Shown here in pieces: positions 1-64,000 of a stretch of DNA of 64,000 nucleotides (positions within the stretch are counted from its first letter, which is position 1; the number at the start of each line of letters is the position of its first letter). Origin of the DNA: Candidatus Kryptonium sp. (GTDB lineage: Bacteria; Bacteroidota; Ignavibacteria; Kryptoniales; Kryptoniaceae). A program made the translations under genes and the position numbers. Below the pieces are notes generated by a model. The model saw only the letters and a list, made by a program, of their open reading frames with translations, was not told the DNA's origin and made no database searches. The DNA is taken from positions 434,001 to 498,000 of the forward strand of contig JANXBN010000001.1 in NCBI GenBank assembly GCA_025060635.1. Direction: 5' to 3'.

Positions 1-2
1 CG

Positions 3-1169
3 CTTGGGACGGAAATGATTTTAAATGTAGGTCCACAACATCCAGCTACACACGGGGTTTTGCGTCTCGTCCTTAAACTTGATGGTGAATATATAGTTGA
101 TGCTGTGCCTGAACTTGGTTATCTTCATCGTGGCAAGGAAAAAATAGCTGAAAACATGACTTTTCTTGAGTTTTTGCCTCATACCGATAGGATGGATTAT
201 CTTGCCCCTCTTTCAAACAACACTGCTTACATGCTCGCTGTTGAAAAGTTGTTTGGAGTTGAAGCGCCGAAAAGAGCTCAGTATATCAGGGTAATTGTAA
301 GTGAGCTTTCAAGGATCGCTTCGCATCTCGTGTGGCTCGGGACTTTCGCAATGGATGTTGGGGCATTGACTGTGTTTATGTGGTGTTTTAGAGAAAGAGA
401 AAAAATTTTAAGCATATTTGATCTTGTGACAGGAGTAAGATTTACGACAAGTTATACAAGAATAGGTGGCGTTGCTCAAGACATAACGGATGAAGCAATC
501 CACGCAATAAAAGAATTCATTGATAATTTCCCGAAAGAGCTCGCTCAGATGGAGAAACTTCTGAATAAAAATAGAATTTTTATTGAAAGAACCGACGGAA
601 TTGGAGTGATAACGAAGGAGCAAGCGATTGACATAGGTTTAACTGGACCTAATTTAAGAGCAGTTGGTGTCCCAAGAGATTTGAGAAAAGACGAACCTTA
701 TCTTGTTTATAACGAGCTTGATTTTGATATACCTGTTTATGAAGAAGGTGATTGTCTTGCTCGCTATTATGTTCGCCTTGATGAGATGAAGGAAAGCGTT
801 AAAATTGTAAGACAATGTATTGAAAAATTACCTTCTGGACCTGTGAAAGCGGATGAGCCAAAGGCAACTCATCCGAAGAAGGAGAAAATATATACAAAGA
901 TGGAAGAATTAATCCATGATTTCATATTAACCAACTTTGGTGGAACTCCACCTGTTGGCGAAGTTTATCACGCTGTTGAAAATCCTAAGGGAGAACTTGG
1001 GTTTTATATTGTAAGCGATGGAACAGGTTATCCGTGGAGATTAAAAGTAAGATCCCCATCTTTCGCAAATATACAAGCTTTGCCTTTGATGTTAAAAGGA
1101 TATATGATTGCAGATCTCGTTGCGATAATTGGTAGTATTGATCCTGTAATGGGCGAGGCAGATAAATAA
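3..1169 (+). CDS. nuoD: NADH-quinone oxidoreductase subunit D (5' end outside window)
   Basis: This is the 49-kDa subunit of respiratory complex I. It lies in the peripheral arm and helps form the quinone-binding pocket at the membrane interface. The motif GPQHPATHG, the RTDGIG segment, GPNLRAVGVPRDLRKDEPY and the end SIDPVMGEADK are family hallmarks. The first ATG is at 15, but the frame stays open to the left edge and reads LGTE before MILNVGPQHP. Family members usually carry residues there (TEEM-type sequence), so the true start is probably upstream and the gene is 5'-partial here. It is followed after 25 bp by nuoE and then nuoF. The earlier subunits (A, B, C) would be expected to the left. 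I am very sure of the identity and only the start is unknown. Confidence 0.97.
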   Translation, partial: LGTEMILNVGPQHPATHGVLRLVLKLDGEYIVDAVPELGYLHRGKEKIAENMTFLEFLPHTDRMDYLAPLSNNTAYMLAVEKLFGVEAPKRAQYIRVIVSELSRIASHLVWLGTFAMDVGALTVFMWCFREREKILSIFDLVTGVRFTTSYTRIGGVAQDITDEAIHAIKEFIDNFPKELAQMEKLLNKNRIFIERTDGIGVITKEQAIDIGLTGPNLRAVGVPRDLRKDEPYLVYNELDFDIPVYEEGDCLARYYVRLDEMKESVKIVRQCIEKLPSGPVKADEPKATHPKKEKIYTKMEELIHDFILTNFGGTPPVGEVYHAVENPKGELGFYIVSDGTGYPWRLKVRSPSFANIQALPLMLKGYMIADLVAIIGSIDPVMGEADK

Positions 1170-1194
1170 AACAAAAATAAATTTTTTTCTGCAA

Positions 1195-1671
1195 ATGTTC
1201 ACTGAAGAAAACTTGAAAAAAGTTGAAGAGATTAAAAAAAGATATCCAACACCACAAGCAGCACTTTTACCTGTTTTGTGGATCGCACAAGAACAATATG
1301 GCTGGATTTCCGAAGATGTAATGCGATATGTTGCTGAACTACTTGGCATTCCATATAGTCATGTCTATGGGGTTGTCACATTTTATACAATGTATAACAA
1401 AAAACCAGTTGGAAAATATCATATTCAGGTTTGCACTAATGTGAGCTGTATGTTGAATGGTGCTTATGAAAACCTTGAGTATCTTCAAAAGAAACTTAAA
1501 ATTAAAGTTGGGCAAACCACACCTGATATGAAGTTTACACTTTCGGAAGTTGAATGTCTTGGTTCGTGTGGAACTGCGCCAGTTGTGCAAATAAATGATG
1601 ATTATTACGAGAACATTGACAGGGAAAAACTTGAGAATTTAATTGAAGAACTAAGTAGGGATGAAAAATGA
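1195..1671 (+). CDS. nuoE: NADH-quinone oxidoreductase subunit E (24 kDa, [2Fe-2S])
   Basis: NuoE is a peripheral subunit of the NADH-oxidising module of complex I and carries the N1a [2Fe-2S] cluster. The thioredoxin-like ferredoxin fold is recognised by its four cysteine ligands: C80 and C85 (CTNVSC), then C121 and C125 (CLGSC). The length of 158 residues is normal. There is no Shine-Dalgarno sequence before the ATG, only an A/T-rich leader after nuoD. The last bases overlap the nuoF start as ATGA, so E and F are probably translationally coupled. Confidence 0.97.
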
Positions 1672-2936
1672 CGGAACAAATAAAATTGATTTTAAAAGAC
1701 ATACCTGAACTTCACAAGATAAAAGTTTATGAAGCAAATGGCGGATATTTAGCGCTGAAAAAGGCTCTTGGGATGAAACCTGATGAAGTCATTGAAGAAG
1801 TTAAAAAATCTGGATTAAGAGGCAGAGGCGGCGCTGCTTTCCCAACGGGATTGAAATGGAGCTTTATGCCAAAGGATTCAAGACCAAAGTACTTAATTGT
1901 TAATGCTGATGAAGGTGAACCCGGAACATTCAAGGATAGAGCAATAATTGAAAGAAATCCACATCAGTTAATTGAAGGTGCTTTAATAGCTGCATATGCA
2001 ATCGGTGCTCAGACAATTTATGTTTATATTCGTGGTGAATATGTTAAGTGGATGAAAATTCTTCAAACTGCAATTGATGAAGCATATTCTCAAGGTTATA
2101 TTGGGAAAAACATACTCGGTTCTGAATTTAGTGTTGATATGTATATTCATCGTGGTGCTGGTGCTTACATATGTGGTGAAGAATCCGCATTGATGGAATC
2201 AATAGAGGGTAAGCGCGGTTATCCAAGAGTTAAACCACCTTTTCCTGCTCAATATGGTTTATGGGGTTATCCAACGACGATAAATAATGTTGAAACACTT
2301 GCAAATGTTCCTGTGATAATTCAAAATGGTGGTGAGTGGTATGCACGAATTGGGGCTCCGAAGCATCCTGGGACAATTCTCTTTGGAGTAAGCGGACATG
2401 TGAATAAACCAGGAATTTATGAACTTCCGACGGGTGTCCTTTTGACAGATTTAATTTATAAATACGCAGGTGGTGTAAGAAATAACAAGAAGATAAAAGC
2501 AGTAATTCCAGGTGGTTCTTCAACTCCTCCTTTAAGAGGTGACCAAATTGAAGGAGTGACAATGGATTTTGATGGGTTAAAAAACGCAGGATCAATGATT
2601 GGAACAGGTGCTGTTATCGTCATGGACGAAGATACCGACATGGTCAAAGTTTTATGGAGGATTGCAAAGTTCTATTGGCATGAGTCCTGTGGTCAATGCA
2701 CGCCTTGCAGAGAAGGTACAGGATGGATGTTTAAAATTCTTGATAGAATTATAAAAGGCAATGGGAGACCAGAAGATCTTGATTTGCTTATAAGCGTCGC
2801 AGATAATATAGAAGGGAATACAATTTGTGCACTCGGAGATGCCGCAGCATGGCCTATAAAATTCGGTGTCCAAAGATTTCGTGAAGATTTTGAGAAATAT
2901 ATAAAGTTTAAATCAACCGTGATGGTTGAAAAATAG
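1668..2936 (+). CDS. nuoF: NADH-quinone oxidoreductase subunit F (51 kDa, NADH/FMN)
   Basis: NuoF binds NADH and FMN and passes electrons to the N3 [4Fe-4S] cluster at the entry of complex I. The glycine-rich NADH/FMN segment [14 protein letters not shown] is at about residues 51-64, the FMN-site run [14 protein letters not shown] at about 78-91, and the cluster ligands are C341, C344 and C347 (SCGQCTPC) plus C387 (TICALGD). The length of 422 residues is typical. It overlaps nuoE by 4 bp. The usual next gene, nuoG, is not here: two lipoprotein genes follow only 3 bp later, so nuoG must lie elsewhere or be absent. Confidence 0.97.
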
Positions 2937-2939
2937 TTT

Positions 2940-3527
2940 ATGGGAAATCCAAAGAAATTATTCTTTCTTGTTTGCTTTGTTCTTGCTTCGTGTCAGATGT
3001 TTAAAACGAGGCAACCTGAATTGCCGACGGAAGTAGCTCAAGCAAATTGGAAACAACCAGTAACTCCAGAGATAACACTTGAAAACTTAAGAAACGCCAT
3101 TTCCGATAGAAACACCGAAAATTATATTCGTTGTTTTGTTGATTCAAACTTTTCAGAAAAGAAATTTGTTTTCATCCCAACTCAGGAAGCATTGATACAA
3201 TATCCTGAGATTTTCAAGAACTGGAATTTAAATAACGAGAGAAGCTATTTCAATAATATAAAAGCAAATGTCCCCCAAGGTGCGGTCTCTGATCTTATTT
3301 TATCTGGAAACTTTCAAAGTTATGGGGCTGATTCAGCTGTTTATTATGCAAGCTACATAGTAAGTTTTCAACATATCGTGAGAGATATCCCAAAAAGCGC
3401 AAGAGGAAATCTTCAGTTTTATCTTGTATCCGATAAAAATGGAAATTGGGTGATTTACAAATGGATTGATATAAAAATTCAGAACGAGTTTAGTTGGAGC
3501 GAATTAAAAGCAAAATTTAGTTATTGA
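2940..3527 (+). CDS. Lipoprotein of unknown function, NTF2-like candidate (first of a tandem pair)
   Basis: I do not recognise a named family. The N-terminus is a lipoprotein signal with lipobox VLASC, lipidated cysteine C18, so the protein should be anchored in the envelope. The 195-residue mature part has the pattern of a small alpha/beta domain: an early helix with NAISDRNTENYIRCF, a middle strand region, and the ending NLQFYLVSDKNGNWVIYKWID. This pattern resembles NTF2/SnoaL-like folds and matches the neighbour at 3528 (F.L......W.I..W.D near both C-termini), so the two look like diverged tandem duplicates. The gene begins 3 bp after nuoF and ends one base before the next gene, so it is probably co-transcribed with nuo. 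A role tied to complex I is not shown. Confidence 0.8.
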   Translation: MGNPKKLFFLVCFVLASCQMFKTRQPELPTEVAQANWKQPVTPEITLENLRNAISDRNTENYIRCFVDSNFSEKKFVFIPTQEALIQYPEIFKNWNLNNERSYFNNIKANVPQGAVSDLILSGNFQSYGADSAVYYASYIVSFQHIVRDIPKSARGNLQFYLVSDKNGNWVIYKWIDIKIQNEFSWSELKAKFSY

Positions 3528-4025
3528 ATGCGGGTTTTTTATTTTACACTTTCAATCTTAATGCTCTCTTGCATTAATCCATTTGCCCCTGGGCTTGATA
3601 GAAGCCCAGAAGAGATGGCTTTACTTGGTGATCAAAGAACAATTGAGGGTGTTTTTCAAAACTTTAAATATGCTTATACTTTTAAAGATACCTCTGTTTA
3701 CAGCAGATTACTTGATGAAAATTTTGTTTTTGTTTATCGCGATTATGACAAAGGTCAGGATATCTCTTGGGGGAAAGTTGATGAGGTGAGAGCAACCTAT
3801 GGTCTTTTCAGAAATACTCAAAATCTTGATCTTATCTGGAACAACATAATAATTGACTCTGGGGATTCTGTTTACAGAAATGTTGTGCGGGGTTTTAACC
3901 TCACAATTACATTTAATCCAGCTGACATAATAAGGATAGACGGAAGAGCGAACTTCGTTTTGCGTCGCGGTAATCCATCCGAACCGTGGTTGATTGCTTT
4001 TTGGCGTGATGAGTCAAATTATTAA
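3528..4025 (+). CDS. Lipoprotein of unknown function, NTF2-like candidate (second of a tandem pair)
   Basis: A 165-residue predicted lipoprotein with lipobox MLSC (C15) after a short hydrophobic signal. The body starts with a helix-like segment (TIEGVFQNFKYAYTFKDTS) followed by LDENFVFVYRDYD, and ends NFVLRRGNPSEPWLIAFWRDE. This is the layout expected for NTF2/SnoaL-like small cone-shaped domains, though I infer the fold from pattern only. It parallels the preceding lipoprotein in lipobox position, spacing of aromatic residues and the final W-x2-x2-W-x-D strand. It starts on the base after the previous stop codon and sits 6-18 bp before pheA, so all are in one compact transcript. Function unknown. 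Confidence 0.8.
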   Translation: MRVFYFTLSILMLSCINPFAPGLDRSPEEMALLGDQRTIEGVFQNFKYAYTFKDTSVYSRLLDENFVFVYRDYDKGQDISWGKVDEVRATYGLFRNTQNLDLIWNNIIIDSGDSVYRNVVRGFNLTITFNPADIIRIDGRANFVLRRGNPSEPWLIAFWRDESNY

Positions 4026-4031
4026 TAAATT

Positions 4032-4874
4032 TTGGATTTAAAGTTGAAGATAAAAGTTGGATTCCAAGGAGAAAGAGGAGCCTTTAGTGAGCAAGCTGGA
4101 TATGAGTTTTTTGGAGGCAAGATGATATCAGTTCCGTTTCATTCTTTTGAAGATGTATTCAAAAGTGTTAAGAGAGGCGATGTTGATTTTGGGGTTATAC
4201 CAATTGAAAATTCGCTCTATGGAAGCATACATCAAAATTATGATTTGCTTCAAAGGTATAATGTTTATATAGTTGGAGAAGTAAAATTGAGGATAAAACA
4301 TTATCTTCTCGCAAACCACGGTGTTAAATTAAAAGATATAAAGAAAATTTATTCGCATCCACAAGCGATTTCACAATGTGAAAATTTTTTAAAGAAATTG
4401 CGTAAAGTTGAAATAATCCCAACATATGACACCGCTGGTTCGGCGAGGTTCGTAAAAGAGAACAAAATACTTGACGGTGCAGCTATAGCTGGAAGGCGAG
4501 CTGGAAAATACTATGGTTTAAAAGTTTTGAAGGCGGGAATAGAAAACCATGAGAAAAACTTTACACGATTTCTTATTTTATCCAGAGAAAAAATGATCGC
4601 TCAAAGAAATCCAAAAACATCTATTGTTTTCACTACGAAAAATGTCCCTGGGGCGCTTTTTTCTGCTCTTGGTGTTTTCGCCCGCAGACATATAAATCTC
4701 TTGAAAATTGAATCAAGGCCAATAGTTGGGCAACCATGGAGATATATGTTTTATCTTGATTTTGAGGGAAGCATTTTGGATGAAATTTGTATTGATGCGA
4801 TAAGGGAATTGAAAAAGATAGCACAGTATTACAAGTTCCTTGGAACTTATGAAAAAGGGAGGGAAGTCGGATGA
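4032..4874 (+). CDS. pheA: Prephenate dehydratase (ACT-domain regulated)
   Basis: This enzyme converts prephenate to phenylpyruvate in phenylalanine biosynthesis in the cytoplasm. The N-terminal catalytic part begins KVGFQGERGAFSEQA and contains the PTYDTAGSARFVKE region and NFTRFLIL, the conserved threonine-arginine-phenylalanine motif of the active site. The C-terminal ACT domain contains GALFSALGVFARRHINLLKI followed by ESRP, the phenylalanine-binding signature. There is no fused chorismate mutase. No ATG is available: the open frame can start at TTG 4032 or at TTG 4044, and the second places KIKVGFQGERG right at the N-terminus as in homologues, so 4044 is slightly preferred. The end overlaps ftsX by 4 bp. 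Confidence 0.93.
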   Translation: MDLKLKIKVGFQGERGAFSEQAGYEFFGGKMISVPFHSFEDVFKSVKRGDVDFGVIPIENSLYGSIHQNYDLLQRYNVYIVGEVKLRIKHYLLANHGVKLKDIKKIYSHPQAISQCENFLKKLRKVEIIPTYDTAGSARFVKENKILDGAAIAGRRAGKYYGLKVLKAGIENHEKNFTRFLILSREKMIAQRNPKTSIVFTTKNVPGALFSALGVFARRHINLLKIESRPIVGQPWRYMFYLDFEGSILDEICIDAIRELKKIAQYYKFLGTYEKGREVG

Positions 4875-5749
4875 GGTTTAAATATGCCCTCAAAGAGGCG
4901 ATATCTGGATTTAAAAAGTCAAAACTATCATCCTTTGCGTCAGTTTTCGCATTGTTTGTTTCACTTTTAGCAATTGGAATGTTCGTGGTCACAGGATATA
5001 ACATAAATCGGCTGATCAAAACGATAAAGAGTAAGATTGAGATTGAAGTTTTTATAAAGGATGGGCACACGCATAGTCAGATAGACTCGTTGAGAAAAAT
5101 TATTATGTCATTTGATGAAGTTGAAGAAGTTATATATGTTTCAAAGGAAGAAGCTGCGAAGATATTTGAAAGGGAATTTGGCGAGAGCATTTTCAATGTC
5201 CTTGATTTCAATCCGCTCCCAGCGTCATTTAAAATAAGATTGAAGGAAAATTTCAGAACTACACAAGGAGTTGAAAGTGTTGTTAGAAAGTTAAGGAAAA
5301 TCCCTAATTTTGAAGATATCAAATATAGAAAGTTGCTACTTGGAATAATGGAGAGAAGGTTTCATATTCTTACATACATATTTTTCGGCACTGGGATTTT
5401 GTTAAGTTTAATATCGGTTCTTTTAATAATAAACACCATAAGATTGACGATTTACGCAAAAAGAAAGCTAATAAAGATAATGCAGCTTGTCGGAGCAACG
5501 CGTGGATTCATAATGTTGCCCTTTTTGATCCAAGGATTCTTACAAGGGTTGCTTGCTGGAATTTTTTCAGCTGGTATAATTTATGTGGGAATTAAAATTA
5601 TCGTTCCGCAGCTTCCAGACGATGTAATAAGCAGTATAAATGTTCCAGATTTATTTTTTCCCGTTTTGATTTTAATTGGTTGTATACTTGGTTTCGCTGG
5701 TAGTTGGTTATCTGCAAGTAAATACATAACATATAGGTTGCTTCCGTAA
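4871..5749 (+). CDS. ftsX: Cell-division ABC transporter permease FtsX
   Basis: FtsX is the membrane partner of the FtsE ATPase. At the septum the complex activates peptidoglycan hydrolases. The 292-residue protein shows the expected layout: a first membrane helix at about 20-45, a periplasmic loop of about 120 residues (with KSKIEIEVFIKDG and EVIYVSKEEAAKIFEREFG), then three helices, with the cytoplasmic KLIKIMQLVGATRGFI motif between helices 2 and 3. It overlaps pheA by 4 bp (ATGA). The ftsE gene is not next to it, which is common in this part of the bacterial tree. Confidence 0.93.
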   Translation: MRFKYALKEAISGFKKSKLSSFASVFALFVSLLAIGMFVVTGYNINRLIKTIKSKIEIEVFIKDGHTHSQIDSLRKIIMSFDEVEEVIYVSKEEAAKIFEREFGESIFNVLDFNPLPASFKIRLKENFRTTQGVESVVRKLRKIPNFEDIKYRKLLLGIMERRFHILTYIFFGTGILLSLISVLLIINTIRLTIYAKRKLIKIMQLVGATRGFIMLPFLIQGFLQGLLAGIFSAGIIYVGIKIIVPQLPDDVISSINVPDLFFPVLILIGCILGFAGSWLSASKYITYRLLP

Positions 5750-5771
5750 AATAAAATGGTTGAATTGAAAA

Positions 5772-6116
5772 ATGAGAGACTGTATATTTTGTGAAATCAT
5801 TGCAGGGAGAATGCCTGCTGATTTCGTTTATGAGGACGAGGAGATAGTCGCTTTTAAAGACATCAATCCACAAGCACCGATTCACATTCTCGTCGTTCCG
5901 AGAAAGCATTTTTCAACGCTTCTTGATCTTAAACCTGAAGACGCGTTGCTTGCCGGACGATTGATTATTGTTGCGAATGAAGTTGCTAAAAAATTTAACA
6001 TTCACAATCGTGGATTTAGGCTTGTTTTTAATTGTAATCGCGAGGCGGGACAAAGCATTTATCATGTCCATTTGCATCTTTTAGGTGGAAGAGTAATGAT
6101 GTGGCCTCCAGGATGA
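5772..6116 (+). CDS. HIT-family (HINT-type) nucleotide-binding hydrolase
   Basis: A 114-residue histidine-triad protein of the Hint/PKCI branch. Such enzymes hydrolyse AMP-lysine or nucleoside phosphoramidates. The triad HVHLHLL is at residues 98-104 (H98, H100, H102), and the N-terminal C4-x2-C7 pair in RDCIFCEI is typical of zinc-binding HINT proteins. The central DINPQAPIHILVVPRKH is also diagnostic. It sits 22 bp after ftsX and 20 bp before a DUF2231 gene. The physiological substrate cannot be read from sequence. Confidence 0.93.
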   Translation: MRDCIFCEIIAGRMPADFVYEDEEIVAFKDINPQAPIHILVVPRKHFSTLLDLKPEDALLAGRLIIVANEVAKKFNIHNRGFRLVFNCNREAGQSIYHVHLHLLGGRVMMWPPG

Positions 6117-6136
6117 ACAATAAAAAATGGTAATCT

Positions 6137-6565
6137 ATGGTGCTACATCCGATCTTTGTTCACTTTCCTATCGGTCTTTTTACAACTGCGTTTATTTTTG
6201 AGATCGTTGAATTCATTACAAAAGATAAATTTAAAAATTCATCCTTGCTTGTGTTATCGCTCTCTGTTTTATTTTCCATTATAGCAGCTCAAACAGGAAA
6301 CATTGAAGCGAAAGAATTGTCATTATCTGGAGATCTCGGAAAAGTACTTACACTTCATCAGGAAAATGCTAACTTGTTTTTATTTATCTCCACATTGGTT
6401 TTCATGCTGAAGCTTTACATCTCTTTGAGATCTAAAAGTTCATCTTTTTATGTCTTCATGCTTCTGATTGTGTTTTATTTAATTGGGCTATTATTTGTTA
6501 GCAGAACTGCTTATTACGGTGCAAAACTCGTTTTTGAATACGGCGTTGGGATAAAACAAAGTTGA
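6137..6565 (+). CDS. DUF2231-type inner-membrane protein
   Basis: A 142-residue protein with four predicted membrane helices. The start MVLHPIFVHFPIGLF contains the HPxxVHFP signature of the DUF2231 family, and the end SRTAYYGAKLVFEYGVGI also fits. The family is widespread and uncharacterised, sometimes found near heme or redox genes. The histidine pair at the membrane edge could bind a metal or heme, which is a guess. Co-oriented and closely spaced with the HIT gene and trmB. Confidence 0.82.
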   Translation: MVLHPIFVHFPIGLFTTAFIFEIVEFITKDKFKNSSLLVLSLSVLFSIIAAQTGNIEAKELSLSGDLGKVLTLHQENANLFLFISTLVFMLKLYISLRSKSSSFYVFMLLIVFYLIGLLFVSRTAYYGAKLVFEYGVGIKQS

Positions 6566-6575
6566 TTTTTGACTG

Positions 6576-7283
6576 ATGAAATCTTTTATTATAAACTGGA
6601 AAGAGTTAAACTATCCCATAAATTTGGATGAACTTTTTTGCAGAAATTCAGAACTTGAACTTGAAATTGGTTTCGGTAATGGCATTTTTTTGCTTCAAAT
6701 TGCTTCTGATAATCCGAACAAGAATTTTATTGGAATTGAATTAGTTAATTTCTTCGCTAAGAAAGCGGATAAAAAGCTTAAAAACGCAGGGGTTGAAAAT
6801 GTACGCCTGTTTGTTGGCGATGCGAAGTTATTGCTTTTAATTTTATTTAAGGATAAAGTCTTTGATCATATATATTTCAATTTTCCCGATCCTTGGTTCA
6901 AAAAAAGACATAAAAAAAGAAGATTGCTTAAGTTGAATTTTAATCGTTTGCTTGCGAAGCGACTCAAAGACGGTGGATTTGTTTCAGTTGCAACTGATCA
7001 TCCTGAATTTAGGGATTTTGTGATTGAATCAATGATAGATTCAGGCGTTTTTATAAGTGAATATCCAGAGGGTTATACACTTGAAAGCCCCGAACATTAT
7101 TCAACTAAATACGAGCAAAAATGGCGAAGTCAGGGGAAGGAAATTTACTATATGAAATTCAGGAAAACTCATCACCCAGTTGTTTTTGATGTGAATGAAT
7201 ATCTTACGGAGGAGAATTTGTGGTATTTGATTTATTCAAAGGGTTTAAATGGAATTGTAAAAAGATTGTTTAGCGAAAGCTGA
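6576..7283 (+). CDS. trmB: tRNA (guanine-N7-)-methyltransferase
   Basis: TrmB uses S-adenosylmethionine to methylate N7 of G46 in the tRNA variable loop. The SAM-binding motif I LELEIGFGNGIFLLQIA is near residue 27 and NFIGIEL follows. The hallmark FPDPWFKKRHKKRR is at about residues 106-119. The length of 235 residues is normal, with a somewhat lysine-rich C-terminal part. It begins 10 bp after the DUF2231 gene and is the last gene of the first transcriptional block. A stem-loop lies 12 bp after its stop. Confidence 0.95.
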   Translation: MKSFIINWKELNYPINLDELFCRNSELELEIGFGNGIFLLQIASDNPNKNFIGIELVNFFAKKADKKLKNAGVENVRLFVGDAKLLLLILFKDKVFDHIYFNFPDPWFKKRHKKRRLLKLNFNRLLAKRLKDGGFVSVATDHPEFRDFVIESMIDSGVFISEYPEGYTLESPEHYSTKYEQKWRSQGKEIYYMKFRKTHHPVVFDVNEYLTEENLWYLIYSKGLNGIVKRLFSES

Positions 7284-7294
7284 TTAAATTTAAG

Positions 7295-7327
7295 GCAAAT
7301 TTAGAACGAAAGTTTGTTTAAATTTGC
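7295..7327 (+). terminator. Long stem-loop after trmB (terminator-like, no U tract)
   Basis: The arms GCAAATTTA (7295-7303) and TAAATTTGC (7319-7327) are perfectly complementary over 9 bp. Inside the loop AAC-GAAA-GTT (7305-7314) can form a short second stem capped by a GNRA tetraloop. It lies between the end of the trmB block and the next promoter, so it is placed as a transcription end or 3' mRNA stabiliser. The sequence after it is G-rich rather than T-rich, so classical intrinsic termination is doubtful. Confidence 0.5.
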
Positions 7328-7413
7328 GACGGCGGGGGGAAGAAGAAAGCATCGCTGTTGATAAACGGGGAAAATTTGTTTTTTAGAATTTAAGCGAGTG
7401 CTTAAAATTTTCC

Positions 7414-7443
7414 TTGACTTAATGAATGAAAATTTGGTAAATT
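7414..7443 (+). promoter_or_regulatory. Sigma70-type promoter for the DUF4159/ExbBD operon
   Basis: TTGACT at 7414-7419 is separated by 18 bp from TAAATT at 7438-7443. It lies 35 bp before the first ATG of the nine-gene block in the only sizeable gap (195 bp) in front of it. The rest of 7284-7478 holds the stem-loop and no open reading frame I believe. Confidence 0.55.
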
Positions 7444-7478
7444 AAATACTTGGATAGCAAAAATATCACCTGTTAATT

Positions 7479-9140
7479 ATGCATCGTTTAATTTTCACTT
7501 TAATTTTCTTAAGTGTTGTAATTGCGGATTTTAGTAGTGCGCAAAGCCTGCCTGATACCATTATTATTTCAAATTTTTCCACCTATATTGACAACACATT
7601 AAGCCAAGGGGTTGATGCTTCTGGTTCGTCAGGTTACCTAATTTTGAAAACGAGCGAGCAAGAAAATCTCGCAAGAAGAAGGAGAGCGACGGTGACTTAT
7701 TATGGAACTGGCGAGCCTAAAACCGCCACGGGGGATAGGGATACTGTAACTGGAAATCCTATGAGGGCAATTGACGGTGATACTAGAACATTTTTCCAGA
7801 TAAGACCTGGAGGAGATGGAAGTTATATCTTAATTGATCTACTTGCCTTGAGAAGAATTAACAAAGTGATTATTGTAACCTTTGGCTTAAATCAAGCGTT
7901 GAGACCAAGAGCTTATACAATTTATGTGGGGACGGATTCGCTTCAGCTTACCAGAGTTGTTCAGAGAACAGATAATCAAGATGTAAGGACTCTTGATGTC
8001 TTTGATCCAGTTATTGCAAGATTTGTTAAAATAACTTTTGATGTCGTTGATAGACTTAGCTCAACTGTGATATCCGAAATAGAAGTTTATGGGGTTGGAT
8101 ATCTGTCCTCTGGTGAATATTATTCTAGGGTTATTGATGTAGGACAACCTGTTAATTGGGGATGGGCTGAATGGAATGCTGAACTGCCTGAGGGGACAGG
8201 AATAACTTTTCAATTTAGAACAGGTCCAACAGCGAGTATTAATGATAGTTGGAGCCCGTGGTCAAAAGAAATTTCTAAATCTGAAATAATTAGGGTAACT
8301 GAACCACGGCGTTATATTCAGTTCAAAGTAAATTTATCAACAACGACGACCGAAACACCTGTATTGAAAAGGCTTTTAATTTTTTATAATAAAAGACTCG
8401 TCGCCAGAAATATAATTCTTGAAATTCAACCTACTGTTGTACCGATCTTGAGAAGGACAGAGATAACCTGTAATTTTGATGTTGAGGCGGATACTGCTTC
8501 ACTTGGTATTGATACTTTAGTTGTGTTCACTCCATCTCCAGCAAATGTTGAATCTGTAACTTTAAATGGGAATCCTGTTGCATATTCAGTTGTGTCAACT
8601 CCTGAATATGTGAAGATAGCTTTTCAACAATCAATTAGGTCAAGCGCCAGAATATCTGTCAGGCTAAGTTTAACTCTTTATCTTGATATAAATGAATTTC
8701 CAGCGGTTGCAATAAGTAGGGCAACGGCATCAAATCCTCAATTCGTTGATACAAGGAGAAGAGGTAATCTAAACAGTTGGACTGTTCTAACAACCGATGT
8801 TCCTGAGAGATTGATAGTTGATTTACAAGTTAATCCAAATCCATTTTCTCCAAATGGCGACGGCATAAATGACAAAGTTCAAATTAGTTTCTTTCTTGCA
8901 AATCTTTCTGTAGAAAGAAATTTGAAAGTTCAAATTTTTGATCTCACGGGTAGGCTTGTAAGGACGATTTTTGATGGTCCAAGCAAAGCATTTGCTTATA
9001 TTTCTTCAAATTCATTTTCGTGGGATGGAAGAGATGAAAACGGAAAACTTGTAAGACCTGGTGTTTATTTGTTGAGAGTTGCGATAAACGCTGACAGCGG
9101 TCCTGAGTCAATTTTTAGAACTATAACCGTTGTTTATTGA
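7479..9140 (+). CDS. Secreted discoidin-like protein with C-terminal FlgD-like Ig domain
   Basis: A 553-residue exported protein with a Sec signal (residues 1-21, ending FSSAQS). After about residue 65 it has a discoidin/F5-8C-like galactose-binding fold, seen in AIDGDTRTFFQI, YILIDLLALRRINKVII and ARFVKITF followed by ISEIEVYGVG. A middle part of beta sandwiches follows. The last 100 residues begin NPNPFSPNGDGINDKVQI and continue with LKVQIFDLTGRLVRTI and GVYLLRVA, the FlgD-like Ig domain that often ends proteins exported by type IX-like systems in this group. It is first in the operon, 19 bp before a PorV-like gene. Probable surface or periplasmic binding protein; the ligand is unknown. Confidence 0.8.
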   Translation: MHRLIFTLIFLSVVIADFSSAQSLPDTIIISNFSTYIDNTLSQGVDASGSSGYLILKTSEQENLARRRRATVTYYGTGEPKTATGDRDTVTGNPMRAIDGDTRTFFQIRPGGDGSYILIDLLALRRINKVIIVTFGLNQALRPRAYTIYVGTDSLQLTRVVQRTDNQDVRTLDVFDPVIARFVKITFDVVDRLSSTVISEIEVYGVGYLSSGEYYSRVIDVGQPVNWGWAEWNAELPEGTGITFQFRTGPTASINDSWSPWSKEISKSEIIRVTEPRRYIQFKVNLSTTTTETPVLKRLLIFYNKRLVARNIILEIQPTVVPILRRTEITCNFDVEADTASLGIDTLVVFTPSPANVESVTLNGNPVAYSVVSTPEYVKIAFQQSIRSSARISVRLSLTLYLDINEFPAVAISRATASNPQFVDTRRRGNLNSWTVLTTDVPERLIVDLQVNPNPFSPNGDGINDKVQISFFLANLSVERNLKVQIFDLTGRLVRTIFDGPSKAFAYISSNSFSWDGRDENGKLVRPGVYLLRVAINADSGPESIFRTITVVY

Positions 9141-9159
9141 AAAATAACTTCGCTTTTTC

Positions 9160-10083
9160 GTGATGAAAAAAATCATTTTTTTTACGGTATTTGTCATTTT
9201 GCATCTTAACTTTGCTTGCTCAGGTGCTTTCAAGGATCTTGGGAATGGGGCTCGGGCTGTGGCTTTGGGTTTAACTTATGTTGCTATAGCTGATAATCCA
9301 TACGCTATGTTTTATAATCCCTCTGGAATTGGACAGATAAAAAGGTTAAGTTTTGCTTCAAGTTATTCGCGGCTTTATCCATTTGTTCAGGGTGAAAATT
9401 TATATTATTTAACATTCTCTGGTGTTTTGCCTGTTTTTTCATTGTTTGATTTTGGGGTTGGAGTTTCTTACTTCAAAACTGGCATGTGGAACGAGAATCA
9501 ATTTGTTTTTTCAATTGCGAGAGAATTTAAGTATATCAAAGGTTTATCTTTGGGCGGAAATTTAAAAATTTTAAGGTGGTCTGCAGTTGCCCCAATTGGC
9601 GAGTCCGGATATTCATATTTTGGATTCACATTTGACGCTGGAGCGATTTTCGTATGGCGCGATTTTATAAATGGTTCTGATTTTAGATTTGGATTAACTG
9701 CGCGAAATATAACACAGCCAAGTATTGCGGTTAACAAATCAAGAGATGCGAAACTACCACTTGAAATTGCTGGTGGTGTTGTTTATGTTTCAAGAACTTA
9801 TAATTATCAAATTGGTTTGGGCGCTTTAAGATCAGGTGATGAGTTAAAAGTTGATGTCGGATTTGAGATTCAAGCTATTTCGGCGGAGTTTTTAAGAAGT
9901 AATTTTGAATTTGTTATCAGGGCTTCTGGTGGAACAATCATAAATGGTGGTAAGCAATCAAGTTTAAATCCAGGATTTGGAATAAGATACTGGAAATTTA
10001 GGATTGACTATGTATATGTTCATCAGTTTGAAATATCCGATGCAGGCGGTAGCCATAAATTTAGCATTGAATTTAATCTATAA
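9160..10083 (+). CDS. PorV/PorQ-like outer-membrane beta-barrel
   Basis: A 307-residue protein with an N-terminal signal and the family opening GNGARAVALGLTYVAIADNP followed by YAMFYNPSGIGQI, the pattern of PorV/PorQ (UPF0164-like, FadL-related) outer-membrane proteins. The rest is alternating aromatic beta strands ending SHKFSIEFNL, as in barrels. PorV shuttles type IX cargo in Bacteroidota; whether this paralogue does so is inference, supported by the FlgD-tailed protein just upstream. The open frame can start at GTG 9160, but the adjacent ATG 9163 (MKKIIFF) is the more natural start. Confidence 0.8.
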   Translation: MMKKIIFFTVFVILHLNFACSGAFKDLGNGARAVALGLTYVAIADNPYAMFYNPSGIGQIKRLSFASSYSRLYPFVQGENLYYLTFSGVLPVFSLFDFGVGVSYFKTGMWNENQFVFSIAREFKYIKGLSLGGNLKILRWSAVAPIGESGYSYFGFTFDAGAIFVWRDFINGSDFRFGLTARNITQPSIAVNKSRDAKLPLEIAGGVVYVSRTYNYQIGLGALRSGDELKVDVGFEIQAISAEFLRSNFEFVIRASGGTIINGGKQSSLNPGFGIRYWKFRIDYVYVHQFEISDAGGSHKFSIEFNL

Positions 10084-10104
10084 AAAATTTTTGATTCACT
10101 TGCC

Positions 10105-13065
10105 ATGAAAAAATTTCTTATGTTGGCACTTTTAGCCATCGGTTTTGAAACAACATTTGCGCAATTTATCGCAAGAGACAAGGAAAGCTATCTTAATTAT
10201 TCAGGGCGAAATTACGAAAATTACAGCATCTCGTTTTTAAGAAAAAGGTTCTATGATAACTTTGGGAATTTTTTGATAGATGGGAGTTTAATTTTTGAGT
10301 TGCTTGAGAATCAAAGACAATTTACGGGGCAGGAGCTTGGTGGATTTAGTAGCTTGACAAAATCAAGGTTTTATTATCAATACTTCCAGAATCTTGTGAT
10401 CGCCAGCGATAATTATAGTGATTTTCAAACCAGGTTAATGATCGGTGATGCGATAAGAACAAAGTTTACATCTCTCACATTTGATAAAGCGAGGTTTAAT
10501 GGCGTGCGATGGGATGGAGCTACAACAAAGCACAGAGGAACATTCATAGTTTCAAGGACAAGTGATCCAGTAAGATTCAGATTTGATACACCTCTTTTAA
10601 TAGATGGTATTCAAAGGGTGCGAAATTGGGCTCAATATCTATTCGGTGGACATTTTGAAACAGACATTGGAGATGTTCTAACAATTGGTGCAACTTATGT
10701 AAATCAACATACAAGAAGAATGGATGTTAACGCTCGCGATGTCCCTTTTAAAGGTGTCCCGCCAAATGGTGTGCCGAGAATAATTTTCGTCAGGATAAGC
10801 GACGATTCTCCGAGAGATGGTTCAGGTCCGATAATTTACTCTGATCCAGTTGTAAAAATTAATGGCAGAGTTGTTTCAACTAAAAATATAAATGGTAAAG
10901 TTCCAACTGCCCAGGAAACAGTTTTAGGAGCTCCATTACAATACTACGTTTTTAGGAACTTCAGCATTGATAGAACACTTTGGGTTGCTGGAGCTGATAC
11001 ATTAAGCTACACTGCGTATACTCCAATTCAAGGTGGACCTGGTTATAAATTCAGATCAATGTTATCAGCACTGCCTGTTTATCCAGAGCGAATACCAAGC
11101 GATGGAAATATAACTTTTGCTTATATAATTCCACCTGGAGTTGAATCGGTTGAATTTGAGCTTATCGTTGCAAATGATTTTAAAATTGAAGCAGCTCATG
11201 ATTTTGTTAATCGTCTTGATGATTGGGAGGAAACCGGTGGAGCGAGGTTTATTCCTCATTATGACTCAGTTGCAGTTGGAACACCGACATTTTTCCGTTT
11301 GATAAAAAGAGCTGATGGAAATGTAAAAGATGCTTCAAATCGTCAAATAGTAAGATTCAATTACGCTCTTACAACTGGAATGAGCGTGTATAGTTTAAAC
11401 TTCAAATTTAACTGGAGAGGCTTTAACATAGAAGGTGAATTTGCTCAAAGTTTGGAATGGTCAAAGTATCCAGTTGGTCGCGGTCCTTGGTTTACACAAA
11501 AGGGAAATGCTTTTTATATAAAAGCATCAAAAAAAGTTGGACGATTGACATTCGGATTTGAACGATATAGAATTGAACCAACATATACAACTGCTCTCAA
11601 CATTTATTCACTTGAAAATAGTTATTACATGATGTGGACCGGCTCTGGCTACGCTTATCTTGCGCCTGATGTTTATGGAGTGACTGCTTATGATGTTTCA
11701 AGTGGTATATCATTTATCCCTGGTGGTGCTTATTTTTCGCTTGTTGATGATAACGATGACAGAGACAGATGGGAAGATGGATTTTATTTCTACAATGCAA
11801 CGCCAAATCCAACTTTTGAAAACAGCGATGTTTTGAACCCAACGCCCGATCCGTTTTTGCTTGGTTATAGGCAAAACGCAAATGAATTAATTGGTTTAAC
11901 AAGTATAATAAGAAGACCTGATGCTGGTATATTCCCTGGCAAGGATAGAAATAACGACGGGATACCTGATGATGATCAAAACGCAAATGGAATTCCAGAT
12001 TACCAAGAGGATTTTCTTACATATTACAGCGATCCACCAATTTTTGATTATGGCGATGATTGGAACAATAATGGTGTGATTGATGAGCAAGAAAATGATA
12101 TTTATCCAGATTATCCTTATGAGCCAGACATAAATGGATATCATGCTTTTACAAAGATAAATCTTGCAAGAGGTTGGACAGCTCAAATTGGTCTCATAAA
12201 TGAGAGAGCGATTGCAAGAGGTGGAGCAAATCAAGTTTCTTATATAAAGACATTTTATACGACTTCAAACCCGCGTTTAGGTTCCCTTCTTTTATATTAT
12301 GTCGCAAAAAGAGTAAGGGATGAAGTTCCAAACCCAGTTTATCAATACAAGGGCGTCATAACTATAACAAGCCCTTTCCCAGTTTTCACGGAAGACCAAT
12401 TAAGATATAGAAATAGTTTTGTGCATAACCTTTATCTTGAAACAAGATACACTCAAATCCCAAACCTTAATATTGAAAATAGAATTCGTTTTGAGCTTAA
12501 TTTCCAACGCCCGCTTGGAGATCCTACGAGAGCTTTGCTACCAGAAGCAAAATACACGGGTGATCAACTTGACGGAAGAATTACGCTTTGGGGCCTCGTC
12601 CATAAAATTGATTACACCCTTAAATTCTTTAATGGTCGTCTTGAAATAAAACCGCAATTTAAAATCAGGACCGTTAAAGAAACAAAGCTTGGTTATGTTG
12701 ACATCGGTGGAAATTTAAGAAAAATAACAAACATAATTCAGCACACGCAAGAGACGATCCCGATTTTTAGAATAGGATATAAATTGACGGATAGATCCGT
12801 TTTTAACTTCGGAGTTCAAGGTTTGAGCATCGTTGGTTTTCCTGAATTGTTTTCTTACAGGATAAGAAACTTAAAGGACGATTCTGGAAGCGAGAATAGA
12901 GGAACGATAGCATTTTCGCTTACGAATCAGAGCTCTTATAAAGGTTACTCAATAGTTGTTGACTTTGGGTATAAATTCACAAAACGAAAGTTCATAAAAC
13001 CAGGTGAACAAAAATATAGCAGAGATGAGTCAGCGATATTTTTCACAGTTATCGCTGGGTTTTAA
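10105..13065 (+). CDS. Large outer-membrane protein of unknown family with calcium-loop insert
   Basis: I do not recognise a named family for this 986-residue protein. It has a clear signal peptide (MKKFLMLALLAIGFETTFAQ) and long runs of alternating polar/aromatic strands from about 20-220 and 720-986, ending in an aromatic-rich strand (AIFFTVIAGF), which suggests a beta-barrel. Around residues 613-660 there are thrombospondin-type-3-like calcium loops, for example DRNNDGIPDDDQNANGIPD and NNNGVIDEQEND. It lies between the PorV-like gene and the TPR gene, 21 and 18 bp away, so it is part of the same operon. It may be the outer-membrane component of the ExbB/ExbD-linked machine, which is inference. 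Confidence 0.75.
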   Translation: MKKFLMLALLAIGFETTFAQFIARDKESYLNYSGRNYENYSISFLRKRFYDNFGNFLIDGSLIFELLENQRQFTGQELGGFSSLTKSRFYYQYFQNLVIASDNYSDFQTRLMIGDAIRTKFTSLTFDKARFNGVRWDGATTKHRGTFIVSRTSDPVRFRFDTPLLIDGIQRVRNWAQYLFGGHFETDIGDVLTIGATYVNQHTRRMDVNARDVPFKGVPPNGVPRIIFVRISDDSPRDGSGPIIYSDPVVKINGRVVSTKNINGKVPTAQETVLGAPLQYYVFRNFSIDRTLWVAGADTLSYTAYTPIQGGPGYKFRSMLSALPVYPERIPSDGNITFAYIIPPGVESVEFELIVANDFKIEAAHDFVNRLDDWEETGGARFIPHYDSVAVGTPTFFRLIKRADGNVKDASNRQIVRFNYALTTGMSVYSLNFKFNWRGFNIEGEFAQSLEWSKYPVGRGPWFTQKGNAFYIKASKKVGRLTFGFERYRIEPTYTTALNIYSLENSYYMMWTGSGYAYLAPDVYGVTAYDVSSGISFIPGGAYFSLVDDNDDRDRWEDGFYFYNATPNPTFENSDVLNPTPDPFLLGYRQNANELIGLTSIIRRPDAGIFPGKDRNNDGIPDDDQNANGIPDYQEDFLTYYSDPPIFDYGDDWNNNGVIDEQENDIYPDYPYEPDINGYHAFTKINLARGWTAQIGLINERAIARGGANQVSYIKTFYTTSNPRLGSLLLYYVAKRVRDEVPNPVYQYKGVITITSPFPVFTEDQLRYRNSFVHNLYLETRYTQIPNLNIENRIRFELNFQRPLGDPTRALLPEAKYTGDQLDGRITLWGLVHKIDYTLKFFNGRLEIKPQFKIRTVKETKLGYVDIGGNLRKITNIIQHTQETIPIFRIGYKLTDRSVFNFGVQGLSIVGFPELFSYRIRNLKDDSGSENRGTIAFSLTNQSSYKGYSIVVDFGYKFTKRKFIKPGEQKYSRDESAIFFTVIAGF

Positions 13066-13069
13066 TTAT

Positions 13070-13077
13070 GGAGGTGA
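13070..13077 (+). promoter_or_regulatory. Strong Shine-Dalgarno for the TPR gene
   Basis: GGAGGTGA sits 6 bp before ATG 13084 and fixes that start. Most genes in this operon lack such a site, so translation of this gene is probably set separately. Confidence 0.75.
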
Positions 13078-13083
13078 AGCAAT

Positions 13084-16000
13084 ATGTGGAAAATTATCAT
13101 CATAGTCACATTAACTGCGTCAATAATTTCTAACTTCGTTCCGACGCCGCTTGAACTTCAGAAAGCTTTTACATCCGGACAAAACTTTTATGCAAGCGGG
13201 GACTTTAAAAAGGCAATAAAGCAATACGATATAATTATAAATACCGAAAGCAAACTTCTAAATGAGGACAGTGTAAGAGTTGCGCTTTTTCACGGAGATT
13301 TAGTGGTAAGCGTGAAAACAGCAGCTTATTATCAAAAAGGCAACGCTTTGAGAAAATTAAAGCGAAATGCGGAAGCAATTGAAAGTTTCAGAGTTGTTGC
13401 GGAACAAAGAAAAGATTCGCCTTGGCTCTCGGCTCTTGCGCAATATCAAATTGCCGATATTTATTACGATGAGAGTAAATTTGAAGAAGCGATAGCTGAG
13501 TCAAAAAAATTGATTGTGAATTTCCCCAAAGATGAGCGCGTTCCCAAAGCATATTACACTATTGGATGGGCGTTTAAGGAATTGAAAATGCTTGATAGTT
13601 CAATTTCCTACTTCAAATCGCTCGTTGAAAAATTCCCGCGCTCGGAGCTTGTCCCCCACTCAATGTATCAACTTGGACAAAACTATTATGATAAGGCAGA
13701 TTATAACACAGCAATTGCTTGGTTCAGAGATATCGTTGAAAAATTCAAACCTGAGAGATTCAAAAAGGAGGAATTTGAAAAAATTGAATTAAAAGCTGTA
13801 AGAGAGAGAAAAATTTTTGAGGCTGTAACTGGGCGTGAAGGTGAAGAGACACCTCTTGAGATCGTTGCAAAAGCAAGCTTGAGAATTGCGGATTGCTACA
13901 AAATGATGGATAACTTTGATGAGGCAATAAAATCATATAGAAATGTAATAGCAACATATACACTCCTTCCAAGTTTGATTGAGACGGCTTACATAAAAAT
14001 GGCTGAATACACTTTGCAAAAGAAGGGGCTTGAATCTGGAATTGCAGTTTACAAGGAGGCGATAGATAGAAGTTTTGAGAATAAGCAGTTGCAAGCAAAA
14101 ATGCAGTATTTGATTGCGAAAACATATCAAGATTCCCTTCTTTATGACAGGGCAGCGAATGAGTATGATTTTTATATAAAAGCGTATAGCGAAGTTGCGT
14201 TTTTAATTGATTTTCCAGTTGAGGATGCAACATATTCTAAAGTCATATGTCTTTACAACGCAAAGAAATATAAAGAAACAATTGCTGAATGTGATTCGTT
14301 TTTGATCAAGTTTCCCGGCTCTGATTATACTCCAGATATGCTTTTCTTCAAGGGGATTTCTCACCTTGCGATTGGAGATTATGCTTCGGCTGAAAGTTCA
14401 TTTGTTAAAGTGAAAACAGAATATAGAAATTCACCACAATACACGCCTGCTTGTATTCAGCTTGGTCGGACATATTATGAGTGGAAACGATATGACGACG
14501 CTTTAAATGAACTCAACAGATTGCTTGCAGAAAACCCGACAGATCTTAACAAAGATGAAGTTTACTACTACATTCTTTTGACTTATTTTGACACCCAGAA
14601 ATACGATAGTTTGCTGAACATCTTTGCTCTTATCAAACCTGGCTCAAGCTTTTATTTGCCTGCTTTCATCAAAGTGTCAAAGTCATTCAGTTTACAAAAC
14701 AAGTTTGCTGAGGGTGAAAAATTTATAAAAGATATTTTAAAAACAGCCGAAACTTTAAAGGATAGCATTTACTTCATTCCAGAGGTTCGTTTCTCGCTTG
14801 CTGATATTTACATTGGGCAGGGGAAGTATAAAGAAGCTATTGATGAACTAACGCTTGTCATAGATGATCCAAAAGCAAATGATATATTGAAACTTCAATC
14901 AATTTATGCTCGTGGTTCTCTTTATTACCAGATTGAACAATATAAAGAAGCGGTGATTGATTTTGAGAAATGTGTCTCGGATAAAAAATTCAGGGAAAAT
15001 TTACCTCAACTTGTTTCACAAGTCAACGAAAAATTAGCGATTTCTTATGTCAAAATTGGGCAAATTGCGAAGGGCGTAAATCTCGTCTCAAAGTTGATCA
15101 ATGAAGTGCCAGAGCCATCGGAAAAGATAAGATATACTGCTGTGCTTGCTGAAGCATATTTTGAAGCGAAAGATTACAAAAACGCTGTAAAATTTGCAAG
15201 TGATGTTTTTCAAAATGATGTTTCAGATGAAATTGTTTTCACAAAAGCAACATATGTGCTTGCTAACTCACACAGGGAACTTGGGGAATTTAACAAGGTT
15301 TTAAGTGTCCTGTCAAAAGCGGGTGAAAAATTTCCAAATTCAAAGTTCGTCCAAGAGGTTTTCTTCTCTACAGGAGCGGTTTATTACGATAAAGGCGAAT
15401 ATGAAAACGCAATTGAAATTTTTGATAGGTATCTGAAACTTTTCCCTAACTCTGAAAATTACAAGAGCGCCTTGTTCTTTTTATCATATTCGTATTTCCG
15501 ACTTGGATACTGGGATAAATCTGTGACATATTTCAGAAGGTTTGTAAGGGAATTTCCAAAAGATGAGTTTGCGCCTGAAGCTTACTTTAATATCGGTGAA
15601 TCTTATTACAACATGGCAAAGTATGAAGATGCTATTCGTGAATACAGGAATGTTTATAGGCTTTATCCTAACGATGAGCTTGCGCCTGTTGCTCTTTATA
15701 GCGAAGGTTGGTGTTATTACGAGCTCCAAAAACCAGAGCAAATGATTGAAACCTTTAAGCAACTTGTCAAGCGTTATCCAAAAAGTGAACACTCACCAAT
15801 TGCTCTCTTTACAATTGGAGATTACTATTATAATTCAAAAAATTATGCTAAAGCTCAGCAAGCGTATGAGGAATTTGTCTCAATGTATCCCGACCATGAA
15901 AAGGTTAACGAAGCGAAACAGCTTATAAAAGATCTGAAGCTGATAAATGTTTACGCTGAATATCAAGAAGCGATGAAGTACTTTGACAATAAGGATTATC

Positions 16001-16239
16001 GTCGCGCTATTGAGGAACTTACGAAGATATGGCAAAAATATCCTGATTCAGACATCGTTGTTGGTTGTCGTGTGAATATAGCTGCTGCATACGAACAGCT
16101 TGGTGATTGGCGAAAAGCTGCGAAGATGTATGAGGAGATAATTCGGGATTATGAAAATTCAACAGATGACAATGCTCGTGCAGCTGTCCTTTTTGCAAGG
16201 GAACATCTTGAATGGTTGAGAAGTAATTTCAATTTTTGA
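13084..16239 (+). CDS. Very large TPR-repeat protein, exported
   Basis: A 1051-residue protein made almost entirely of tetratricopeptide repeats after an N-terminal hydrophobic segment. Repeats are easy to see, for example ALAQYQIADIYYDESKFEEA, AYYTIGWAFKELKMLDSSI and AYFNIGESYYNMAKYEDAI, many with the YP-N/K-x-E/D linker of BamD/YbgF-type periplasmic TPR proteins. Such proteins scaffold envelope complexes; CpoB/YbgF plays this part next to Tol. Here it lies 23 bp before exbB, so a scaffold role for the motor encoded downstream is a reasonable inference. No catalytic motif is visible. Confidence 0.88.
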   Translation: MWKIIIIVTLTASIISNFVPTPLELQKAFTSGQNFYASGDFKKAIKQYDIIINTESKLLNEDSVRVALFHGDLVVSVKTAAYYQKGNALRKLKRNAEAIESFRVVAEQRKDSPWLSALAQYQIADIYYDESKFEEAIAESKKLIVNFPKDERVPKAYYTIGWAFKELKMLDSSISYFKSLVEKFPRSELVPHSMYQLGQNYYDKADYNTAIAWFRDIVEKFKPERFKKEEFEKIELKAVRERKIFEAVTGREGEETPLEIVAKASLRIADCYKMMDNFDEAIKSYRNVIATYTLLPSLIETAYIKMAEYTLQKKGLESGIAVYKEAIDRSFENKQLQAKMQYLIAKTYQDSLLYDRAANEYDFYIKAYSEVAFLIDFPVEDATYSKVICLYNAKKYKETIAECDSFLIKFPGSDYTPDMLFFKGISHLAIGDYASAESSFVKVKTEYRNSPQYTPACIQLGRTYYEWKRYDDALNELNRLLAENPTDLNKDEVYYYILLTYFDTQKYDSLLNIFALIKPGSSFYLPAFIKVSKSFSLQNKFAEGEKFIKDILKTAETLKDSIYFIPEVRFSLADIYIGQGKYKEAIDELTLVIDDPKANDILKLQSIYARGSLYYQIEQYKEAVIDFEKCVSDKKFRENLPQLVSQVNEKLAISYVKIGQIAKGVNLVSKLINEVPEPSEKIRYTAVLAEAYFEAKDYKNAVKFASDVFQNDVSDEIVFTKATYVLANSHRELGEFNKVLSVLSKAGEKFPNSKFVQEVFFSTGAVYYDKGEYENAIEIFDRYLKLFPNSENYKSALFFLSYSYFRLGYWDKSVTYFRRFVREFPKDEFAPEAYFNIGESYYNMAKYEDAIREYRNVYRLYPNDELAPVALYSEGWCYYELQKPEQMIETFKQLVKRYPKSEHSPIALFTIGDYYYNSKNYAKAQQAYEEFVSMYPDHEKVNEAKQLIKDLKLINVYAEYQEAMKYFDNKDYRRAIEELTKIWQKYPDSDIVVGCRVNIAAAYEQLGDWRKAAKMYEEIIRDYENSTDDNARAAVLFAREHLEWLRSNFNF

Positions 16240-16262
16240 AAAATAAATCTTGGTGACTGTTT

Positions 16263-17129
16263 ATGTTGCTTTTAATTCAGCAAAAATCGTGGTGGTCTTG
16301 GCTTTGGGATAATTGGCTTGTTGATATCATCATCAAGGGTGGACCTTACATAATGGTTCCTCTTTTTATCTTTTCGGTAATTTCAATGGGGATAATAATA
16401 GAGAGAATTTATCGGTATGTTCGCATTCCAAAGGACAAAAAAATAGCGCAGATGCTTGAGGAAGTTGAGAAGATTTTAAAGGAAAACAAAAAGATTGAGC
16501 CAGTTGTTAGATATTTTGAGGAGCAAAGAAACGCTCTTTCTTTTGTGTTTCTTTCAATCTTGAAAAGGTATGAGTTCCTTCTTCAAGAAAATCGGCAAAT
16601 AAATGATATGCGTCAAGAATTGATGGAAACAGCGGTGGGTTCAACATCAGATTATCTTGAAGAGTTTTTGCCTATAGTTGCAACGATTGCTAATGTTGCG
16701 ACATTGCTTGGACTCTTTGGGACAATAATTGGTATGATCATGTCGTTTGATGAACTTGCAAAAGGTGGTAGAGGTGATCCAGCGGTCGTTGCACAAGGTA
16801 TCTCAGTTGCTCTTATAACCACCGCTGCGGGATTAACAGTTGCGATTCCATCTATACTTGGATATAGCTTTTTGAGAAGGCGAGCAGAGAAAATAACGAA
16901 ACACCTTGAACCGTTTGAAAATCATTTTGTCAATACGCTTTTGCGTGAGCACGGGAGAATTGAAGCTTACAAAGTTATAGTTGCAAGCATTTTTAGAATA
17001 AGAAATGGAAACTTGAGCGAAGAAGAGAAGGAGTATTTGAGGCGCAAACGAATTGAGCTTGATATTTCAGACGAAGAAGCCAAGATTATAGAAAACGAAG
17101 TGATCAAAAATTTGGAACAGAAAAAATAA
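16263..17129 (+). CDS. exbB: ExbB/TolQ/MotA-family proton channel with C-terminal extension
   Basis: ExbB-type proteins form the pentameric channel that, with ExbD, converts proton flow into work on the periplasmic side. This one has a membrane helix at about 28-48, then a cytoplasmic domain, then helices at about 136-160 and 178-204 with TIANVATLLGLFGTIIGMI and ISVALITTAAGLTVAIP, the conserved pore-lining pair. It is 288 residues long, more than the usual 200-250. The extra is a charged cytoplasmic tail from about 230, including GNLSEEEKEYLRRKRIELD and ISDEEAKIIENEV, which I cannot assign to a known domain. It is followed by exbD after 12 bp. Confidence 0.92.
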   Translation: MLLLIQQKSWWSWLWDNWLVDIIIKGGPYIMVPLFIFSVISMGIIIERIYRYVRIPKDKKIAQMLEEVEKILKENKKIEPVVRYFEEQRNALSFVFLSILKRYEFLLQENRQINDMRQELMETAVGSTSDYLEEFLPIVATIANVATLLGLFGTIIGMIMSFDELAKGGRGDPAVVAQGISVALITTAAGLTVAIPSILGYSFLRRRAEKITKHLEPFENHFVNTLLREHGRIEAYKVIVASIFRIRNGNLSEEEKEYLRRKRIELDISDEEAKIIENEVIKNLEQKK

Positions 17130-17141
17130 TTACGCCTGAAA

Positions 17142-17564
17142 ATGAAGAAGAAAAATAAAAATGGCGACTATTCAGTTGACATTAACCTAACTCCAATGAT
17201 TGATTGTGTTTTTCAGTTGTTGATATTTTTTATGGTGACAACTGTCTTTGCAGTTCAAAGTGGTTTAAAGGTTGATCTACCAACAGCAGCTTCGTCCGAT
17301 GCTCCACCAGAAAAGGATTTGACAATTGTCATTTCATCAAATGGCGAAATGGACCTGAACGGAAGGCGAGTTACATTTGATAACTTGCAGGAAGAGATGT
17401 TAAAAGATAAGGAGATATTTGGGAGCAAGGTTTTGATAATTAAGGCGGATAAAAAAACACTGCATGGAATAGTTGTAAAAGTTATGGATATTGCAAAATT
17501 ATGCGGGATTGATCAACTCGCCATAGCTACTGAGAAGGAAGAAGAGGAAATTCAAGTTAGATAG
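17142..17564 (+). CDS. exbD: ExbD/TolR-family biopolymer transport protein
   Basis: A 140-residue partner of ExbB with one membrane helix and a periplasmic domain. The helix contains INLTPMIDCVFQLLIFFMV, with D21 at the position of the essential proton-carrying aspartate of ExbD/TolR. The periplasmic part has the usual beta-strand and VLIIKADKKTLHGIVVKVMD pattern of these domains. It is placed between exbB and the TonB-like DUF4159 gene (7 bp). This supports a functional motor but does not tell whether its output is Ton-like or Tol-like. Confidence 0.93.
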   Translation: MKKKNKNGDYSVDINLTPMIDCVFQLLIFFMVTTVFAVQSGLKVDLPTAASSDAPPEKDLTIVISSNGEMDLNGRRVTFDNLQEEMLKDKEIFGSKVLIIKADKKTLHGIVVKVMDIAKLCGIDQLAIATEKEEEEIQVR

Positions 17565-17571
17565 TTCGGAA

Positions 17572-18828
17572 ATGGAGAACAGAAATTATAAAATACCAGG
17601 GATTGAATTAAGCGATAGGATAGCGCAGTTTATCTACGAGAACAGAAAAGGGCTATTGAAGTTTTTGTTAATTGCGTTTTTGATTCATAGCATTCCTGTG
17701 ATTTTAAATGTTAGATTGCCGGAGAAGAAAGAGATAAAGCGACCACCAACAACTGTAAAGTTTATCCAAAGACCACCGCGTTTGACGAAGAGCATTGAGT
17801 TCAGAAAAATGCCCACTATCGTTGAGCGAGTTCTTCAAAGGTTTGTGTCACCTCAAAAGCCTCGGATGTCGGCTCGTTCAATGACAACCGCGGCAGTTCA
17901 TGGAGGAACATCGCTTGCTTCGCTTGCAAGACCTGGCGAGTATATTGAGAGAACTTATTCGCCACCTGCGATGTTAGCAGGACCGAGCTTAAATTACGAC
18001 ATAACTGACACACGACATGCTGGAAAAACGATAAAAAGTTTACAGGAAGAATTGATAAGTTATACAAACTTTATGGATAGGTTTGAAGGTTGGCTTGAGC
18101 GTGGGCGAAGCAAAGAAGATTGGAGAGGTTTTTTGAATGTTTATCAAGTTGAATACAGAAGCAGTAAATCTGCTCCGAATGGGGAACCTATGTGGAATTA
18201 TAGACCAGCAGCGTTGCAAAATCTCCAAAGATATGCTATGGAAGTTTTGCCAAATCTTCAGCTCAATCTTATGGGTTCAATTCGCCTTGATTCAAAAAAT
18301 ATACTTGATGTCCCAATTCTTATAATGATGGGCTATGATGGTGAGGTGATATATACAAAAAATGAAGTGGAAAACCTTGCCAAATATCTTCGTTCAGGTG
18401 GATTTCTATTTATTGACGATGGGCTTGCCTCTGCGTATGGTCCATTCACAAGATCAGTAAAACAACTTATCAAAGATGCGCTCGGTTATGACGCCGTTTG
18501 GGAAAGAATTCCGAACAATCATCCAATTTATCATATTTGGAAAGATTTTGATGGTCCTCCTGCCGGCGATGACCTTGCAAGAGTTGATACAAGAAGACCA
18601 GCGCGCGAGGTTTATAATTACCTTGAAGGAATTTGGCTTGGAGGGCGTCTTGCGGTTGTGTTGTCAAATCGTGGATATACGCAAGCTTGGGGTGATTGGC
18701 CATATGCAACTCCACCCCTTGATAACGCAAGACAATTACAAATGGGATTAAATATACTTATATTTGCGATGAATCAACCTGGAGGAATCGTTGCGAAAAA
18801 TAAACAAAAAGTCGTGATGCAACAGTGA
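17572..18828 (+). CDS. TonB-like membrane anchor fused to a DUF4159 domain
   Basis: A 418-residue protein of unusual build. Residues 1-26 are cytoplasmic and 27-47 form one membrane helix (LLKFLLIAFLIHSIPVIL) with H39 inside it, reminiscent of the histidine in the TonB helix that engages ExbB/ExbD. A lysine/proline/arginine-rich periplasmic stretch follows (EKKEIKRPPTTVKFIQRPPR), as in TonB. Instead of the TonB C-terminal domain, residues about 187-405 are a DUF4159 domain, with VYQVEYRS, GGFLFIDDG, NNHPIYHIWKDFDGPPAGDD, YLEGIWLGGRLAVVLSNRGY and RQLQMGLNILIFAMN. DUF4159 has a predicted class I glutamine-amidotransferase-like fold and no known role. The gene lies 7 bp after exbD. I infer that it transmits force from the motor to an unknown partner. 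Confidence 0.85.
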   Translation: MENRNYKIPGIELSDRIAQFIYENRKGLLKFLLIAFLIHSIPVILNVRLPEKKEIKRPPTTVKFIQRPPRLTKSIEFRKMPTIVERVLQRFVSPQKPRMSARSMTTAAVHGGTSLASLARPGEYIERTYSPPAMLAGPSLNYDITDTRHAGKTIKSLQEELISYTNFMDRFEGWLERGRSKEDWRGFLNVYQVEYRSSKSAPNGEPMWNYRPAALQNLQRYAMEVLPNLQLNLMGSIRLDSKNILDVPILIMMGYDGEVIYTKNEVENLAKYLRSGGFLFIDDGLASAYGPFTRSVKQLIKDALGYDAVWERIPNNHPIYHIWKDFDGPPAGDDLARVDTRRPAREVYNYLEGIWLGGRLAVVLSNRGYTQAWGDWPYATPPLDNARQLQMGLNILIFAMNQPGGIVAKNKQKVVMQQ

Positions 18829-18860
18829 AACTAACACACAAAAATTTAATTTTATTTAAT

Positions 18861-18865
18861 GGAGG
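18861..18865 (+). promoter_or_regulatory. Strong Shine-Dalgarno before the first lipoprotein gene
   Basis: GGAGG lies 9 bp before ATG 18875, in the longest gap (46 bp) inside the operon, and supports that start. Confidence 0.7.
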
Positions 18866-18874
18866 CGATTTAAA

Positions 18875-19717
18875 ATGAAATTTAATTTTTTACTTTTACT
18901 TTTTGCTTTGACATTTTGGGGTTGTGCTTATTTTTTGAGCGAAAATTATGAAGAGCAGAATAAACCAATCGTTGAAAATGTCCTCGCTGTTTCCGATACG
19001 CTTGCAACGGTTGTTAAAGATAGCGTTAAGGTAAGCGTAAAACTTTTGACACCAGAAGAAATCAGGAAAATAAGCTCGGGGAAAAGATACGATAAAAAAG
19101 ATTTTGAGAAAATTTTGAAAGATGAGTATATAAACTACGCACAAGATGACAACGCAGAAGTTCTTTCAGCTTATAATGAATACATCCACCTACAGGAGCA
19201 AGGAAATTACTATGATGTCTTTGGAAATCCGATATCACCTCAAGGCGTCCCAAGTCCATTTGAAGATGACTTTGGAAAAATTCCATACCTCGTTTTTGAT
19301 GTCACAATTGAAAATTTACGCTCAGACAAAATAGAAATAAAACCATCCGCAAGCGTCTTGCTTGATGATAAGAGAAATCAATTTAGGGCTCTTGAAGTTG
19401 ATGATATAATTCAGACGGAACCGATACCATATCAAATGAGATATATAAATCCATACACGATCTATGATCCGTTTCTTGCTGGTTATTTATTGAATATGCA
19501 AAGAAGAGTTGAACTTAATAAAAAGTTTTTGAGAGATATTTTGCTCCGTGATGAGAAAATTTATCCCGGTGTTATTAGAAAGGGATTGATAGTTTTCAAA
19601 AAGCCTGTTGAAAAAGTTAAATGGCTTCTTCTCGTCATCCCAGAGGTCGCAATTTATGAGAACAATGAGAAAGTGAAATCCATTGACTTTAGATTTGAAT
19701 TTGTAAATGAAAAATAA
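18875..19717 (+). CDS. Lipoprotein, N-domain paralogue of the following DUF4159 lipoprotein
   Basis: A 280-residue lipoprotein (signal ending LTFWGC, C17). No named family is recognised. Its body, from PYLVFDVTIENLRSDKIEI through LLDDKRNQFRALEVDDII to PGVIRKGLIVFKKPVEKVKW, matches the middle of the next protein (FTVFKVSIYNYTAPKINF, LLSDRGDRFIAYGLDA, GDSREGLIVFDPLSEGVERI). The two therefore share an immunoglobulin-like beta domain, but this one lacks DUF4159. It is expected to be anchored in the outer membrane facing the periplasm. It follows the TonB/DUF4159 gene and is 14 bp before the DUF4159 lipoprotein, so it is probably a partner in the same machine. Confidence 0.82.
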   Translation: MKFNFLLLLFALTFWGCAYFLSENYEEQNKPIVENVLAVSDTLATVVKDSVKVSVKLLTPEEIRKISSGKRYDKKDFEKILKDEYINYAQDDNAEVLSAYNEYIHLQEQGNYYDVFGNPISPQGVPSPFEDDFGKIPYLVFDVTIENLRSDKIEIKPSASVLLDDKRNQFRALEVDDIIQTEPIPYQMRYINPYTIYDPFLAGYLLNMQRRVELNKKFLRDILLRDEKIYPGVIRKGLIVFKKPVEKVKWLLLVIPEVAIYENNEKVKSIDFRFEFVNEK

Positions 19718-19731
19718 ATTTTTGCTGAAAA

Positions 19732-21207
19732 ATGAAAAAGATCTTGTTGGCTATTTTGATGTCATTCATTTTGAGTGGTTGTGATAGCGTCTATCGTTTT
19801 CTTTTGTTGCCACCTCAAAAAGTTGAGTATGAAATTCTTCCAGATGTAGAAATGATTAAAACGATCAAAGATACGAGCTATTATATTGGAAAGGATTCAA
19901 TGACGATTGTTTTTGACAAGGGCACTTTCAAAGTTGAAATTAAATATATGAGCGATTATCAGCTGAATAACTTTGAGTTTCCGGAGGAATCAAAAGGTGG
20001 AATTTATTCAACAAATCCTTATACATATGGAGATTGGGTTGATCCTGAGCTTGGCTATACTCCAAATCGTTTCACCGTTTTTAAAGTTTCAATTTACAAC
20101 TACACTGCGCCGAAAATAAATTTTGATCCAGAAAATGCTATTTTATTAAGCGATCGTGGGGATAGATTTATTGCATACGGGCTTGACGCCAAGACTAGCA
20201 AGTTTCATAGCATAGAGGAGTATTACAGGGCAAGGAAGGGTTCCTCCGGTATTGATGAAGAAGTTTTTGAGGCAAGAATGGGAATAGCAAGAAGAACAAT
20301 GCTAACTTACGGGCGACCGCTTTATAAAGGTGATAGTAGGGAGGGATTAATTGTTTTTGATCCATTATCGGAAGGTGTGGAGAGAATAAAAGTCGTGTTG
20401 AAAAATTTCATAATCGGTTATGATGAAAACAATGTTCCAAGCGATTTTATTGATATAAATTTCTATTTCAAGCGAGTTCCAATAATTCGTAGGACAGAGG
20501 AGGCAGGTAAGTTGGTTGCGATCGGTGGTGAAAGCGTTGACATAAAAACGATTAAAGATAGGGAAATAAAAATTTTCCAGGTAAAATACGGAGGGGATGG
20601 TGAAGAGATAGTTGAATCTGGTTTAAAAAATCTCATTGAATTTCTAAATAAAAAAGAAGGTTTAAATATCACTCTTGAAAGCGGGCGAGCGGAATCTCCG
20701 AGTGTTTCTAAATCCGACCTTGTTGTGATCAGTGGCGGTGTGGTGAAACCACAGTTTTCTCCATTGGCAATTGATAATTTCGTTGCGTGTATAAGAAACG
20801 GCGGAATTATTTTAATAGATGACTTGAGCCACTCAAGATCAAGTCAGTTCAATCTTGGAGCCAGAGATTTGCTTGATAAAATAAGAGCAAGATTTGAAAG
20901 AAGTTATATTGAAAAAGTTTTTCTCTCCCATCCCATATATTCAATCTGGGCTAAAGTAAAAGAATTACCGCTCGGAGCAGACGATATAGTTGAAACAAAG
21001 GAATTTGAGAAAGAAGAAAAATATACATACCTTGAGGGACTTTTCTGGCAGAAAAAATTGATAGTTGTCTTCTCAAACAAAGGTTATATGCGGATACTTA
21101 GCAAATTTGATAATCCATCCATTGATAATACATCTCAACTTCAACTTTTCTCCAATATACTGCTCTACGCGGTTTCAACTAAACAGTTGGCTATGAAATC
21201 AGAATGA
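19732..21207 (+). CDS. DUF4159-containing lipoprotein
   Basis: A 491-residue lipoprotein with lipobox LSGC (C17). Residues about 50-250 repeat the beta domain of the preceding lipoprotein. Residues about 278-486 are a second DUF4159 domain that lines up with that of the TonB-like protein: KIFQVKYGG, NGGIILIDDLSHSR, SHPIYSIWAKVKELPLGADD, YLEGLFWQKKLIVVFSNKGY and SQLQLFSNILLYAV. The domain is thus presented once on an inner-membrane anchor and once on a lipid anchor in the same operon, suggesting the two DUF4159 modules meet in the periplasm. Catalytic residues cannot be named with confidence. It is the last gene of the operon and ends 6 bp from a convergent peptidase gene. Confidence 0.85.
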   Translation: MKKILLAILMSFILSGCDSVYRFLLLPPQKVEYEILPDVEMIKTIKDTSYYIGKDSMTIVFDKGTFKVEIKYMSDYQLNNFEFPEESKGGIYSTNPYTYGDWVDPELGYTPNRFTVFKVSIYNYTAPKINFDPENAILLSDRGDRFIAYGLDAKTSKFHSIEEYYRARKGSSGIDEEVFEARMGIARRTMLTYGRPLYKGDSREGLIVFDPLSEGVERIKVVLKNFIIGYDENNVPSDFIDINFYFKRVPIIRRTEEAGKLVAIGGESVDIKTIKDREIKIFQVKYGGDGEEIVESGLKNLIEFLNKKEGLNITLESGRAESPSVSKSDLVVISGGVVKPQFSPLAIDNFVACIRNGGIILIDDLSHSRSSQFNLGARDLLDKIRARFERSYIEKVFLSHPIYSIWAKVKELPLGADDIVETKEFEKEEKYTYLEGLFWQKKLIVVFSNKGYMRILSKFDNPSIDNTSQLQLFSNILLYAVSTKQLAMKSE

Positions 21208-21213
21208 AATCGC

Positions 21214-23391
21214 TTATAGATTTTCAAGTATAAAGTTTGTTATCAGTGTGAATAGATGATACCTTGTTTCCCTCCCAGCTATGCTGTGGTCTTTGTTCGG
21301 GTAAAACATCGTGCTGAATTGCTTTCCTGCTTTTTGAAGCCTATCAACAAGTTGGATTGTATTCTGCCAGTGGACATTATCATCAGTTGTGCCGTGAATT
21401 ACGAGATATTTCCCCTTCAAACCATCAACATATTTTAGCACAGAGCTTTGCTCATATCCCTCTGGATTGAGTTCAGGAGTTTGCATGTATCTTTCAGTGT
21501 AAATGGTATCGTATAATCTCCATGTCGTAACAGGTGCAACAGCAACGGCAAGCTTGAAAATATCTCCGAATTTAAAAAGTGTTAAACTTGACATATATCC
21601 GCCGTAGCTCCAACCCCATATCCCGATTCTTGAGCTATCAACAAATTTGTATCTTCTGATAAGATAAAGCGCAGCTTCTGCTTGATCTTTTGATTCGTAA
21701 TAGCCAAGATTTTTATAAATAACATCTCTAAATGCTTTTCCTCTTGCACCTGTTCCGCGACCATCAACGCTAAAGATTATATATCCATTTTGCGCGAGAT
21801 ATTGATACCAAGCATAGTTCCCAAGGTAAGCGTTTCTTACGGTTTGACTTCCAGGTCCTCCATAGACATAGAAAAGAACAGGATATTTTTTGGTTGAATC
21901 AAAATTTGCTGGTTTTATCATCCATGCATTAAGTTTCACCCCATCGCTTGTCTCAACAACTTCAAATGTGACTTCGCCTTTATCATAGCCTGCAAGAATG
22001 TCATCTGGGTTATCAACGAGAGTTCTTACAAATTTACCAGTGCTTTCATAAAGTTTCCATTTCGGTGGCTTTGTGATCGTAGAGTGGTTGTCAATATAAA
22101 ATTTTCCCGATGGTGAAAAGTCAATGTTATGCCAACCCGATTCAAGAGTTAGACGCTTTTTGTTCGTGCCTTTGAAATCAATCACATATAAATGTCTTTC
22201 CAGAGGCGAAACTTCTGTTGAGGTATAGTAAATTTTCTTATTTTTCTCATCAACGAAGCAGAGTTGTTCAATTTCAAATTCACCTTTTGTGATCTGATTT
22301 ACGAGTTTCCCATCAATTCTGTAAAGGTATAGGTGGAGCCAACCATCCCTTTCACTTGACCAGATGAAGTGTTGTCCATCTTTTAGAAATGTTAAATGGT
22401 CGTGAACATCAACCCAAGTGTTTGATTCTTCCGTTAAAATTAATTTTTGTTCACCAGTTTTAATGTTGTATGATATGAGCTCAAGCCTGTTTTGTAATCT
22501 GTTAAGTTTTTGGTAGAAAAAGACATCAGGGTTGGTCGTCCAATTGATTCTTGCGATGTAGATATCTTCGTTTCCAAAATCAATGTATTTTGTCTCGCCC
22601 GTTTGAATGTTGACAATTCCAATTTTGACGATTGAATTTGGATAACCAGCATATGGATAGCGTTGATCTATAACTTTAAGATATGTTGGTTCATAATCAA
22701 TGAGTTTAAAGACAGGAACATTTGATTGATCAAGTCGCCAGAAGGCGATATGTTTCCCATCAGGTGACCACTCATAACCATCAATTATGCTAAACTCTTC
22801 TTCGTAAACCCAATCAAAGAGCCCATTTAAAATTGTCTCTGAACCATCAAAGGTAAGCTGCTTGAAATTACCGGTTGAAATTTCATAAATGAAAATGTTG
22901 TTGTTTCTTACAAAGCTTATGAACCTGCTATCTGGCGAGAATTTTATAATTGCTTGTTGCTCATCTGTGTTGGTTATTTGCTTCAATGTTTTTGTTTGAA
23001 GATCGTAAAGATAAAAATTCCCCCCGGTTTTTAATCTTCTCGCTGGCAAACTTCCTGTAAAAAGAATATACTTTTTGTTTGGCGAGAAAAAGTAAGCGCT
23101 CACATTTTTTGAAAAGTTTTCAACTTGTCTATCAAGTTCCGCATAAGTTACAACTTTTTCTTCCCTTCCTGATTTCAGGTCGTATCTATAAATTGCGGTT
23201 GATTTTGAAACGGTATCGTATTTTAGCGTCGTATAAGCGTCTTCATCTGAAAGCCATTGTTTTGAAAGGAAATTGGTTCTAAATTTCGTGGTTTTAAAGA
23301 TGTCTTCAAGTGTTAACTTTTTTTGGGCGAGTGAGGGAAGGATGAAGATAAGAATTAAAATCGCGATGAATGAAAGTTTGGTTCTTTTCAT
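21214..23391 (-). CDS. Dipeptidyl-peptidase IV family (S9B) exported peptidase
   Basis: A serine exopeptidase with an N-terminal eight-bladed beta-propeller and a C-terminal alpha/beta hydrolase, of the DPP4/S9B type that removes X-Pro dipeptides. The nucleophile lies in GIWGWSYGGYMSS at about residue 595, the aspartate in HGTTDDNVHW and the histidine in YPNKDHSI. The propeller contains GLFDWVYEEEFS, the DPP4 glutamate pair region. The frame extends to a TTG at 23418, but ATG 23391 directly precedes a good signal peptide (MKRTKLSFIAILILIFILPS), giving 725 residues. It is convergent with the DUF4159 operon and lies 63 bp downstream of the marR gene on the same strand, so it may share that transcript. 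Confidence 0.92.
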   Translation of the reverse strand: MKRTKLSFIAILILIFILPSLAQKKLTLEDIFKTTKFRTNFLSKQWLSDEDAYTTLKYDTVSKSTAIYRYDLKSGREEKVVTYAELDRQVENFSKNVSAYFFSPNKKYILFTGSLPARRLKTGGNFYLYDLQTKTLKQITNTDEQQAIIKFSPDSRFISFVRNNNIFIYEISTGNFKQLTFDGSETILNGLFDWVYEEEFSIIDGYEWSPDGKHIAFWRLDQSNVPVFKLIDYEPTYLKVIDQRYPYAGYPNSIVKIGIVNIQTGETKYIDFGNEDIYIARINWTTNPDVFFYQKLNRLQNRLELISYNIKTGEQKLILTEESNTWVDVHDHLTFLKDGQHFIWSSERDGWLHLYLYRIDGKLVNQITKGEFEIEQLCFVDEKNKKIYYTSTEVSPLERHLYVIDFKGTNKKRLTLESGWHNIDFSPSGKFYIDNHSTITKPPKWKLYESTGKFVRTLVDNPDDILAGYDKGEVTFEVVETSDGVKLNAWMIKPANFDSTKKYPVLFYVYGGPGSQTVRNAYLGNYAWYQYLAQNGYIIFSVDGRGTGARGKAFRDVIYKNLGYYESKDQAEAALYLIRRYKFVDSSRIGIWGWSYGGYMSSLTLFKFGDIFKLAVAVAPVTTWRLYDTIYTERYMQTPELNPEGYEQSSVLKYVDGLKGKYLVIHGTTDDNVHWQNTIQLVDRLQKAGKQFSTMFYPNKDHSIAGRETRYHLFTLITNFILENL

Positions 23392-23454
23392 TTCAAAAGC
23401 GATGATTTTGTTTTTCAAAATTTTATATAATGTTACTTCAAAATTTTAAAAAGT

Positions 23455-24093
23455 TCAAGTGTGGTCGTTTTTCCCCAATGTGATTGGTTCGTAATCGTCA
23501 CAGTCAAGACGAAGTTCAGATATAGATAAAGTTTTGGCGAGGAAATTGCAGTAGTAAGTGGGATTGGAGTGTGGGCTTGAGTCTTTTTTAAGATAAACGC
23601 ATGAGAAACACATTCGTTGAAGCGTTATAACCCCAGCATCATAAAGTGACTCTATGAATTTCAAGATAAACTCAAGTATTGTCTCTTTTTCCCTTTGATT
23701 TAATTTCTTCAAATTGTTTCTCAGAACATCAGTCCAAGTTGAAAGCTGGCTTGCGACCTTTTTACCTTTTGGGGTTAGTTTGATTATTGAGCTCCTTTTA
23801 TCGCCTATGTCTTTATCTTTTTTAATTAAATTCTTTTTCTCAAGCGATGAGATTGCGTCGCTTACTGTTGCTTTAGTGAGATTAAATTCTTCGGATATAG
23901 ATGTTATGTTCCTTCTTGATGGCTTGTTGTAAAGTAGATAAATTAAAAATTGAATTTGGATTGGGCTCAAATTTTCTTTCTTTGCCATATCCCATAACAA
24001 AACTCTGAAAACTCTTGATATTCTTTCAAGCCCGGCGACGATTTTCGCATCAATGTTTTTATTTTGTTCTGTCGGATCAAAAACAGATGACAT
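23455..24093 (-). CDS. MarR-family regulator with a four-cysteine C-terminal tail
   Basis: A 212-residue transcription factor. The winged helix-turn-helix is visible as SISEEFNLTKATVSDAISSL followed by EKKNLIKKDKDIGDKRSSII and LTPKGKKVA at about residues 64-113. After the dimerisation helices the protein is longer than usual MarR members. The extra 55 residues hold C162-x2-C165, C182 and C198 in MCFSCVYL, TYYCNFLAKTL and LRLDCDDYEP, a spacing that suggests an Fe-S cluster or zinc. It lies 63 bp after the cytochrome P460 gene on the same strand, and the P460 promoter carries a palindrome of the MarR type. I infer autoregulation with a redox- or NO-linked signal; the ligand is not known. Confidence 0.87.
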   Translation of the reverse strand: MSSVFDPTEQNKNIDAKIVAGLERISRVFRVLLWDMAKKENLSPIQIQFLIYLLYNKPSRRNITSISEEFNLTKATVSDAISSLEKKNLIKKDKDIGDKRSSIIKLTPKGKKVASQLSTWTDVLRNNLKKLNQREKETILEFILKFIESLYDAGVITLQRMCFSCVYLKKDSSPHSNPTYYCNFLAKTLSISELRLDCDDYEPITLGKNDHT

Positions 24094-24118
24094 ATTTTAA
24101 AGATGTTAATTTTCCGAA

Positions 24119-24138
24119 GCGGGTCTAAAAAGCCCCGC
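24119..24138 (-). other. Stem-loop between P460 and marR genes
   Basis: GCGGG (24119-24123) pairs with CCCGC (24134-24138). The helix can extend inward by CT/AG after a one-base mismatch, leaving an AAAA loop. It sits in the 63-bp gap. On the minus strand no U run follows, so it may stabilise the upstream message or attenuate readthrough; on the plus strand a short T run follows. Confidence 0.4.
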
Positions 24139-24156
24139 CAAGTTTTTCATTTTAAT

Positions 24157-24648
24157 TTACTTTCTATACTGACTAAAAACAAAATCGGACGATTCCTGAG
24201 ATGCGTGGCAAGAGAAACAATCCTGCTCAGCGTTTTTCACCACTCTTTCTCTTGTATCGCCCTTGAAAGCTTCAAAGCCCCATCCACCAGTTGATTTGAA
24301 CTTTCTTGAGTTTTTATACATTACCCCAACAACCTTCCTTGAGCCCTCAACATAAGTGTTGTTTTCAAACTTTGCTTCAAGCAGATCAAAGACGATAATT
24401 GAACCATCTGGGAATTTTCCAGTTTTATAACCACGAATTGCTTTATCATTAGCGTATATATGATGAATTCCACCAAATGCTTCATAAAGCGGATGCCCTG
24501 GCAAAATAATCATTGACTTCACATGAACCCAATTCCGATATCCCTCCGGATATGGAACACTTGAACTTGATTGAGCAGTAAGATTGATAAATAAAAATGA
24601 AATCACGCTTAAAACGATGCCCAAAATCAAAATCGCTTTTCTAATCAT
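24157..24648 (-). CDS. Cytochrome P460 family protein
   Basis: A 163-residue exported c-type heme protein. The signal peptide covers about residues 1-26. The body contains YPEGYRNWVHVKSMIILPGH, FGGIHHIYAN, PDGSIIVFDLLEAKF and RKVVGVMYK, all typical of the P460 family. The heme-binding C144-F-S-C147-H148 motif is near the C-terminus, followed by FVFSQY. Characterised P460 proteins oxidise hydroxylamine and nitric oxide; other family members have no proven role. The start ATG is preceded closely by GGTGGAG. The gene is transcribed from a clear promoter with an overlapping operator, directly upstream of a MarR regulator with a cysteine tail, so a nitrosative or oxidative stress role is plausible but not proven. 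Confidence 0.9.
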   Translation of the reverse strand: MIRKAILILGIVLSVISFLFINLTAQSSSSVPYPEGYRNWVHVKSMIILPGHPLYEAFGGIHHIYANDKAIRGYKTGKFPDGSIIVFDLLEAKFENNTYVEGSRKVVGVMYKNSRKFKSTGGWGFEAFKGDTRERVVKNAEQDCFSCHASQESSDFVFSQYRK

Positions 24649-24677
24649 GGCTCCACCATAATTTTGTTTTTAAAATA

Positions 24678-24692
24678 GTTAGGATTCCTAAC
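24678..24692 (-). promoter_or_regulatory. Perfect 15-bp operator palindrome
   Basis: GTTAGGA-T-TCCTAAC is a perfect 7-bp inverted repeat around one base. It begins immediately after the -10 element of the P460 promoter, so a bound dimer would block polymerase at the start site. Its size fits a MarR-type dimer, and a MarR gene is in the same transcript. Confidence 0.75.
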
Positions 24693-24693
24693 A

Positions 24694-24722
24694 AATATAA
24701 TGATTTGATGTTTAAAAGTCAA
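24694..24722 (-). promoter_or_regulatory. Sigma70 promoter of the P460-marR operon
   Basis: Reading on the minus strand, TTGACT (complement of 24717-24722) is followed after exactly 17 bp by TATATT (complement of 24694-24699). The operator starts right after it. Expected transcription start is about 24687, some 40 bp before the P460 start codon. Confidence 0.7.
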
Positions 24723-24726
24723 GCTT

Positions 24727-24745
24727 AGCTCAAGGAATTTGAGCT
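24727..24745. promoter_or_regulatory. Second inverted repeat in the divergent P460/abgT region
   Basis: AGCTCAA (24727-24733) and TTGAGCT (24739-24745) form a perfect 7-bp inverted repeat with 5 bp between. It lies just upstream of the P460 -35 box and about 70 bp before the divergent transporter gene, a position suited to an activator or to a regulator of both genes. It could also be a small hairpin. Confidence 0.45.
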
Positions 24746-24817
24746 TTTGATTTGGATCTATGGATTTGGTTTTTATGACGATTTTTGTAATTTTTTAACA
24801 AAAACACCTCAAAAAAA

Positions 24818-26335
24818 GTGAAAAGCAAAGGACTCTTTGAAAGATTTCTGAGATTTATTGAAAAGGTGGGAAACAAACTGCCTCATCCTGCAACTCTTTT
24901 TGCCATATTTTCCTTATTTGTAATTTTGATATCTTATCTCGCAAGTGTTCTGAATTTATCGGTTATTCATCCAGGGACAGGTAAGGAGATAAAGCCTGTG
25001 AACTTGTTATCAGTAGAGGGATTGCACAAAATTATTCTTAATCTGGTTAATAATTTCACCTCGTTTGCTCCACTTGGGACTGTCTTAGTGGCTTTGTTGG
25101 GTATTTCAATTGCTGAACATAGTGGTTTAATAGGGACTTTGCTTCGTCTTGTAGTTGTTAAATCACCGAAAAAGCTTCTAACGCCTGTTATCGTTTTCCT
25201 CGGCGTTCTGTCAAACGCAGCTAGCGAAATAGGTTATGTTCTTTTAGTTCCATTGGCTGGCACTATTTTTCTTGCAGCGGGAAGACATCCAATTGCTGGT
25301 CTTGCAGCTGCATTTGCTGGTGTCTCGGGAGGTTATAGTGCCAATATCTTTCTTGGGACTATTGATCCTTTGCTTGCTGGCTTAACACAAGAAGCGGCGC
25401 GCATAATTGATAAAACATATGAGGTTAATCCAACAGCAAATTATTACTTTATGGCTGTTTCAACTTTTTTCATCACTATCGCAGGAACGATAGTGACAGA
25501 AAAAATAATTGTTCCAAGGTTGGGAGATTATGAAAATAGTTCTGAAGTAGAAGAAATTAAGCCACTTACAAAGGATGAAAAAAGAGGTTTAATTTATGCA
25601 ACAATTTCTGTTATTATACTTATTGCGATTATCTTGATAGGTCTACTGCCTGAAAATGGATTTCTTCGTGATCAACAATCTGGTGAGTTTCTAAGATCTC
25701 CATTTTTAAGGGGAATAGTTTCTTTTATTTTCCTAGCTGGTTTAGTTACGGGCATTGCGTATGGCATCGGAGCAAAAACGATAAGGTCGGATTCAGATGT
25801 TATCAAAGGAATGAGCAAAGCAATGGAAACATTAAGTTCATACATAGTTCTTGTATTCTTTGCTTCACAATTTGTTGCTTTCTTCAACTGGACAAATTTG
25901 GGTTTAATAATCGCAGTGGAAGGGGCTAACTTTCTAAAGGCGTCGGGTCTTGGTTCAATACCTTTATTTATTTCCTTTATTGCAGTTTCTGCATTTATAA
26001 ATCTTTTCATGGGGAGTGCTTCAGCAAAATGGGCAATTATGGCTCCGGTTTTCGTCCCGATGTTTATGCTACTTGGTTATACTCCAGAAATAGTTCAAGC
26101 AGCTTACAGGGTAGGGGATAGCGTGACAAATATAATTTCACCAATGATGTCTTATTTCGCTTTGATAATTGCCTTTATGAATAAATATGACAAAAAAGCT
26201 GGCATAGGGACGCTAATAGCAACTATGCTTCCTTATACAATTGTGTTCTTCATCGTTTGGACTTCACTTTTTGTAGTATGGTTTTTGCTTGAAATACCAG
26301 TTGGACCAGGAGCAAGAATTTATTTGAGCGAGTGA
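24818..26335 (+). CDS. AbgT-family transporter
   Basis: A 505-residue inner-membrane protein of the AbgT family, whose members import p-aminobenzoyl-glutamate or export sulfonamide-like drugs using ion gradients. It starts [20 protein letters not shown], has [22 protein letters not shown] in its first half and [20 protein letters not shown] in its second, both signature re-entrant segments. About a dozen membrane helices are predicted. The start is GTG 24818 with no clear Shine-Dalgarno; no ATG fits better. It is divergent from the P460 operon. The substrate cannot be told from sequence. Confidence 0.92.
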
Positions 26336-26477
26336 TTTATTCAAATACAGATTTTTGTTTGCTTATTTTCGTCGTAGAACTGTTTAAATGTGAAAATTTC
26401 ATTTGCCATGATTAAATAGTGAAAACATTTCAAACTATAACAATGCGACAATTTTAAATTTCTGAAAAAGTAAATCC

Positions 26478-26496
26478 ACAATTTTACTAAAATTGT
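26478..26496. terminator. AT-rich hairpin between convergent operons
   Basis: ACAATTTT (26478-26485) and AAAATTGT (26489-26496) form a perfect 8-bp stem with a 3-base loop. It lies in the 188-bp gap between the AbgT-type gene and the convergent minus-strand operon, where a bidirectional terminator is expected. No strong U tract follows on either strand. Nothing else is recognised in the gap. Confidence 0.4.
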
Positions 26497-26523
26497 CTCG
26501 CTGTATGTTCTTTGTGATGTCCT

Positions 26524-27066
26524 TCAACGAAATGTATAACCAATGGAGATTCCACCCCAGATTAATCTTTCAAGAATATCATCCTTTTCTTCTTCGTGAA
26601 TTAGAAAAGATAGGAGAGGTGTCCAAGCAATGCGGAAAAAGAGTCCACCTTTTTTAGGTTGAAATCTATAACCTATGTTTGCGGTTGGCAAAATAATGGA
26701 TTCATCGTTATCAAAACCTCCACGAGCGATGATAAATCCTCCACCGATTTCTAAATGATGCGAAGATTCAGGAAATGTTAAGTAATTTATCGTTGCTGGA
26801 AATGAAAACGCTAAAAGCGCAGTTCCAATTCCTATCCTTGCAGTTAAATTTGGTTTAAATCTGTAATCGTAATTAGCTGATAAATATAAACCCTGACCAA
26901 GTATTTCAAGATAAACGGACGATTTGGCGTGTTCATCTTCCTCGGAGGTTTTTTCCGATTTATGAGGCAATATGTCTGTATAATCTTGCGAAAAAGCGCC
27001 ATTAGGGAAAATAGATACGACGATAAGCAAAAATAGGAAGATAGCATAATAAATGTTTTTGCGCAT
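26524..27066 (-). CDS. Small outer-membrane protein, paralogue of the next gene's C-terminal half
   Basis: A 180-residue exported protein (signal ending FPNGAFSQ) of unknown family. Its body, YLEILGQGLYLSANYDYRFK, LTARIGIG, FPATINYLTFPESSHHLEIG, LPTANIGYRFQPKKGGLFFR and WGGISIGYTFR, is a series of amphipathic strands as in small eight-stranded barrels. Each of these segments has a close counterpart in the C-terminal half of the protein encoded at 27094-28239, so the two are tandem duplicates. It is the last gene of the minus-strand operon. Function unknown. Confidence 0.75.
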   Translation of the reverse strand: MRKNIYYAIFLFLLIVVSIFPNGAFSQDYTDILPHKSEKTSEEDEHAKSSVYLEILGQGLYLSANYDYRFKPNLTARIGIGTALLAFSFPATINYLTFPESSHHLEIGGGFIIARGGFDNDESIILPTANIGYRFQPKKGGLFFRIAWTPLLSFLIHEEEKDDILERLIWGGISIGYTFR

Positions 27067-27093
27067 GGCTTTATCCCCTTTTGTTTCATGGTT

Positions 27094-28239
27094 TCATTTA
27101 ACACGCCTTGTGTAGCCGATGGAGATCCCACCTAATAATACAACTGGTGATTTTTTACCTGGACCGAAAAGATATTGATTTAATCCGTTATCCCCTTTTG
27201 AATAAACATCATAAATTGGTGTAAAGTTAATTCTGAAAAAAATTCCACCTTCTTTTCGTTGAAATCTATATCCTATGTTTGCAGTTGGTAGAGGATAGAT
27301 AAAGAAAAAGGTAACTCCAGCACCAAATTCAAAATGATGTGAACCTTCAGGTCCGGTTAGGAAATTAATTGTAGCTGGAATTGAGGGAAGAATAAAAAAT
27401 GGAGCTGGTAACAGACCAACACCGATTCTATAGCTTAAATTTTGACGAAATCTGTAATCGTAATTGGCAGAAATCGTAAGACCTTGACCTAATATCTCAA
27501 TGAAATAGCTACGCTTTGCGTATTTTTCTTGGTTCGCAAATTTAGTCGTCTCTTCTTTGTCATCGCGGGTGTAAATTGATAAATAATTTATACTATTAGC
27601 ATCATTTTTTTCGGGATATTCCAGCAGTTTTTTTAAGATCGTTTCAATTTTGTCAAGTTTATCTGGCGTGTCGTAGCGTGAGATGTAATTTTGATCTTTA
27701 TTTTTAAATTTGAATTTAAAGTGAATTTCGTCTTTCCTTCTTTCAACCTTTGGATTTTGAATTTCGGCATATGAGTAAGTTTCTTTTAGCTGGCTTTTTA
27801 AACCGACTTGATTTAGAGCGTTGATTAAATTTTCAACGGTCGGTTTTTCAGAAGCTAAATTAATTGCTTTTTTAACTTCTTCGCTCATTTTTTCCTCAGG
27901 TGATCCCAAAACTCCTTTTAAAATTTCAACAAGGGTCATTTCTATTATTCCAAAAAATATGGCTTCATTTAAATTTTTATCATCTTCAATTTTAAACCCA
28001 GAAGCGCTGACCGAATATCCAGGTTGATTTGAAATTTGGTTTGTTTCTAAATTAACAATGTGTGTATCTGTAAAAAGAAGAATATGTCTTATATAACCTC
28101 CGCCAAGCGTTTTCCAGCCGAAGTGATATTTCCAGCAGTCAAGGAGAAATTTGACATTTTCTTTCATAACATTTTGAGAGAAACTTTGGCTATAGAAAAT
28201 AAGCGAAAAGACAAGCAAAGTTAAAATTATCCCTTTCAT
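27094..28239 (-). CDS. Two-part exported protein: unknown helical N-domain plus small barrel
   Basis: An exported protein of unknown function. The frame opens at 28257, but ATG 28239 gives the cleaner signal peptide (MKGIILTLLVFSLIFYSQSF). Residues about 20-215 are a domain I do not recognise, with a helix-rich middle (EEVKKAINLASEKPTVENLI) and KDEIHFKFKFKNKDQNYISR. From FIEILGQGLTISANYDYRFR to the end it is a beta-barrel-like module that duplicates the next gene downstream (ANIGYRFQRKEGGIFFRI, LLGGISIGYTRR). It is 27 bp before that gene and 16 bp after the PEGA protein gene. Confidence 0.75.
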   Translation of the reverse strand: MKGIILTLLVFSLIFYSQSFSQNVMKENVKFLLDCWKYHFGWKTLGGGYIRHILLFTDTHIVNLETNQISNQPGYSVSASGFKIEDDKNLNEAIFFGIIEMTLVEILKGVLGSPEEKMSEEVKKAINLASEKPTVENLINALNQVGLKSQLKETYSYAEIQNPKVERRKDEIHFKFKFKNKDQNYISRYDTPDKLDKIETILKKLLEYPEKNDANSINYLSIYTRDDKEETTKFANQEKYAKRSYFIEILGQGLTISANYDYRFRQNLSYRIGVGLLPAPFFILPSIPATINFLTGPEGSHHFEFGAGVTFFFIYPLPTANIGYRFQRKEGGIFFRINFTPIYDVYSKGDNGLNQYLFGPGKKSPVVLLGGISIGYTRRVK

Positions 28240-28273
28240 TGTCTTGATCCTGTGCATTTTTTTGACTCATTTT

Positions 28274-29008
28274 TTAATCTTTCAACAATATATAAACTGC
28301 GATTGCAGTGGTCAGTTCAAAAATTATGAGTGTAAGTCCAGCGATTTTATCGTAAGTTCTTACAGCGTTTAACTTACTAATATCGCCGGTTTTTAAATAC
28401 TCATCATATAGTTTATCAGCTTTTGATTTAAAATATACCGAAATAACTCCACTTGCTACGCTTGCTCCAGCTATTGGAATTACGGTTTTCAATTTATCCT
28501 TTGGCTCGGTTCTAAGTTCGGTTTCTATTCCATTTTGTGGCGTGAGATTAACCTCAATTTTTTGTGTTTTACCATCTACAAAAACTTCGGCATCTTTATA
28601 ACCTTTCTTTGTAATTTTTAAAGTTTTGCCGAGTAGATTTTTAAGTTTTAAAATTGCTGGCGTCGTTCCAATGACTGAATCTCCAAGGAAAATGTCCGCT
28701 GAAAAGGGATTTGAGCTGATCTTGATGAATTTTTCAAATGTCAATGAAAGATTTAAAGTATCGTTTTCTTTGATTTCAATTTTTTGAGTTATATCCTGCT
28801 CAAGCCAATCGGATAATTCCGGATTCTTAATTTTAAGTGTATATGTGCCAACTTTGATTTTTAAATTCACAATTGGGGTTCGTCCAACGAGTTCAGAGTC
28901 AATATAAACAAAAGCCCCGTTTGGTTCAGTATTTATATTTACAAAGCCATACTTCTCTTGTGATAAAACGAGTTGAATTGTGAAGAAAAGAAAGATTAAA
29001 ATTTTCAT
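28274..29008 (-). CDS. PEGA-domain protein with C-terminal membrane helices
   Basis: A 244-residue exported protein. After a signal (ending QLVLSQ) come two PEGA beta domains: VNINTEPNGAFVYIDSELVG and IKISSNPFSADIFLGDSVIG, each followed by the TP-hydrophobic turn and a K/Y-G-Y-type strand (KKGYKDAEVFVDG). The C-terminal third has two hydrophobic segments (AGASVASGVISVYF and AGLTLIIFELTTAIAVYIL), probably membrane helices. PEGA domains bind other envelope or surface components. It overlaps the upstream BamB-like gene by 4 bp (ATGA), suggesting coupled expression. Confidence 0.85.
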   Translation of the reverse strand: MKILIFLFFTIQLVLSQEKYGFVNINTEPNGAFVYIDSELVGRTPIVNLKIKVGTYTLKIKNPELSDWLEQDITQKIEIKENDTLNLSLTFEKFIKISSNPFSADIFLGDSVIGTTPAILKLKNLLGKTLKITKKGYKDAEVFVDGKTQKIEVNLTPQNGIETELRTEPKDKLKTVIPIAGASVASGVISVYFKSKADKLYDEYLKTGDISKLNAVRTYDKIAGLTLIIFELTTAIAVYILLKD

Positions 29009-30141
29009 TCTTGATTCATTTGTTTTGTTTTAAAGGCATAGATGAACCTGTCCTCGGAGACAACGAATAAGTAATTTTTCCAGACGACGGGCGTTGATTT
29101 TATCCTCCCGCCTGTTTCATAATTCCAGAGCAGTTTTCCATTTTTAATGTCAACTGCGTAGATATTTTTATCAAGTGAACCGAAGAAAACGACATCGTCT
29201 GAAACGAGCGGTGATGAATTTATCACACTTTTTGCTTTGAAGTTCCAGAGCATATTTCCAGTTTTCTTGTTCAATGCGTAAAGTTTTCCTGAAGCTGTCC
29301 CGAAAAATATCATTGAGTCCTTGATCGCAGAGCCACTGTAAATTTTTGAATTAGTTTGAAATTTCCATTCAACATCGCCTTTTTTTGAATTCAAAGCGTA
29401 AAATGAACCGTTCAATGTTCCAAAAAAGATTTTTCCTTCTGAGACAGAAATAGGTGCGAATACGGAAGATTTAGAATCAAATTTCCAAAGCAATTTTCCA
29501 GTTTCAAGATCAAGGCAATAAACATTTCCATCATCGCAAGCAAAGAATACATTTTTTCCATCTGAAGCAGGAGTTGAACGGATCGGTTTTTGAACTTTAT
29601 ATTCCCACAATTTTTCAAGTATGTCATGCTTTATTCGGTAGTTTATCACGGAACCATCAATTGTAGCAATGATTATGTTGTCATTAACAAGCAGAGGGGA
29701 TGATTCAATACCGCCAATTTTTTCACGCCATATAGTTTTGCCGAGATTTATGTCAATTAATTCAAGCGTATTTTTTCCATGTGCACTTGGAAGTATTAAT
29801 CTATTTTTATAAATCACTGGTGTTGCCGATATTGAAGATTCGGATTCAATGGAGCCGATTTTTTTGCCGGTTTCAATATCAATTACCTGAACTTCTCCAG
29901 CAAGCGTTGCGACGAATAAAATTCCATCAGCAATCACAATGGGGCTATATGAAAATCCAGCGCCTGCGTTATATTTCCAAGCAAGTTGGAACGGAGGTGC
30001 AATGTTAAAGTAAGAAACATTCAAATTCTGCGGTGAATTGCCATACTGAATCCAATCAAATTCCCTCGTCACTATACTTTTCTCAAGTTTAAAAGATGCA
30101 CACGAAGCAAAGATTAATAGTAGAAAAGAGATTTTTCTCAT
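29005..30141 (-). CDS. BamB-like beta-propeller lipoprotein (PQQ-like repeats)
   Basis: A 378-residue lipoprotein (lipobox IFASC, C14) followed by repeated WD-like/PQQ-like blades such as GKKIGSIESESSISATPVIY, GKLLWKFDSKSSVFAPISVS, GDVEWKFQTNSKIYSGSAIK and GKLLWNYETGGRIKSTPVVW. At least seven repeats give a closed propeller. In proteobacteria BamB has this fold and supports outer-membrane barrel assembly. Here the upstream neighbour (18 bp) is a protein ending in an Omp85-like barrel, so a BamB-like helper role is attractive, but propellers of this kind have many uses. Confidence 0.85.
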   Translation of the reverse strand: MRKISFLLLIFASCASFKLEKSIVTREFDWIQYGNSPQNLNVSYFNIAPPFQLAWKYNAGAGFSYSPIVIADGILFVATLAGEVQVIDIETGKKIGSIESESSISATPVIYKNRLILPSAHGKNTLELIDINLGKTIWREKIGGIESSPLLVNDNIIIATIDGSVINYRIKHDILEKLWEYKVQKPIRSTPASDGKNVFFACDDGNVYCLDLETGKLLWKFDSKSSVFAPISVSEGKIFFGTLNGSFYALNSKKGDVEWKFQTNSKIYSGSAIKDSMIFFGTASGKLYALNKKTGNMLWNFKAKSVINSSPLVSDDVVFFGSLDKNIYAVDIKNGKLLWNYETGGRIKSTPVVWKNYLFVVSEDRFIYAFKTKQMNQE

Positions 30142-30159
30142 GCCATGGTGTTGATTTTT

Positions 30160-33006
30160 TTAAAAGTCCCATCCGAAGAAGAACTGGTGGAAAAATGATT
30201 TTTGAATTCTTGAAAGATTATTTTCAATTCTTTTCCCGACATCATATCTTAACACGAGAACTCCACCGATGTTAAATCTTATCCCAAATCCAAAGCTTCC
30301 GAGTGTTTCTGTATATTTGTTATCCCAAGCGTTTCCAGTGTCAAAGAATAAAGCGCCTCGTATTGAGCCGATGAAAATTCCACCAAACGGAAACTTTATA
30401 TCAAATTTATCAATGAATGGAAATCTTAACTCTTGGCTTACAAGCCAAAGTTTTTTACCTCTTATTGACCATCTTTCGTAACCTCTTAAGTCCCAGCTTC
30501 CTCCCATGAACCATCTTCTTGCTTCTTTGCCTTCGTTATAAAAAAGTGTCAATCTAACAGCGTATGCAGATCGCGTTGATAATCTGAAATAATGTCTGTA
30601 GTCAAAGATTAAAGTATAATAGTTAACATTTGAAAATTGGATATCTGTCGTGTAGGCGAGCGTGATGTTAAATCTTTTCCCGTCAATTGGACCTGTTGAA
30701 GACCAGAGCGAATTATCAAAAACATAAGAAAGCGAGTTTGAGAGAAGCATTGCTTTCCTTTCACCGAATCCAAAAATTATCGCTTTATCCGAACGGTTTA
30801 GCATAATACTTGCTTCAATTCTTCTGAAGACGGAAATCGGATAGCTAAGCGCAAAGTATCCGCCATACGCTTTCTCGTAATAAAAGAGATCTGGATCTGT
30901 AAGATCGTACCTTCTTCCAGCGAAGTGAAAGATTCCATAAGCAAAATTGGTTCTCTTGCTGAGGGAAACTCGTGATATCGCTATGTTAAAACTTTTCAAA
31001 ATCTCATCTCTCGTTTGGGCGGTGTTGTAGACAAGAAAGTAATATCTCTCGTTTCCCAAAAGATCACTTATGGCAATTGCAGCACCTCCGACGGTTCCAA
31101 ATATCGGATCAGTTGATATTTGGCTTTGGGCTATGTCAAGATCATATTTACCGCGATATGTGGCTACATTTACTTTTTGAATCCCGTGAATTCGTGGCGT
31201 GTCCCAGTGGGTTTTGTCAATTTCATTGAGATCTATTTTCAAGGTTAAACTCGGTTTTTCAATTTTTTCTTTGACATAGTCAATCATTCTTATTTGAAAT
31301 TTCAAATTTTCAAGAGCGACAAAAATTATTCTTCCATCATCTGTCCAAACCGGATCAAATGCAGAAGTGGTCAGGTTTGTAATTTGCTTTATTTCAAGTG
31401 ATTCATATCCATCGGATATTAAGGAGCCATCAGCTTCAGCTACAAATTTTTTCTGTGATAGATCAATTATCCAAATGTTTTGGGTTCCATCAATATCTGC
31501 AACGAACGCGAGGAATTTACCATCTGGAGACCAAGAGGGCGAGGCACAGGAGAAATTGCCATAGACGAGATATTCAATTTTATCATTTTTAACATCATAT
31601 GTAAAGATGTTATATTTTCCGTCAATCCCGAAGTTTGTTCTATCCGAGATGAAAGCAATTTTATCCCCGTTTGGCGCCCATGCGACTTCGCGGTCATCAT
31701 AAAAATCGTTTGTTAATTTCTTTAAATCTTTCGTTTGGATGTTGAAGATGTAGATATCGCTGTATCCAGATTTATCAATTGCCGTCAGAGCCAGATTGTT
31801 TCCATCGGGTGAAAAAGAAAGTGAGGTTATCATCACGAGGGAATTAAATTGGAATGTATTGACAATTTTTCCGTCCTTTAGATCATAGATATGTATTGCG
31901 TCGTGGTCGCCTGCTTTTGTTATAAAAGCAAGTTTATCTTTTTTGATGTCAATTTTGGTTCTAAAAAGATGAAAAGCTTCAAGATTATCTGAGCGTTCTC
32001 CTTCTATGACTACTTTGGGTTTGGCGTTTGCTTTGAGTTCAACTTTATAAATGTTCGTATATCCTGTTATATTTCCAACAAAGAAAATTTCTTTTTTATC
32101 GCCGTCTTTGTGAAAAACTGGTTTCATGTTAAATCCTTCAACTATGATCGGTTTAGATACGGCACTTGGTGGGTCATTGTATTTAAGCAATGGGTAATAC
32201 TTTTTCTTCAGGTGATATAGCCATTCCTCATCAAATTGTTTGTAGTTTTTTCCGATCGTTAGTTCAAAAACTTTTTCGAAGGAGCTTGCTTTCCAAAAGT
32301 TTTCAAGTAGTAGCAAAATTTTTTCTTCACCATATTTTTCAGCGATGTATTCAAGGATGTTTTGACCTTCTTTATACATCAGAAAGGTTCCGTAGATTCT
32401 ATCCATTTCAGATAAAGGGACGATGTAGTCGTTTAGGACAGCATCTCTTAAAAGCATCTCGGCTTGATTGTCCCATTTTGTAGACCAAAATTCGGCGAGT
32501 CCTTCAGTAAACCATAGAGGTGGCATTCTGTCAGAGGGTTGTCTTCGGTCTTTAAGAACGCGTTGGATTTTGTGAAGTGTGAAGACATGAACAAGCTCGT
32601 GCTTTATCACATGTTTAAATTGGTAGATTGAGCCGTCAAATGGTATGACAACTCTTCCCTTTATGAATTCAAAAAATCCACCAACTCCTTCTGGAATTAG
32701 CCCTGGGGTGGTGTTTGTTTGCTGGAAGTATAAGTGTGAGCTGTAAAAGACAAGCGGGATCTTGTTTAAAATGTTTATATTGAATTTTTCTTGAAGTTCT
32801 GCGTATGCTTCTTCCGCAAAGTATGCACCTCTTTCAGCGAGGTCTTTCATCTCAGGATGATAATAAATATCAAAATGTTCGGTTTTGAGCACATCCCATT
32901 GAAACTCCGTATATTGAACCTTGTTTCGCCCAAAATAATACCATTGTGCAAGGCAGGAGGAGTAAAGGAAGAGAGAAATAAGAATTAAATTTATCGTTTT
33001 TTTCAT
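30160..33006 (-). CDS. Gluzincin protease, TolB-like propeller and Omp85-like barrel in one chain
   Basis: A 948-residue exported protein (signal about 1-20). Residues about 40-280 form a peptidase-MA-like metalloprotease domain with HELVH at 136-140 (H136, E137, H140) and WFTEGLAEFW with E168 as probable third zinc ligand. Residues about 285-590 are PD40/WD40-like propeller blades, for example SFSPDGNNLALTAIDKSGYS and WAPNGDKIAFISDRTN and WSPDGKFLAFVADIDGTQNI, as in TolB. From about 640 to the end is a beta-barrel resembling the Omp85/surface-antigen C-terminus, with GGSWDLRGYERWSIRGKK, LRFPFIDKFDIKFP, GALFFDTGNAW and a terminal aromatic strand FFHQFFFGWDF. It heads a five-gene operon with its own promoter. 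Role unknown; it could process or insert outer-membrane proteins. Confidence 0.85.
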   Translation of the reverse strand: MKKTINLILISLFLYSSCLAQWYYFGRNKVQYTEFQWDVLKTEHFDIYYHPEMKDLAERGAYFAEEAYAELQEKFNINILNKIPLVFYSSHLYFQQTNTTPGLIPEGVGGFFEFIKGRVVIPFDGSIYQFKHVIKHELVHVFTLHKIQRVLKDRRQPSDRMPPLWFTEGLAEFWSTKWDNQAEMLLRDAVLNDYIVPLSEMDRIYGTFLMYKEGQNILEYIAEKYGEEKILLLLENFWKASSFEKVFELTIGKNYKQFDEEWLYHLKKKYYPLLKYNDPPSAVSKPIIVEGFNMKPVFHKDGDKKEIFFVGNITGYTNIYKVELKANAKPKVVIEGERSDNLEAFHLFRTKIDIKKDKLAFITKAGDHDAIHIYDLKDGKIVNTFQFNSLVMITSLSFSPDGNNLALTAIDKSGYSDIYIFNIQTKDLKKLTNDFYDDREVAWAPNGDKIAFISDRTNFGIDGKYNIFTYDVKNDKIEYLVYGNFSCASPSWSPDGKFLAFVADIDGTQNIWIIDLSQKKFVAEADGSLISDGYESLEIKQITNLTTSAFDPVWTDDGRIIFVALENLKFQIRMIDYVKEKIEKPSLTLKIDLNEIDKTHWDTPRIHGIQKVNVATYRGKYDLDIAQSQISTDPIFGTVGGAAIAISDLLGNERYYFLVYNTAQTRDEILKSFNIAISRVSLSKRTNFAYGIFHFAGRRYDLTDPDLFYYEKAYGGYFALSYPISVFRRIEASIMLNRSDKAIIFGFGERKAMLLSNSLSYVFDNSLWSSTGPIDGKRFNITLAYTTDIQFSNVNYYTLIFDYRHYFRLSTRSAYAVRLTLFYNEGKEARRWFMGGSWDLRGYERWSIRGKKLWLVSQELRFPFIDKFDIKFPFGGIFIGSIRGALFFDTGNAWDNKYTETLGSFGFGIRFNIGGVLVLRYDVGKRIENNLSRIQKSFFHQFFFGWDF

Positions 33007-33041
33007 GGCTTTCGGACGAAGTTTATTTGGAACCTACTTCA

Positions 33042-33070
33042 AATTTAAAAACGCTTTGGGACTTAGTCAA
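33042..33070 (-). promoter_or_regulatory. Sigma70 promoter of the protease-barrel operon
   Basis: On the minus strand TTGACT (complement of 33065-33070) and TAAATT (complement of 33042-33047) are 17 bp apart, 35 bp before the start codon at 33006. The divergent alanine dehydrogenase gene must use the remaining part of the 146-bp gap; only a possible -10, TATATT at 33110-33115, is visible for it. Confidence 0.6.
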
Positions 33071-33152
33071 GTTCAGATGTGTTAATATGTTTTTGCGGAA
33101 AGTTTTTAGTATATTTGTAAAGAAAAAATCAAAAACATTACTGTAAGTAGCC

Positions 33153-34280
33153 ATGAACATTGGAATTCCGAAGGAAAGTAGCGACGCCCAAAAAATTTTG
33201 GAAAGAAGGGTAGCCCTTACACCAGCAGGGGTAAAAGCACTCGTTGAGCGTGGCCATGAGGTTTATGTTGAATCTTCGGCAGGAGAATATAGTGGCTTTA
33301 GTGATGCGGAGTATGAGAAAATGGGGGCGAAGATTGTTTTTTCCCGAGAGGAAGTTTATAAGAGAGCACAAATGGTCGTGAAAGTTGCACGACCGACGGA
33401 AGAAGATTATGATTTTCTATGTGATGGGCATCTTTTGTTTGGATTTTTACATCTTGCTGTGGCACCTAAGAAGTTTATTGAAATTTTGCTTGAGAGAAAA
33501 GTAACAGCAATAGGATATGAAATAATTGAGCTACCAGATGGACGATTGCCTATACTTCAAGCAATGAGCGAGATAGCGGGACAAATGGCAATAGTTGTCG
33601 CTGCAAGATATCTTCAAAATGAAGATGGGGGTCGTGGAATAATACTTGGTGGAATTCCCGGAGTTCCACCAGCAACTGTCGTTATACTTGGTGCAGGCGT
33701 CGTTGGACAGAATGCGATAAGAGCAGCTCTTGGTCTTGGTGCGCATGTGATGGTTCTTGACAAAGATATTGATAAATTGAGGGAAGTTGAGAAGTTGTTT
33801 GGTAAAAGAGTTGAAACAGCTATTGCAAATGTTTATAACATTGAGAAAGCAGTTCAATTTGCTGATGTTCTCATAGGGGCTGTTTTAATTCATGGTGCTT
33901 TAACGCCAAAGCTTGTCACTGAAGAAATGGTTAAAAAAATGAAGCCTGGTTCAGTTATAATTGATGTTTCAATTGATCAAGGAGGTTGTGTTGAAACCAG
34001 CAGACCAACAACTATTGCAAATCCTGTTTTCGTAAAGTATGGTGTTATTCATTATTGTGTTCCAAACATGGCTTCAAATGTCGCAAGAACGGCAACGCAT
34101 GCTTTGACGAATGTGAGTTTGCCATATATACTTGAGATCGCTGAAAAAGGTATTCCGCAGACATTGAAGGAAAATCCATTGTTCGGTCGGGGAATTTATA
34201 CTTATGCTGGCTATTGCACGAATAAAAATATTGCAGACATTTTTAATCTTGAATATAAAAAAATAGAAGAACTGATATGA
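33153..34280 (+). CDS. ald: Alanine dehydrogenase
   Basis: Catalyses NAD-dependent interconversion of alanine with pyruvate and ammonia. The protein opens MNIGIPKESSDAQKILERRV followed by ALTP, shows the catalytic lysine/histidine regions MVVKVARPTEEDYDFL and LFGFLHLA, and has the Rossmann motif VVILGAGVVGQNA at about 177-189. The C-terminal DVSIDQGGCVETSRPTT is diagnostic. The length of 375 residues is normal. The stop overlaps the next start (ATGA), so it is coupled to a CoA transferase/hydrolase; both act at the pyruvate/acetyl-CoA level. Confidence 0.94.
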   Translation: MNIGIPKESSDAQKILERRVALTPAGVKALVERGHEVYVESSAGEYSGFSDAEYEKMGAKIVFSREEVYKRAQMVVKVARPTEEDYDFLCDGHLLFGFLHLAVAPKKFIEILLERKVTAIGYEIIELPDGRLPILQAMSEIAGQMAIVVAARYLQNEDGGRGIILGGIPGVPPATVVILGAGVVGQNAIRAALGLGAHVMVLDKDIDKLREVEKLFGKRVETAIANVYNIEKAVQFADVLIGAVLIHGALTPKLVTEEMVKKMKPGSVIIDVSIDQGGCVETSRPTTIANPVFVKYGVIHYCVPNMASNVARTATHALTNVSLPYILEIAEKGIPQTLKENPLFGRGIYTYAGYCTNKNIADIFNLEYKKIEELI

Positions 34281-35572
34281 GCTGGACAAAGCACTTTAAA
34301 GAAAGAACCGTAACAGCAGAAGAAGCAGTAAAAGTCATAAAATCTGGGGACAAAGTCTGGGTTCATCCCGGATGTGCTACTCCTGAGCCTTTAATAAAGG
34401 CTCTCGTTGCAAGGAAAGATGAACTTGAAAATGTTGAAATTTCGCATATTTTAACATTTGGCGAAGCACCTTATGTGAATCCGGAGATGCAAGGGCATTT
34501 TAGGCATCGTGCATTTTTCACAGGTGCAAATGTAAGGGAAGCGGTAAATGATGGAAGAGCTGAATTTGTTCCGATTTTCCTTTCAGAAATTCCAAAGTTA
34601 TTTTATAGCGGTGAATATAAAATTGATGTTGCCTTGATAACTGTATCGCCGCCTGATGAATATGGTTTCTGTAGTTTCGGCGTTGGTGTTGAATGCACGA
34701 AAGCTGCAGCTGAAACCGCAAGGGTTGTAATTGCTGAGGTGAATTCAAATATGCCAAGGACGCTTGGGAACAGCTTCATTCATGTGAGTAAAATTCACTA
34801 TTTCGTTGAATCAAACAGACCATTGTTTGAGCTCCCAAAGGAAGAGATAACTGACCTTCACAGAAAAATAGCAGGCTATATTGCCGAGTTAATAGAAAAT
34901 GGTTCAACTTTGCAGATGGGGATTGGTGGAATACCTGATGCGGTTTTGCTTTTTATGAAGGATAAAAAAGATCTCGGAATTCATACCGAAATGTTTAGCG
35001 ATGGATTGTTGCCACTTATAGAATCTGGCGTTGTAAATAATGAGAAAAAAACTTTACATAGAGGCAAGGTGGTAGCAAGCTTCGTGCTCGGGACGAGGAA
35101 ACTTTTTGATTTCATTGACAATAATCCGCTCTTTGAGTTTCATCCAACTGATTATGTTAATGATCCATTTATTATAAGCCAAAACGAAAAGATGGTTGCG
35201 ATAAATTCCGCGCTTCAAGTTGATTTAACAGGTCAAGTTTGTTCAGATTCTATTGGACATAAAATATACAGTGGCATAGGTGGACAGGTTGACTTTATTC
35301 GTGGAGCAGCTCGCTCAAAAGGCGGGAAACCAATAATAGCTTTGCCTTCAACGGCGAAAAATGGAACTATTTCAAGGATAGTTCCTACCTTAACGGAGGG
35401 CGCTGGCGTTGTTACATCTCGCGGTGATGTTCATTATGTCGTCACAGAATATGGAGTTGCTTATTTGCACGGCAAAAGCATAAGGGAAAGAGCTAAAGCG
35501 TTAATTGAGATCGCTCATCCTGATTTTAGGGATTGGTTAAAGTTTGAGGCAAAGAAGAGATGCTATTTATAA
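34277..35572 (+). CDS. Acetyl-CoA hydrolase/transferase family protein
   Basis: A 431-residue class I CoA transferase of the acetyl-CoA hydrolase/4-hydroxybutyrate CoA-transferase group. It starts with AEEAVKVIKSGDKVWVHPG, contains GSTLQMGIGGIPDAVL and HTEMFSDGLLPLIESG, and ends with TSRGDVHYVVTEYGVAYLHG, then KSIRERAKALIEIAHPDFR, the family signature. It could make acetate from acetyl-CoA, or move CoA between butyrate-type acids. Linked tightly to ald. The 3-hydroxyacyl-CoA dehydrogenase and acetate kinase elsewhere in the window would fit either route; exact substrate is open. Confidence 0.9.
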   Translation: MSWTKHFKERTVTAEEAVKVIKSGDKVWVHPGCATPEPLIKALVARKDELENVEISHILTFGEAPYVNPEMQGHFRHRAFFTGANVREAVNDGRAEFVPIFLSEIPKLFYSGEYKIDVALITVSPPDEYGFCSFGVGVECTKAAAETARVVIAEVNSNMPRTLGNSFIHVSKIHYFVESNRPLFELPKEEITDLHRKIAGYIAELIENGSTLQMGIGGIPDAVLLFMKDKKDLGIHTEMFSDGLLPLIESGVVNNEKKTLHRGKVVASFVLGTRKLFDFIDNNPLFEFHPTDYVNDPFIISQNEKMVAINSALQVDLTGQVCSDSIGHKIYSGIGGQVDFIRGAARSKGGKPIIALPSTAKNGTISRIVPTLTEGAGVVTSRGDVHYVVTEYGVAYLHGKSIRERAKALIEIAHPDFRDWLKFEAKKRCYL

Positions 35573-35605
35573 GAAATTTCAAAACAAAATCTAAACTAAA
35601 GGGTC

Positions 35606-36922
35606 ATGTATTCACTAAAGGAACAAGACCCAGAAATTTATGAAGTAATTGCCAGCGAAGTTGAGAGACAAAACTATACGCTGGAGCTTATAGCAAGTGA
35701 AAACTTCGTCTCAAGAGCTGTCCTTGAGGCGATGGGCTCAGTTATGACAAATAAATATGCGGAAGGTTATCCAGGAAAAAGATATTATGGTGGGTGTGAA
35801 TTTGTTGATATTGCGGAAAATTTAGCTCGCGATAGAGCTAAAAAACTTTTCAATTGCGAATATGCTAATGTTCAACCGCATTCTGGAAGTCAAGCGAATA
35901 TGGCTGCGTATTTTACTTTTCTTCAGCCGGGAGATACGATTATGGGTTTGAACCTTGCTCACGGTGGACACCTGACACACGGAGCGCCGGTTAATTTTTC
36001 AGGTAAACTTTATCGCGCTGTTTTCTATGGTGTCTCAAAGGAAACCGGTATGATAGATATGAATGAGATTGAAGATATTGCAAAGCGCGAGAAGCCGAAA
36101 ATGATAATAGTTGGCGCAAGCGCATATCCGAGAGATTACGATTATAAAGCTTTTAGAGAAATTGCCGATAAAGTTGGAGCTTATCTTATGGCAGATATTG
36201 CTCATCCAGCGGGTTTGATAGCATCTGGATTGTTAAATAATCCGCTTCCTTATTGCGATATAGTTACATCAACAACACATAAAACCTTAAGAGGACCACG
36301 CGGTGGTTTAATCCTGATGCATAAAGACAAAGAGAATCCATTTGGTATTAAGACTCCCAAAGGCGATAGACTTCGTATGATGTCGGAAATTATTGATGGC
36401 GTTGTCATGCCGGGTATCCAAGGGGGACCGCTTATGCATGTGATCGCAGCGAAAGCGGTTGCTTTTGGTGAAGCGTTAAAGCCAGAGTTCAAGGAGTATT
36501 CAGCACAAGTTATAAAAAACGCAAAAGCATTGGCAAGTAAATTAATTCAACTCGGATATAATGTCGTCTCTGGTGGGACTGATAATCATCTTATTTTAGT
36601 TGATCTACGAAATAAGGGTATCACTGGAAAAGATGCTGAAAATGCCCTTGAAAGAGCTGGGATAACCGTTAATAAAAATATGGTTCCATTTGATGATAAA
36701 AGTCCACTTGTGACAAGCGGAATTCGTCTTGGGACACCTGCGCTGACAACGCGAGGAATGAGAGAACAGGAAATGGAATATATAGCCGAACTTATTGACA
36801 AGGTCATATCAAACGTCGGAAATGAAGGAATTTACAAAGAAGTCAAAGAACAAGTAAGGGAATTGTGTGAAAGGTTTCCACTTTACGAATTTGTTTCTTT
36901 AAGTGGTGTAAGCCTTAAGTGA
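35606..36922 (+). CDS. glyA: Serine hydroxymethyltransferase
   Basis: PLP enzyme that converts serine and tetrahydrofolate to glycine and methylene-tetrahydrofolate, feeding one-carbon metabolism. [35 protein letters not shown] and [10 protein letters not shown] are family hallmarks, and the PLP lysine is in [14 protein letters not shown] at about residue 226. The length of 438 residues is slightly more than E. coli GlyA because of a short C-terminal tail. GGGTC-like purines precede the ATG. It is 33 bp after the CoA-transferase gene and 9 bp before the deacetylase gene. Confidence 0.96.
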
Positions 36923-36931
36923 GGCAATCTT

Positions 36932-38413
36932 ATGGAGTTGAAAGTTTTGATTGATGATAAAAGCCCATCGCACAGAAAACGAATAGAGTACATACTGAAA
37001 AATTTTTCGCTTGTTTATAAGGTTAATTTAAGTTTCGTCAATTCCATTGAAGAGGTTTCGGAGGATGATTTGGTCATTCTTTACGGCGAGGATTTTAGCT
37101 CAAAGGGGAGATCTATTTTAATAAGAAGAAGTGAGCAAGCAATTGAACTTTTTGAAAAGGGAAAAGCGTATGATGAGGTTTATGCCACGACAAGTGTTCA
37201 TTTTGTTAACTTAACTCCCCCAATGATTCCAGAAGAGTTTGAAAGTTTTACGCTTCCCGTGTTTTTTAAAACAGGTGAGCCGGTTTTTGAAATTGAAAAT
37301 GAAAATTTTGTCAGAATAAATTTTGATATTTTTTCCTGTGCGTTTTATTTTCTCGCCTCGTGGGATGAAAGAGTGAAAAAGGAAAGAGATAACTTTAGAA
37401 GATTTCCAGACGCTGAAAATTTACTTGTCAAGCTTGGGCTTGCGAATTTCCCTGTTGTTAATTTCTATTTTTACATTCTGAAATTTTTAATTGAAAGAGC
37501 TGGCTTTAAGGTTGAAGAGAGAACTTGGCACGGTAGAAAATTTGCCATCTGCTTAACGCACGATATTGATGTTTTGAAAAAGTGGTCCGCATATGGAGTT
37601 TACAACGAGATAATTAACAAGTTTATAATGAGCAATGAAGACATACAGAAAAGGAGAGAAAGGTTTGCGAAATTTATTTACTTTTTTGCGAAAGGGATTG
37701 ATCCATATCGTGACGGGATGAAGAAAATTTACGAGTTTGAAGATAAATTGGGGATTAAATCAACATTCTTCTTCAAATCCGGAGGAAATTCAAAATATGA
37801 TGCAAGATATAGGTGGGACGAGTTTTTAATTGATTTTGTGAAAAAATTGAGGAACGCCGATTTTGAAATTGGATTTCATCCAAGTTTTGAAACTTTTGAT
37901 AAAATTGAAATGATGCGCACGGAGAAAGAGAATCTTGAAACTCTAATAAACTTTGATGTCAAGGGAGTTAGGCAACATTATTTGAGATATGATTTTAAAA
38001 TCACGCCATTTCTTCATGATGAACTCGGTTTCAAATATGATTCAACGCTTGGGTTTAGCTCTCGGCATGGTTTCAGATGTGGTTATTCTTTCCCGTATAA
38101 AATTTACAATGTTGAAAAAGATGTAGAGTTTGGAGTTTGGGAAATCCCAATTGTTTTTATGGATTCAGTTTATCAATATGGCAGGAGATTAAAAAGTCCG
38201 GAAGAAATTTTTTCGGAGATTATAAATCTTGTGCAAGCTGTCAAAAGCTTTGGCGGTGTTATGGCTGTTCTATTTCACAACACAGTTTATGATGAATTTG
38301 ATTTTAAAGGGTGGGATCGTATTTATGAGGATTTTTTGAAGTATGCTGTTAATTCGGGTGCGTTCGTTGGTAGTTGCAGTGAAATTTTAGACATATTTGA
38401 AAGAGAGCGGTAA
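36932..38413 (+). CDS. Polysaccharide-deacetylase family protein (with DUF7033-like N-domain)
   Basis: A 493-residue protein. The C-terminal half is a NodB-type carbohydrate esterase 4 domain: ICLTHDIDVLKKWSAYG carries the metal/catalytic aspartate pair, IKSTFFFKSGG and FEIGFHPSFETF provide the expected histidine, and GVRQHYLRYDFKITPFLHDE follows. The N-terminal 180 residues match the type of domain placed before this deacetylase in Bacteroidota proteins, with MPIP-like edges and TLPVFFKTGE. No signal peptide is visible, so it is probably cytoplasmic, perhaps acting on a lipid-linked or precursor glycan. It lies 9 bp after glyA. Confidence 0.85.
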   Translation: MELKVLIDDKSPSHRKRIEYILKNFSLVYKVNLSFVNSIEEVSEDDLVILYGEDFSSKGRSILIRRSEQAIELFEKGKAYDEVYATTSVHFVNLTPPMIPEEFESFTLPVFFKTGEPVFEIENENFVRINFDIFSCAFYFLASWDERVKKERDNFRRFPDAENLLVKLGLANFPVVNFYFYILKFLIERAGFKVEERTWHGRKFAICLTHDIDVLKKWSAYGVYNEIINKFIMSNEDIQKRRERFAKFIYFFAKGIDPYRDGMKKIYEFEDKLGIKSTFFFKSGGNSKYDARYRWDEFLIDFVKKLRNADFEIGFHPSFETFDKIEMMRTEKENLETLINFDVKGVRQHYLRYDFKITPFLHDELGFKYDSTLGFSSRHGFRCGYSFPYKIYNVEKDVEFGVWEIPIVFMDSVYQYGRRLKSPEEIFSEIINLVQAVKSFGGVMAVLFHNTVYDEFDFKGWDRIYEDFLKYAVNSGAFVGSCSEILDIFERER

Positions 38414-38422
38414 ATGTAGAAT

Positions 38423-39283
38423 ATGGTTTACTTTTGGCTTATCATACAGACGATGATAGCGAGTTTAACTCATATAATTGCGAAGGCAGTTGTAAGGGAG
38501 ATACCACCGCTTTCGCTTACTCTTTTTAGAGCTGTAATTGCGGGGATTGGATTTTGGTTTATGATTTGTTTTTCAAGATATAGGAAAATAAAAGTTGAGC
38601 CATCGGATAGATTAAAGTTTTTCATACTTGGGCTTCTTTCAGTGCCGTTGAATCAATTTGCTTTTATTTTGGGTATTAAATATACGACGCCAGCGAATGC
38701 TTCCTTGATTTATGCGATGACACCAATTTTTGCGCTTATTTTTTCATCATTGCTTTTAAGAGAGAAGATAAATTTTTACAAAGTTTTTGGTGTTGTGTTA
38801 AGTTTCATTGGGATTGGTGTTGTTTTTGCTGAGCACGGTTTGAGTTTAAACATTGAGTATTTGAAGGGGAATGTGATCATAATGTTTGGTGCGATGTTTT
38901 GGGCTCTTTATTCAATTCTCGGAAAGCCGATGATAGCCAAGTATGGTCCTCTTTATGTGACGGGAGTTGCTATGATAGTTGGGAGTTTAACTTACCTTCC
39001 AATTGGAGTATATGATCTCATCAATCTTGATTTTTCGGCCATATCCTTTGGTTCTTATCTTGGTGTTATTTATCTTGGAGTTGGAACATCAATTTTAGGT
39101 TATTTTTTATGGTACTATGCGATTGGAAAAATTGAAGCGAGCAAGGTTGTTATCTTTACAAATGGACAACCGATAATGACAGCAATACTTGGGATGATAA
39201 TTTTTGGTAATCCAATAACTTTGCCTTTTTTAATTGGTGGAACGCTTGTTGTTGCTGGAGTTTTCATTGTGCAACTTGGATAA
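38423..39283 (+). CDS. EamA/DMT-family transporter
   Basis: A 286-residue inner-membrane protein with ten predicted helices in two EamA repeats (about 5-135 and 148-284). Typical motifs are ALIYAMTPIFALIFSSLLLR-like helix 4 and TSILGYFLWYYAIGKIEASK with NGQPIMTAILGMIIFG in the second repeat. The family exports amino acids, nucleosides or other metabolites; the substrate here is unknown. It sits 9 bp after the deacetylase gene and 15 bp before a DUF58 gene. Confidence 0.92.
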   Translation: MVYFWLIIQTMIASLTHIIAKAVVREIPPLSLTLFRAVIAGIGFWFMICFSRYRKIKVEPSDRLKFFILGLLSVPLNQFAFILGIKYTTPANASLIYAMTPIFALIFSSLLLREKINFYKVFGVVLSFIGIGVVFAEHGLSLNIEYLKGNVIIMFGAMFWALYSILGKPMIAKYGPLYVTGVAMIVGSLTYLPIGVYDLINLDFSAISFGSYLGVIYLGVGTSILGYFLWYYAIGKIEASKVVIFTNGQPIMTAILGMIIFGNPITLPFLIGGTLVVAGVFIVQLG

Positions 39284-39298
39284 TTTATAGGTTTAATC

Positions 39299-40198
39299 AT
39301 GCGGGAAAATGTAAGAAAATATCTTGATCCGAGGGTCGTCTCTAAGTTATCAAACCTTGAGTTAATTGCGCGTCTTGTCGTTGAGGGTTTTATCGTTGGT
39401 CTTCATAAGAGCCCATACCATGGTTTCAGCGTTGAATTTTCTGAACATAGACAGTATTCGCCTGGCGATGAGACAAGATATATTGATTGGAAGGTATACG
39501 GTAGAACAGACAGGTATTTTATTAAGCGGTTTGAGGAAGAAACTAATTTGAGATCTTACATTATTCTTGATGCAAGTAGGTCAATGGCTTATTCTTCGGA
39601 GGGCAACATAAGCAAGTTTGAATATGCTTGTTATCTTGCTGGGGCTTTATCTTATCTTATGATGTTGCAAAGAGATGCTGTTGGGCTTGTTGTTTATGAT
39701 GAGGGTATTAGAAAATTTCTACCGCCTCGCTCAGTTAGAAGTTATCTTGATGTTATACTTGGGGAACTTGAGAAGACAGAACCGGGGAATAGGACGAACA
39801 CTGCAAAGTCGCTTCATATGGTCGCCGAAAGGATAAAAAGAAGGGGGCTTATCATTGTGTTAAGTGATTTGCTTGATGATCAAAACGAGGTTATAAGCGC
39901 ATTCAAACATTTTAAACACAAGAAAAATGAAATCATAGTTTTTCAAATCCTTGATCCAATGGAGAGAAATTTTGAGTTCAGTGCCGATGCGATTTTCAAA
40001 GATATGGAAACGATGGAAAAAGTGATGACACAATCGTTGTATATTCAGCGAGATTATAAGAGTGTGATGAACGAATTTATAAATAGATACAGAGTTGAGT
40101 GTCTTGCAAATGGTATTGATTATGAGCTTATGGATACATCAACTTCATTTGATGTTGCTTTATTCAGATATTTGAGCAAGAGGCAGGGGTTGATGTGA
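39299..40198 (+). CDS. DUF58 (von Willebrand-A-like) protein
   Basis: A 299-residue cytoplasmic protein of the DUF58 family. GLHKSPYHGFSVEFSEHRQY, SPGDETRYIDWKVYGRTDRY and EEETNLRSYIILDASRSMAY are the family core, with DASRSM resembling the MIDAS motif of vWA domains. DUF58 genes usually accompany a MoxR AAA+ ATPase and BatA-type genes; none is visible nearby, so this one is on its own. It is the last gene of the block starting with ald. Confidence 0.92.
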   Translation: MRENVRKYLDPRVVSKLSNLELIARLVVEGFIVGLHKSPYHGFSVEFSEHRQYSPGDETRYIDWKVYGRTDRYFIKRFEEETNLRSYIILDASRSMAYSSEGNISKFEYACYLAGALSYLMMLQRDAVGLVVYDEGIRKFLPPRSVRSYLDVILGELEKTEPGNRTNTAKSLHMVAERIKRRGLIIVLSDLLDDQNEVISAFKHFKHKKNEIIVFQILDPMERNFEFSADAIFKDMETMEKVMTQSLYIQRDYKSVMNEFINRYRVECLANGIDYELMDTSTSFDVALFRYLSKRQGLM

Positions 40199-40210
40199 AA
40201 TTTTGATTCG

Positions 40211-40222
40211 CCGAAATTTCGG
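40211..40222. other. 12-bp palindrome after the DUF58 gene
   Basis: CCGAAATTTCGG is a perfect palindrome 12 bp after the stop at 40198 and 11 bp before the -35 box of the next promoter. As RNA it gives only a 4-bp stem, so it is a weak terminator; as DNA it could be a regulator site for the TonB-receptor operon. Confidence 0.35.
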
Positions 40223-40233
40223 TTAAATTTTTA

Positions 40234-40263
40234 TTGACAAATTATATGGGTTTTTTGTATTTT
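40234..40263 (+). promoter_or_regulatory. Sigma70-type promoter of the TonB-receptor operon
   Basis: TTGACA at 40234-40239 and TATTTT at 40258-40263 are 18 bp apart. They leave a 5' leader of about 90 bases before the receptor start, in which no known riboswitch is recognised. Confidence 0.55.
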
Positions 40264-40343
40264 TACTACGAAGCAAGGTTATTGCTTTAATCTTAAGTTC
40301 ACTTAAATTCCGAGAAGTTATCAACGCAGGTTTAAGAAAATTT

Positions 40344-40350
40344 AAGGAGG
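40344..40350 (+). promoter_or_regulatory. Strong Shine-Dalgarno for the TonB receptor gene
   Basis: AAGGAGG lies 9 bp before ATG 40360 and fixes the start in front of a good signal peptide. Confidence 0.75.
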
Positions 40351-40359
40351 TCATAAGAG

Positions 40360-43056
40360 ATGAGGAGGCACTTAACAATTTTTCTTTCTTTGCTTTTCGT
40401 TGCTGGTTTAATTTATGGGGGAACGAAGGGGAAAATCGCTGGAAGGATAGTTGATGCTGAAACAAAGGAACCTTTGCCAGGCGTTAATGTGGTCATTGAA
40501 GGCACAACGCTTGGGGCAGCAACAGATGTAAATGGATACTATGTTATAACAAACATACCACCAGGAACATACACCGTCGTTGTTTCGGCAGTTGGATATA
40601 GAAAGATAACTGTGAAAAATGTTAAAGTTTCAGCTGATCTTACAACGACTTTAAATTTTGAATTAGAGCCTGAGGCGATTGGGCTTCCCCCTGTTGTTGT
40701 TGAGGCAGAGCGTCCACTTGTTAGAGCTGATTTGACATCTTCACAAGCGGTGGTAGATGCTGAGCAAATCAGAGAATTACCAGTTGAAAATTTTCAACGC
40801 GTTCTCACCTTGCAAGCTGGGGTTGTGGTAGGTGCTGGAGGTGATATTCATATAAGAGGTGGTAGATCCAGCGAAATAGCATATACGATAGATGGTGTCT
40901 CAATTAACGATCCATTTTTCAATACGCTTGGAATGCAGATAGCGCGGAACGCAATTCAAGAGATGACAGTTGTAAGTGGAACATTTAATGCGGAGTATGG
41001 TAACGCTATGAGTGGAGTTGTTAACATAGTGACAAAAGAAGGTGGATCAAAATATACTGGTGAGTTGCTTGTTTATTCAGGTGATTTTGTTAGTAGGAGG
41101 AAAAATATATTTTTCAACATTGATAAAATTGAACCATTAAATAATTCGGTGGTTGAATTCAGCATCGGTGGACCAGTTCCTTTGTTGGGCAAATTTGTTT
41201 CGTTCTTTTCATCTTTGAGATGGGAAAATAACAAGGGATGGCTTTATGGCGTCAGGGAACATCAACCAAGTGATCAACCTAACTTTAATGATGCAAATAA
41301 CTGGATTGTCCCGATGACTGGGGATAGCGCTATAGTGCCAATGAACCCGAGCAGAAATTTGAATACAACTACAAAGTTGACATTCAAAATCTCGCCAACC
41401 ATTAAGGTTAACATTGATGGACTTTATGACAAAAGTTGGTATAAAACATACAATCACCTTTTCAAGTATAACCCAGATGGAACCTACCAATATCATGACG
41501 AAAACTACAAAGTTGGCTTTACATTGTCGCATGCGTTAAGCAACAGAACATTTTACGAACTGAGAGTTTCATATAATTATCAAAAGTTCCGTCAGTATCT
41601 TTATGAGGATCCACTTGATCCGAGGTATCAACCTATAGAAAGGTTAGCAAGACCGACGAGCTTTACATTTTATTTCGGTGGGACGCAAAACGATCATGTT
41701 TATAGAGATTCACGAACATTTTTAGCTAAATTTGATATAACAAGCCAGGTTTCGGATAAACATGAAATAAAAACGGGTTTTGAAGTACGGCTTCATAAGC
41801 TTGACTATGTTTATTTCACGGTTTTGAGAGATACTATCAAGTATTTGCAGCCGACCATTCCTGAGATCAATTCACCGTATCATAACAGGTATACACGCAA
41901 GCCGGTAATTTTCTCGGTTTATGTTCAGGACAAGATGGAGTACAAAGATATGATTGTTAATTTGGGTTTGAGATACGATTACTTTGATCCAAAGGCAAAT
42001 TACGCCAGATCTATTTGGTATCCAGATCCAAATGATCCAACAATTCCGCCTATAATTTTGCGTGATACTTTGGTAGGTAGAGCAAGCCCGAAGCATCAAA
42101 TAAGCCCGCGCCTTGGCGTATCTTATCCGATTACTGATAGAGGGATCTTGCACTTTTCATATGGTTGGTTTTTGCAAATGCCTCCGTTTACATATCTTTA
42201 CACAAATCCTGAATTTGAATCAGCTCTTTTCGTAGGAACGCCGACATTTGGAAATGCAAACTTAAAACCTGAAAAAACTGTCGCTTATGAATTTGGATTA
42301 CAGCAACAGCTTACAGATAATCTTGCTATTAACATCACTGGATTTTACAAAGATGTTCGTGATCTTCTCGCTTTGCAAAGAACAAGGATAAGTCAGGAAA
42401 AAGTTTATAACCTTTATGTTAACAAGGATTATGGGAACATAAAAGGATTTACATTCTCGTTAGTTAAGAGAAGATTGAAAGGAGAACTACTCGCAGCAAC
42501 ACTTGATTATACATATCAAATTGCGGAAGGAAACGATCCAAATCCAGATGCTTTCTTCATTGATTTGAAATCTGGTAGAGAACCGGAAAAGATTTTCGTT
42601 TATCTTGATTGGGATCAAACTCACACATTGAATGGGACTATAAGTTTAGGCATTCAGGACAACTGGAACTTAAGCTTCATTGGACAATACGGCTCTGGGC
42701 TTCCATATACACCTTTTGTTACGAACAATCGTCTTGAATTAAGAAGAAATAGCGAGCGCAAACCTCCGAGAATACAAGTTGATATGATGTTTGAGAAATT
42801 ATTTAGATGGTTTGGGTTGAGATGGAGCTTCTTTGTCAAAGTTTATAATTTATTTGATAATCTCAACGAGCGTTATGTTTATGATGACACTGGCACTGCA
42901 CAATACACACTTGCCAAGCAAAGAGGTGAAGGTATCGTTGTTGATCAATGGGTTGGTAAAATTCCAGGCGTTCATTCTTCGGATGAGTACTACACCAGAC
43001 CACATTATTATTATCCACCAAGAGAGGTTAGAGTTGGATTTTCAATTGGATTTTAA
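40360..43056 (+). CDS. TonB-dependent receptor with carboxypeptidase-regulatory domain
   Basis: An 898-residue outer-membrane receptor. After the signal (1-20) comes a CarboxypepD-reg-like beta domain at about 23-105 (GKIAGRIVDAETKEPLPGVN, TDVNGYYVITNIPPGTYTVV), then a plug domain (IHIRGGRSSEIAYTIDGVSI, FNAEYGNAMSGVVNIVTKEG), then a large barrel with aromatic strands that ends in EVRVGFSIGF. Such receptors import glycans, metals or peptides with energy from TonB. The following genes (surface protein, PorV-like barrel, sugar kinase, glycosidase, symporter) hint at a glycan or cell-wall fragment. No canonical TonB gene is in the window. Confidence 0.93.
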   Translation: MRRHLTIFLSLLFVAGLIYGGTKGKIAGRIVDAETKEPLPGVNVVIEGTTLGAATDVNGYYVITNIPPGTYTVVVSAVGYRKITVKNVKVSADLTTTLNFELEPEAIGLPPVVVEAERPLVRADLTSSQAVVDAEQIRELPVENFQRVLTLQAGVVVGAGGDIHIRGGRSSEIAYTIDGVSINDPFFNTLGMQIARNAIQEMTVVSGTFNAEYGNAMSGVVNIVTKEGGSKYTGELLVYSGDFVSRRKNIFFNIDKIEPLNNSVVEFSIGGPVPLLGKFVSFFSSLRWENNKGWLYGVREHQPSDQPNFNDANNWIVPMTGDSAIVPMNPSRNLNTTTKLTFKISPTIKVNIDGLYDKSWYKTYNHLFKYNPDGTYQYHDENYKVGFTLSHALSNRTFYELRVSYNYQKFRQYLYEDPLDPRYQPIERLARPTSFTFYFGGTQNDHVYRDSRTFLAKFDITSQVSDKHEIKTGFEVRLHKLDYVYFTVLRDTIKYLQPTIPEINSPYHNRYTRKPVIFSVYVQDKMEYKDMIVNLGLRYDYFDPKANYARSIWYPDPNDPTIPPIILRDTLVGRASPKHQISPRLGVSYPITDRGILHFSYGWFLQMPPFTYLYTNPEFESALFVGTPTFGNANLKPEKTVAYEFGLQQQLTDNLAINITGFYKDVRDLLALQRTRISQEKVYNLYVNKDYGNIKGFTFSLVKRRLKGELLAATLDYTYQIAEGNDPNPDAFFIDLKSGREPEKIFVYLDWDQTHTLNGTISLGIQDNWNLSFIGQYGSGLPYTPFVTNNRLELRRNSERKPPRIQVDMMFEKLFRWFGLRWSFFVKVYNLFDNLNERYVYDDTGTAQYTLAKQRGEGIVVDQWVGKIPGVHSSDEYYTRPHYYYPPREVRVGFSIGF

Positions 43057-43085
43057 AAATCAAAAACAAATTTTCTGCAACTAAG

Positions 43086-46000
43086 ATGATGAAGCAGATA
43101 TCCAAAATGCTTCTTGTGATTTTGAGTTTGTTTTCATTTGCATTTTCTCAAAATGTTTTATCTGACAGGGAAAAGGCTCTGCAGATATTGCGAGGCTTAA
43201 CATCAAAGGAAAGGGAAGCAGAAAGAAAGGTAGAATATAAAGCTGTAAAAGATTACATACAATCGGGCTATAATGTTTCAAAATTCAATAAACCAAGTCC
43301 GAGTCAGGCAGTTTCTGAACTACCGCCTTACATAGCAAGAGATCCCAAGCTTGCGGAGAAATATAAAAAGATAAAATCTCTATCGCCTTCAGAGGTTGAG
43401 AAATTTTATCGTGAGCTTGATAAGAACATTCGCAAAGTAGCTGGCGAAGCGGACAGGAAAAAGCTCGTGATGAATGGGAACAAAATCACGGTGACTGTTT
43501 ACAATTATGGTTCTCTTTCTGCTCCCGGTGACAGGATAACGGATGTTGTTTGGAATAGATTGGGATATGCATATGAATTTGGTCCTCTCGTTGGTGCATC
43601 GGTAGTTGATGCGAATGGTAGAAGAGTCCATATTATAACAGATGGTTTGCTTGATGGTGGTGACCGCTCACCAGATGGTAGGAAACGCTGGGGTTGGCAA
43701 CCTCTTCCGGGTTATGCAGATCCAAACCAGGATAAGATAGCTCACAACCCAGATAAAGATTTGAATGGGGATGGCAAGCCGGATTCATGGCCAGCGAGTT
43801 GGTATGATCCAGTTTTAGGTAAGTATGTTTGGCCCGGTTATCTTTCAAGAGATGCAACACAAGCAGATCTTGAGGTCTTTTATGTTATGGACGATAGAGA
43901 TAATGAAGAATTTGCATATTATCCATTTATCAACGATTCATCAAGAAGAGGATTAGGAGTTCAAGCTCAAGTTCGGCTTTTGCAATGGAGCAATCCTCTT
44001 GCGGAGGATGCTATTTTCATTGTTTACACAATTACAAATGTAAGTGATAAAGATCTTGACAGTGTTGTGTTTGGAATGTGGGGTGATCCGCATGTTGGTG
44101 GCGCGACTGATTATAGTGATGATGATTCTTACTTCATACCTCCTTACAATGTTCCAAATTATCCACCAGTTGATAATATCCCAGTTTACGCAAGGAGTAT
44201 GGTGTATTCTTGGGATCATGATGGCAAAGGAATGTTCGGCTTAAAGCCGGGTTATTTCGGTTATAAGTTCCTTGAATCACCCGGTAACCCATACGATAGA
44301 ATAGATAATGATGGAGATGGAATGGTGGATGAAAGTCAACAAGATGGCATAGATAATGATAGAGATTGGAATCCTCAAGTTGATGATTTAGGAGTGGATG
44401 GGGTTCCCGGAACTGGAGACGAGGGTGAGGGGGATGGAATACCAACGAGAGGTAAAATACTTCCAGACGGCAGTTTAGATCCGCTAAGCCCTGGTGAACC
44501 AAATTTTGAATTTACAGATCTTGACGAATCTGATATGATTGGTTTGACGAGTTTCAATGCTTTTATATGGTCAACTGATTATGTAAGTAATGATGAAAGC
44601 ATCTGGAATCGTTTGAAACCCGGAAACTTTTCTGAGATAATTCAGACAGCTGATAATGTTTTTCTATATGGTTCGGGCTATATTCAATTACCTAAAGGGC
44701 AAACAAGACGCTTTTCTGTAGCGTTGCTTTTGGGTGAGGATTTAAACGATTTATTGCTGAATGCAGAAACAGTGCAAAGAATATATAATGCAAACTATAG
44801 ATTTTTCCGACCGCCAGAAAGACCCAAAGTTCGTGCAGTAGCTGGCGATAGAAAAGTCACATTATATTGGGACACTCGCGCGGAGCGTAGTTTTGATCCT
44901 TTGTTTGGTAGAAATCCTTTAGATGAAAAAGATCCTGGTTACGATTTTGAAGGTTATGTTATTTATAGGTCAACTGATCCACAGTTTAAAGATGTTGAGT
45001 TAGTGACCGATGGCAGAGGAGCTAAGTATTTGAGAGTTCCATTGAAAGATGCATTTGGGAAAGATGCAAGATTTGACAAGATCAACGGTTGGCGTGGTTA
45101 TAGCGTTGTTCCATATCCTGGGCGAGGAGTTCATTACTATCTGGGTGATGATGTTGGATTGGTGCATAGCTATGTAGATAGTGTGGGTGTTATGAATGGT
45201 GTTAAATATTATTATGCTGTGGTTTCATATGATAGAGGAGATAGTTTAGGTATACCGCCAAGTGAGTGTACAATGAAAATAATTGTTGACCCCATAAGTG
45301 GTGAGGAAGAGTTAGACGATAATGTTGTTAGTGTCATACCAGGCGATAGGGCTATCGGTTATGTGGGGCCAGAAGTGAGCAAAGTTGTTGATGGAGTTAA
45401 GTTTAAACAGATAAGAGGAAGGGGAACAGGAAAAATACAGGTGGAGGTATTGAATGATTTGGAAGTGAGAGATATGGGATATAGTATATGGTTTGAGGGT
45501 GCTGGGGATAGCTTAAGATGGAATGTTATGCCTGACGAGGAAAAGGTAGAAAAGTTTGATTTTAGAGATACAGTTTGGAAGAAGCTTTCAGGTTTGCCTT
45601 TAAGAGGCAGTGTTAAGGTAGGAAGTTTTGCCGAAGGTGCGGATTATATAGTTGATTACGAGCGTGGATTAGTAAGGGCAACTAGAACTGGTAATTTGTT
45701 AGGAAGAAGCGAAGTTGAGGTTAGATATAGGTATTATTCAGTTCGTAGAAGTAGGGAATTAAGTGGTGGGGATGGAAGTGAAGTGTTTGATGGAATGAGA
45801 ATAAGAGTATGGAATGAGAGTTTAGGTTTGGACTTGGCAAAGAGCGGTTGGAGTGGTGGTAGCATTGGTAAAATTAAATACAGAATAAGCACAGCTACAC
45901 TTGGCTTGGGTAGAAGGATGTATCCAGCAGATTTTAGGATAAAGTTTGGTAAGTTAGACACTTTGTCAAATGGTAGCTTAGTCAGTCCTGTTGATACCAG

Positions 46001-46685
46001 TATAAATGGCGTTAGATTACCGTTCTATGTTGAAAATGTAACTGAGGGTTGGAGAGTTAAAGTGTATGTCCGTGAGGTGGTGAGAAATAATAGATGGGAT
46101 TTGGGCGAAGATGTGATATTCTTAGAGCGTGGGACAACAAATAGAACTACATGGCAAGTAATCTTTGAGAGAGTTAGAGATAGCGTTGGAAGCACTGTGG
46201 TTGAATATATCTATCCGAGAATTGGCGTAGATTTACGCGAAGGCGATGAGTTTTGGGTTAGAACTAAAAGAAGTTTCAATACTTTAGAAGGTGGAGTTGT
46301 TGATGTGGATAGTTTTAGGTTGGAGGTCAGAGGGCATAGATATGATAAGGAATTAGCGCGGAGCTTACTGGATAGAATAAAAGTGGTTCCAAATCCATAT
46401 GTCGGTATAAATGAGCTTGAGCCGGTTAGCAAGCTGCCAGGTCAAGTGAGAGGTGAGAGAAGGATATACTTTGATGGGTTACCAAAGGAATGTGTGATAA
46501 GGATATATACATTGAGCGGGGAATTAGTTAAAGAGATACATCATAATGGCGGGGTTGATAATGGTCGTGTGTATTGGAACTTGTTAAACCGAGATGGATT
46601 AGGAGTAAGTTATGGAGTTTACATAGCTCATATTGAGGCTCCCGGTATAGGCGAAAAGTTAATTAAATTTGCCATAATTAAGTAA
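43086..46685 (+). CDS. Giant secreted surface protein with C-terminal FlgD-like domain
   Basis: A 1199-residue exported protein (signal ending FAFSQ) of unrecognised family. It contains calcium-binding-like acidic loops at about 400-460 (RIDNDGDGMVDESQQDG and DNDRDWNPQVDD), a fibronectin-III-like region near 575-730 (RAVAGDRKVTLYWDTRAE, GYVIYRSTD, YYYAVVSYDRGDSLGIP), and ends with a FlgD/type-IX-like C-terminal domain: VVPNPYVG, VIRIYTLSGELVKEI, GVYIAHIE. Its first and second halves use leucine codons differently, which suggests a joined module. It is 29 bp after the TonB receptor and 21 bp before a PorV-like gene, a trio often repeated in this bacterial group. Likely a cell-surface partner of the receptor. 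Confidence 0.82.
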   Translation: MMKQISKMLLVILSLFSFAFSQNVLSDREKALQILRGLTSKEREAERKVEYKAVKDYIQSGYNVSKFNKPSPSQAVSELPPYIARDPKLAEKYKKIKSLSPSEVEKFYRELDKNIRKVAGEADRKKLVMNGNKITVTVYNYGSLSAPGDRITDVVWNRLGYAYEFGPLVGASVVDANGRRVHIITDGLLDGGDRSPDGRKRWGWQPLPGYADPNQDKIAHNPDKDLNGDGKPDSWPASWYDPVLGKYVWPGYLSRDATQADLEVFYVMDDRDNEEFAYYPFINDSSRRGLGVQAQVRLLQWSNPLAEDAIFIVYTITNVSDKDLDSVVFGMWGDPHVGGATDYSDDDSYFIPPYNVPNYPPVDNIPVYARSMVYSWDHDGKGMFGLKPGYFGYKFLESPGNPYDRIDNDGDGMVDESQQDGIDNDRDWNPQVDDLGVDGVPGTGDEGEGDGIPTRGKILPDGSLDPLSPGEPNFEFTDLDESDMIGLTSFNAFIWSTDYVSNDESIWNRLKPGNFSEIIQTADNVFLYGSGYIQLPKGQTRRFSVALLLGEDLNDLLLNAETVQRIYNANYRFFRPPERPKVRAVAGDRKVTLYWDTRAERSFDPLFGRNPLDEKDPGYDFEGYVIYRSTDPQFKDVELVTDGRGAKYLRVPLKDAFGKDARFDKINGWRGYSVVPYPGRGVHYYLGDDVGLVHSYVDSVGVMNGVKYYYAVVSYDRGDSLGIPPSECTMKIIVDPISGEEELDDNVVSVIPGDRAIGYVGPEVSKVVDGVKFKQIRGRGTGKIQVEVLNDLEVRDMGYSIWFEGAGDSLRWNVMPDEEKVEKFDFRDTVWKKLSGLPLRGSVKVGSFAEGADYIVDYERGLVRATRTGNLLGRSEVEVRYRYYSVRRSRELSGGDGSEVFDGMRIRVWNESLGLDLAKSGWSGGSIGKIKYRISTATLGLGRRMYPADFRIKFGKLDTLSNGSLVSPVDTSINGVRLPFYVENVTEGWRVKVYVREVVRNNRWDLGEDVIFLERGTTNRTTWQVIFERVRDSVGSTVVEYIYPRIGVDLREGDEFWVRTKRSFNTLEGGVVDVDSFRLEVRGHRYDKELARSLLDRIKVVPNPYVGINELEPVSKLPGQVRGERRIYFDGLPKECVIRIYTLSGELVKEIHHNGGVDNGRVYWNLLNRDGLGVSYGVYIAHIEAPGIGEKLIKFAIIK

Positions 46686-46706
46686 ACAAAGTTTCGGAGA
46701 AACGCT

Positions 46707-47732
46707 ATGAAAAGAAGAATTTTAAAAGTTTGTGTTGTGTTTATACTTGGGTTTTCAATTTCCATGGCACAAATCGGAAGCAGTTTGACGAAGACAGGAA
46801 CAACATCCGCTCAATTCTTAAAAATTGGAATAGGTGCAAGAGCTATTGGAATGGGTGGAGCTTTTAATTCAATTGCTGATGATATAAGTTCAATATATTG
46901 GAATCCAGCTGGTTTAAGTAGGATAACTGGTAGAGGTGAGGCAACTTTCAACTATGTTGATTGGCTTATGGATATAAAATATAGTTTTGCAGCTTTTGCG
47001 TTAAACTTGGGAAATCTCGGGACGATCGGGATGCAAATTTCCTCGCTTACAATGGGGGAAATGGAAGTTAGAACTGTTGAAATGCCTGATGGTACTGGTG
47101 AAAGGTTCAAGGCAGGTGGATTGATGATGGGTATTTCATATGCGAGACAATTAACTGATAGGTTCGCGATTGGTTTTAACGCGAAATATGTTAGAGAGTA
47201 TATCTGGCACGAAGCTGCACAAGGTTTCGCTCTTGACTTTGGGACTTTGTATATAACTCCATTTTTAAATGGGATGAGAATTGGCGCCAGCATGTCAAAC
47301 TATGGAACGAAGATGCAACTTACAGGTCGTGATTTGATAATAATCTATACAGTTGGTGGTGGAACAGGAAATAATATAAACGCATATATTCAAACTGATA
47401 AGTTTGAAATGCCACTGATATTTAGAGTAGGGCTTTCAAATGATTTTATAAAAACTGAATCTCAAAGATTGACGACCGCAATAGACGCTATCCATCCGAA
47501 TGACAACACGGAGTATCTAAACTTGGGTGTAGAGTATTCATTTAAAGAAATCTTCTTCTTAAGAGGTGGATATAAGTCGTTGTTTGAAAAGGGAGGCGAA
47601 CAAAGATATACATTTGGAGCTGGAATAAGGTATTCATTAGCAAAAGGTGTGGCGTTCGTCGTTGATTATGCATACTTAGATTTTGGGAGGTTGAAAAATG
47701 TTCAATATATAACTTTATCCGTCAAATTTTAA
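46707..47732 (+). CDS. PorV/PorQ-family outer-membrane protein
   Basis: A 341-residue barrel protein. The N-terminal part after the signal reads AQFLKIGIGARAIGMGGAFN followed by SIADDISSIYWNPAGLSRI, the strongest signature of the PorV/PorQ family, and the C-terminus ends YAYLDFGRLKNVQYITLSVKF. PorV proteins deliver or attach type IX cargo; the gene directly upstream encodes a FlgD-tailed surface protein that would be a natural client. It is closer to canonical PorV than the paralogue at 9160. It is followed after 18 bp by a sugar kinase gene. Confidence 0.87.
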   Translation: MKRRILKVCVVFILGFSISMAQIGSSLTKTGTTSAQFLKIGIGARAIGMGGAFNSIADDISSIYWNPAGLSRITGRGEATFNYVDWLMDIKYSFAAFALNLGNLGTIGMQISSLTMGEMEVRTVEMPDGTGERFKAGGLMMGISYARQLTDRFAIGFNAKYVREYIWHEAAQGFALDFGTLYITPFLNGMRIGASMSNYGTKMQLTGRDLIIIYTVGGGTGNNINAYIQTDKFEMPLIFRVGLSNDFIKTESQRLTTAIDAIHPNDNTEYLNLGVEYSFKEIFFLRGGYKSLFEKGGEQRYTFGAGIRYSLAKGVAFVVDYAYLDFGRLKNVQYITLSVKF

Positions 47733-47750
47733 AATCACTTAGGAATTGGC

Positions 47751-48692
47751 GTGACGAAATATCTAATAGGTGTAGATGGAGGAGGAACGAAAACGCATGG
47801 AGTTATTGCTGAATTTGATGGTCAAGTTATTGCTGAAGCTCTTGGCGGATCCTCTAACTTTCAAATGCTTGGTGTAGAACCTGTGTCTAAACTTCTGATT
47901 GGTTTAATTTATGAATTGATAAATAAAGCCGGATGTGAGGTTGACGATGTCAAGTTGGTAGTTCTTGGACTAACCGGTGCAGGGAGGCAAAAAGATAGAG
48001 ATAGAATTTTTAATGGCTTAATTGAATACGCAAGTAAGGAAAACTTAAAACTACCAAAATTAATAATAGAAACCGACGCAAGGATTGCTCTTGAAGGTGC
48101 TTTTGCAGGTGGACCGGGAATAATTTTAATTGCTGGGACAGGTTCAGTAATGTTTGCAAAAGATATTGAAGGGAAGATCCATAGAATTGGGGGTTGGGGT
48201 AGATTCATTGGTGACGAGGGAAGCGCGTTTGTAATAGGACGTGAGGCGCTTAGAGCTGTCGCGAAATATGTTGATGGCAGGGGTGAAAAAACAATTTTAA
48301 AAGATCTAATCTTTGAAGAGTTTGACTTAACAGATTTGATGCAAATAGTAAGCGAAATTTATTCTGGAAAGTTTGATATTGGCAAAGTTGCGCCAATTGT
48401 TATGAAAGCCGTGGAACTTGGGGATGAGATCGCAAGAAAAATTCTTGACAACGCTTGTGAAGAACTTTTCCTGCACATCAAGGCAATGTTGAATAAAGCA
48501 AAATTTGGCAAGAAAGTAAATCTTGCATTTATAGGTGGGGTGCTTCAGAGCGATAATTATGTTTCAAAAAGGTTGAAAAACATGATACTCTCCGAACTTC
48601 CACAAATTAATCTAATTGAACCGATTCATTCTCCAGCTTATGGGGCTGTTATCTATGGCAGAAATTTAATTGAAAATAAAATCGCAAGTTAA
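47751..48692 (+). CDS. BadF/BcrA-family sugar kinase (N-acetylglucosamine/muramic acid kinase-like)
   Basis: A 313-residue ASKHA-fold ATPase. The phosphate-1 motif GVDGGGTKTHGVIAEFDG opens the protein, LGLTGAGRQKDRDRIF is the connecting region, and IILIAGTGSVMFAKD with GGWGRFIGDEGSAFVIGREA forms phosphate-2 and the substrate loop. This set is typical of N-acetylglucosamine and N-acetylmuramic acid kinases (NagK/MurK branch). The start is GTG 47751 with AGGA 7 bp before it. It lies directly upstream of a GH3 beta-N-acetylhexosaminidase, which would supply such amino sugars. Confidence 0.87.
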   Translation: MTKYLIGVDGGGTKTHGVIAEFDGQVIAEALGGSSNFQMLGVEPVSKLLIGLIYELINKAGCEVDDVKLVVLGLTGAGRQKDRDRIFNGLIEYASKENLKLPKLIIETDARIALEGAFAGGPGIILIAGTGSVMFAKDIEGKIHRIGGWGRFIGDEGSAFVIGREALRAVAKYVDGRGEKTILKDLIFEEFDLTDLMQIVSEIYSGKFDIGKVAPIVMKAVELGDEIARKILDNACEELFLHIKAMLNKAKFGKKVNLAFIGGVLQSDNYVSKRLKNMILSELPQINLIEPIHSPAYGAVIYGRNLIENKIAS

Positions 48693-48693
48693 G

Positions 48694-51585
48694 ATGAAAA
48701 GACTTATTCTCTTTTTGAGCTCGTTTATATTGTTCATAGCACTCATTATCACGATTCAAAATGGATTCAGTAAGTTTTGGGGTCAAGCTATGCAAAGCCA
48801 ACAGCAAAAAAGACCGCAAGAGCGAGTTAAATTGAGTGAGCTCAAGAAGGACCAGTGGGTTAATTATTGGATGAAGAAATTAACTCTTGAAGAAAAAGTT
48901 GCCCAAATGATAATGCCAGATGCTCGTGGGATCTTCCTTGCGAAAGATAATAAAGAGTTTAAACGGCTTGTCCATTATGTAAAAGATAGAAAAGTTGGCG
49001 GATTGATCTTCTTTCGTGGCGATGTGTATGAAACAGCCGATATGATAAACTATTTTCAAAAGATTGCTGAAGTTCCTCTTTTAATTTCTGCAGATTTTGA
49101 ATGGGGCGCTGCTATGCGTCTTGATAATACAACGCATTTCCCGCCTGCTATGGGAATTGCTGCGACCGGGAAACCAGAATATGCTTACGAGGCAGGAAGA
49201 ATAACAGCAATTGAAGGGCGAGCGATCGGAATACATCAAAATTATGCTCCAACAGTAGATGTAAATAATAATTACAAAAATCCAGTGATAAACATTCGCT
49301 CCTTTGGTGAAACTCCAGAGATCGTTTCAAAATTTGCAGTTGAATTTATCCGTGGACTTCAAGAAAATGGAATGATAGCAACAGCGAAACATTTCCCAGG
49401 TCATGGTGATACAGATATTGATTCACATCTTGATCTTCCAGTTATCAATCATCCTAAACCAAGATTGGATTCAATTGAGCTACCGCCTTTCAAAGATGCT
49501 ATAAAGTCCGGTGTTAAGTCAATTATGATTGCCCATATATCTTTCCCTCAAATAGATACTGCAAAAAATCTGCCATCAACATTGTCCTATAACATAGTTA
49601 CGGGACTTTTGAAAAATGAACTTGGCTTTAAAGGTTTAATTGTTACTGATGCTATGACGATGCGCGGTGTGACAAAACTTTATTCAAATGCCCTTGCTTC
49701 TGTTTTAGCTGTGAAAGCTGGTAATGATATAATTTTAACTCCGCCAGATGTTGATGAAGCAATTGATGCAATCGTTAAAGCAGTCAAGAGAGGTGAAATA
49801 AGCGAAGAAAGAATAAATGAATCGGTTAGGAAGATCCTTGAGTTCAAGTATGATCTCGGCTTGCATAAAAATAGGTTTGTTGATATGAATAAAATTCGTG
49901 ATGTCGTCGCAACAGAGGAACATCTCCGCAAAGCTAAAGAGATCGCGCGAGCTTCAATAAGTGTCGTGAAAAACGACGGGATTTTACCACTGATGCAGTT
50001 TGATAAGAACAAGATCTTGCTAATAACTATGGTTGATTCAAATGAACCCAATACTGGAAATTCATTTATTTCGGAGTTCTCAAAAAGATATGCGAACGTT
50101 TCTTTTGAAAGAGTTGATTTAAGAAGCACCAACGAAGAATTGAATGCGATACTTTCAAAGGTTAATAATTTTGACATCATCATAGTTTCAGCATATGTTC
50201 GTGTCCGAGCTTATCAAGCTTCAATTTCACTTCCGGAAAAACAAGCAAGATTCTTAAAGCAGGTTCTTGATTCTGGTAAACCTGTTATCTTAATTTCTTT
50301 TGGCAATCCTTATATTGCCATTGATTATCCTGGCGTGAAAGCGTATATATGTTCATATTCAGATGCTCAACCTGTTGTTGAGGCGACTGCGGAGGTTTTG
50401 TTTGGAGAGATCTCTCCACAAGGCAAACTACCGATCAGCATCCCAGGTTTCGCATCACTTGGAACTGGGTTGACCTATCCAAAAACAACGCTTCGTTATG
50501 GTTATCCCGATGAAGCTGGTCTTGATGCAAATAAACTTGCCAAACTTGACACGATAATGGAAAAGGCAATTAAAGATTCAGTAACGCCCGGAGCTGTTCT
50601 TCTCGTGGCGAGGAATGGAGTTGTAGCTTATCATAAAGCATTCGGGACATATAGCTATGATCCTTATTCAAGAAAGGTCAACCAAAACTCAATCTATGAC
50701 ATGGCTTCAATTACGAAAGTCGCTGCAACAACAATTGCGATTATGAAACTTTATGAGGAAGGGAAAATCAATCTTGACGATCCTGTTGCGAAATATATCC
50801 CTAAATTTGCTCAAAATGGAAAAGAAAAAGTCACTATAAGAAATTTACTTCTTCACAACAGCGGATTACCATCATGGAAGCCGTTTTACAAAATTTGTAA
50901 AACACAAGATGAAATTCTTGATTCAATTTACGCGCATCCGCTTGTTTATAAGACGGGCGATTCAACTGTTTACAGCGATCCTGGTTTTATAACGCTCGGA
51001 AAAATCGTTGAAGTTGTAACTGGTATGTCTCTTAATGAGTATGTAAAGAGAACATTTTATATCCCGCTCGGATTGAGGTCAACGACATTTTTACCTCCGA
51101 AGGATTGGCTTGAGAACATAGCTCCGACTGAATATGATAGCACGCTTGGTAAGTTTGTCCATGGCGTCGTGCACGATGAAAATGCCCGAGCTCTTGGTGG
51201 AGTTTCGGGGCATGCTGGTTTGTTTTCAAACGCAAGGGATATTGCAGTATTAATGCAAATGATTTTAAATGGCGGAGAATATGGTGGCAAGAGATTTTTC
51301 AAAAAGGAAACTGTTGAACTTTTCACAAAGAGACAACCAAACAATCGCGGTCTTGGCTGGGATAATGCTTTATCACCATATGGTAAAAGTGCGCTTGATG
51401 GAGCTTTCGGAGAAAACGCCTTTGGGCATACTGGATTTACAGGTACTTCAGTTTATGTTTATCCAGAGAAAAATTTAATCGCAGTTCTTTTGACAAACCG
51501 TGTTCATCCAACGAGGGCAAACAATAAACATATTCAGCTCAGAAAAGTTGTTCATAAGGCGATAGCGGAAGCAATCGTGAATTAA
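48694..51585 (+). CDS. GH3 beta-N-acetylhexosaminidase fused to a class-C-type serine hydrolase
   Basis: A two-enzyme envelope protein. The N-terminal GH3 domain is NagZ-like: AKHFPGHGDTDIDSHLDLP at about residues 231-249 carries the histidine/aspartate dyad and LIVTDAMTMRGV the nucleophile aspartate. A GH3 C-domain follows to about 600. The last 360 residues are a beta-lactamase/transpeptidase-like serine hydrolase with MASITK (SxxK), TVYSDPGF (YxN-type) and GHTGFTGTS (KTG-type). The frame opens at TTG 48670 but ATG 48694, two bases after the kinase stop, precedes a good hydrophobic signal. The pair would cleave N-acetylglucosamine and peptide or ester bonds of cell-wall material. This fusion is known from Bacteroidota. 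Confidence 0.93.
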   Translation: MKRLILFLSSFILFIALIITIQNGFSKFWGQAMQSQQQKRPQERVKLSELKKDQWVNYWMKKLTLEEKVAQMIMPDARGIFLAKDNKEFKRLVHYVKDRKVGGLIFFRGDVYETADMINYFQKIAEVPLLISADFEWGAAMRLDNTTHFPPAMGIAATGKPEYAYEAGRITAIEGRAIGIHQNYAPTVDVNNNYKNPVINIRSFGETPEIVSKFAVEFIRGLQENGMIATAKHFPGHGDTDIDSHLDLPVINHPKPRLDSIELPPFKDAIKSGVKSIMIAHISFPQIDTAKNLPSTLSYNIVTGLLKNELGFKGLIVTDAMTMRGVTKLYSNALASVLAVKAGNDIILTPPDVDEAIDAIVKAVKRGEISEERINESVRKILEFKYDLGLHKNRFVDMNKIRDVVATEEHLRKAKEIARASISVVKNDGILPLMQFDKNKILLITMVDSNEPNTGNSFISEFSKRYANVSFERVDLRSTNEELNAILSKVNNFDIIIVSAYVRVRAYQASISLPEKQARFLKQVLDSGKPVILISFGNPYIAIDYPGVKAYICSYSDAQPVVEATAEVLFGEISPQGKLPISIPGFASLGTGLTYPKTTLRYGYPDEAGLDANKLAKLDTIMEKAIKDSVTPGAVLLVARNGVVAYHKAFGTYSYDPYSRKVNQNSIYDMASITKVAATTIAIMKLYEEGKINLDDPVAKYIPKFAQNGKEKVTIRNLLLHNSGLPSWKPFYKICKTQDEILDSIYAHPLVYKTGDSTVYSDPGFITLGKIVEVVTGMSLNEYVKRTFYIPLGLRSTTFLPPKDWLENIAPTEYDSTLGKFVHGVVHDENARALGGVSGHAGLFSNARDIAVLMQMILNGGEYGGKRFFKKETVELFTKRQPNNRGLGWDNALSPYGKSALDGAFGENAFGHTGFTGTSVYVYPEKNLIAVLLTNRVHPTRANNKHIQLRKVVHKAIAEAIVN

Positions 51586-51610
51586 AATTTAAAATTAAAA
51601 AAGGTTTGAG

Positions 51611-53368
51611 ATGCAATTAATTGATTGGATCATTGTCGCCTTATATTTTGTCATAAGCATCATCGTTGGAGTTTATTATTCAAAAAGAGCAGGCAAAAGC
51701 ATAAGTGAATTTTTTCTATCGGGGAGAAATCTTCCGTGGTGGCTTGCGGGGACTTCAATGGTTGCAACTACATTCGCTGCTGACACTCCGCTTGCTGTGA
51801 CCGAGCTTGTTGCGAAAAATGGAATAGCCGGAAATTGGCTATGGTGGAATTTTCTTTTCGGTTCAATGTTGACCGTTTTCTTTTTCGCAAGATTATGGAG
51901 AAGAGCTGGGGTTTTGACAGATGTTGAATTCGTTGAATTAAGATATTCAGGAAAACCAGCTTCATTTCTCCGTGGCTTCAAAGCGCTTTATCTCGGCTTA
52001 TTTATAAATACTGTGATAATCGGTTGGGTTAATGTCGCGATGGTTTCAATACTTACTGGTTTTTTTGGTGTTCCGGAGGAATTGGTGAGATATTATGTTT
52101 TTGGAGCTATGTTGATAGTTGCAATATATTCAGCTCTTTCGGGATTATGGGGTGTCGCTGTCACCGATGCGATTCAATTTGTCATCGCTATGGCTGGAAC
52201 TATAGTTTTGGCAATTGTTGTGGTGAATTTACCTGAAATAAACGGAGTTGTGGGTTTAAGGGAAAAACTTCCAGATTGGATTTTCAAATTTACTCCTGTT
52301 ATAGGGGTGGAAAAAGAAATTGCCTATAGTGGTGTCCTTGCTTTGACGGTTTCATCTTTCATAGCATATATTTTCGTTCAATGGTGGGCTTCGTGGTATC
52401 CTGGGGCTGAACCTGGTGGAGGTGGATATGTTGCTCAAAGAATGATGTCAGCAAAAGATGAAAAACATTCTTTGCTTGCAACGCTTTGGTTCACAATTGC
52501 TCACTATTGTATAAGACCTTGGCCTTGGATAATTGTCGGGCTTGCAACGCTTGTTTTGTATCCGGAACTTGCTCCGGATGATAAAAAACTTGGCTACATT
52601 TATGCAATGAGAGATTATCTTCCTACTGGATTGAAGGGGCTTTTAATAGCTGCATTTTTCGCTGCATATATGTCAACAATAGCAACGCATTTGAATTGGG
52701 GAACATCGTATGTTATTAACGACTTTTACAAAAGATTTATTAAAAAAGACGCGGGTGAAAAACATTATGTCTTAGTTGCGAGAATTACAACTTTGCTTGT
52801 TATGATTGCTTCTGTTCTTATCACTTTGATAATTAAAACTATTTCGGGGGCTTGGCAGTTTATAATTGAAGCAAGCGCTGGGCTCGGTCTCGTCTTGATC
52901 TTGAGATGGTATTGGTGGCGTGTCAATGCGTGGAGCGAGATAGTCGCTATGATTGCGCCATTTTTCGGATATGCGTATATAAAGTTCTTTACAGAAATAA
53001 CTTTCCCTGAAACCTTATTCTATATCGTTGGGTTTACAACCGCCAGCTGGCTTATTGCAACCTTTTTAACTAAACCAGTTGATAGAGAACACCTTTTAAA
53101 CTTCTATCGCCGTGTTCGTCCAGGTGGAATAGGATGGAGAAAAATCGCAAAGGAAGTTTCAGAGGTTAAACCAGATTCTGGTTATGTCTATCTTTTCATT
53201 GATTGGTTAAGTGGTGTTGTGCTTGTCTATATGGCGCTTTTCGGAATTGGAAAGATAGTATTGGGTGAATATCTAATCGGAATAATCTATTTGATCATTG
53301 GTCTTTTAGCAGGGTTGATTATTTATTTTGACCTATCAAGGCGTGGCTGGGAAAAGGCAATTGAATAA
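51611..53368 (+). CDS. Sodium:solute symporter (SSS family)
   Basis: A 585-residue inner-membrane protein with about 14 helices. The start LIDWIIVALYFVISIIVGVY, SEFFLSGRNLPWWLAGTSMV and ATTFAADTPLAVTELVAKNG are typical of the SSS family, which imports sugars, amino acids or acids with Na+. The bulky aromatic segment VQWWASWYPGAEPGGGGYVA is found in a branch of unknown substrate. It is 25 bp after the GH3-hydrolase gene, so uptake of a sugar or peptide released by that enzyme is a fair inference. Confidence 0.9.
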   Translation: MQLIDWIIVALYFVISIIVGVYYSKRAGKSISEFFLSGRNLPWWLAGTSMVATTFAADTPLAVTELVAKNGIAGNWLWWNFLFGSMLTVFFFARLWRRAGVLTDVEFVELRYSGKPASFLRGFKALYLGLFINTVIIGWVNVAMVSILTGFFGVPEELVRYYVFGAMLIVAIYSALSGLWGVAVTDAIQFVIAMAGTIVLAIVVVNLPEINGVVGLREKLPDWIFKFTPVIGVEKEIAYSGVLALTVSSFIAYIFVQWWASWYPGAEPGGGGYVAQRMMSAKDEKHSLLATLWFTIAHYCIRPWPWIIVGLATLVLYPELAPDDKKLGYIYAMRDYLPTGLKGLLIAAFFAAYMSTIATHLNWGTSYVINDFYKRFIKKDAGEKHYVLVARITTLLVMIASVLITLIIKTISGAWQFIIEASAGLGLVLILRWYWWRVNAWSEIVAMIAPFFGYAYIKFFTEITFPETLFYIVGFTTASWLIATFLTKPVDREHLLNFYRRVRPGGIGWRKIAKEVSEVKPDSGYVYLFIDWLSGVVLVYMALFGIGKIVLGEYLIGIIYLIIGLLAGLIIYFDLSRRGWEKAIE

Positions 53369-53593
53369 GTGAAAAGTGCAAATTTGATTTCTTAACCCTT
53401 GCATATGAGATATATGATTTTTGTGTGATCAATTGAAGTTCTGTTTCAGAAAAAATCAAGCGCTTATCAAATTTTGAATGCGAAGATATTTTGATTTACT
53501 TTTCATTCTCTTTTTCCAAAAAATTTTGCACCAAGCTAATACGAAAATCCCAACTGATTTGGGCTGACATCTTTGTTCTGATTTAATTTAAAT

Positions 53594-53622
53594 TTGAAAA
53601 ATTACCACGCTTTTGATAATTT
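53594..53622 (+). promoter_or_regulatory. Possible promoter for the polA cluster
   Basis: TTGAAA at 53594-53599 and TAATTT at 53617-53622 are 17 bp apart, at the end of a 281-bp gap. The remainder of the gap (53369-53593) is AT-rich and holds only a weak hairpin (CCCAA/TTGGG at 53549-53563); I see no gene in it. Confidence 0.35.
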
Positions 53623-53649
53623 TCTAAAAAAACAAGTAAAGGAGTCTTT

Positions 53650-54090
53650 ATGAAGAAATCTTTTGCGCTGGTCTTGCTCATTTTGCTACCTATTGTTTCC
53701 TATTCTCAAAACAAACTTGGTCTTGGCGTTTACATTGGCGCTCCTACCGGAATAACTGGAAAATATCTTTTATCAAAAGTCAATAGCGCTGATCTTTTAT
53801 TTGCGTGGCGATTTGATGACGCTTTCTTTGTGCAAGGACATTATAATTTTAACCTTTCAGAGCTTGAGAGATATAAGGAGGGTGTTTTCAACTTTTATGC
53901 AGGACCTGGTCTTTTTTTCAAGGCAGCTTCAAAGAAGGACGATGCTTTTGGGATAAGTGGGAATTTAGGCATTAATTATTTCCTGAAACAAAAATTTGAG
54001 TTTTTCTTTGAACTTTCCCCAAAAGTTGGGCTTTTCCCGGGAACGGGATTTGATTTAACAGGCGGAATAGGAATAAGATTTTATTTCTGA
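53650..54090 (+). CDS. Small outer-membrane-like protein of unknown function
   Basis: A 146-residue exported protein: signal MKKSFALVLLILLPIVSYSQ, then short amphipathic strands such as LGLGVYIGAPTGITGKYLL, FYAGPGLFFKA and PGTGFDLTGGIGIRFYF. This looks like a small eight-stranded barrel of the OmpA/OmpW sort. GGAG 5 bp before the ATG fixes the start. It is 24 bp before the AtuA-like gene. No family name can be given. Confidence 0.78.
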   Translation: MKKSFALVLLILLPIVSYSQNKLGLGVYIGAPTGITGKYLLSKVNSADLLFAWRFDDAFFVQGHYNFNLSELERYKEGVFNFYAGPGLFFKAASKKDDAFGISGNLGINYFLKQKFEFFFELSPKVGLFPGTGFDLTGGIGIRFYF

Positions 54091-54114
54091 AAAATTAAAA
54101 GCAATTTTGAGTTA

Positions 54115-54456
54115 ATGAAAAAAATAAAACTACTTCAAATAGCACACGCAAGGTCTGGAGATAAAGGGAATTCAGCTAACATTGGACTTATCGCACGAAA
54201 GCCTGAGTATTATAAAATTCTTGTTGAAAAAGTTACGCCAGAAGTTGTTAAAAAGCATTTTGAAGGTATTTGCTTGGGAAAAGTTGAAAGATGGGAATTA
54301 CCGAACCTTTATGCCTTAAATTTCCTCTTGCACGATGCACTCGCTGGTGGTGGAACCGTCTCGTTGCGAAATGACGCCCAAGGAAAAACACTTGCCGCTG
54401 CACTCCTACGGCTTGAAATAGAAGTTCCAGATGATTTTGAAGTAGATTCAGTTTAA
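54115..54456 (+). CDS. Stand-alone AtuA-like C-terminal domain protein
   Basis: A 113-residue cytoplasmic protein. The opening LLQIAHARSGDKGNSANIGL and the later RWELPNLYALNFLLHDAL with GGTVSLRNDAQGKTLAAALL match the C-terminal ferredoxin-like domain of AtuA/DUF1446 proteins, which take part in terpene or acyl-CoA breakdown. Here it exists as a separate small protein, without the larger AtuA part next to it. It lies 18 bp before polA. The function of the isolated domain is unknown. Confidence 0.85.
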   Translation: MKKIKLLQIAHARSGDKGNSANIGLIARKPEYYKILVEKVTPEVVKKHFEGICLGKVERWELPNLYALNFLLHDALAGGGTVSLRNDAQGKTLAAALLRLEIEVPDDFEVDSV

Positions 54457-54474
54457 AAAATAACTTTTAAATAG

Positions 54475-57267
54475 ATGTCAAAAAAGGAAAAACTTTTTCT
54501 CCTTGATGGAACCGCCCTTGCTTATAGAGCATATTATGCCTTCATCGGAAGACCACTTGTGACATCAGGTGGAATGAATGTAAGCGCGATCTACGGGTTT
54601 TCTAATTCTCTTATAAAAATTCTTGACGAAGAAAAACCTGATTATATCGCTGTCGTTTTTGATTCTGGCCAGCCAACATTTAGACACGAACTACATCCTG
54701 AATACAAAGCCACGCGTGAGAAAATGCCAGAAGATATGGCTATTCAACTTCAGAAGTTAAAGGAAGTAATAAAAGCATTCAATATCCCAATTTTAGAAAT
54801 TCCAGGTTATGAAGCAGATGATGTTATGGGGACGCTTGCTAAAATCGCTGAATCAAAAGGGATAGAAACATATCTCGTCACCGGCGATAAAGATTTCCTT
54901 CAGCTTGTCTCACCTATGATAAAAATTTATAGACCGACAAAAGGGCTTGCGGACATTGAAATCGTTGATGTTGAAAAAGTTAAACAAGAATGGGGCGTTA
55001 CGCCTGAACAAATTGTTGATGTTCTCGGACTTATGGGAGATAAAGTTGATAATGTTCCTGGAGTTCCAGGAATTGGTGAAAAAACCGCAATTCAACTTGT
55101 AAAAGAGTTCGGTTCAATTGAGAATCTCGTGAAAAATGTTGACAGGATCCCAACTCAAAAAATAAAAGAGAATCTCAAAAATTCTATAGATAAAGCGTTG
55201 CTTTCAAAAACTCTCGTCACGATAAAAACAGATGTCCCGCTTGACATAGATATTTATTCGCTTAAAGCTAAAGAACCGAACAAGGATAAACTTGCGGAGC
55301 TTTTCTATGAGCTTGAATTCAAAAGTTTGATCAAAAAACTTGGCCTAACCTCAGCGGTGAGGGAAGTTGAGGAAGAAAAAATTGAAGAAGAGAAAAAGCC
55401 TGTAAAGTATGATTCAATAAAAACAAGACCACACCGATATCATATCATTAAAAGCGTGGACGAATTAAAAGAACTCGCTGAAAAATTAAAGTTGGCCGAT
55501 TTAATTTCATTTGATACTGAGTCAACGGGTATAAATCCGCTTGATGCTGACTTAATTGGGATGTCATTTGCGATTAAGCCTGGCGAAGCTTTTTATGTCC
55601 CTGTTTCAGTTGAAATCTCATCTCCTGGTTCCTTGTTTGAGTTGGAAAGAAAAAAGAAGACATTCGGAATAGAACTTGAGACTGTTTTAGAATTTGTGAA
55701 ACCAATCCTTGAAAATCCAGCGATAAAGAAGTGTGGACAAAATTTAAAATATGACATCCTTTTGATGTCAAAGTATGGAGTTTGGATAAACGGAGTGAGT
55801 TTTGATACGATGGTTGCCGGATATATCTTAAATCCAGAAAGTTCTCATACGCTTGAAGTTCTTGCGAAAGAGTATCTTAAATATCAAGTGATTCCAATTT
55901 CTCAATTGATTGGAGAAGGTAGACATCAGAAAAAGATGAGCGAAGTTTCGGTTGAGAAAGTCGCAGAGTATGCTTGCGAGGATGCAGATATAACTTTACA
56001 GCTTATGTTTAAACTTAAAAGCGAGCTTGAAAAAAGGGAACAACTGAAACTGTGCGAAGAGGTTGAATTCCCACTTGTTGAGGTTTTGGCTCATATGGAA
56101 TCTTCTGGTGTGAAACTGGATGCTGAACTTTTAAGAGAAATGAGCAAGGAACTTGATAGAATGCTTGATAACTTAACTCGCGATATTTACAATCTTGCTG
56201 GAACAGAGTTCAATATAAATTCTCCTCAACAACTTGCAGATGTTCTTTTTAGAAAGCTCAAACTTCCACCTATTAAAACAACTAAAACGGGCTATTCAAC
56301 AGATGTTGAAGTTTTGGAAGAGCTTGCAAAAGAACATCCAATAGCTGAAAAACTTCTTGAATACAGGCAAATTCAAAAGCTAAAGTCAACTTATGTTGAC
56401 GCTCTTCCGAAGCTCATCAATCCGAAAACTGGTAAAGTTCATACCTCGTTCAATCAAACTGGAACCGCAACTGGGAGATTATCAAGTAGTGATCCAAACC
56501 TTCAAAATATACCAATCAGAACCGAGATAGGACGAGAGATAAGAAAGGCTTTCATCCCTTCTGAACCTGATTGGTTTATATTATCCGCTGATTATTCACA
56601 AATTGAACTTCGCATAATGGCTCACTTATCTGGCGATGAGAATTTAATATCTGCTTTCAGAAAAGGATTGGATATTCATTCTTCAACCGCTGCAAGTGTT
56701 TTCGGTGTTAGGCCAGAAGATGTAAACTATGAAATGAGAAGAAAGGCGAAGGAAGTTAACTTTGGGATAATGTATGGTATAAGTCCGTATGGTTTATCAC
56801 AACGACTTGGGATTCCACAATCAGAAGCGAAGAAAATAATAGAAACATACTTTCAGCGATTTCCAAAAGTAAAAGAATATATTGACAAAACAATTGAGGA
56901 CGCAAGGCAGAAAGGTTATGTTTCAACATTGCTTGGCAGAAGAAGATATGTTCCGGATATAAATAGTAGAAATAGGACGGTTCGTGAGTTTGCAGAACGA
57001 ACGGCAATAAATATGAGAATTCAGGGAACAGCTGCTGATTTGATAAAACTTGCGATGGTGCGAATTTACAACGAAATGAAACAGCGCAGATTTAAGTCAA
57101 GAATGATATTACAAGTCCACGACGAGCTTGTTTTTGATGTTTCACCAGATGAAGTTGAACAGATGAAAGAACTTGTGCTTGATAAAATGCAAAACGCGCT
57201 TCAACTTGATGTTCCTTTAGTTGTTGAACTTGGAGTTGGGAAAAACTGGTTTGAAGCGCATGAGTAA
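54475..57267 (+). CDS. polA: DNA polymerase I
   Basis: Repair and Okazaki-fragment polymerase. The 5'-nuclease domain covers about 1-290 (LFLLDGTALAYRAYYAF, GYEADDVMGTLA, TGDKDFLQLV, GVPGIGEKTA). The 3'-5' exonuclease domain is intact, with FDTESTG (ExoI), CGQNLKYDILLM (ExoII) and YACEDAD (ExoIII). The polymerase domain has motif A ADYSQIELRIMAHLSGDE near residue 706, motif B RRKAKEVNFGIMYGISPYG and motif C LQVHDELVFDV near 880. The length of 930 residues is typical. The stop is one base away from the stop of the convergent ackA gene. Confidence 0.97.
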   Translation: MSKKEKLFLLDGTALAYRAYYAFIGRPLVTSGGMNVSAIYGFSNSLIKILDEEKPDYIAVVFDSGQPTFRHELHPEYKATREKMPEDMAIQLQKLKEVIKAFNIPILEIPGYEADDVMGTLAKIAESKGIETYLVTGDKDFLQLVSPMIKIYRPTKGLADIEIVDVEKVKQEWGVTPEQIVDVLGLMGDKVDNVPGVPGIGEKTAIQLVKEFGSIENLVKNVDRIPTQKIKENLKNSIDKALLSKTLVTIKTDVPLDIDIYSLKAKEPNKDKLAELFYELEFKSLIKKLGLTSAVREVEEEKIEEEKKPVKYDSIKTRPHRYHIIKSVDELKELAEKLKLADLISFDTESTGINPLDADLIGMSFAIKPGEAFYVPVSVEISSPGSLFELERKKKTFGIELETVLEFVKPILENPAIKKCGQNLKYDILLMSKYGVWINGVSFDTMVAGYILNPESSHTLEVLAKEYLKYQVIPISQLIGEGRHQKKMSEVSVEKVAEYACEDADITLQLMFKLKSELEKREQLKLCEEVEFPLVEVLAHMESSGVKLDAELLREMSKELDRMLDNLTRDIYNLAGTEFNINSPQQLADVLFRKLKLPPIKTTKTGYSTDVEVLEELAKEHPIAEKLLEYRQIQKLKSTYVDALPKLINPKTGKVHTSFNQTGTATGRLSSSDPNLQNIPIRTEIGREIRKAFIPSEPDWFILSADYSQIELRIMAHLSGDENLISAFRKGLDIHSSTAASVFGVRPEDVNYEMRRKAKEVNFGIMYGISPYGLSQRLGIPQSEAKKIIETYFQRFPKVKEYIDKTIEDARQKGYVSTLLGRRRYVPDINSRNRTVREFAERTAINMRIQGTAADLIKLAMVRIYNEMKQRRFKSRMILQVHDELVFDVSPDEVEQMKELVLDKMQNALQLDVPLVVELGVGKNWFEAHE

Positions 57268-57268
57268 A

Positions 57269-58483
57269 TTACTTAACCACTATCCTACTCTCGCTTACTA
57301 TTTCTGCAGTGTCAAGGGCGATCACGAGCTCTTCGTTTGTTGGTATCACGAGGACTTTTACTTTTGAATCATCAGTTGATATGATTTTTTCCTTTTCTGG
57401 TGAATTATTCTTTTCATCATCAATTTTGATCCCGAGAAATTCAAGACCTTCACAAACGCTCTTTCTCACATCAGGGCTATTTTCGCCAATTCCAGCTGTG
57501 AAAACAAGCACATCTACTCCACCCATTGCTGCGGAATAAGCACCGATATATTTCTTAACACGATAACAAAAGACATCAAACGCAAGCTTTGCCCTTGGAT
57601 TTCCGTTCTTCATTTCGTTTATTATTTCCCGCATATCGCTACTTACACCTGAAATCCCGAGAAGCCCACTATGCTTGTTTAAAAGCGCATTTATTTCCGA
57701 CATTGTTAAACCTTCCTTGCTCATTATGTAAAGAACAACTGCTGGATCTAAATCCCCTGCTCGTGTTCCCATGAGCAAACCTTCAAGAGGTGTAAAGCCC
57801 ATTGTTGTATCAATTGAAATTCCATATTTGATAGCGGACATGCTACATCCGTTTCCAAGATGTGCGGTTATAATTTTTAAATTTTCAAGTGGTATCTCAA
57901 TTATTTCACTTGCTCTTTTTGATACATATCTATGTGAAGTCCCGTGAAAACCATACCTTCTGATTTTATATTTTTTATAAAGTTCATAAGGCAAGCCATA
58001 AATGAAAGCGTGTTCGGGCATTTTTTGGTGAAAAGCAGTATCAAATACCGCGACTTGCGGCGTATCTGGTAAAAGTCGCTTACAAGCTAAAATTCCACGA
58101 AGGTTGTGTGGATTGTGTAGCGGAGCAAGTTCAATGTTTTCTTTTATTTTTTCAATAACTTCGTCAGTTATGAGAACTGAGCCAGAGAAAGTTTCACCAC
58201 CATGGACAACACGATGTCCAATTGCTTCTATCTCTGATTTATCTTTTATTACACCGTGATTTTTGCTTAACAGAACCGCAATCACATATTCAATCGCAAT
58301 GTTATGGTCAAGTATCTCAGCGCTTATTTTTACAGTATCTCCATCTGCCCTGATATGAGTTAAAACTGCATCATCCATTCCTATCCTTTCAACTTGTCCT
58401 TTGGCAAGGACCTCGTAAGTTGATGTTTCAATAAATTGGTATTTGATAGAAGAACTTCCGGAATTCAAAACAAGAACTTTCAT
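57269..58483 (-). CDS. ackA: Acetate kinase
   Basis: Interconverts acetate + ATP with acetyl phosphate. VLVLNSGSSSIKYQFIE opens the protein. GHRVVHGGE, FDTAFHQKMPEHAFIYGLP, YGFHGTSHRYVSKRA, HLGNGCSMSAI and MGTRAGDLDP are diagnostic active-site segments. The length of 404 residues is normal. No phosphate acetyltransferase gene (pta) is in the window. It is the last gene of the minus-strand block, 30 bp after GtrA. It could make ATP from acetyl phosphate in fermentative metabolism. Confidence 0.96.
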   Translation of the reverse strand: MKVLVLNSGSSSIKYQFIETSTYEVLAKGQVERIGMDDAVLTHIRADGDTVKISAEILDHNIAIEYVIAVLLSKNHGVIKDKSEIEAIGHRVVHGGETFSGSVLITDEVIEKIKENIELAPLHNPHNLRGILACKRLLPDTPQVAVFDTAFHQKMPEHAFIYGLPYELYKKYKIRRYGFHGTSHRYVSKRASEIIEIPLENLKIITAHLGNGCSMSAIKYGISIDTTMGFTPLEGLLMGTRAGDLDPAVVLYIMSKEGLTMSEINALLNKHSGLLGISGVSSDMREIINEMKNGNPRAKLAFDVFCYRVKKYIGAYSAAMGGVDVLVFTAGIGENSPDVRKSVCEGLEFLGIKIDDEKNNSPEKEKIISTDDSKVKVLVIPTNEELVIALDTAEIVSESRIVVK

Positions 58484-58513
58484 CTTTTCGGTTTTTAAAT
58501 TTAGTTTTGAAAT

Positions 58514-58891
58514 TTATCTAAAGGTGAATTTGTAGTTTGCGAAAAAGTTCCATAGCGTCACGACAACGATCGCGAAACCTTTTGAAATGTAGAAGTTTAA
58601 CTTCGCTCTCCCGTGAAGAAGATAGACAATGAGATTATTTAATAGCAATCCGACTATTGAAATTATAAAAAACTTTCCATATTGAAGAAGTATTTCAGGA
58701 TCTTTGCTTTGGAATGTCCATATTCTGTTGAGTATATAATTATTCGTTGCAGCAAGCGTAAAACCTATGCTGTTGGCGATGTATTTTTGAATTTTTAGCT
58801 TTTCTTTCGCTATGAAAGTAGTGCCAAAATCAACGATAACGCCCGTAAATCCAACGATGCTGAACTTAATAAATTTCAAAATTAAGTCCAT
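58514..58891 (-). CDS. GtrA-family membrane protein
   Basis: A 125-residue protein with four membrane helices. KFSIVGFTGVIVDFGTTFIA near the start, NSIGFTLAATNNYILNRIWTF in the middle and VVTLWNFFANYKFTFR at the end are the GtrA signature. The family is thought to help move polyprenyl-linked sugars across the inner membrane. It overlaps the end of the GT87 gene by 10 bp, which fits a shared role in lipid-linked sugar transfer. Confidence 0.92.
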   Translation of the reverse strand: MDLILKFIKFSIVGFTGVIVDFGTTFIAKEKLKIQKYIANSIGFTLAATNNYILNRIWTFQSKDPEILLQYGKFFIISIVGLLLNNLIVYLLHGRAKLNFYISKGFAIVVVTLWNFFANYKFTFR

Positions 58892-60066
58892 CGCAATTCC
58901 TTCTTTAATTCAAATTTATCAAATATAAGTTCATATGTCAGTTTCATCCAAATAAATATGCATGGCACAGCTTTTAAAACATACGGGATGACGAGTGAAT
59001 CTCTCAGAAATTTGGGAAACAGATCAGTTGGCGAAAGCGAAGTGAAAATAAAAGCAAGAATAAGAAGAATGAAGTTTTCCATCTTTTTCTTTTGTGAAAA
59101 ATACCAGATACCAACTCCAGAAATTGCAATTACATATGTTGGAGATTCTGCTTTGTGATTAAATATCACCACCCAAATTAAAATGGACGCCAAATAAAGA
59201 AATCTAAAGCCGAAATTTTCAAAATTTTTCCATTTGAGAAGTGGTAAAAGTAAGAAAATCGCACCAAAAAGAGTGATCAAAAATTTAGGTGGCTCAAAAT
59301 TAAACCATGTTTTTAACCATCCTGCAACGGATAATCCAATTGAGGCAGAGTAATCCCACTTTAACAAATTTAGCCAGCTTGTGTAAAGAAATTTTAATTG
59401 ATCAAACGATATGACGATAAGCGGAGCTATTGCAAAAAGCACCATCCAGAAAGCTGAATAAAGAATTGCTTTCAATCTGTTGGGATAGAGCAATATCAAG
59501 ATGAAACCGATAATTCCAAATATCTTGATGTATGCTGATATGGTTAATAATAGCGTAGCAAGCAAAGGTTTGTTCTTTTCAAATAATACGAAGGATAAAA
59601 TGAAAAGTCCAGCCATTAAGCCATTGCTTTGTTCGTTTTGAATTGAGGTCAGAAGTTCAATTGCAGTGAACCATAGAATCAATGCTTTAATTTTGTCATC
59701 TATTTTCAGCTCCTTGATTGCAAAAAACAAGATCAAAGAGTTAACAAGATTCCATAAAAGTAAACCTATCAAGTTCGGCAAGTATGCAAATGGAAACATC
59801 ATCAGCGCAAATGTAGGGCTATATTTGAAGTAATCCCAATGTTCATCGGGATATTCAATGTAGAGATCCTTGTTTTGAATCAAATGAAAGTACGAATACT
59901 TGAATGTTAGAAAATTATTGTAGTGCGTGTATTGTCTTCCAGCGAATTCTTGCGGTCCAATTAAATAAGAATGTATTCCCGCTGACACAGCGAGAAGAAA
60001 GTAAACGATAAATAAATTTCGCAGGTTTAGGGCAAGAGTGCGGAATTTATCAAAAAATTTGCTCAA
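58882..60066 (-). CDS. GT87-type (DUF2029) membrane glycosyltransferase
   Basis: A 394-residue inner-membrane protein with about ten helices. The first periplasmic loop has LTFKYSYFHLIQNKDLYIEY and EHWDYFKYSPTFALMMFPFA, the pattern of polyprenyl-phosphate-mannose-dependent GT-C enzymes of family GT87/DUF2029. The donor and acceptor are unknown. It overlaps the upstream dehydrogenase gene by 4 bp and GtrA by 10 bp, so all three are co-translated. Confidence 0.87.
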   Translation of the reverse strand: MSKFFDKFRTLALNLRNLFIVYFLLAVSAGIHSYLIGPQEFAGRQYTHYNNFLTFKYSYFHLIQNKDLYIEYPDEHWDYFKYSPTFALMMFPFAYLPNLIGLLLWNLVNSLILFFAIKELKIDDKIKALILWFTAIELLTSIQNEQSNGLMAGLFILSFVLFEKNKPLLATLLLTISAYIKIFGIIGFILILLYPNRLKAILYSAFWMVLFAIAPLIVISFDQLKFLYTSWLNLLKWDYSASIGLSVAGWLKTWFNFEPPKFLITLFGAIFLLLPLLKWKNFENFGFRFLYLASILIWVVIFNHKAESPTYVIAISGVGIWYFSQKKKMENFILLILAFIFTSLSPTDLFPKFLRDSLVIPYVLKAVPCIFIWMKLTYELIFDKFELKKELRWT

Positions 60067-61004
60067 TTTATCTTCCTCCCAAATTCATCATATTTGAAAA
60101 ATCCTTCACCTGTTTTTTTCCCAAGTTTCCCTTCACGAACGAGTTTTCTTAAAAGAGGGCAAGGTCTATATTTTTCACCGAGCTCTTTGTATAGTGTTTC
60201 CATCCAAGTCAAAACTTCATCAAGCCCCATCGTATCTGCCATTTCAAGAGGTCCCATTTGGAAGTTATAACCAAGTTTCATTGCCGTATCAATTCCATCG
60301 GCTGTTGCAATACCTTCCATCAAGACATGCATTGCCTCGTTTAGCATCGGAAGGATGACGCGCGTTGTAACAAAACCTGGATACTCATAAACTTCAACTA
60401 CTGTTTTGCCAATTTGCTCTGCGAATGCTTTAACTTTTTTAAAAGTTTCATCGGATGTTTTAAGAGCACGAACGAGCTCAACAAGTGGAATTTTAGGAAC
60501 GGGATTTAGGAAGTGCATCCCTATGATTTTATCTGGTCGTTTTGTGGCTTCAGAAATTTTAGTCAATGAAAGTGTTGATGTGTTTGATACGAAAATTGTA
60601 TGAGGTGGGCAAATTTCGTCAAGTTTTTTAAAAATTGCTTTTTTGAGTTCAAAATCTTCATCAACTGCTTCAATTACAAGTTCACACTCTTTAACATCTT
60701 CAATATTTGTAGTCCATTCAATTCTGGATAAAATTGACTTTTTCTCGCTTTTTGTCATCGCCCATCTTTGAATCTCATAATCAAGCGTTTCCTCAAGTTT
60801 TTCCATCGCGTTGTTTAGAGAGCTATCATCTTTTTCAACAGCTATCACATCAAATCCAGCCTGTGCTATCGCTTGCACTATACCTCGCCCCATTACGCCA
60901 ATTCCTATAACTGCAACATTTTTTATCCTTTGCGAATCTCCTAAACTTGGTTTAAATTCGCCGATTATTTCAGTTCCCAGAATATCTTTTGGCTCTTGTT
61001 TCAT
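60063..61004 (-). CDS. hbd: 3-hydroxyacyl-CoA (3-hydroxybutyryl-CoA) dehydrogenase
   Basis: NAD-dependent enzyme acting on 3-hydroxyacyl-CoA in beta-oxidation or butyrate metabolism. The Rossmann motif VAVIGIGVMGRGIVQAIAQA is at about 30-49. The catalytic region has ELVIEAVDEDFELKKAIF, SNTSTLSLTKI, GMHFLNPVPKIPLVELVR (catalytic histidine and glutamate) and YPGFVTTRVILPMLNEAM. An N-terminal stretch of about 28 residues precedes the core and is not a membrane signal. The length is 313 residues. It is 120 bp after lptD on the same strand and overlaps the GT87 gene, although their functions seem unrelated. Confidence 0.92.
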   Translation of the reverse strand: MKQEPKDILGTEIIGEFKPSLGDSQRIKNVAVIGIGVMGRGIVQAIAQAGFDVIAVEKDDSSLNNAMEKLEETLDYEIQRWAMTKSEKKSILSRIEWTTNIEDVKECELVIEAVDEDFELKKAIFKKLDEICPPHTIFVSNTSTLSLTKISEATKRPDKIIGMHFLNPVPKIPLVELVRALKTSDETFKKVKAFAEQIGKTVVEVYEYPGFVTTRVILPMLNEAMHVLMEGIATADGIDTAMKLGYNFQMGPLEMADTMGLDEVLTWMETLYKELGEKYRPCPLLRKLVREGKLGKKTGEGFFKYDEFGRKIN

Positions 61005-61124
61005 GTTTTTATCTGATTTTTATTTTCAGCGAATTTTTATAAAAGTTAATCAGAATTTAAAAGTTAGGCAAGAAAGCAAATTGTAAAATTTCCAAATCTT
61101 CAAGTTTCAACGCTTGATGTGGAT

Positions 61125-63548
61125 TTATCTTCCAATGTTTGATTTTCTCTTAACGATTTTCAAATCTTGAAGTTGTGGGGCTTTAACCCTTATCTCAAGG
61201 TCAAATCCTCTTGCGTAACCGATCGGTCTCCATTCAAAGTTCGCTTCCCAACAATGTAGGTCTCTATAAATGCTTATGCTTGGAACTATGATTTCTTTGC
61301 GTATTGGATCGTAGCTTCCGCTTCCCATAACTCTCCAATTTTTTGTGATATCAAATCCGAACGAAAATCTCAAATTTGCTGATTTTACTGTCTGCGTTGG
61401 ATTTGCTCTGCTTAGCGAAAAATCAAATCCAAAGGATACATTCCATCCGAATTCAAAACTTGGTTTGAAAGCATCATAGCCTCTGAAAAGTTCACTTCCA
61501 GTTTCTTCAATTCCTCGCATTCTATTTGTTTCTTCTTTTTTCCTTCCTGAGAAAGCAAAGGAGAAAGAGAGTGTGAAGTTTGTCATTCGTGCGATCTTTC
61601 CTTCGCGAATCAATGGTTCGGTGCTGTTGAATTTGTAAAAATCAAAAACGGAACTTGAAAAAATGTCAACTCCAGCGATCGTGGTTCGCGCGGTGATAAA
61701 CAATGGTGAGAGTTTTTTATTCGGAGCGACGAAATTATATGAGAACGACAAATTTAAGTTCAAAAGTTGGTATTTTTTCGGTTGCCCAGCTGAATCTAAC
61801 GAGGTTGTTTTCATTTCAAATATGTTTCCTATGCCAACATTTAATGACTGCGATTTACCTATCGGTGCGCCACCGAAAAGGGAGTTTTCAAAGTAGTCGT
61901 ATTTTACAACATTGCCAGCTGAATCAACATAAGACCCATAGTTTTTCCAAAACGGACTTGAGAAATCAGGTTGATAAATAAGCGAAAAACTTGGCATCAG
62001 TGTGTGTCTAAATCCAGAGATTCCAAGAACTTCTGGTTGCCAAATGCCATAAACTTTTGTTGAAACGGAGATTCCAAAGTTAAAATATCTTGATTGGTAA
62101 AATCCTCTTTGAATTCGTGATTCAACTTTTTTTGTTTCTGGGTTATAAAATTTTATCGTTCGTCTATCATACCAGTTTTCGTTGTAAGTGAAAAACGGAG
62201 TTATGTTAAAGTATCTCACCGTTGGTGTGAAATTGATCCTTAAATTATGCGATATGCCATATCTAAACTGTCTCGTTCTTGCAGTGCTTCTTTGATTGAC
62301 AAACCTTGATGAATATCCGAAGCTTAACTTCTCGTACCATTTTCCAGTTGCAAAAGCTGAACCATATGGAGTTCCACCGAATAAAAATACTTGTGGGAGT
62401 GAAAGGGAAATCTCAGGCAGTATCTCGTCAACGGTTCCGGTGTTAAGGTTTTGCACTCTTGAGGCGTTTATTGAGATTGATCCGTTTATTTCTTCAAGAG
62501 TTTTTGAATAGCTTACATTTGAAGTCAGCGTTTGTTGAAGCACATCTCTAACTGTCGTTCCAGTCGCACGAAAATAGTTGTTTGTTGAGATGTTTATGTT
62601 TGCGCTTATTCTTGAAGTTGGATCAATGGTTTGATTGTGTATTAAGTTAAGTCGCCATTCCTTGCTTGATGTCTTGTCTGGATCGCTTTCTTCGCCGCTG
62701 TAGAAATTAGCAAAAGCGAAACCTAATGCACCGTTAAATTTATATCTCAAAACATATCTAAAATCGCTTGAAACTTGCCATCCACCTCGTGTATACCAAT
62801 CAAAAGTTGTTGTGAAATCAGTGTAATCACTCATTGCCCAGTAATAGCCGAACCTTTTGAAATAAAAACCTGCGTTATAGGTTTGCCCCCAAATTGGAGG
62901 TATAAATCCTGATCTTCTTCCTGATTTGCTTGGGAAGACTCCAAATGGCAGAGCAAAGACAGGGACATCGGCGATATACAAAACCACGGGGCGAGCTATA
63001 ACCTTGTCATTTAAAATTATCTTCATTTCATGCCCTTCAATGCAATAGTGTGGTTCTTCTGCGTCGCAGGTTGTATATCTTCCCTTATAGACGAAAAGAA
63101 CATCTTTTTCAACTTTTTTTATTTTATCTCCGTAATAAAATGCGTTTTCCATTTGGGTTGTCGCTTGCGTTATTCTCCCTTTCTGGGTTTTGAAATTATA
63201 AGCTAACCTGAATCCATGATATTCCTCAGGTCCATCGTTTAAGATTGGAAGCCCTTTGAAATTATTTCCAGTTGAATCGGGTATGCCGAAGGCCTCAAGC
63301 AATGCGCTATCAAGATTCATGCTCACAACAGCTGATCTTAACCTCATCGTTTTGTATTTTATATCTGCCCCCCCGAAAAGAAACATTTCTCTATTTTCAA
63401 CATTGTAGATTGCCGAATCTGTTGCGGTGTAAACGACAATGGTATCTATATCGCTTTTTCTAACTTTTGCCGTATCGTTTTGGTCTTGCGCGGTTAGAAG
63501 TGTAGATAAAATTATAAGTGCGATTATTTCAAATTTTAACCTCTTCAC
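61125..63548 (-). CDS. lptD: LptD-type LPS-assembly outer-membrane protein
   Basis: An 807-residue barrel protein that would insert lipopolysaccharide into the outer leaflet. After the signal (1-20) comes the jellyroll part with IYNVENREMFLFGGADIKYK, then YTTCDAEEPHYCIEGHEMKI, where the two cysteines mark the region used by this family. ARPVVLYIADVPVFALPFGV and FPSKSGRRSGFIPP start the conserved LptD barrel region; the rest is long aromatic strands. The start is GTG 63548 (MKRLKFEII). The terminator of rpsA ends only about 40 bp upstream, so its promoter must be very short or it relies on readthrough. Confidence 0.87.
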   Translation of the reverse strand: MKRLKFEIIALIILSTLLTAQDQNDTAKVRKSDIDTIVVYTATDSAIYNVENREMFLFGGADIKYKTMRLRSAVVSMNLDSALLEAFGIPDSTGNNFKGLPILNDGPEEYHGFRLAYNFKTQKGRITQATTQMENAFYYGDKIKKVEKDVLFVYKGRYTTCDAEEPHYCIEGHEMKIILNDKVIARPVVLYIADVPVFALPFGVFPSKSGRRSGFIPPIWGQTYNAGFYFKRFGYYWAMSDYTDFTTTFDWYTRGGWQVSSDFRYVLRYKFNGALGFAFANFYSGEESDPDKTSSKEWRLNLIHNQTIDPTSRISANINISTNNYFRATGTTVRDVLQQTLTSNVSYSKTLEEINGSISINASRVQNLNTGTVDEILPEISLSLPQVFLFGGTPYGSAFATGKWYEKLSFGYSSRFVNQRSTARTRQFRYGISHNLRINFTPTVRYFNITPFFTYNENWYDRRTIKFYNPETKKVESRIQRGFYQSRYFNFGISVSTKVYGIWQPEVLGISGFRHTLMPSFSLIYQPDFSSPFWKNYGSYVDSAGNVVKYDYFENSLFGGAPIGKSQSLNVGIGNIFEMKTTSLDSAGQPKKYQLLNLNLSFSYNFVAPNKKLSPLFITARTTIAGVDIFSSSVFDFYKFNSTEPLIREGKIARMTNFTLSFSFAFSGRKKEETNRMRGIEETGSELFRGYDAFKPSFEFGWNVSFGFDFSLSRANPTQTVKSANLRFSFGFDITKNWRVMGSGSYDPIRKEIIVPSISIYRDLHCWEANFEWRPIGYARGFDLEIRVKAPQLQDLKIVKRKSNIGR

Positions 63549-63586
63549 ACTTCGTTATGTCAGGTTTAATTGAGATTAAATTAAAT

Positions 63587-63627
63587 AAAAAAGCCGTCCG
63601 CGTTCCTTCGGAAAGGACGGGACGGCT
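63587..63627 (-). terminator. Rho-independent terminator after rpsA
   Basis: On the minus strand AGCCGTCC (complement of 63620-63627) pairs with GGACGGCT (complement of 63592-63599) in a perfect 8-bp, GC-rich stem. It encloses a smaller TTCC/GGAA hairpin and is followed by a run of six U. It starts 22 bp after the rpsA stop codon. This is the best terminator in the window. Confidence 0.85.
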
Positions 63628-63649
63628 GCAAGCTGGAGGTTGATTAAGT

Positions 63650-64000
63650 TTAGTTTTGTTTTTGTTGAGCGCCCTGAGACCTCTGCCCAGGGACACTTTC
63701 TTTACCATAATTTGATTCAATGAAAACACGTTCCTCACCTTCGGCTTCAACTCCAACTGAAGTGACAGGCGCTTTGAGTTGTGCTTCATCTGATGGAATC
63801 GGATGTTTATCAAGAAATTCCTTGACAAGTCGCTCTGACTTATCTTTGAAGTATTCCGAAACCGAAAGAATTATCTTTTGTCTTTCCTTGTCAAATTCAA
63901 TTACTTTCAAAGGTAAGGTTTCACCTTCTTTAAACACTGCGTGAATGTTCTTTATCTGTGCTTGTCCAGGCATCAGGTGTGAAATCGGGACAAACGCATC
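63650..64000 (-). CDS. rpsA: 30S ribosomal protein S1, C-terminal part (5' end outside window)
   Basis: The frame is open to the right edge and reads DAFVPISHLMPGQAQIKNI at the window end, then HAVFKEGETLPLKVIEFD and KERQKIILSVSEYFKDKSER, the last S1/OB-fold repeat of ribosomal protein S1. The C-terminal tail of about 50 residues is acidic and glutamine-rich (ending GAQQKQN), as usual for S1 in this group. An internal ATG at 63973 should not be taken as the start. S1 binds mRNA on the 30S subunit, and in organisms with few Shine-Dalgarno sites, as here, it is especially important for initiation. Confidence 0.92.
   Translation of the reverse strand, partial: DAFVPISHLMPGQAQIKNIHAVFKEGETLPLKVIEFDKERQKIILSVSEYFKDKSERLVKEFLDKHPIPSDEAQLKAPVTSVGVEAEGEERVFIESNYGKESVPGQRSQGAQQKQN

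Follow-up and report, generated by a model that had tools for sequence, protein, structure and literature searches.

The genes at positions 7479–21207 of the window (the whole stretch of DNA analyzed, 64,000 nucleotides) probably encode one dedicated PMF-driven trans-envelope machine. The host, Candidatus Kryptonium (Kryptonia), is a hot-spring bacterium. A probability of about 0.62 is assigned to this reading together with the force path proposed below; no interaction, localization, or phenotype data exist for it. The sequence-only reading had inferred a machine of this kind, linking a proton motor to outer-membrane or surface parts. The inference is supported by gene linkage, by co-occurrence across genomes, and by replacement of the motor with an accompanying difference in the linker of the transducer. 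Physical assembly and output are not established.

Organization of the Gene Block

Nine genes on the + strand, g1 to g9, are separated by 19, 21, 18, 23, 12, 7, 46, and 14 bp, respectively. The open reading frame listing thus bears out the earlier description of nine genes in one direction with gaps of 7–46 bp. The genes and their main features are as follows.

g1, 7479–9140, +: exported surface protein, 553 aa, with a signal peptide, an F5/8C (discoidin/galactose-binding) domain, and a CHU_C/FlgD-type tail
g2, 9160–10083, +: PorV/PorQ/PorP-like outer-membrane barrel, 307 aa
g3, 10105–13065, +: large outer-membrane β-barrel, 986 aa, unassigned to any family; the system's marker gene
g3 acidic insert, 11740–12144, +: residues about 546–680, LVDDNDDxDR...DGIPDDDxN...GDDWNNNxxID, with invariant columns
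g4, 13084–16239, +: TPR protein, 1051 aa, with an N-terminal membrane anchor; TPR_6, 6e-72
g5, 16263–17129, +: ExbB/TolQ-type motor subunit; MotA_ExbB, 4e-30; LGLFGT and TTAAGL motifs
g6, 17142–17564, +: ExbD/TolR-type motor subunit; ExbD, 2.5e-31; membrane Asp D21 (17202–17204); LTPMIDCVFQLLIFFM motif
g7, 17572–18828, +: force transducer, 418 aa, with a TonB-like membrane helix, a linker of ~115 aa, and a DUF4159 (GATase1-like) head
g7 His39, 17686–17688, +: motor-binding histidine of the SxxxH (SHLS) type
g7 D-box-like segment, 17743–17778, +: PPTTVKFIQRPP, residues 58–69, proline-flanked
g8, 18875–19717, +: lipoprotein, 280 aa, of no family, with a lipobox-like site; own genus only
g9, 19732–21207, +: lipoprotein with a lipobox, 491 aa, with a conserved N-domain of ~210 aa and a C-terminal DUF4159 domain

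The block is bordered by a convergent gene. A promoter proposed at 7414 could not be sustained: the site is only a 9/12 match, and it is no evidence because a scan returned 51 such matches against 45.4 ± 6.3 expected. The promoter and terminator scans of the stretch were uninformative, and the start of the operon is better shown by a 195-bp gap and by flanks that vary between relatives. The earlier domain calls were upheld by Pfam and NCBIfam profiles, with qualifications for the "TonB" label of g7, the CpoB parallel of g4, and g8. All nine open reading frames are real, but the core of the system is eight genes rather than nine; g8 is lineage-specific.

Conservation and Linkage

A lack of linkage between the first four and the last five genes in relatives had been set beforehand as the result that would refute the proposal. 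The proposal withstood this test: in four phyla, the outer-membrane genes and the motor and transducer genes lie together at every locus long enough to show it, and they co-occur across genomes. The block was found at 46 distinct loci in Kryptonia, Ignavibacteria, KSB1, Zixibacteria, and Marinimicrobia. Linkage to g3, counted only in loci on sufficiently long contigs, is 38/38, 42/42, 29/29, and 29/29 for g1, g2, g4, and g9, respectively. The order g1-g2-g3-g4-ExbB-ExbD-g7-g9 is common to different phyla, and the neighbors outside the block change.

Occurrence is patchy, with the block found in 14 of 119 genomes in the class, 3 of 149 Marinimicrobia, 1 of 82 KSB1, and 2 of 4 in the Zixibacteria group. 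The presence sets of g3 and full-length g7 among the 119 relatives are identical. The distance matrices of g1, g2, g3, g4, g7, and g9 intercorrelate at 0.90–0.97; for g5, the highest correlation is with g7 (0.84), and those with the other genes are lower (0.63–0.76). Shared ancestry explains part of these correlations, since there is no unlinked-gene control.

Motor, Transducer, and TPR Protein

The products of g5 and g6 meet the criteria of the ExbBD/TolQR family: ExbB and ExbD Pfam domains and the membrane Asp and Thr motifs. In a tree, g5 falls in a clade separate from the two other ExbBs of the same genome, which also holds a canonical ExbB-ExbD-TonB set. The original motor is replaced in many Ignavibacteria by a divergent ExbB-ExbD-ExbD set, which is monophyletic (support 1.000) and lies upstream of g1 in some loci and between g7 and g9 in others. 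No motor lies within the cluster at 4 of the 24 loci with enough flank.

The earlier name for g7, "TonB-DUF4159", is correct for the TonB-like membrane helix, the linker, and the DUF4159 head. It is not correct for the C-terminus, where the TonB_C/TolA domain is absent and the C-terminal half is DUF4159 by Pfam and by fold. The PF13709 match has an E value of 8.7e-22 and a score of 78.1 bits against a cut-off of 25.9. The head in the AF2 model matches PDB 4i66 with a Z score of 22.3 and an rmsd of 1.9 over 188 residues, and no vWA fold appears among the listed structural matches. His39 is invariant in 27/27 g7 sequences. Four positions ahead of it, nearly all of them have Ser or Ala; the g7 of the window has Ala. 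The D-box has been defined as an alternation of hydrophobic and hydrophilic residues, flanked by proline, just after the transmembrane segment (PMC10907165). The segment PPTTVKFIQRPP fits 6 of the 7 pattern positions; there are no binding data. In the linker box of g7, P and VKF are separated by two residues in 18/18 proteins encoded next to the original motor, whereas they are directly adjacent in 17/17 encoded next to the other motor or without a local one. This association of linker and motor type also tracks phylogeny.

The likening of g4 to CpoB failed. The N-terminus of g4 is a conserved hydrophobic segment followed by FIPTPxE, without a lipobox, unlike a CpoB-type periplasmic protein or a lipoprotein.

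Outer-Membrane and Surface Components

No Pfam or NCBIfam match and, in a profile search, no PDB sequence match was obtained for g3. Its AF2 model is a β-barrel of poor quality (mean pLDDT 63) from which the acidic insert is absent, and the structural matches are only to assorted large barrels. Assignment as an usher was rejected. FimD and PapC align at Z 13.7, but porins, FhuA, and the Deinococcus S-layer porin align comparably, and the family of g3 therefore cannot be named from the model. Assignment as SprA was rejected at an hhalign probability of 0.1, with no detectable homology, even though SprA is one of many large barrels in the Foldseek list. MtrB is likewise a Foldseek match, yet the nine proteins contain no CxxCH haem motif, and an MtrB-like electron conduit was discounted. 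As for a TonB-dependent transporter, neither the Plug nor the TBDT barrel profile of Pfam matches g3 at an E value up to 0.1, whereas the protein at 40360–43056 of the window matches both; the sequence of g3 also matches none of the solved receptors. The acidic insert is the most conserved part of g3 (alignment A4, 21 sequences, four phyla); by inference, it possibly binds Ca2+.

The tail of g1 scores 31.9 bits with CHU_C, above the Pfam cut-off of 27, and 27.9 bits with NCBIfam TIGR04131, below the cut-off of 35. By profile only, it appears to resemble a T9SS type-B sorting domain. F5/8C and CHU_C domains are also found in the g1 orthologues of KSB1, Zixibacteria, and Marinimicrobia. Matches of g2 to PorV_fam (3e-16, 60 bits against a 90-bit cut-off) and PorP_fam (1.9e-6) in NCBIfam are both below cut-off, as are those of its PorV/PorP-like orthologues, and a PDB sequence search with the g2 profile gave no match. 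In Bacteroidota, genes for type-B T9SS cargo often adjoin genes for PorP-like proteins that bind the cargo, as in the cargo/shuttle pairs SprB-SprF and PG1035-PorP (PMC9143113, PMC12618676). The CHU_C-type-tailed g1, directly followed by the PorV/PorP-like g2, has the same arrangement, and g2 is a candidate shuttle or anchor for g1. The pair differs from the known ones in the remote profile scores of g2 and in always being joined to a barrel and transducer operon.

The DUF4159 domain of g9 (PF13709) gives an E value of 1.7e-7 and 31.4 bits against the cut-off of 25.9. The N-domain is kept in KSB1, Zixibacteria, and Marinimicrobia (E 1e-61 to 1e-78), and DUF4159 is absent there. Any head-to-head contact of g7 and g9 cannot be general, because the g9 proteins of KSB1 and Zixibacteria lack this domain. 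Judged by profile comparison, g8 is a diverged, lineage-specific relative of the g9 N-domain (hhalign probability 93.8, E 1.7e-7).

Proposed Force Path

The sequence-supported parts of the proposed machine would be arranged as follows. ExbB-ExbD (g5-g6) would form the motor in the inner membrane. The transducer g7 carries the TonB/TolA motor-binding helix and the D-box-like segment, with the GATase1-like head replacing the TonB/TolA C-domain. The very large TPR protein g4 is membrane-anchored, and g9 is a lipoprotein, probably in the outer membrane, with a second DUF4159 domain in this lineage. The new barrel g3 would lie in the outer membrane, and the discoidin-domain protein g1, with its putative T9SS type-B tail, would be at the surface beside g2. 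The movement itself is inferred: the motor may pull or rotate g7, and the head of g7 may grip g9 and/or g3 on the outer-membrane side, g4 serving as a scaffold. Force would thus arrive at g3 and at the surface unit of g1 and g2. The likeliest output, judged at somewhat less than even odds, is a mechanical action on g1, that is, energized display, adhesion, or movement of a T9SS-delivered glycan-binding adhesin.

Alternative Explanations

The main competing outputs are energized uptake and secretion. For uptake, glycan-binding g1 and g3 would form a SusCD-like capture unit that is opened by g7 as a dedicated TonB substitute. The discoidin/galactose-binding domain of g1 in several phyla fits this, as do the dedicated ExbBD with its SxxxH transducer and a T9SS-tailed GHL10 glycosidase gene directly after g9 in one family (f12), Zixibacteria, and Marinimicrobia. 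The Kryptonia clusters are without the GHL10 gene, however, the domain with which TonB grips Ton boxes (TonB_C) is missing from g7, g3 has none of the receptor matches sought, and the genome already holds a canonical ExbB-ExbD-TonB set and a TBDT; uptake is unlikely, if worth retaining. Ranked just after it, and also doubtful, is a role for g3 in the export of g1 and neighboring T9SS-tailed enzymes, either as a PMF-gated channel or as an accessory translocon of the T9SS. Such enzymes adjoin the cluster in several lineages, and the g1 tail and g2 resemble cargo/shuttle pairs (PMC12618676). Canonical GldM was undetected with TIGR03517 (0/9 genomes) or PF12081 (0/17 genomes), but none of the control genomes passed the cut-off either, so its absence is unproven. 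Against secretion, g3 has no profile similarity to SprA. SprA itself is present in 118/119 relatives and 10/10 further carriers, and in the genome of the window it lies elsewhere, outside the nine genes; an ordinary T9SS translocon therefore occurs without the machine in about 105 genomes.

The block could also be no more than a co-regulated envelope operon, with outer-membrane products that take no physical part in any motor-driven machine. The lack of interaction data, the exchangeable motor, and the loci without a local one leave room for this. It is nevertheless improbable given 100% linkage over four phyla despite changing neighbors and the identical patchy presence; motor replacement inside the conserved block, with the matching g7 linker difference, is a further link between the motor and the outer parts. 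Least probable, and already disfavored by distribution, is an outer-membrane stabilization or division machine equivalent to Tol-Pal. The parallel with Tol drawn in the sequence-only reading holds for the motor, the SHLS-type transducer, the TPR protein, and the lipoprotein. It does not extend to a Pal/OmpA domain, TolB, or the TolA/TonB C-domain, none of which is in the block; occurrence is patchy, and the barrel, the surface protein g1, and the PorV-like g2 are constant members. The parallel is weak, and equivalence was dropped.

Relation to Known Systems

The Myxococcus Agl-Glt gliding machine combines an ExbBD-type motor, TonB-like linkers, a TPR protein, and outer-membrane barrels, as does the block, and is a lead only; g4 gives a negligible match to GltC. 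With the Ton system (ExbB-ExbD-TonB), the block shares a homologous motor, the invariant transmembrane histidine, and the proline-flanked D-box-like segment; it differs in the head of g7, in its dedicated non-TBDT barrel, and in coexisting with an ordinary set. From the T9SS (GldKLMN/SprA) it differs in having no SprA-type translocon among the nine genes.

vWA-headed force transducers have an SHLS-type helix, a disordered linker, and a non-TonB globular head, and their genes adjoin a TPR gene and tolQ/tolR-like motor genes (Williams-Jones et al. 2025, PMC12204202). These features are shared by g7 and its surroundings, whereas the g7 head is DUF4159/GATase1-like, and the g7 gene is linked, in FCB-group phyla, to a barrel and a lipoprotein that are both new and to a cargo/shuttle pair of the T9SS type. 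The text of PMC12204202 contains no "Ignavibacter", "PorV", or "GATase".

No published description of the system was found. The literature search gave no paper with DUF4159, PF13709, 4I66, or Hoch_4089, and the only Kryptonia paper found in combining Kryptonia, Kryptonium, or Thermokryptus with TonB or type IX is a 2016 survey. It is tentatively proposed, short of an even chance, that the block represents an undescribed class of PMF-driven trans-envelope machine, defined by a TonB-like transducer with a DUF4159 head, a new family of outer-membrane barrels, and a surface cargo/shuttle pair of the T9SS type. This unit, present in scattered members of four FCB-group phyla, would keep its outer parts while its motor is exchanged and would mechanically drive a surface apparatus, for example, in gliding or energized adhesion. 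Lineages that are mostly uncultured, that hold SprA, and in which GldM was undetected would thereby gain a candidate for a surface machine. The GATase1-like head is added to the known heads of ExbBD/TolQR-type transducers (TonB/TolA and vWA) and therefore broadens the set of structures that such motors are able to drive. Because motors are exchanged naturally in a conserved outer block, with a matching difference in the g7 linker, a ready-made test of motor-transducer recognition is at hand.

Domain Content of the Gene Block

The nine forward-strand open reading frames g1–g9, numbered in order of transcription, occupy 7479–21207 of the window, which belongs to a 2.5-Mb genome, and are separated by intergenic gaps of 7–46 bp. 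The gene calls of the sequence-only reading are borne out by Pfam and NCBIfam as listed below. The promoter that it placed at 7414 carries no weight, being one of 51 matches where 45.4 are expected from shuffled sequence.

Gene block and flanking genes, with Pfam and NCBIfam assignments
5′ of the block: 235-aa gene, then a 195-bp gap; trmB-like by our label only
g1 (+): F5/8C with CHU_C/FlgD tail
g2 (+): PorV/PorP-like, score under the cut-off
g3 (+): no family match
g4 (+): TPR
g5 (+): ExbB
g6 (+): ExbD
g7 (+): DUF4159
g8 (+): no family match
g9 (+): DUF4159
3′ of the block, starting at 21214: DPP4-like gene, direction opposite to g1–g9

The analysis supports a dedicated PMF-driven trans-envelope machine encoded by g1–g9, with the outer parts as its constant element and an exchangeable motor. 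Sequence backs the motor, the transducer helix, the conservation of the block and the assignment of the outer parts as lipoprotein and barrel; assembly, force path and output are inferred.

Conservation and Distribution

Two peptide patterns, GDDWNNN and [SA]GRNYENY, were used to scan 84,980 species genomes and matched loci in Kryptonia, Ignavibacteria, KSB1, Zixibacteria and Marinimicrobia. The loci were extracted and orthologues were assigned, with 46 loci remaining after duplicate removal. Because the scan rests on these patterns, divergent members of the system may have escaped it. Each gene was scored only where the contig reaches far enough: g2 was present in 42/42 loci, g1 in 38/38, g4 and g9 each in 29/29, and g7 in 10/10. 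Separation of the first four genes from the last five would have refuted the nine-gene proposal; with this linkage, the two parts are kept together. The order g1-g2-g3-g4-g5-g6-g7-g9 is common to KSB1, Zixibacteria, Marinimicrobia, Kryptonia and one family of carriers (f12), and the limits of the unit are fixed because the flanking genes vary from lineage to lineage. Among the loci compared, g8 was seen in its own genus only, and hhalign (E 1.7e-7) identifies it as a diverged relative of the g9 N-terminal domain. Distance matrices for the six outer and transducer genes correlate at 0.90–0.97, and that of the motor correlates best with g7, both without an unlinked control.

Among 119 relatives, g3 was found in 14, and full-length g7 in the same 14 genomes. 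The carriers comprise the genus itself, all of f12 minus one incomplete genome, and single genera in two further families. Carriers are rare in Marinimicrobia (3/149) and KSB1 (1/82) and make up 2/4 of the Zixibacteria group. Transfer or loss may lie behind this patchy occurrence. Nearly every genome of the class has a stand-alone DUF4159 protein of about 230–300 aa (for example, C1:8286-8843 of genome G000). No paper naming DUF4159 was found in a literature search.

Transducer and Motor

In the transducer g7, a short cytoplasmic N-terminal start leads into a single TM helix; a linker of ~115 residues, for which disorder is predicted, then connects to the C-terminal domain. All 27 sequences compared, from four phyla, have His39 in the helix, and the residue four positions before it is usually Ser or Ala. 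This is the SxxxH/SHLS feature through which TonB and TolA touch their motors (PMC10907165, PMC12204202). Directly after the helix, PPTTVKFIQRPP matches 6/7 positions of the published D-box pattern, with prolines on both sides (PMC10907165). Unlike TonB, g7 has DUF4159 as its head and no TonB_C. The head aligns with PDB 4i66 at an rmsd of 1.9 over 188 residues (Z 22.3). Weaker structural relatives are class-I GATases, ThuA and the IFT52 GIFT domain. In its motor and in the N-terminal part of its transducer, the system is of a known kind. vWA-headed transducers adjoining TPR and tolQR-like genes were described in 2025 (PMC12204202), from which the present system differs in its head and outer set. 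One KSB1 locus (L118:17381-19954) has two g7 genes in tandem, each with a TonB-like helix and DUF4159; g9 of that cluster lacks DUF4159.

Many Ignavibacteria are without the g5-g6 pair and have instead a divergent ExbB-ExbD-ExbD set, placed upstream of g1 or between g7 and g9. The replacement ExbB proteins form one clade (support 1.000) that excludes g5 and the two other ExbBs of the genome to which the window belongs. That genome also has an orphan ExbB-ExbD-ExbD set and an ordinary ExbB-ExbD-TonB set. At G000 contig C7, L136:9107-10928, no TonB-like gene immediately adjoins an ExbB-ExbD-ExbD set. Four of the 24 well-covered loci (G058, L098, L101 and L102) have no local motor and the order g1-g2-g3-g9-...-g4-g7. 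The g7 linker has two residues between the proline and the VKF core where the original motor adjoins (18/18 proteins), and zero with the replacement motor or no local motor (17/17). Both traits also track phylogeny, so this match is compatible with contact without being proof of it.

Outer Parts and Output

The surface protein g1 has a signal peptide and a CHU_C-type tail, with a discoidin domain in 4/7 orthologues scanned. The g1-g2 pair is like the type-B-tailed T9SS cargo of Flavobacterium and Porphyromonas, often encoded beside, and held by, PorP/SprF-type partners (PMC9143113, PMC12618676). By its AF2 model, which is only fair (pLDDT 63) and resembles many unrelated barrels, g3 is a predicted large barrel of unknown family. 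Conservation in g3 peaks in an acidic insert at about residues 546–680, possibly Ca2+-binding by inference only. The N-terminus of g4 has a conserved hydrophobic segment, read from sequence as a putative membrane anchor, followed by FIPTPxE. Most g9 orthologues have a lipobox. All phyla share a conserved ~210-aa domain of g9. In Bacteroidota this domain is fused to DUF4159, which g9 of KSB1 and Zixibacteria lacks. On the C-terminal side of Marinimicrobia g9 (L123:16543-17811), in the place of DUF4159, is a TonB_2 match of 19.2 bits, under the cut-off of 22.

The favoured output, at a probability of about 0.4, is a mechanical action that the machine would exert on g1. Import is ranked after it and secretion third. 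SprA is present in this genome, in 118/119 relatives of the class and in 10/10 further carriers checked; the machine is therefore additional to the T9SS translocon. Stabilisation of the envelope in the manner of Tol is unlikely because of the patchy distribution.

T9SS and Neighbouring Loci

Neither GldM model (TIGR03517, PF12081) gave a score in the genomes tested, 17 in all and including both carriers of the machine and non-carriers; no positive control scored. As a lead only, without a scoring control, GldM of the class may be very divergent or this T9SS may use another motor. Immediately 3′ of g9 in f12, Zixibacteria and Marinimicrobia is a gene for a GHL10 glycosidase with a T9SS tail:

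T9SS-tailed GHL10 glycosidase genes 3′ of g9 in three phyla
L059:2977-4836
L122:17132-18991
L123:17818-19629

The ancestral operon may have included this gene and later lost it; in Kryptonia, GHL10 genes lie only elsewhere in the genome. Loci of the G058 type, without a local motor, have T9SS-tailed amidase and golvesin-domain proteins.

Two further features were observed in the window:

40360–53368: row of TonB-dependent receptor, unassigned 1199-aa protein, PorV-family protein (clear match, 230 bits), N-acetylglucosamine-kinase-like protein, GH3/beta-lactamase-fold fusion and sodium:solute symporter
30160–33006 (-): 948-aa protein with PD40/DPPIV-like beta-propeller repeats and an Omp85 barrel domain

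The gene content of the former suggests a locus for amino-sugar or peptidoglycan salvage.

Follow-up and report, generated by a model that had tools for sequence, protein, structure and literature searches.

A TonB-like transducer with a DUF4159 end that probably drives an outer-membrane machine in Candidatus Kryptonium and related Ignavibacteria

The window analysed here is a stretch of 64,000 nt from Candidatus Kryptonium sp. (class Ignavibacteria; JANXBN010000001.1, positions 434,001-498,000), an organism with Kryptonium and Chrysopegis among its near relatives (93-94% protein identity). A run of nine genes occupies positions 7479-21207 of the window on the + strand, with intergenic gaps of 7-46 bp (Table 1); scans for promoters and terminators gave results no better than those from shuffled sequences. 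Both the extent of this run and the presence of a second DUF4159 domain, carried by its terminal lipoprotein, go beyond an earlier note on the same DNA.

Table 1. Genes of the nine-gene run, with positions in the window
Product	Position	Strand	Features
Exported protein, F5/8 type C (galactose-binding-like) and C-terminal CHU_C (type IX sorting-like)	7479..9140	+	First gene in the run
PorV-like / PorP-SprF-like putative outer-membrane protein	9160..10083	+	NCBIfam scores below cut-off
OMP986, 986-aa putative outer-membrane beta-barrel	10105..13065	+	N-terminus resembling a signal peptide; ends in Phe; long strands in a low-confidence model
1051-aa TPR protein with N-terminal membrane/signal segment	13084..16239	+	TPR families (Pfam)
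ExbB/TolQ-type motor subunit, 288 aa	16263..17129	+	MotA_ExbB E 4e-30
ExbD/TolR-type motor subunit, 140 aa	17142..17564	+	ExbD E 2.5e-31
Transducer, 418 aa	17572..18828	+	N-terminus, TM helix with A35xxxH39, linker, DUF4159
Lipoprotein LIPO1	18875..19717	+	Scored at 22 bits by the LIPO2 profile
Lipoprotein LIPO2, conserved N-terminal domain and divergent DUF4159 (281-480)	19732..21207	+	Pfam DUF4159 1.7e-7

The first product of the run is recognized by the Pfam families F5_F8_type_C (1.3e-10) and CHU_C (31.9 bits, above the cut-off of 27), and an orthologue of its gene is found in other transducer blocks as well. The second product is assigned more loosely, its NCBIfam scores for PorV_fam (59.9 bits) and PorP/SprF (27.6 bits) both lying below the cut-off of 90; together, these two genes (7479-10083) resemble the pairs of cargo and SprF-like protein of type IX secretion. 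Another surface-protein run, read from sequence only, lies at 40360-47732 of the window and comprises an 898-aa protein of the carboxypeptidase-regulatory-like plus barrel type, an exported protein of 1199 aa and, at 46707-47732, a second PorV-like gene. The motor genes of the nine-gene run proved genuine, as the earlier note had taken them to be: the nearest solved relatives of the window ExbB are TolQ and, in second place, ExbB, while the window ExbD attains its top NCBIfam score with TolR and carries D21 within an NLTPMID motif that aligns with solved ExbD/TolR. The separate LIPO1 gene is seen in Kryptonia loci only.

The open reading frame of the transducer begins 7 bp past the end of exbD, and the architecture described in the earlier note (a short N-terminus, one helix bearing H39, a basic and proline-rich linker, and a complete DUF4159 domain) was confirmed by the ORF, Pfam and AlphaFold2. 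In the AlphaFold2 model, built on an alignment of 17 relatives, helices span residues 11-23 and 25-44, with H39 inside the latter; residues about 45-160 are of very low confidence and may be read as a disordered linker, of which residues 47-105 are 41% K/R/P with a net charge of +12, and the folded domain extends over about 164-418. Pfam places DUF4159 (PF13709) on residues 205-400, covering profile positions 9-202 of 202 (E 8.7e-22) at 78.1 bits against a curated cut-off of 25.9, and finds no other domain in the protein. A TonB_C domain was found by neither Pfam nor NCBIfam, the fold search giving DUF4159/GIFT instead, and a vWA domain was found neither in Pfam nor among the listed fold matches. 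At the head of the fold matches stands a stand-alone DUF4159 protein, Hoch_4089 (4i66; TM-score 0.79 on the target, E 3.8e-12), followed by the N-terminal (GIFT) domain of IFT52 and then by flavodoxin, ThuA-like and amidotransferase folds. Thus, the amidotransferase-like fold proposed in the earlier note holds in the sense of a GATase/GIFT-like fold. The cysteine nucleophile of class I glutamine amidotransferases is nevertheless absent, and because the window protein contains no cysteine and its 17 relatives share no invariant one (one column has Cys in 10/17), classical catalysis of this kind is excluded. A binding role for the DUF4159 end is therefore more likely than a catalytic one.

In TonB and TolA, docking on TM1 of ExbB/TolQ relies on the Ser and His of the motif Ser-3X-His-6X-Leu-3X-Ser, and published structures place these two residues at the ExbB/TolQ TM1 contact (PMC12905483). 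Likewise, the transducer has a single N-terminal TM helix in which H39 is the sole residue invariant among the 17 aligned relatives; the helix His recurs in 29/29 of the N-termini read, preceded four residues earlier by Ser (genome families f12, f17 and f19) or Ala (Kryptonia and f4) in all of them, whereas the later L and last S of the motif are replaced in the window protein (N46, P50). The exchange of Ser for Ala raises no objection within this class, since three of the four class TonBs that lie beside ExbB-ExbD-ExbD sets themselves carry AxxxH. Moreover, a profile of the transducer N-terminus aligns with one of class TonB N-termini over 55 columns with an hhalign score of 34.3 (probability 76%; E 2.2e-5 for the single comparison), the His and the subsequent PP falling into register; as controls, the N-terminal parts of seven further operon-set genes scored 12.8-19.0, and when the TonB profile was shuffled block-wise 200 times, no shuffle reached 34.3, the best scoring 21.0.

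The survey of genomes covered the phylum of the window, and transducers were counted over 294 genomes of its class, for which f1, f4, f12, f17 and f19 are the genome-family labels of this analysis, f1 being Kryptonia. Orthologues of the transducer that share its layout are found in 29 of the 294, a recurrence far beyond chance, namely in heat-loving Kryptonia and certain related bacteria; every carrier seen is an uncultured genome, and the contigs are therefore incomplete. Outside f17, exbB and exbD lie in the transducer operon in 20/22 genomes, the remaining two being cut by contig ends, and they take three placements relative to the block: TPR-exbB-exbD-transducer-LIPO2 in Kryptonia, f12 and two f19 genomes (layout I); transducer-exbB-exbD-exbD-lipoprotein-LIPO2 in two further f19 genomes (layout II); and exbB-exbD-exbD heading the run in f4, one instance of which is seen only as exbD at a contig edge (layout III). 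Wherever the upstream side is readable, the gene immediately 5' is that of the TPR protein, whether the transducer itself or its exbB-exbD pair comes next. A fourth layout, without exbB/exbD, is that of f17 (0/7 genomes, two of them readable across the whole block), which keeps the SxxxH helix although its block has no linked motor; in the f17 genomes checked, other ExbB/ExbD sets are present elsewhere. The consistent adjacency to exbB/exbD on which the earlier note had staked the motor link is hence found in four families and fails in f17.

In the ExbB tree, the layout I proteins form one clade (100/100), whereas those of layouts II and III fall with TonB-type ExbBs (99/99). In one layout II genome (G342), a TonB-type ExbB-ExbD-ExbD trio is found in the transducer operon only, and no TonB_C gene was found beside it. 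Two ExbB lineages at three block positions argue more strongly for coupling than one adjacent pair would. Taken with the invariant His and the profile match to TonB N-termini, this operon linkage to two exbB/exbD lineages supports the earlier proposal that the protein is a TonB/TolA-like, PMF-coupled transducer ending in DUF4159. Several neighbourhoods in these genomes are of separate interest. In layout II (G342, L113 12970-13809), a PBP_like_2 (phosphate-binding-like) lipoprotein is encoded between ExbB-ExbD-ExbD and LIPO2, and in f17 (L041 11365-14031) the gene of an Amidase_2 protein (889 aa) that carries a type IX sorting tail lies directly 3' of the transducer, in the slot that exbB/exbD or LIPO2 occupies in other families. 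At G000:C1:188.6-190.4 kb, there is a second ExbB-ExbD-TonB_C locus, in which the transducer helix is without His at the usual place.

Stand-alone DUF4159 proteins served as a control for this linkage. They are present in 280/395 genomes of the phylum, mostly as a single copy, and although they share the domain of the transducer end (PF13709; e.g., 4i66), they differ from the transducer in having about 235 aa and no linker, and only 2/78 carry [S/A]xxxH within a hydrophobic stretch at the N-terminus. Because none of their 79 loci has exbB/exbD within 1.5 kb, the motor link belongs to the transducer branch only, and the first mechanistic clue for DUF4159 that the earlier note saw in it applies to that branch, not to the stand-alone proteins; in the literature library searched, no paper on DUF4159 was found. 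Genomes elsewhere in the phylum with several DUF4159 copies were considered as possible hosts of hidden transducers and rejected, as the extra copies are mostly stand-alone proteins of 240-340 aa, and the loci fetched from these genomes hold no exbB/exbD within 1.5 kb. As a separate observation, the stand-alone DUF4159 gene of the genome that contains the window (G000:C1:8013-12234) lies directly 5' of the gene for a 1125-aa DUF4175 membrane protein, a family for which the literature search returned one paper, on Acinetobacter antibiotic susceptibility.

The transducer, OMP986 and LIPO2 occur in an identical set of 29/294 genomes, with zero exceptions, while f4, f17 and f19 each contain carriers as well as non-carriers. 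Since their distributions coincide despite these mixed families, the three proteins most likely serve one process; co-occurrence and operon linkage of this kind indicate a shared process, not contact. OMP986 matches no Pfam or NCBIfam family and has no significant PDB match in sequence searches; its signal-like N-terminus, its C-terminal Phe in 7/8 rows and the long strands of a poor model (pLDDT 42.8) may point to an outer-membrane barrel, and it is chosen here as the presumptive partner of the transducer. LIPO2 has an invariant G16-C17 lipobox and an N-terminal domain of about 250 aa that is more conserved than its DUF4159 domain and is remotely related to LIPO1. A LIPO2 profile matches the DUF4159 domain of the transducer with E values of about 1e-27 to 1e-36, and it matches no stand-alone DUF4159 protein at E <= 1e-25. 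Similarly, the DUF4159 tree sets the domains of transducer and LIPO2 apart from the stand-alone proteins with moderate support (78/92), a result that is not taken as proof because several of the stand-alone rows are long or doubtful ORF picks. Together, the profile matches and the moderately supported tree suggest that both domains arose from a single duplication, and this apparent common origin prompts the more speculative suggestion of a periplasm-spanning contact between them.

Among known systems, TonB and TolA share with the transducer a TM helix bearing SxxxH, one half of the SHLS motif, and a disordered linker, which is proline-rich as in TonB; they also have ExbB/ExbD (TolQ/TolR) in the operon, as the transducer does outside f17, and outer-membrane partners are to be expected in both cases. 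They differ in their C-terminal end, where the transducer has DUF4159 in place of TonB_C, and, unlike the Ton and Tol-Pal systems, the transducer run has neither a TonB-dependent receptor family nor Pal, having instead a unique 986-aa barrel and a DUF4159 lipoprotein. The earlier note regarded the protein as a third type of transducer, a claim that must be given up, since Williams-Jones et al. 2025 have already described TonB-like transducers that end in vWA and are encoded next to TPR-tolQ-tolR-tolR, and state that further such systems remain to be found (PMC12204202). These vWA transducers consist of an SHLS helix, a disordered linker of about 100 residues and a globular end other than that of TonB (PMC12204202); they have in common with the DUF4159 transducer the TPR and tolQ/tolR-like neighbours, the helix and the disordered linker. 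Their C-terminal fold is nonetheless vWA, rather than the GIFT/GATase-like DUF4159 of the window protein, and what further distinguishes the latter is its strict co-occurrence with a dedicated barrel and a lipoprotein bearing the same domain. The transducer most likely works like TonB and the vWA transducers, though it is a member of neither.

The reading preferred here, and judged fairly probable, is that the transducer is a force arm of the TonB/TolA type, the C-terminal effector of which has been swapped for a non-catalytic DUF4159 (GIFT/GATase-like) binding domain that drives an outer-membrane partner. From these comparisons one may infer how the arm docks to the motor and transmits force, which partner it takes and what it achieves for the cell. 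The helix would dock via H39 at the edge of an ExbB5-ExbD2 proton motor; proton flow would turn or shift the motor, such that the disordered basic/proline linker is pushed or pulled across the periplasm, with the 1051-aa TPR protein serving as a putative periplasmic guide. The DUF4159 domain would then grip an outer-membrane partner, most likely OMP986 and/or LIPO2, and the energized step would open or move the outer-membrane complex, the output plausibly being the export, import or movement of the F5/8C-CHU_C surface protein from the same run.

Other explanations account for parts of these data. If the helix were a mere inner-membrane anchor, the protein would tether a periplasmic or outer-membrane complex and exbB/exbD would serve another transducer, which agrees with the f17 block without motor genes and with the replacement of the motif Ser by Ala in Kryptonia and f4. 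This explanation is, however, decidedly unlikely, because it accounts neither for an invariant His within an otherwise variable helix, nor for the profile match with TonB N-termini, nor for the two exbB/exbD lineages at three block positions; moreover, a search for TonB_C next to these motors found none. A tethering of an amidotransferase-like enzyme to the motor is very improbable; GATase-like folds do appear among the weaker fold matches, but the best are the stand-alone DUF4159 protein and the IFT52 N-terminal domain, and the cysteine pattern described above speaks against it. Envelope maintenance of the Tol kind, with the transducer standing in for TolA, the TPR protein for CpoB and the lipoproteins for Pal, so that the outer membrane is stabilized or constricted at division, draws on the affinity of ExbB to TolQ and of ExbD to TolR, on the TPR gene adjoining the motor genes and on the lipoproteins that end the run. 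It is nonetheless quite unlikely, given a patchy distribution (29/294 genomes) unlike that of an essential maintenance system, nine genes devoid of any Pal/OmpA-type peptidoglycan-binding domain, the inclusion in the block of an exported surface protein as well as a conserved barrel, and swapped ExbB-ExbD lineages.

Alternatively, the system could be a branch of type IX secretion, in which the PorV-like protein and the CHU_C cargo would feed into the ordinary SprA translocon, with the ExbBD-transducer set as an accessory motor. The CHU_C and PorV/PorP-SprF-like genes that open the run fit this explanation, as does the presence of SprA in 40/40 genomes tested, yet it is considered unlikely: SprA is equally frequent with or without the transducer, so the system is not needed for the T9SS, and the dedicated 986-aa barrel is not SprA. 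A replacement of the T9SS by the transducer system was likewise rejected; with SprA present irrespective of the transducer, the system is additional to the T9SS, from which it differs in having its own motor and barrel and in being missing from the SprA-bearing non-carrier genomes of the class that were tested. The CHU_C cargo and the PorV-like gene nevertheless suggest some contact between the two.

Carried further, the force-arm reading leads to a broader and more tentative proposal, possible rather than probable, that the Ignavibacteria possess a trans-envelope machine of their own powered by the PMF, in which ExbBD and the DUF4159 arm would drive a hitherto undescribed outer-membrane channel of 986 aa together with the PorV-like protein, the TPR guide and the DUF4159 lipoprotein, the paired DUF4159 domains of arm and lipoprotein forming the coupling joint; such a machine would be a motor system directed at the outer membrane and additional to the Ton, Tol and type IX/gliding motors. 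Very few routes are known by which proton energy of the inner membrane is carried to the outer membrane. TonB-like arms with a foreign end would now be of two kinds, the vWA type and the DUF4159 transducer, and the latter would link a DUF4159 protein to a proton motor. Moreover, specific candidate partners can be named, namely a putative barrel and a lipoprotein whose presence and absence follow those of the transducer in all 294 genomes tested.
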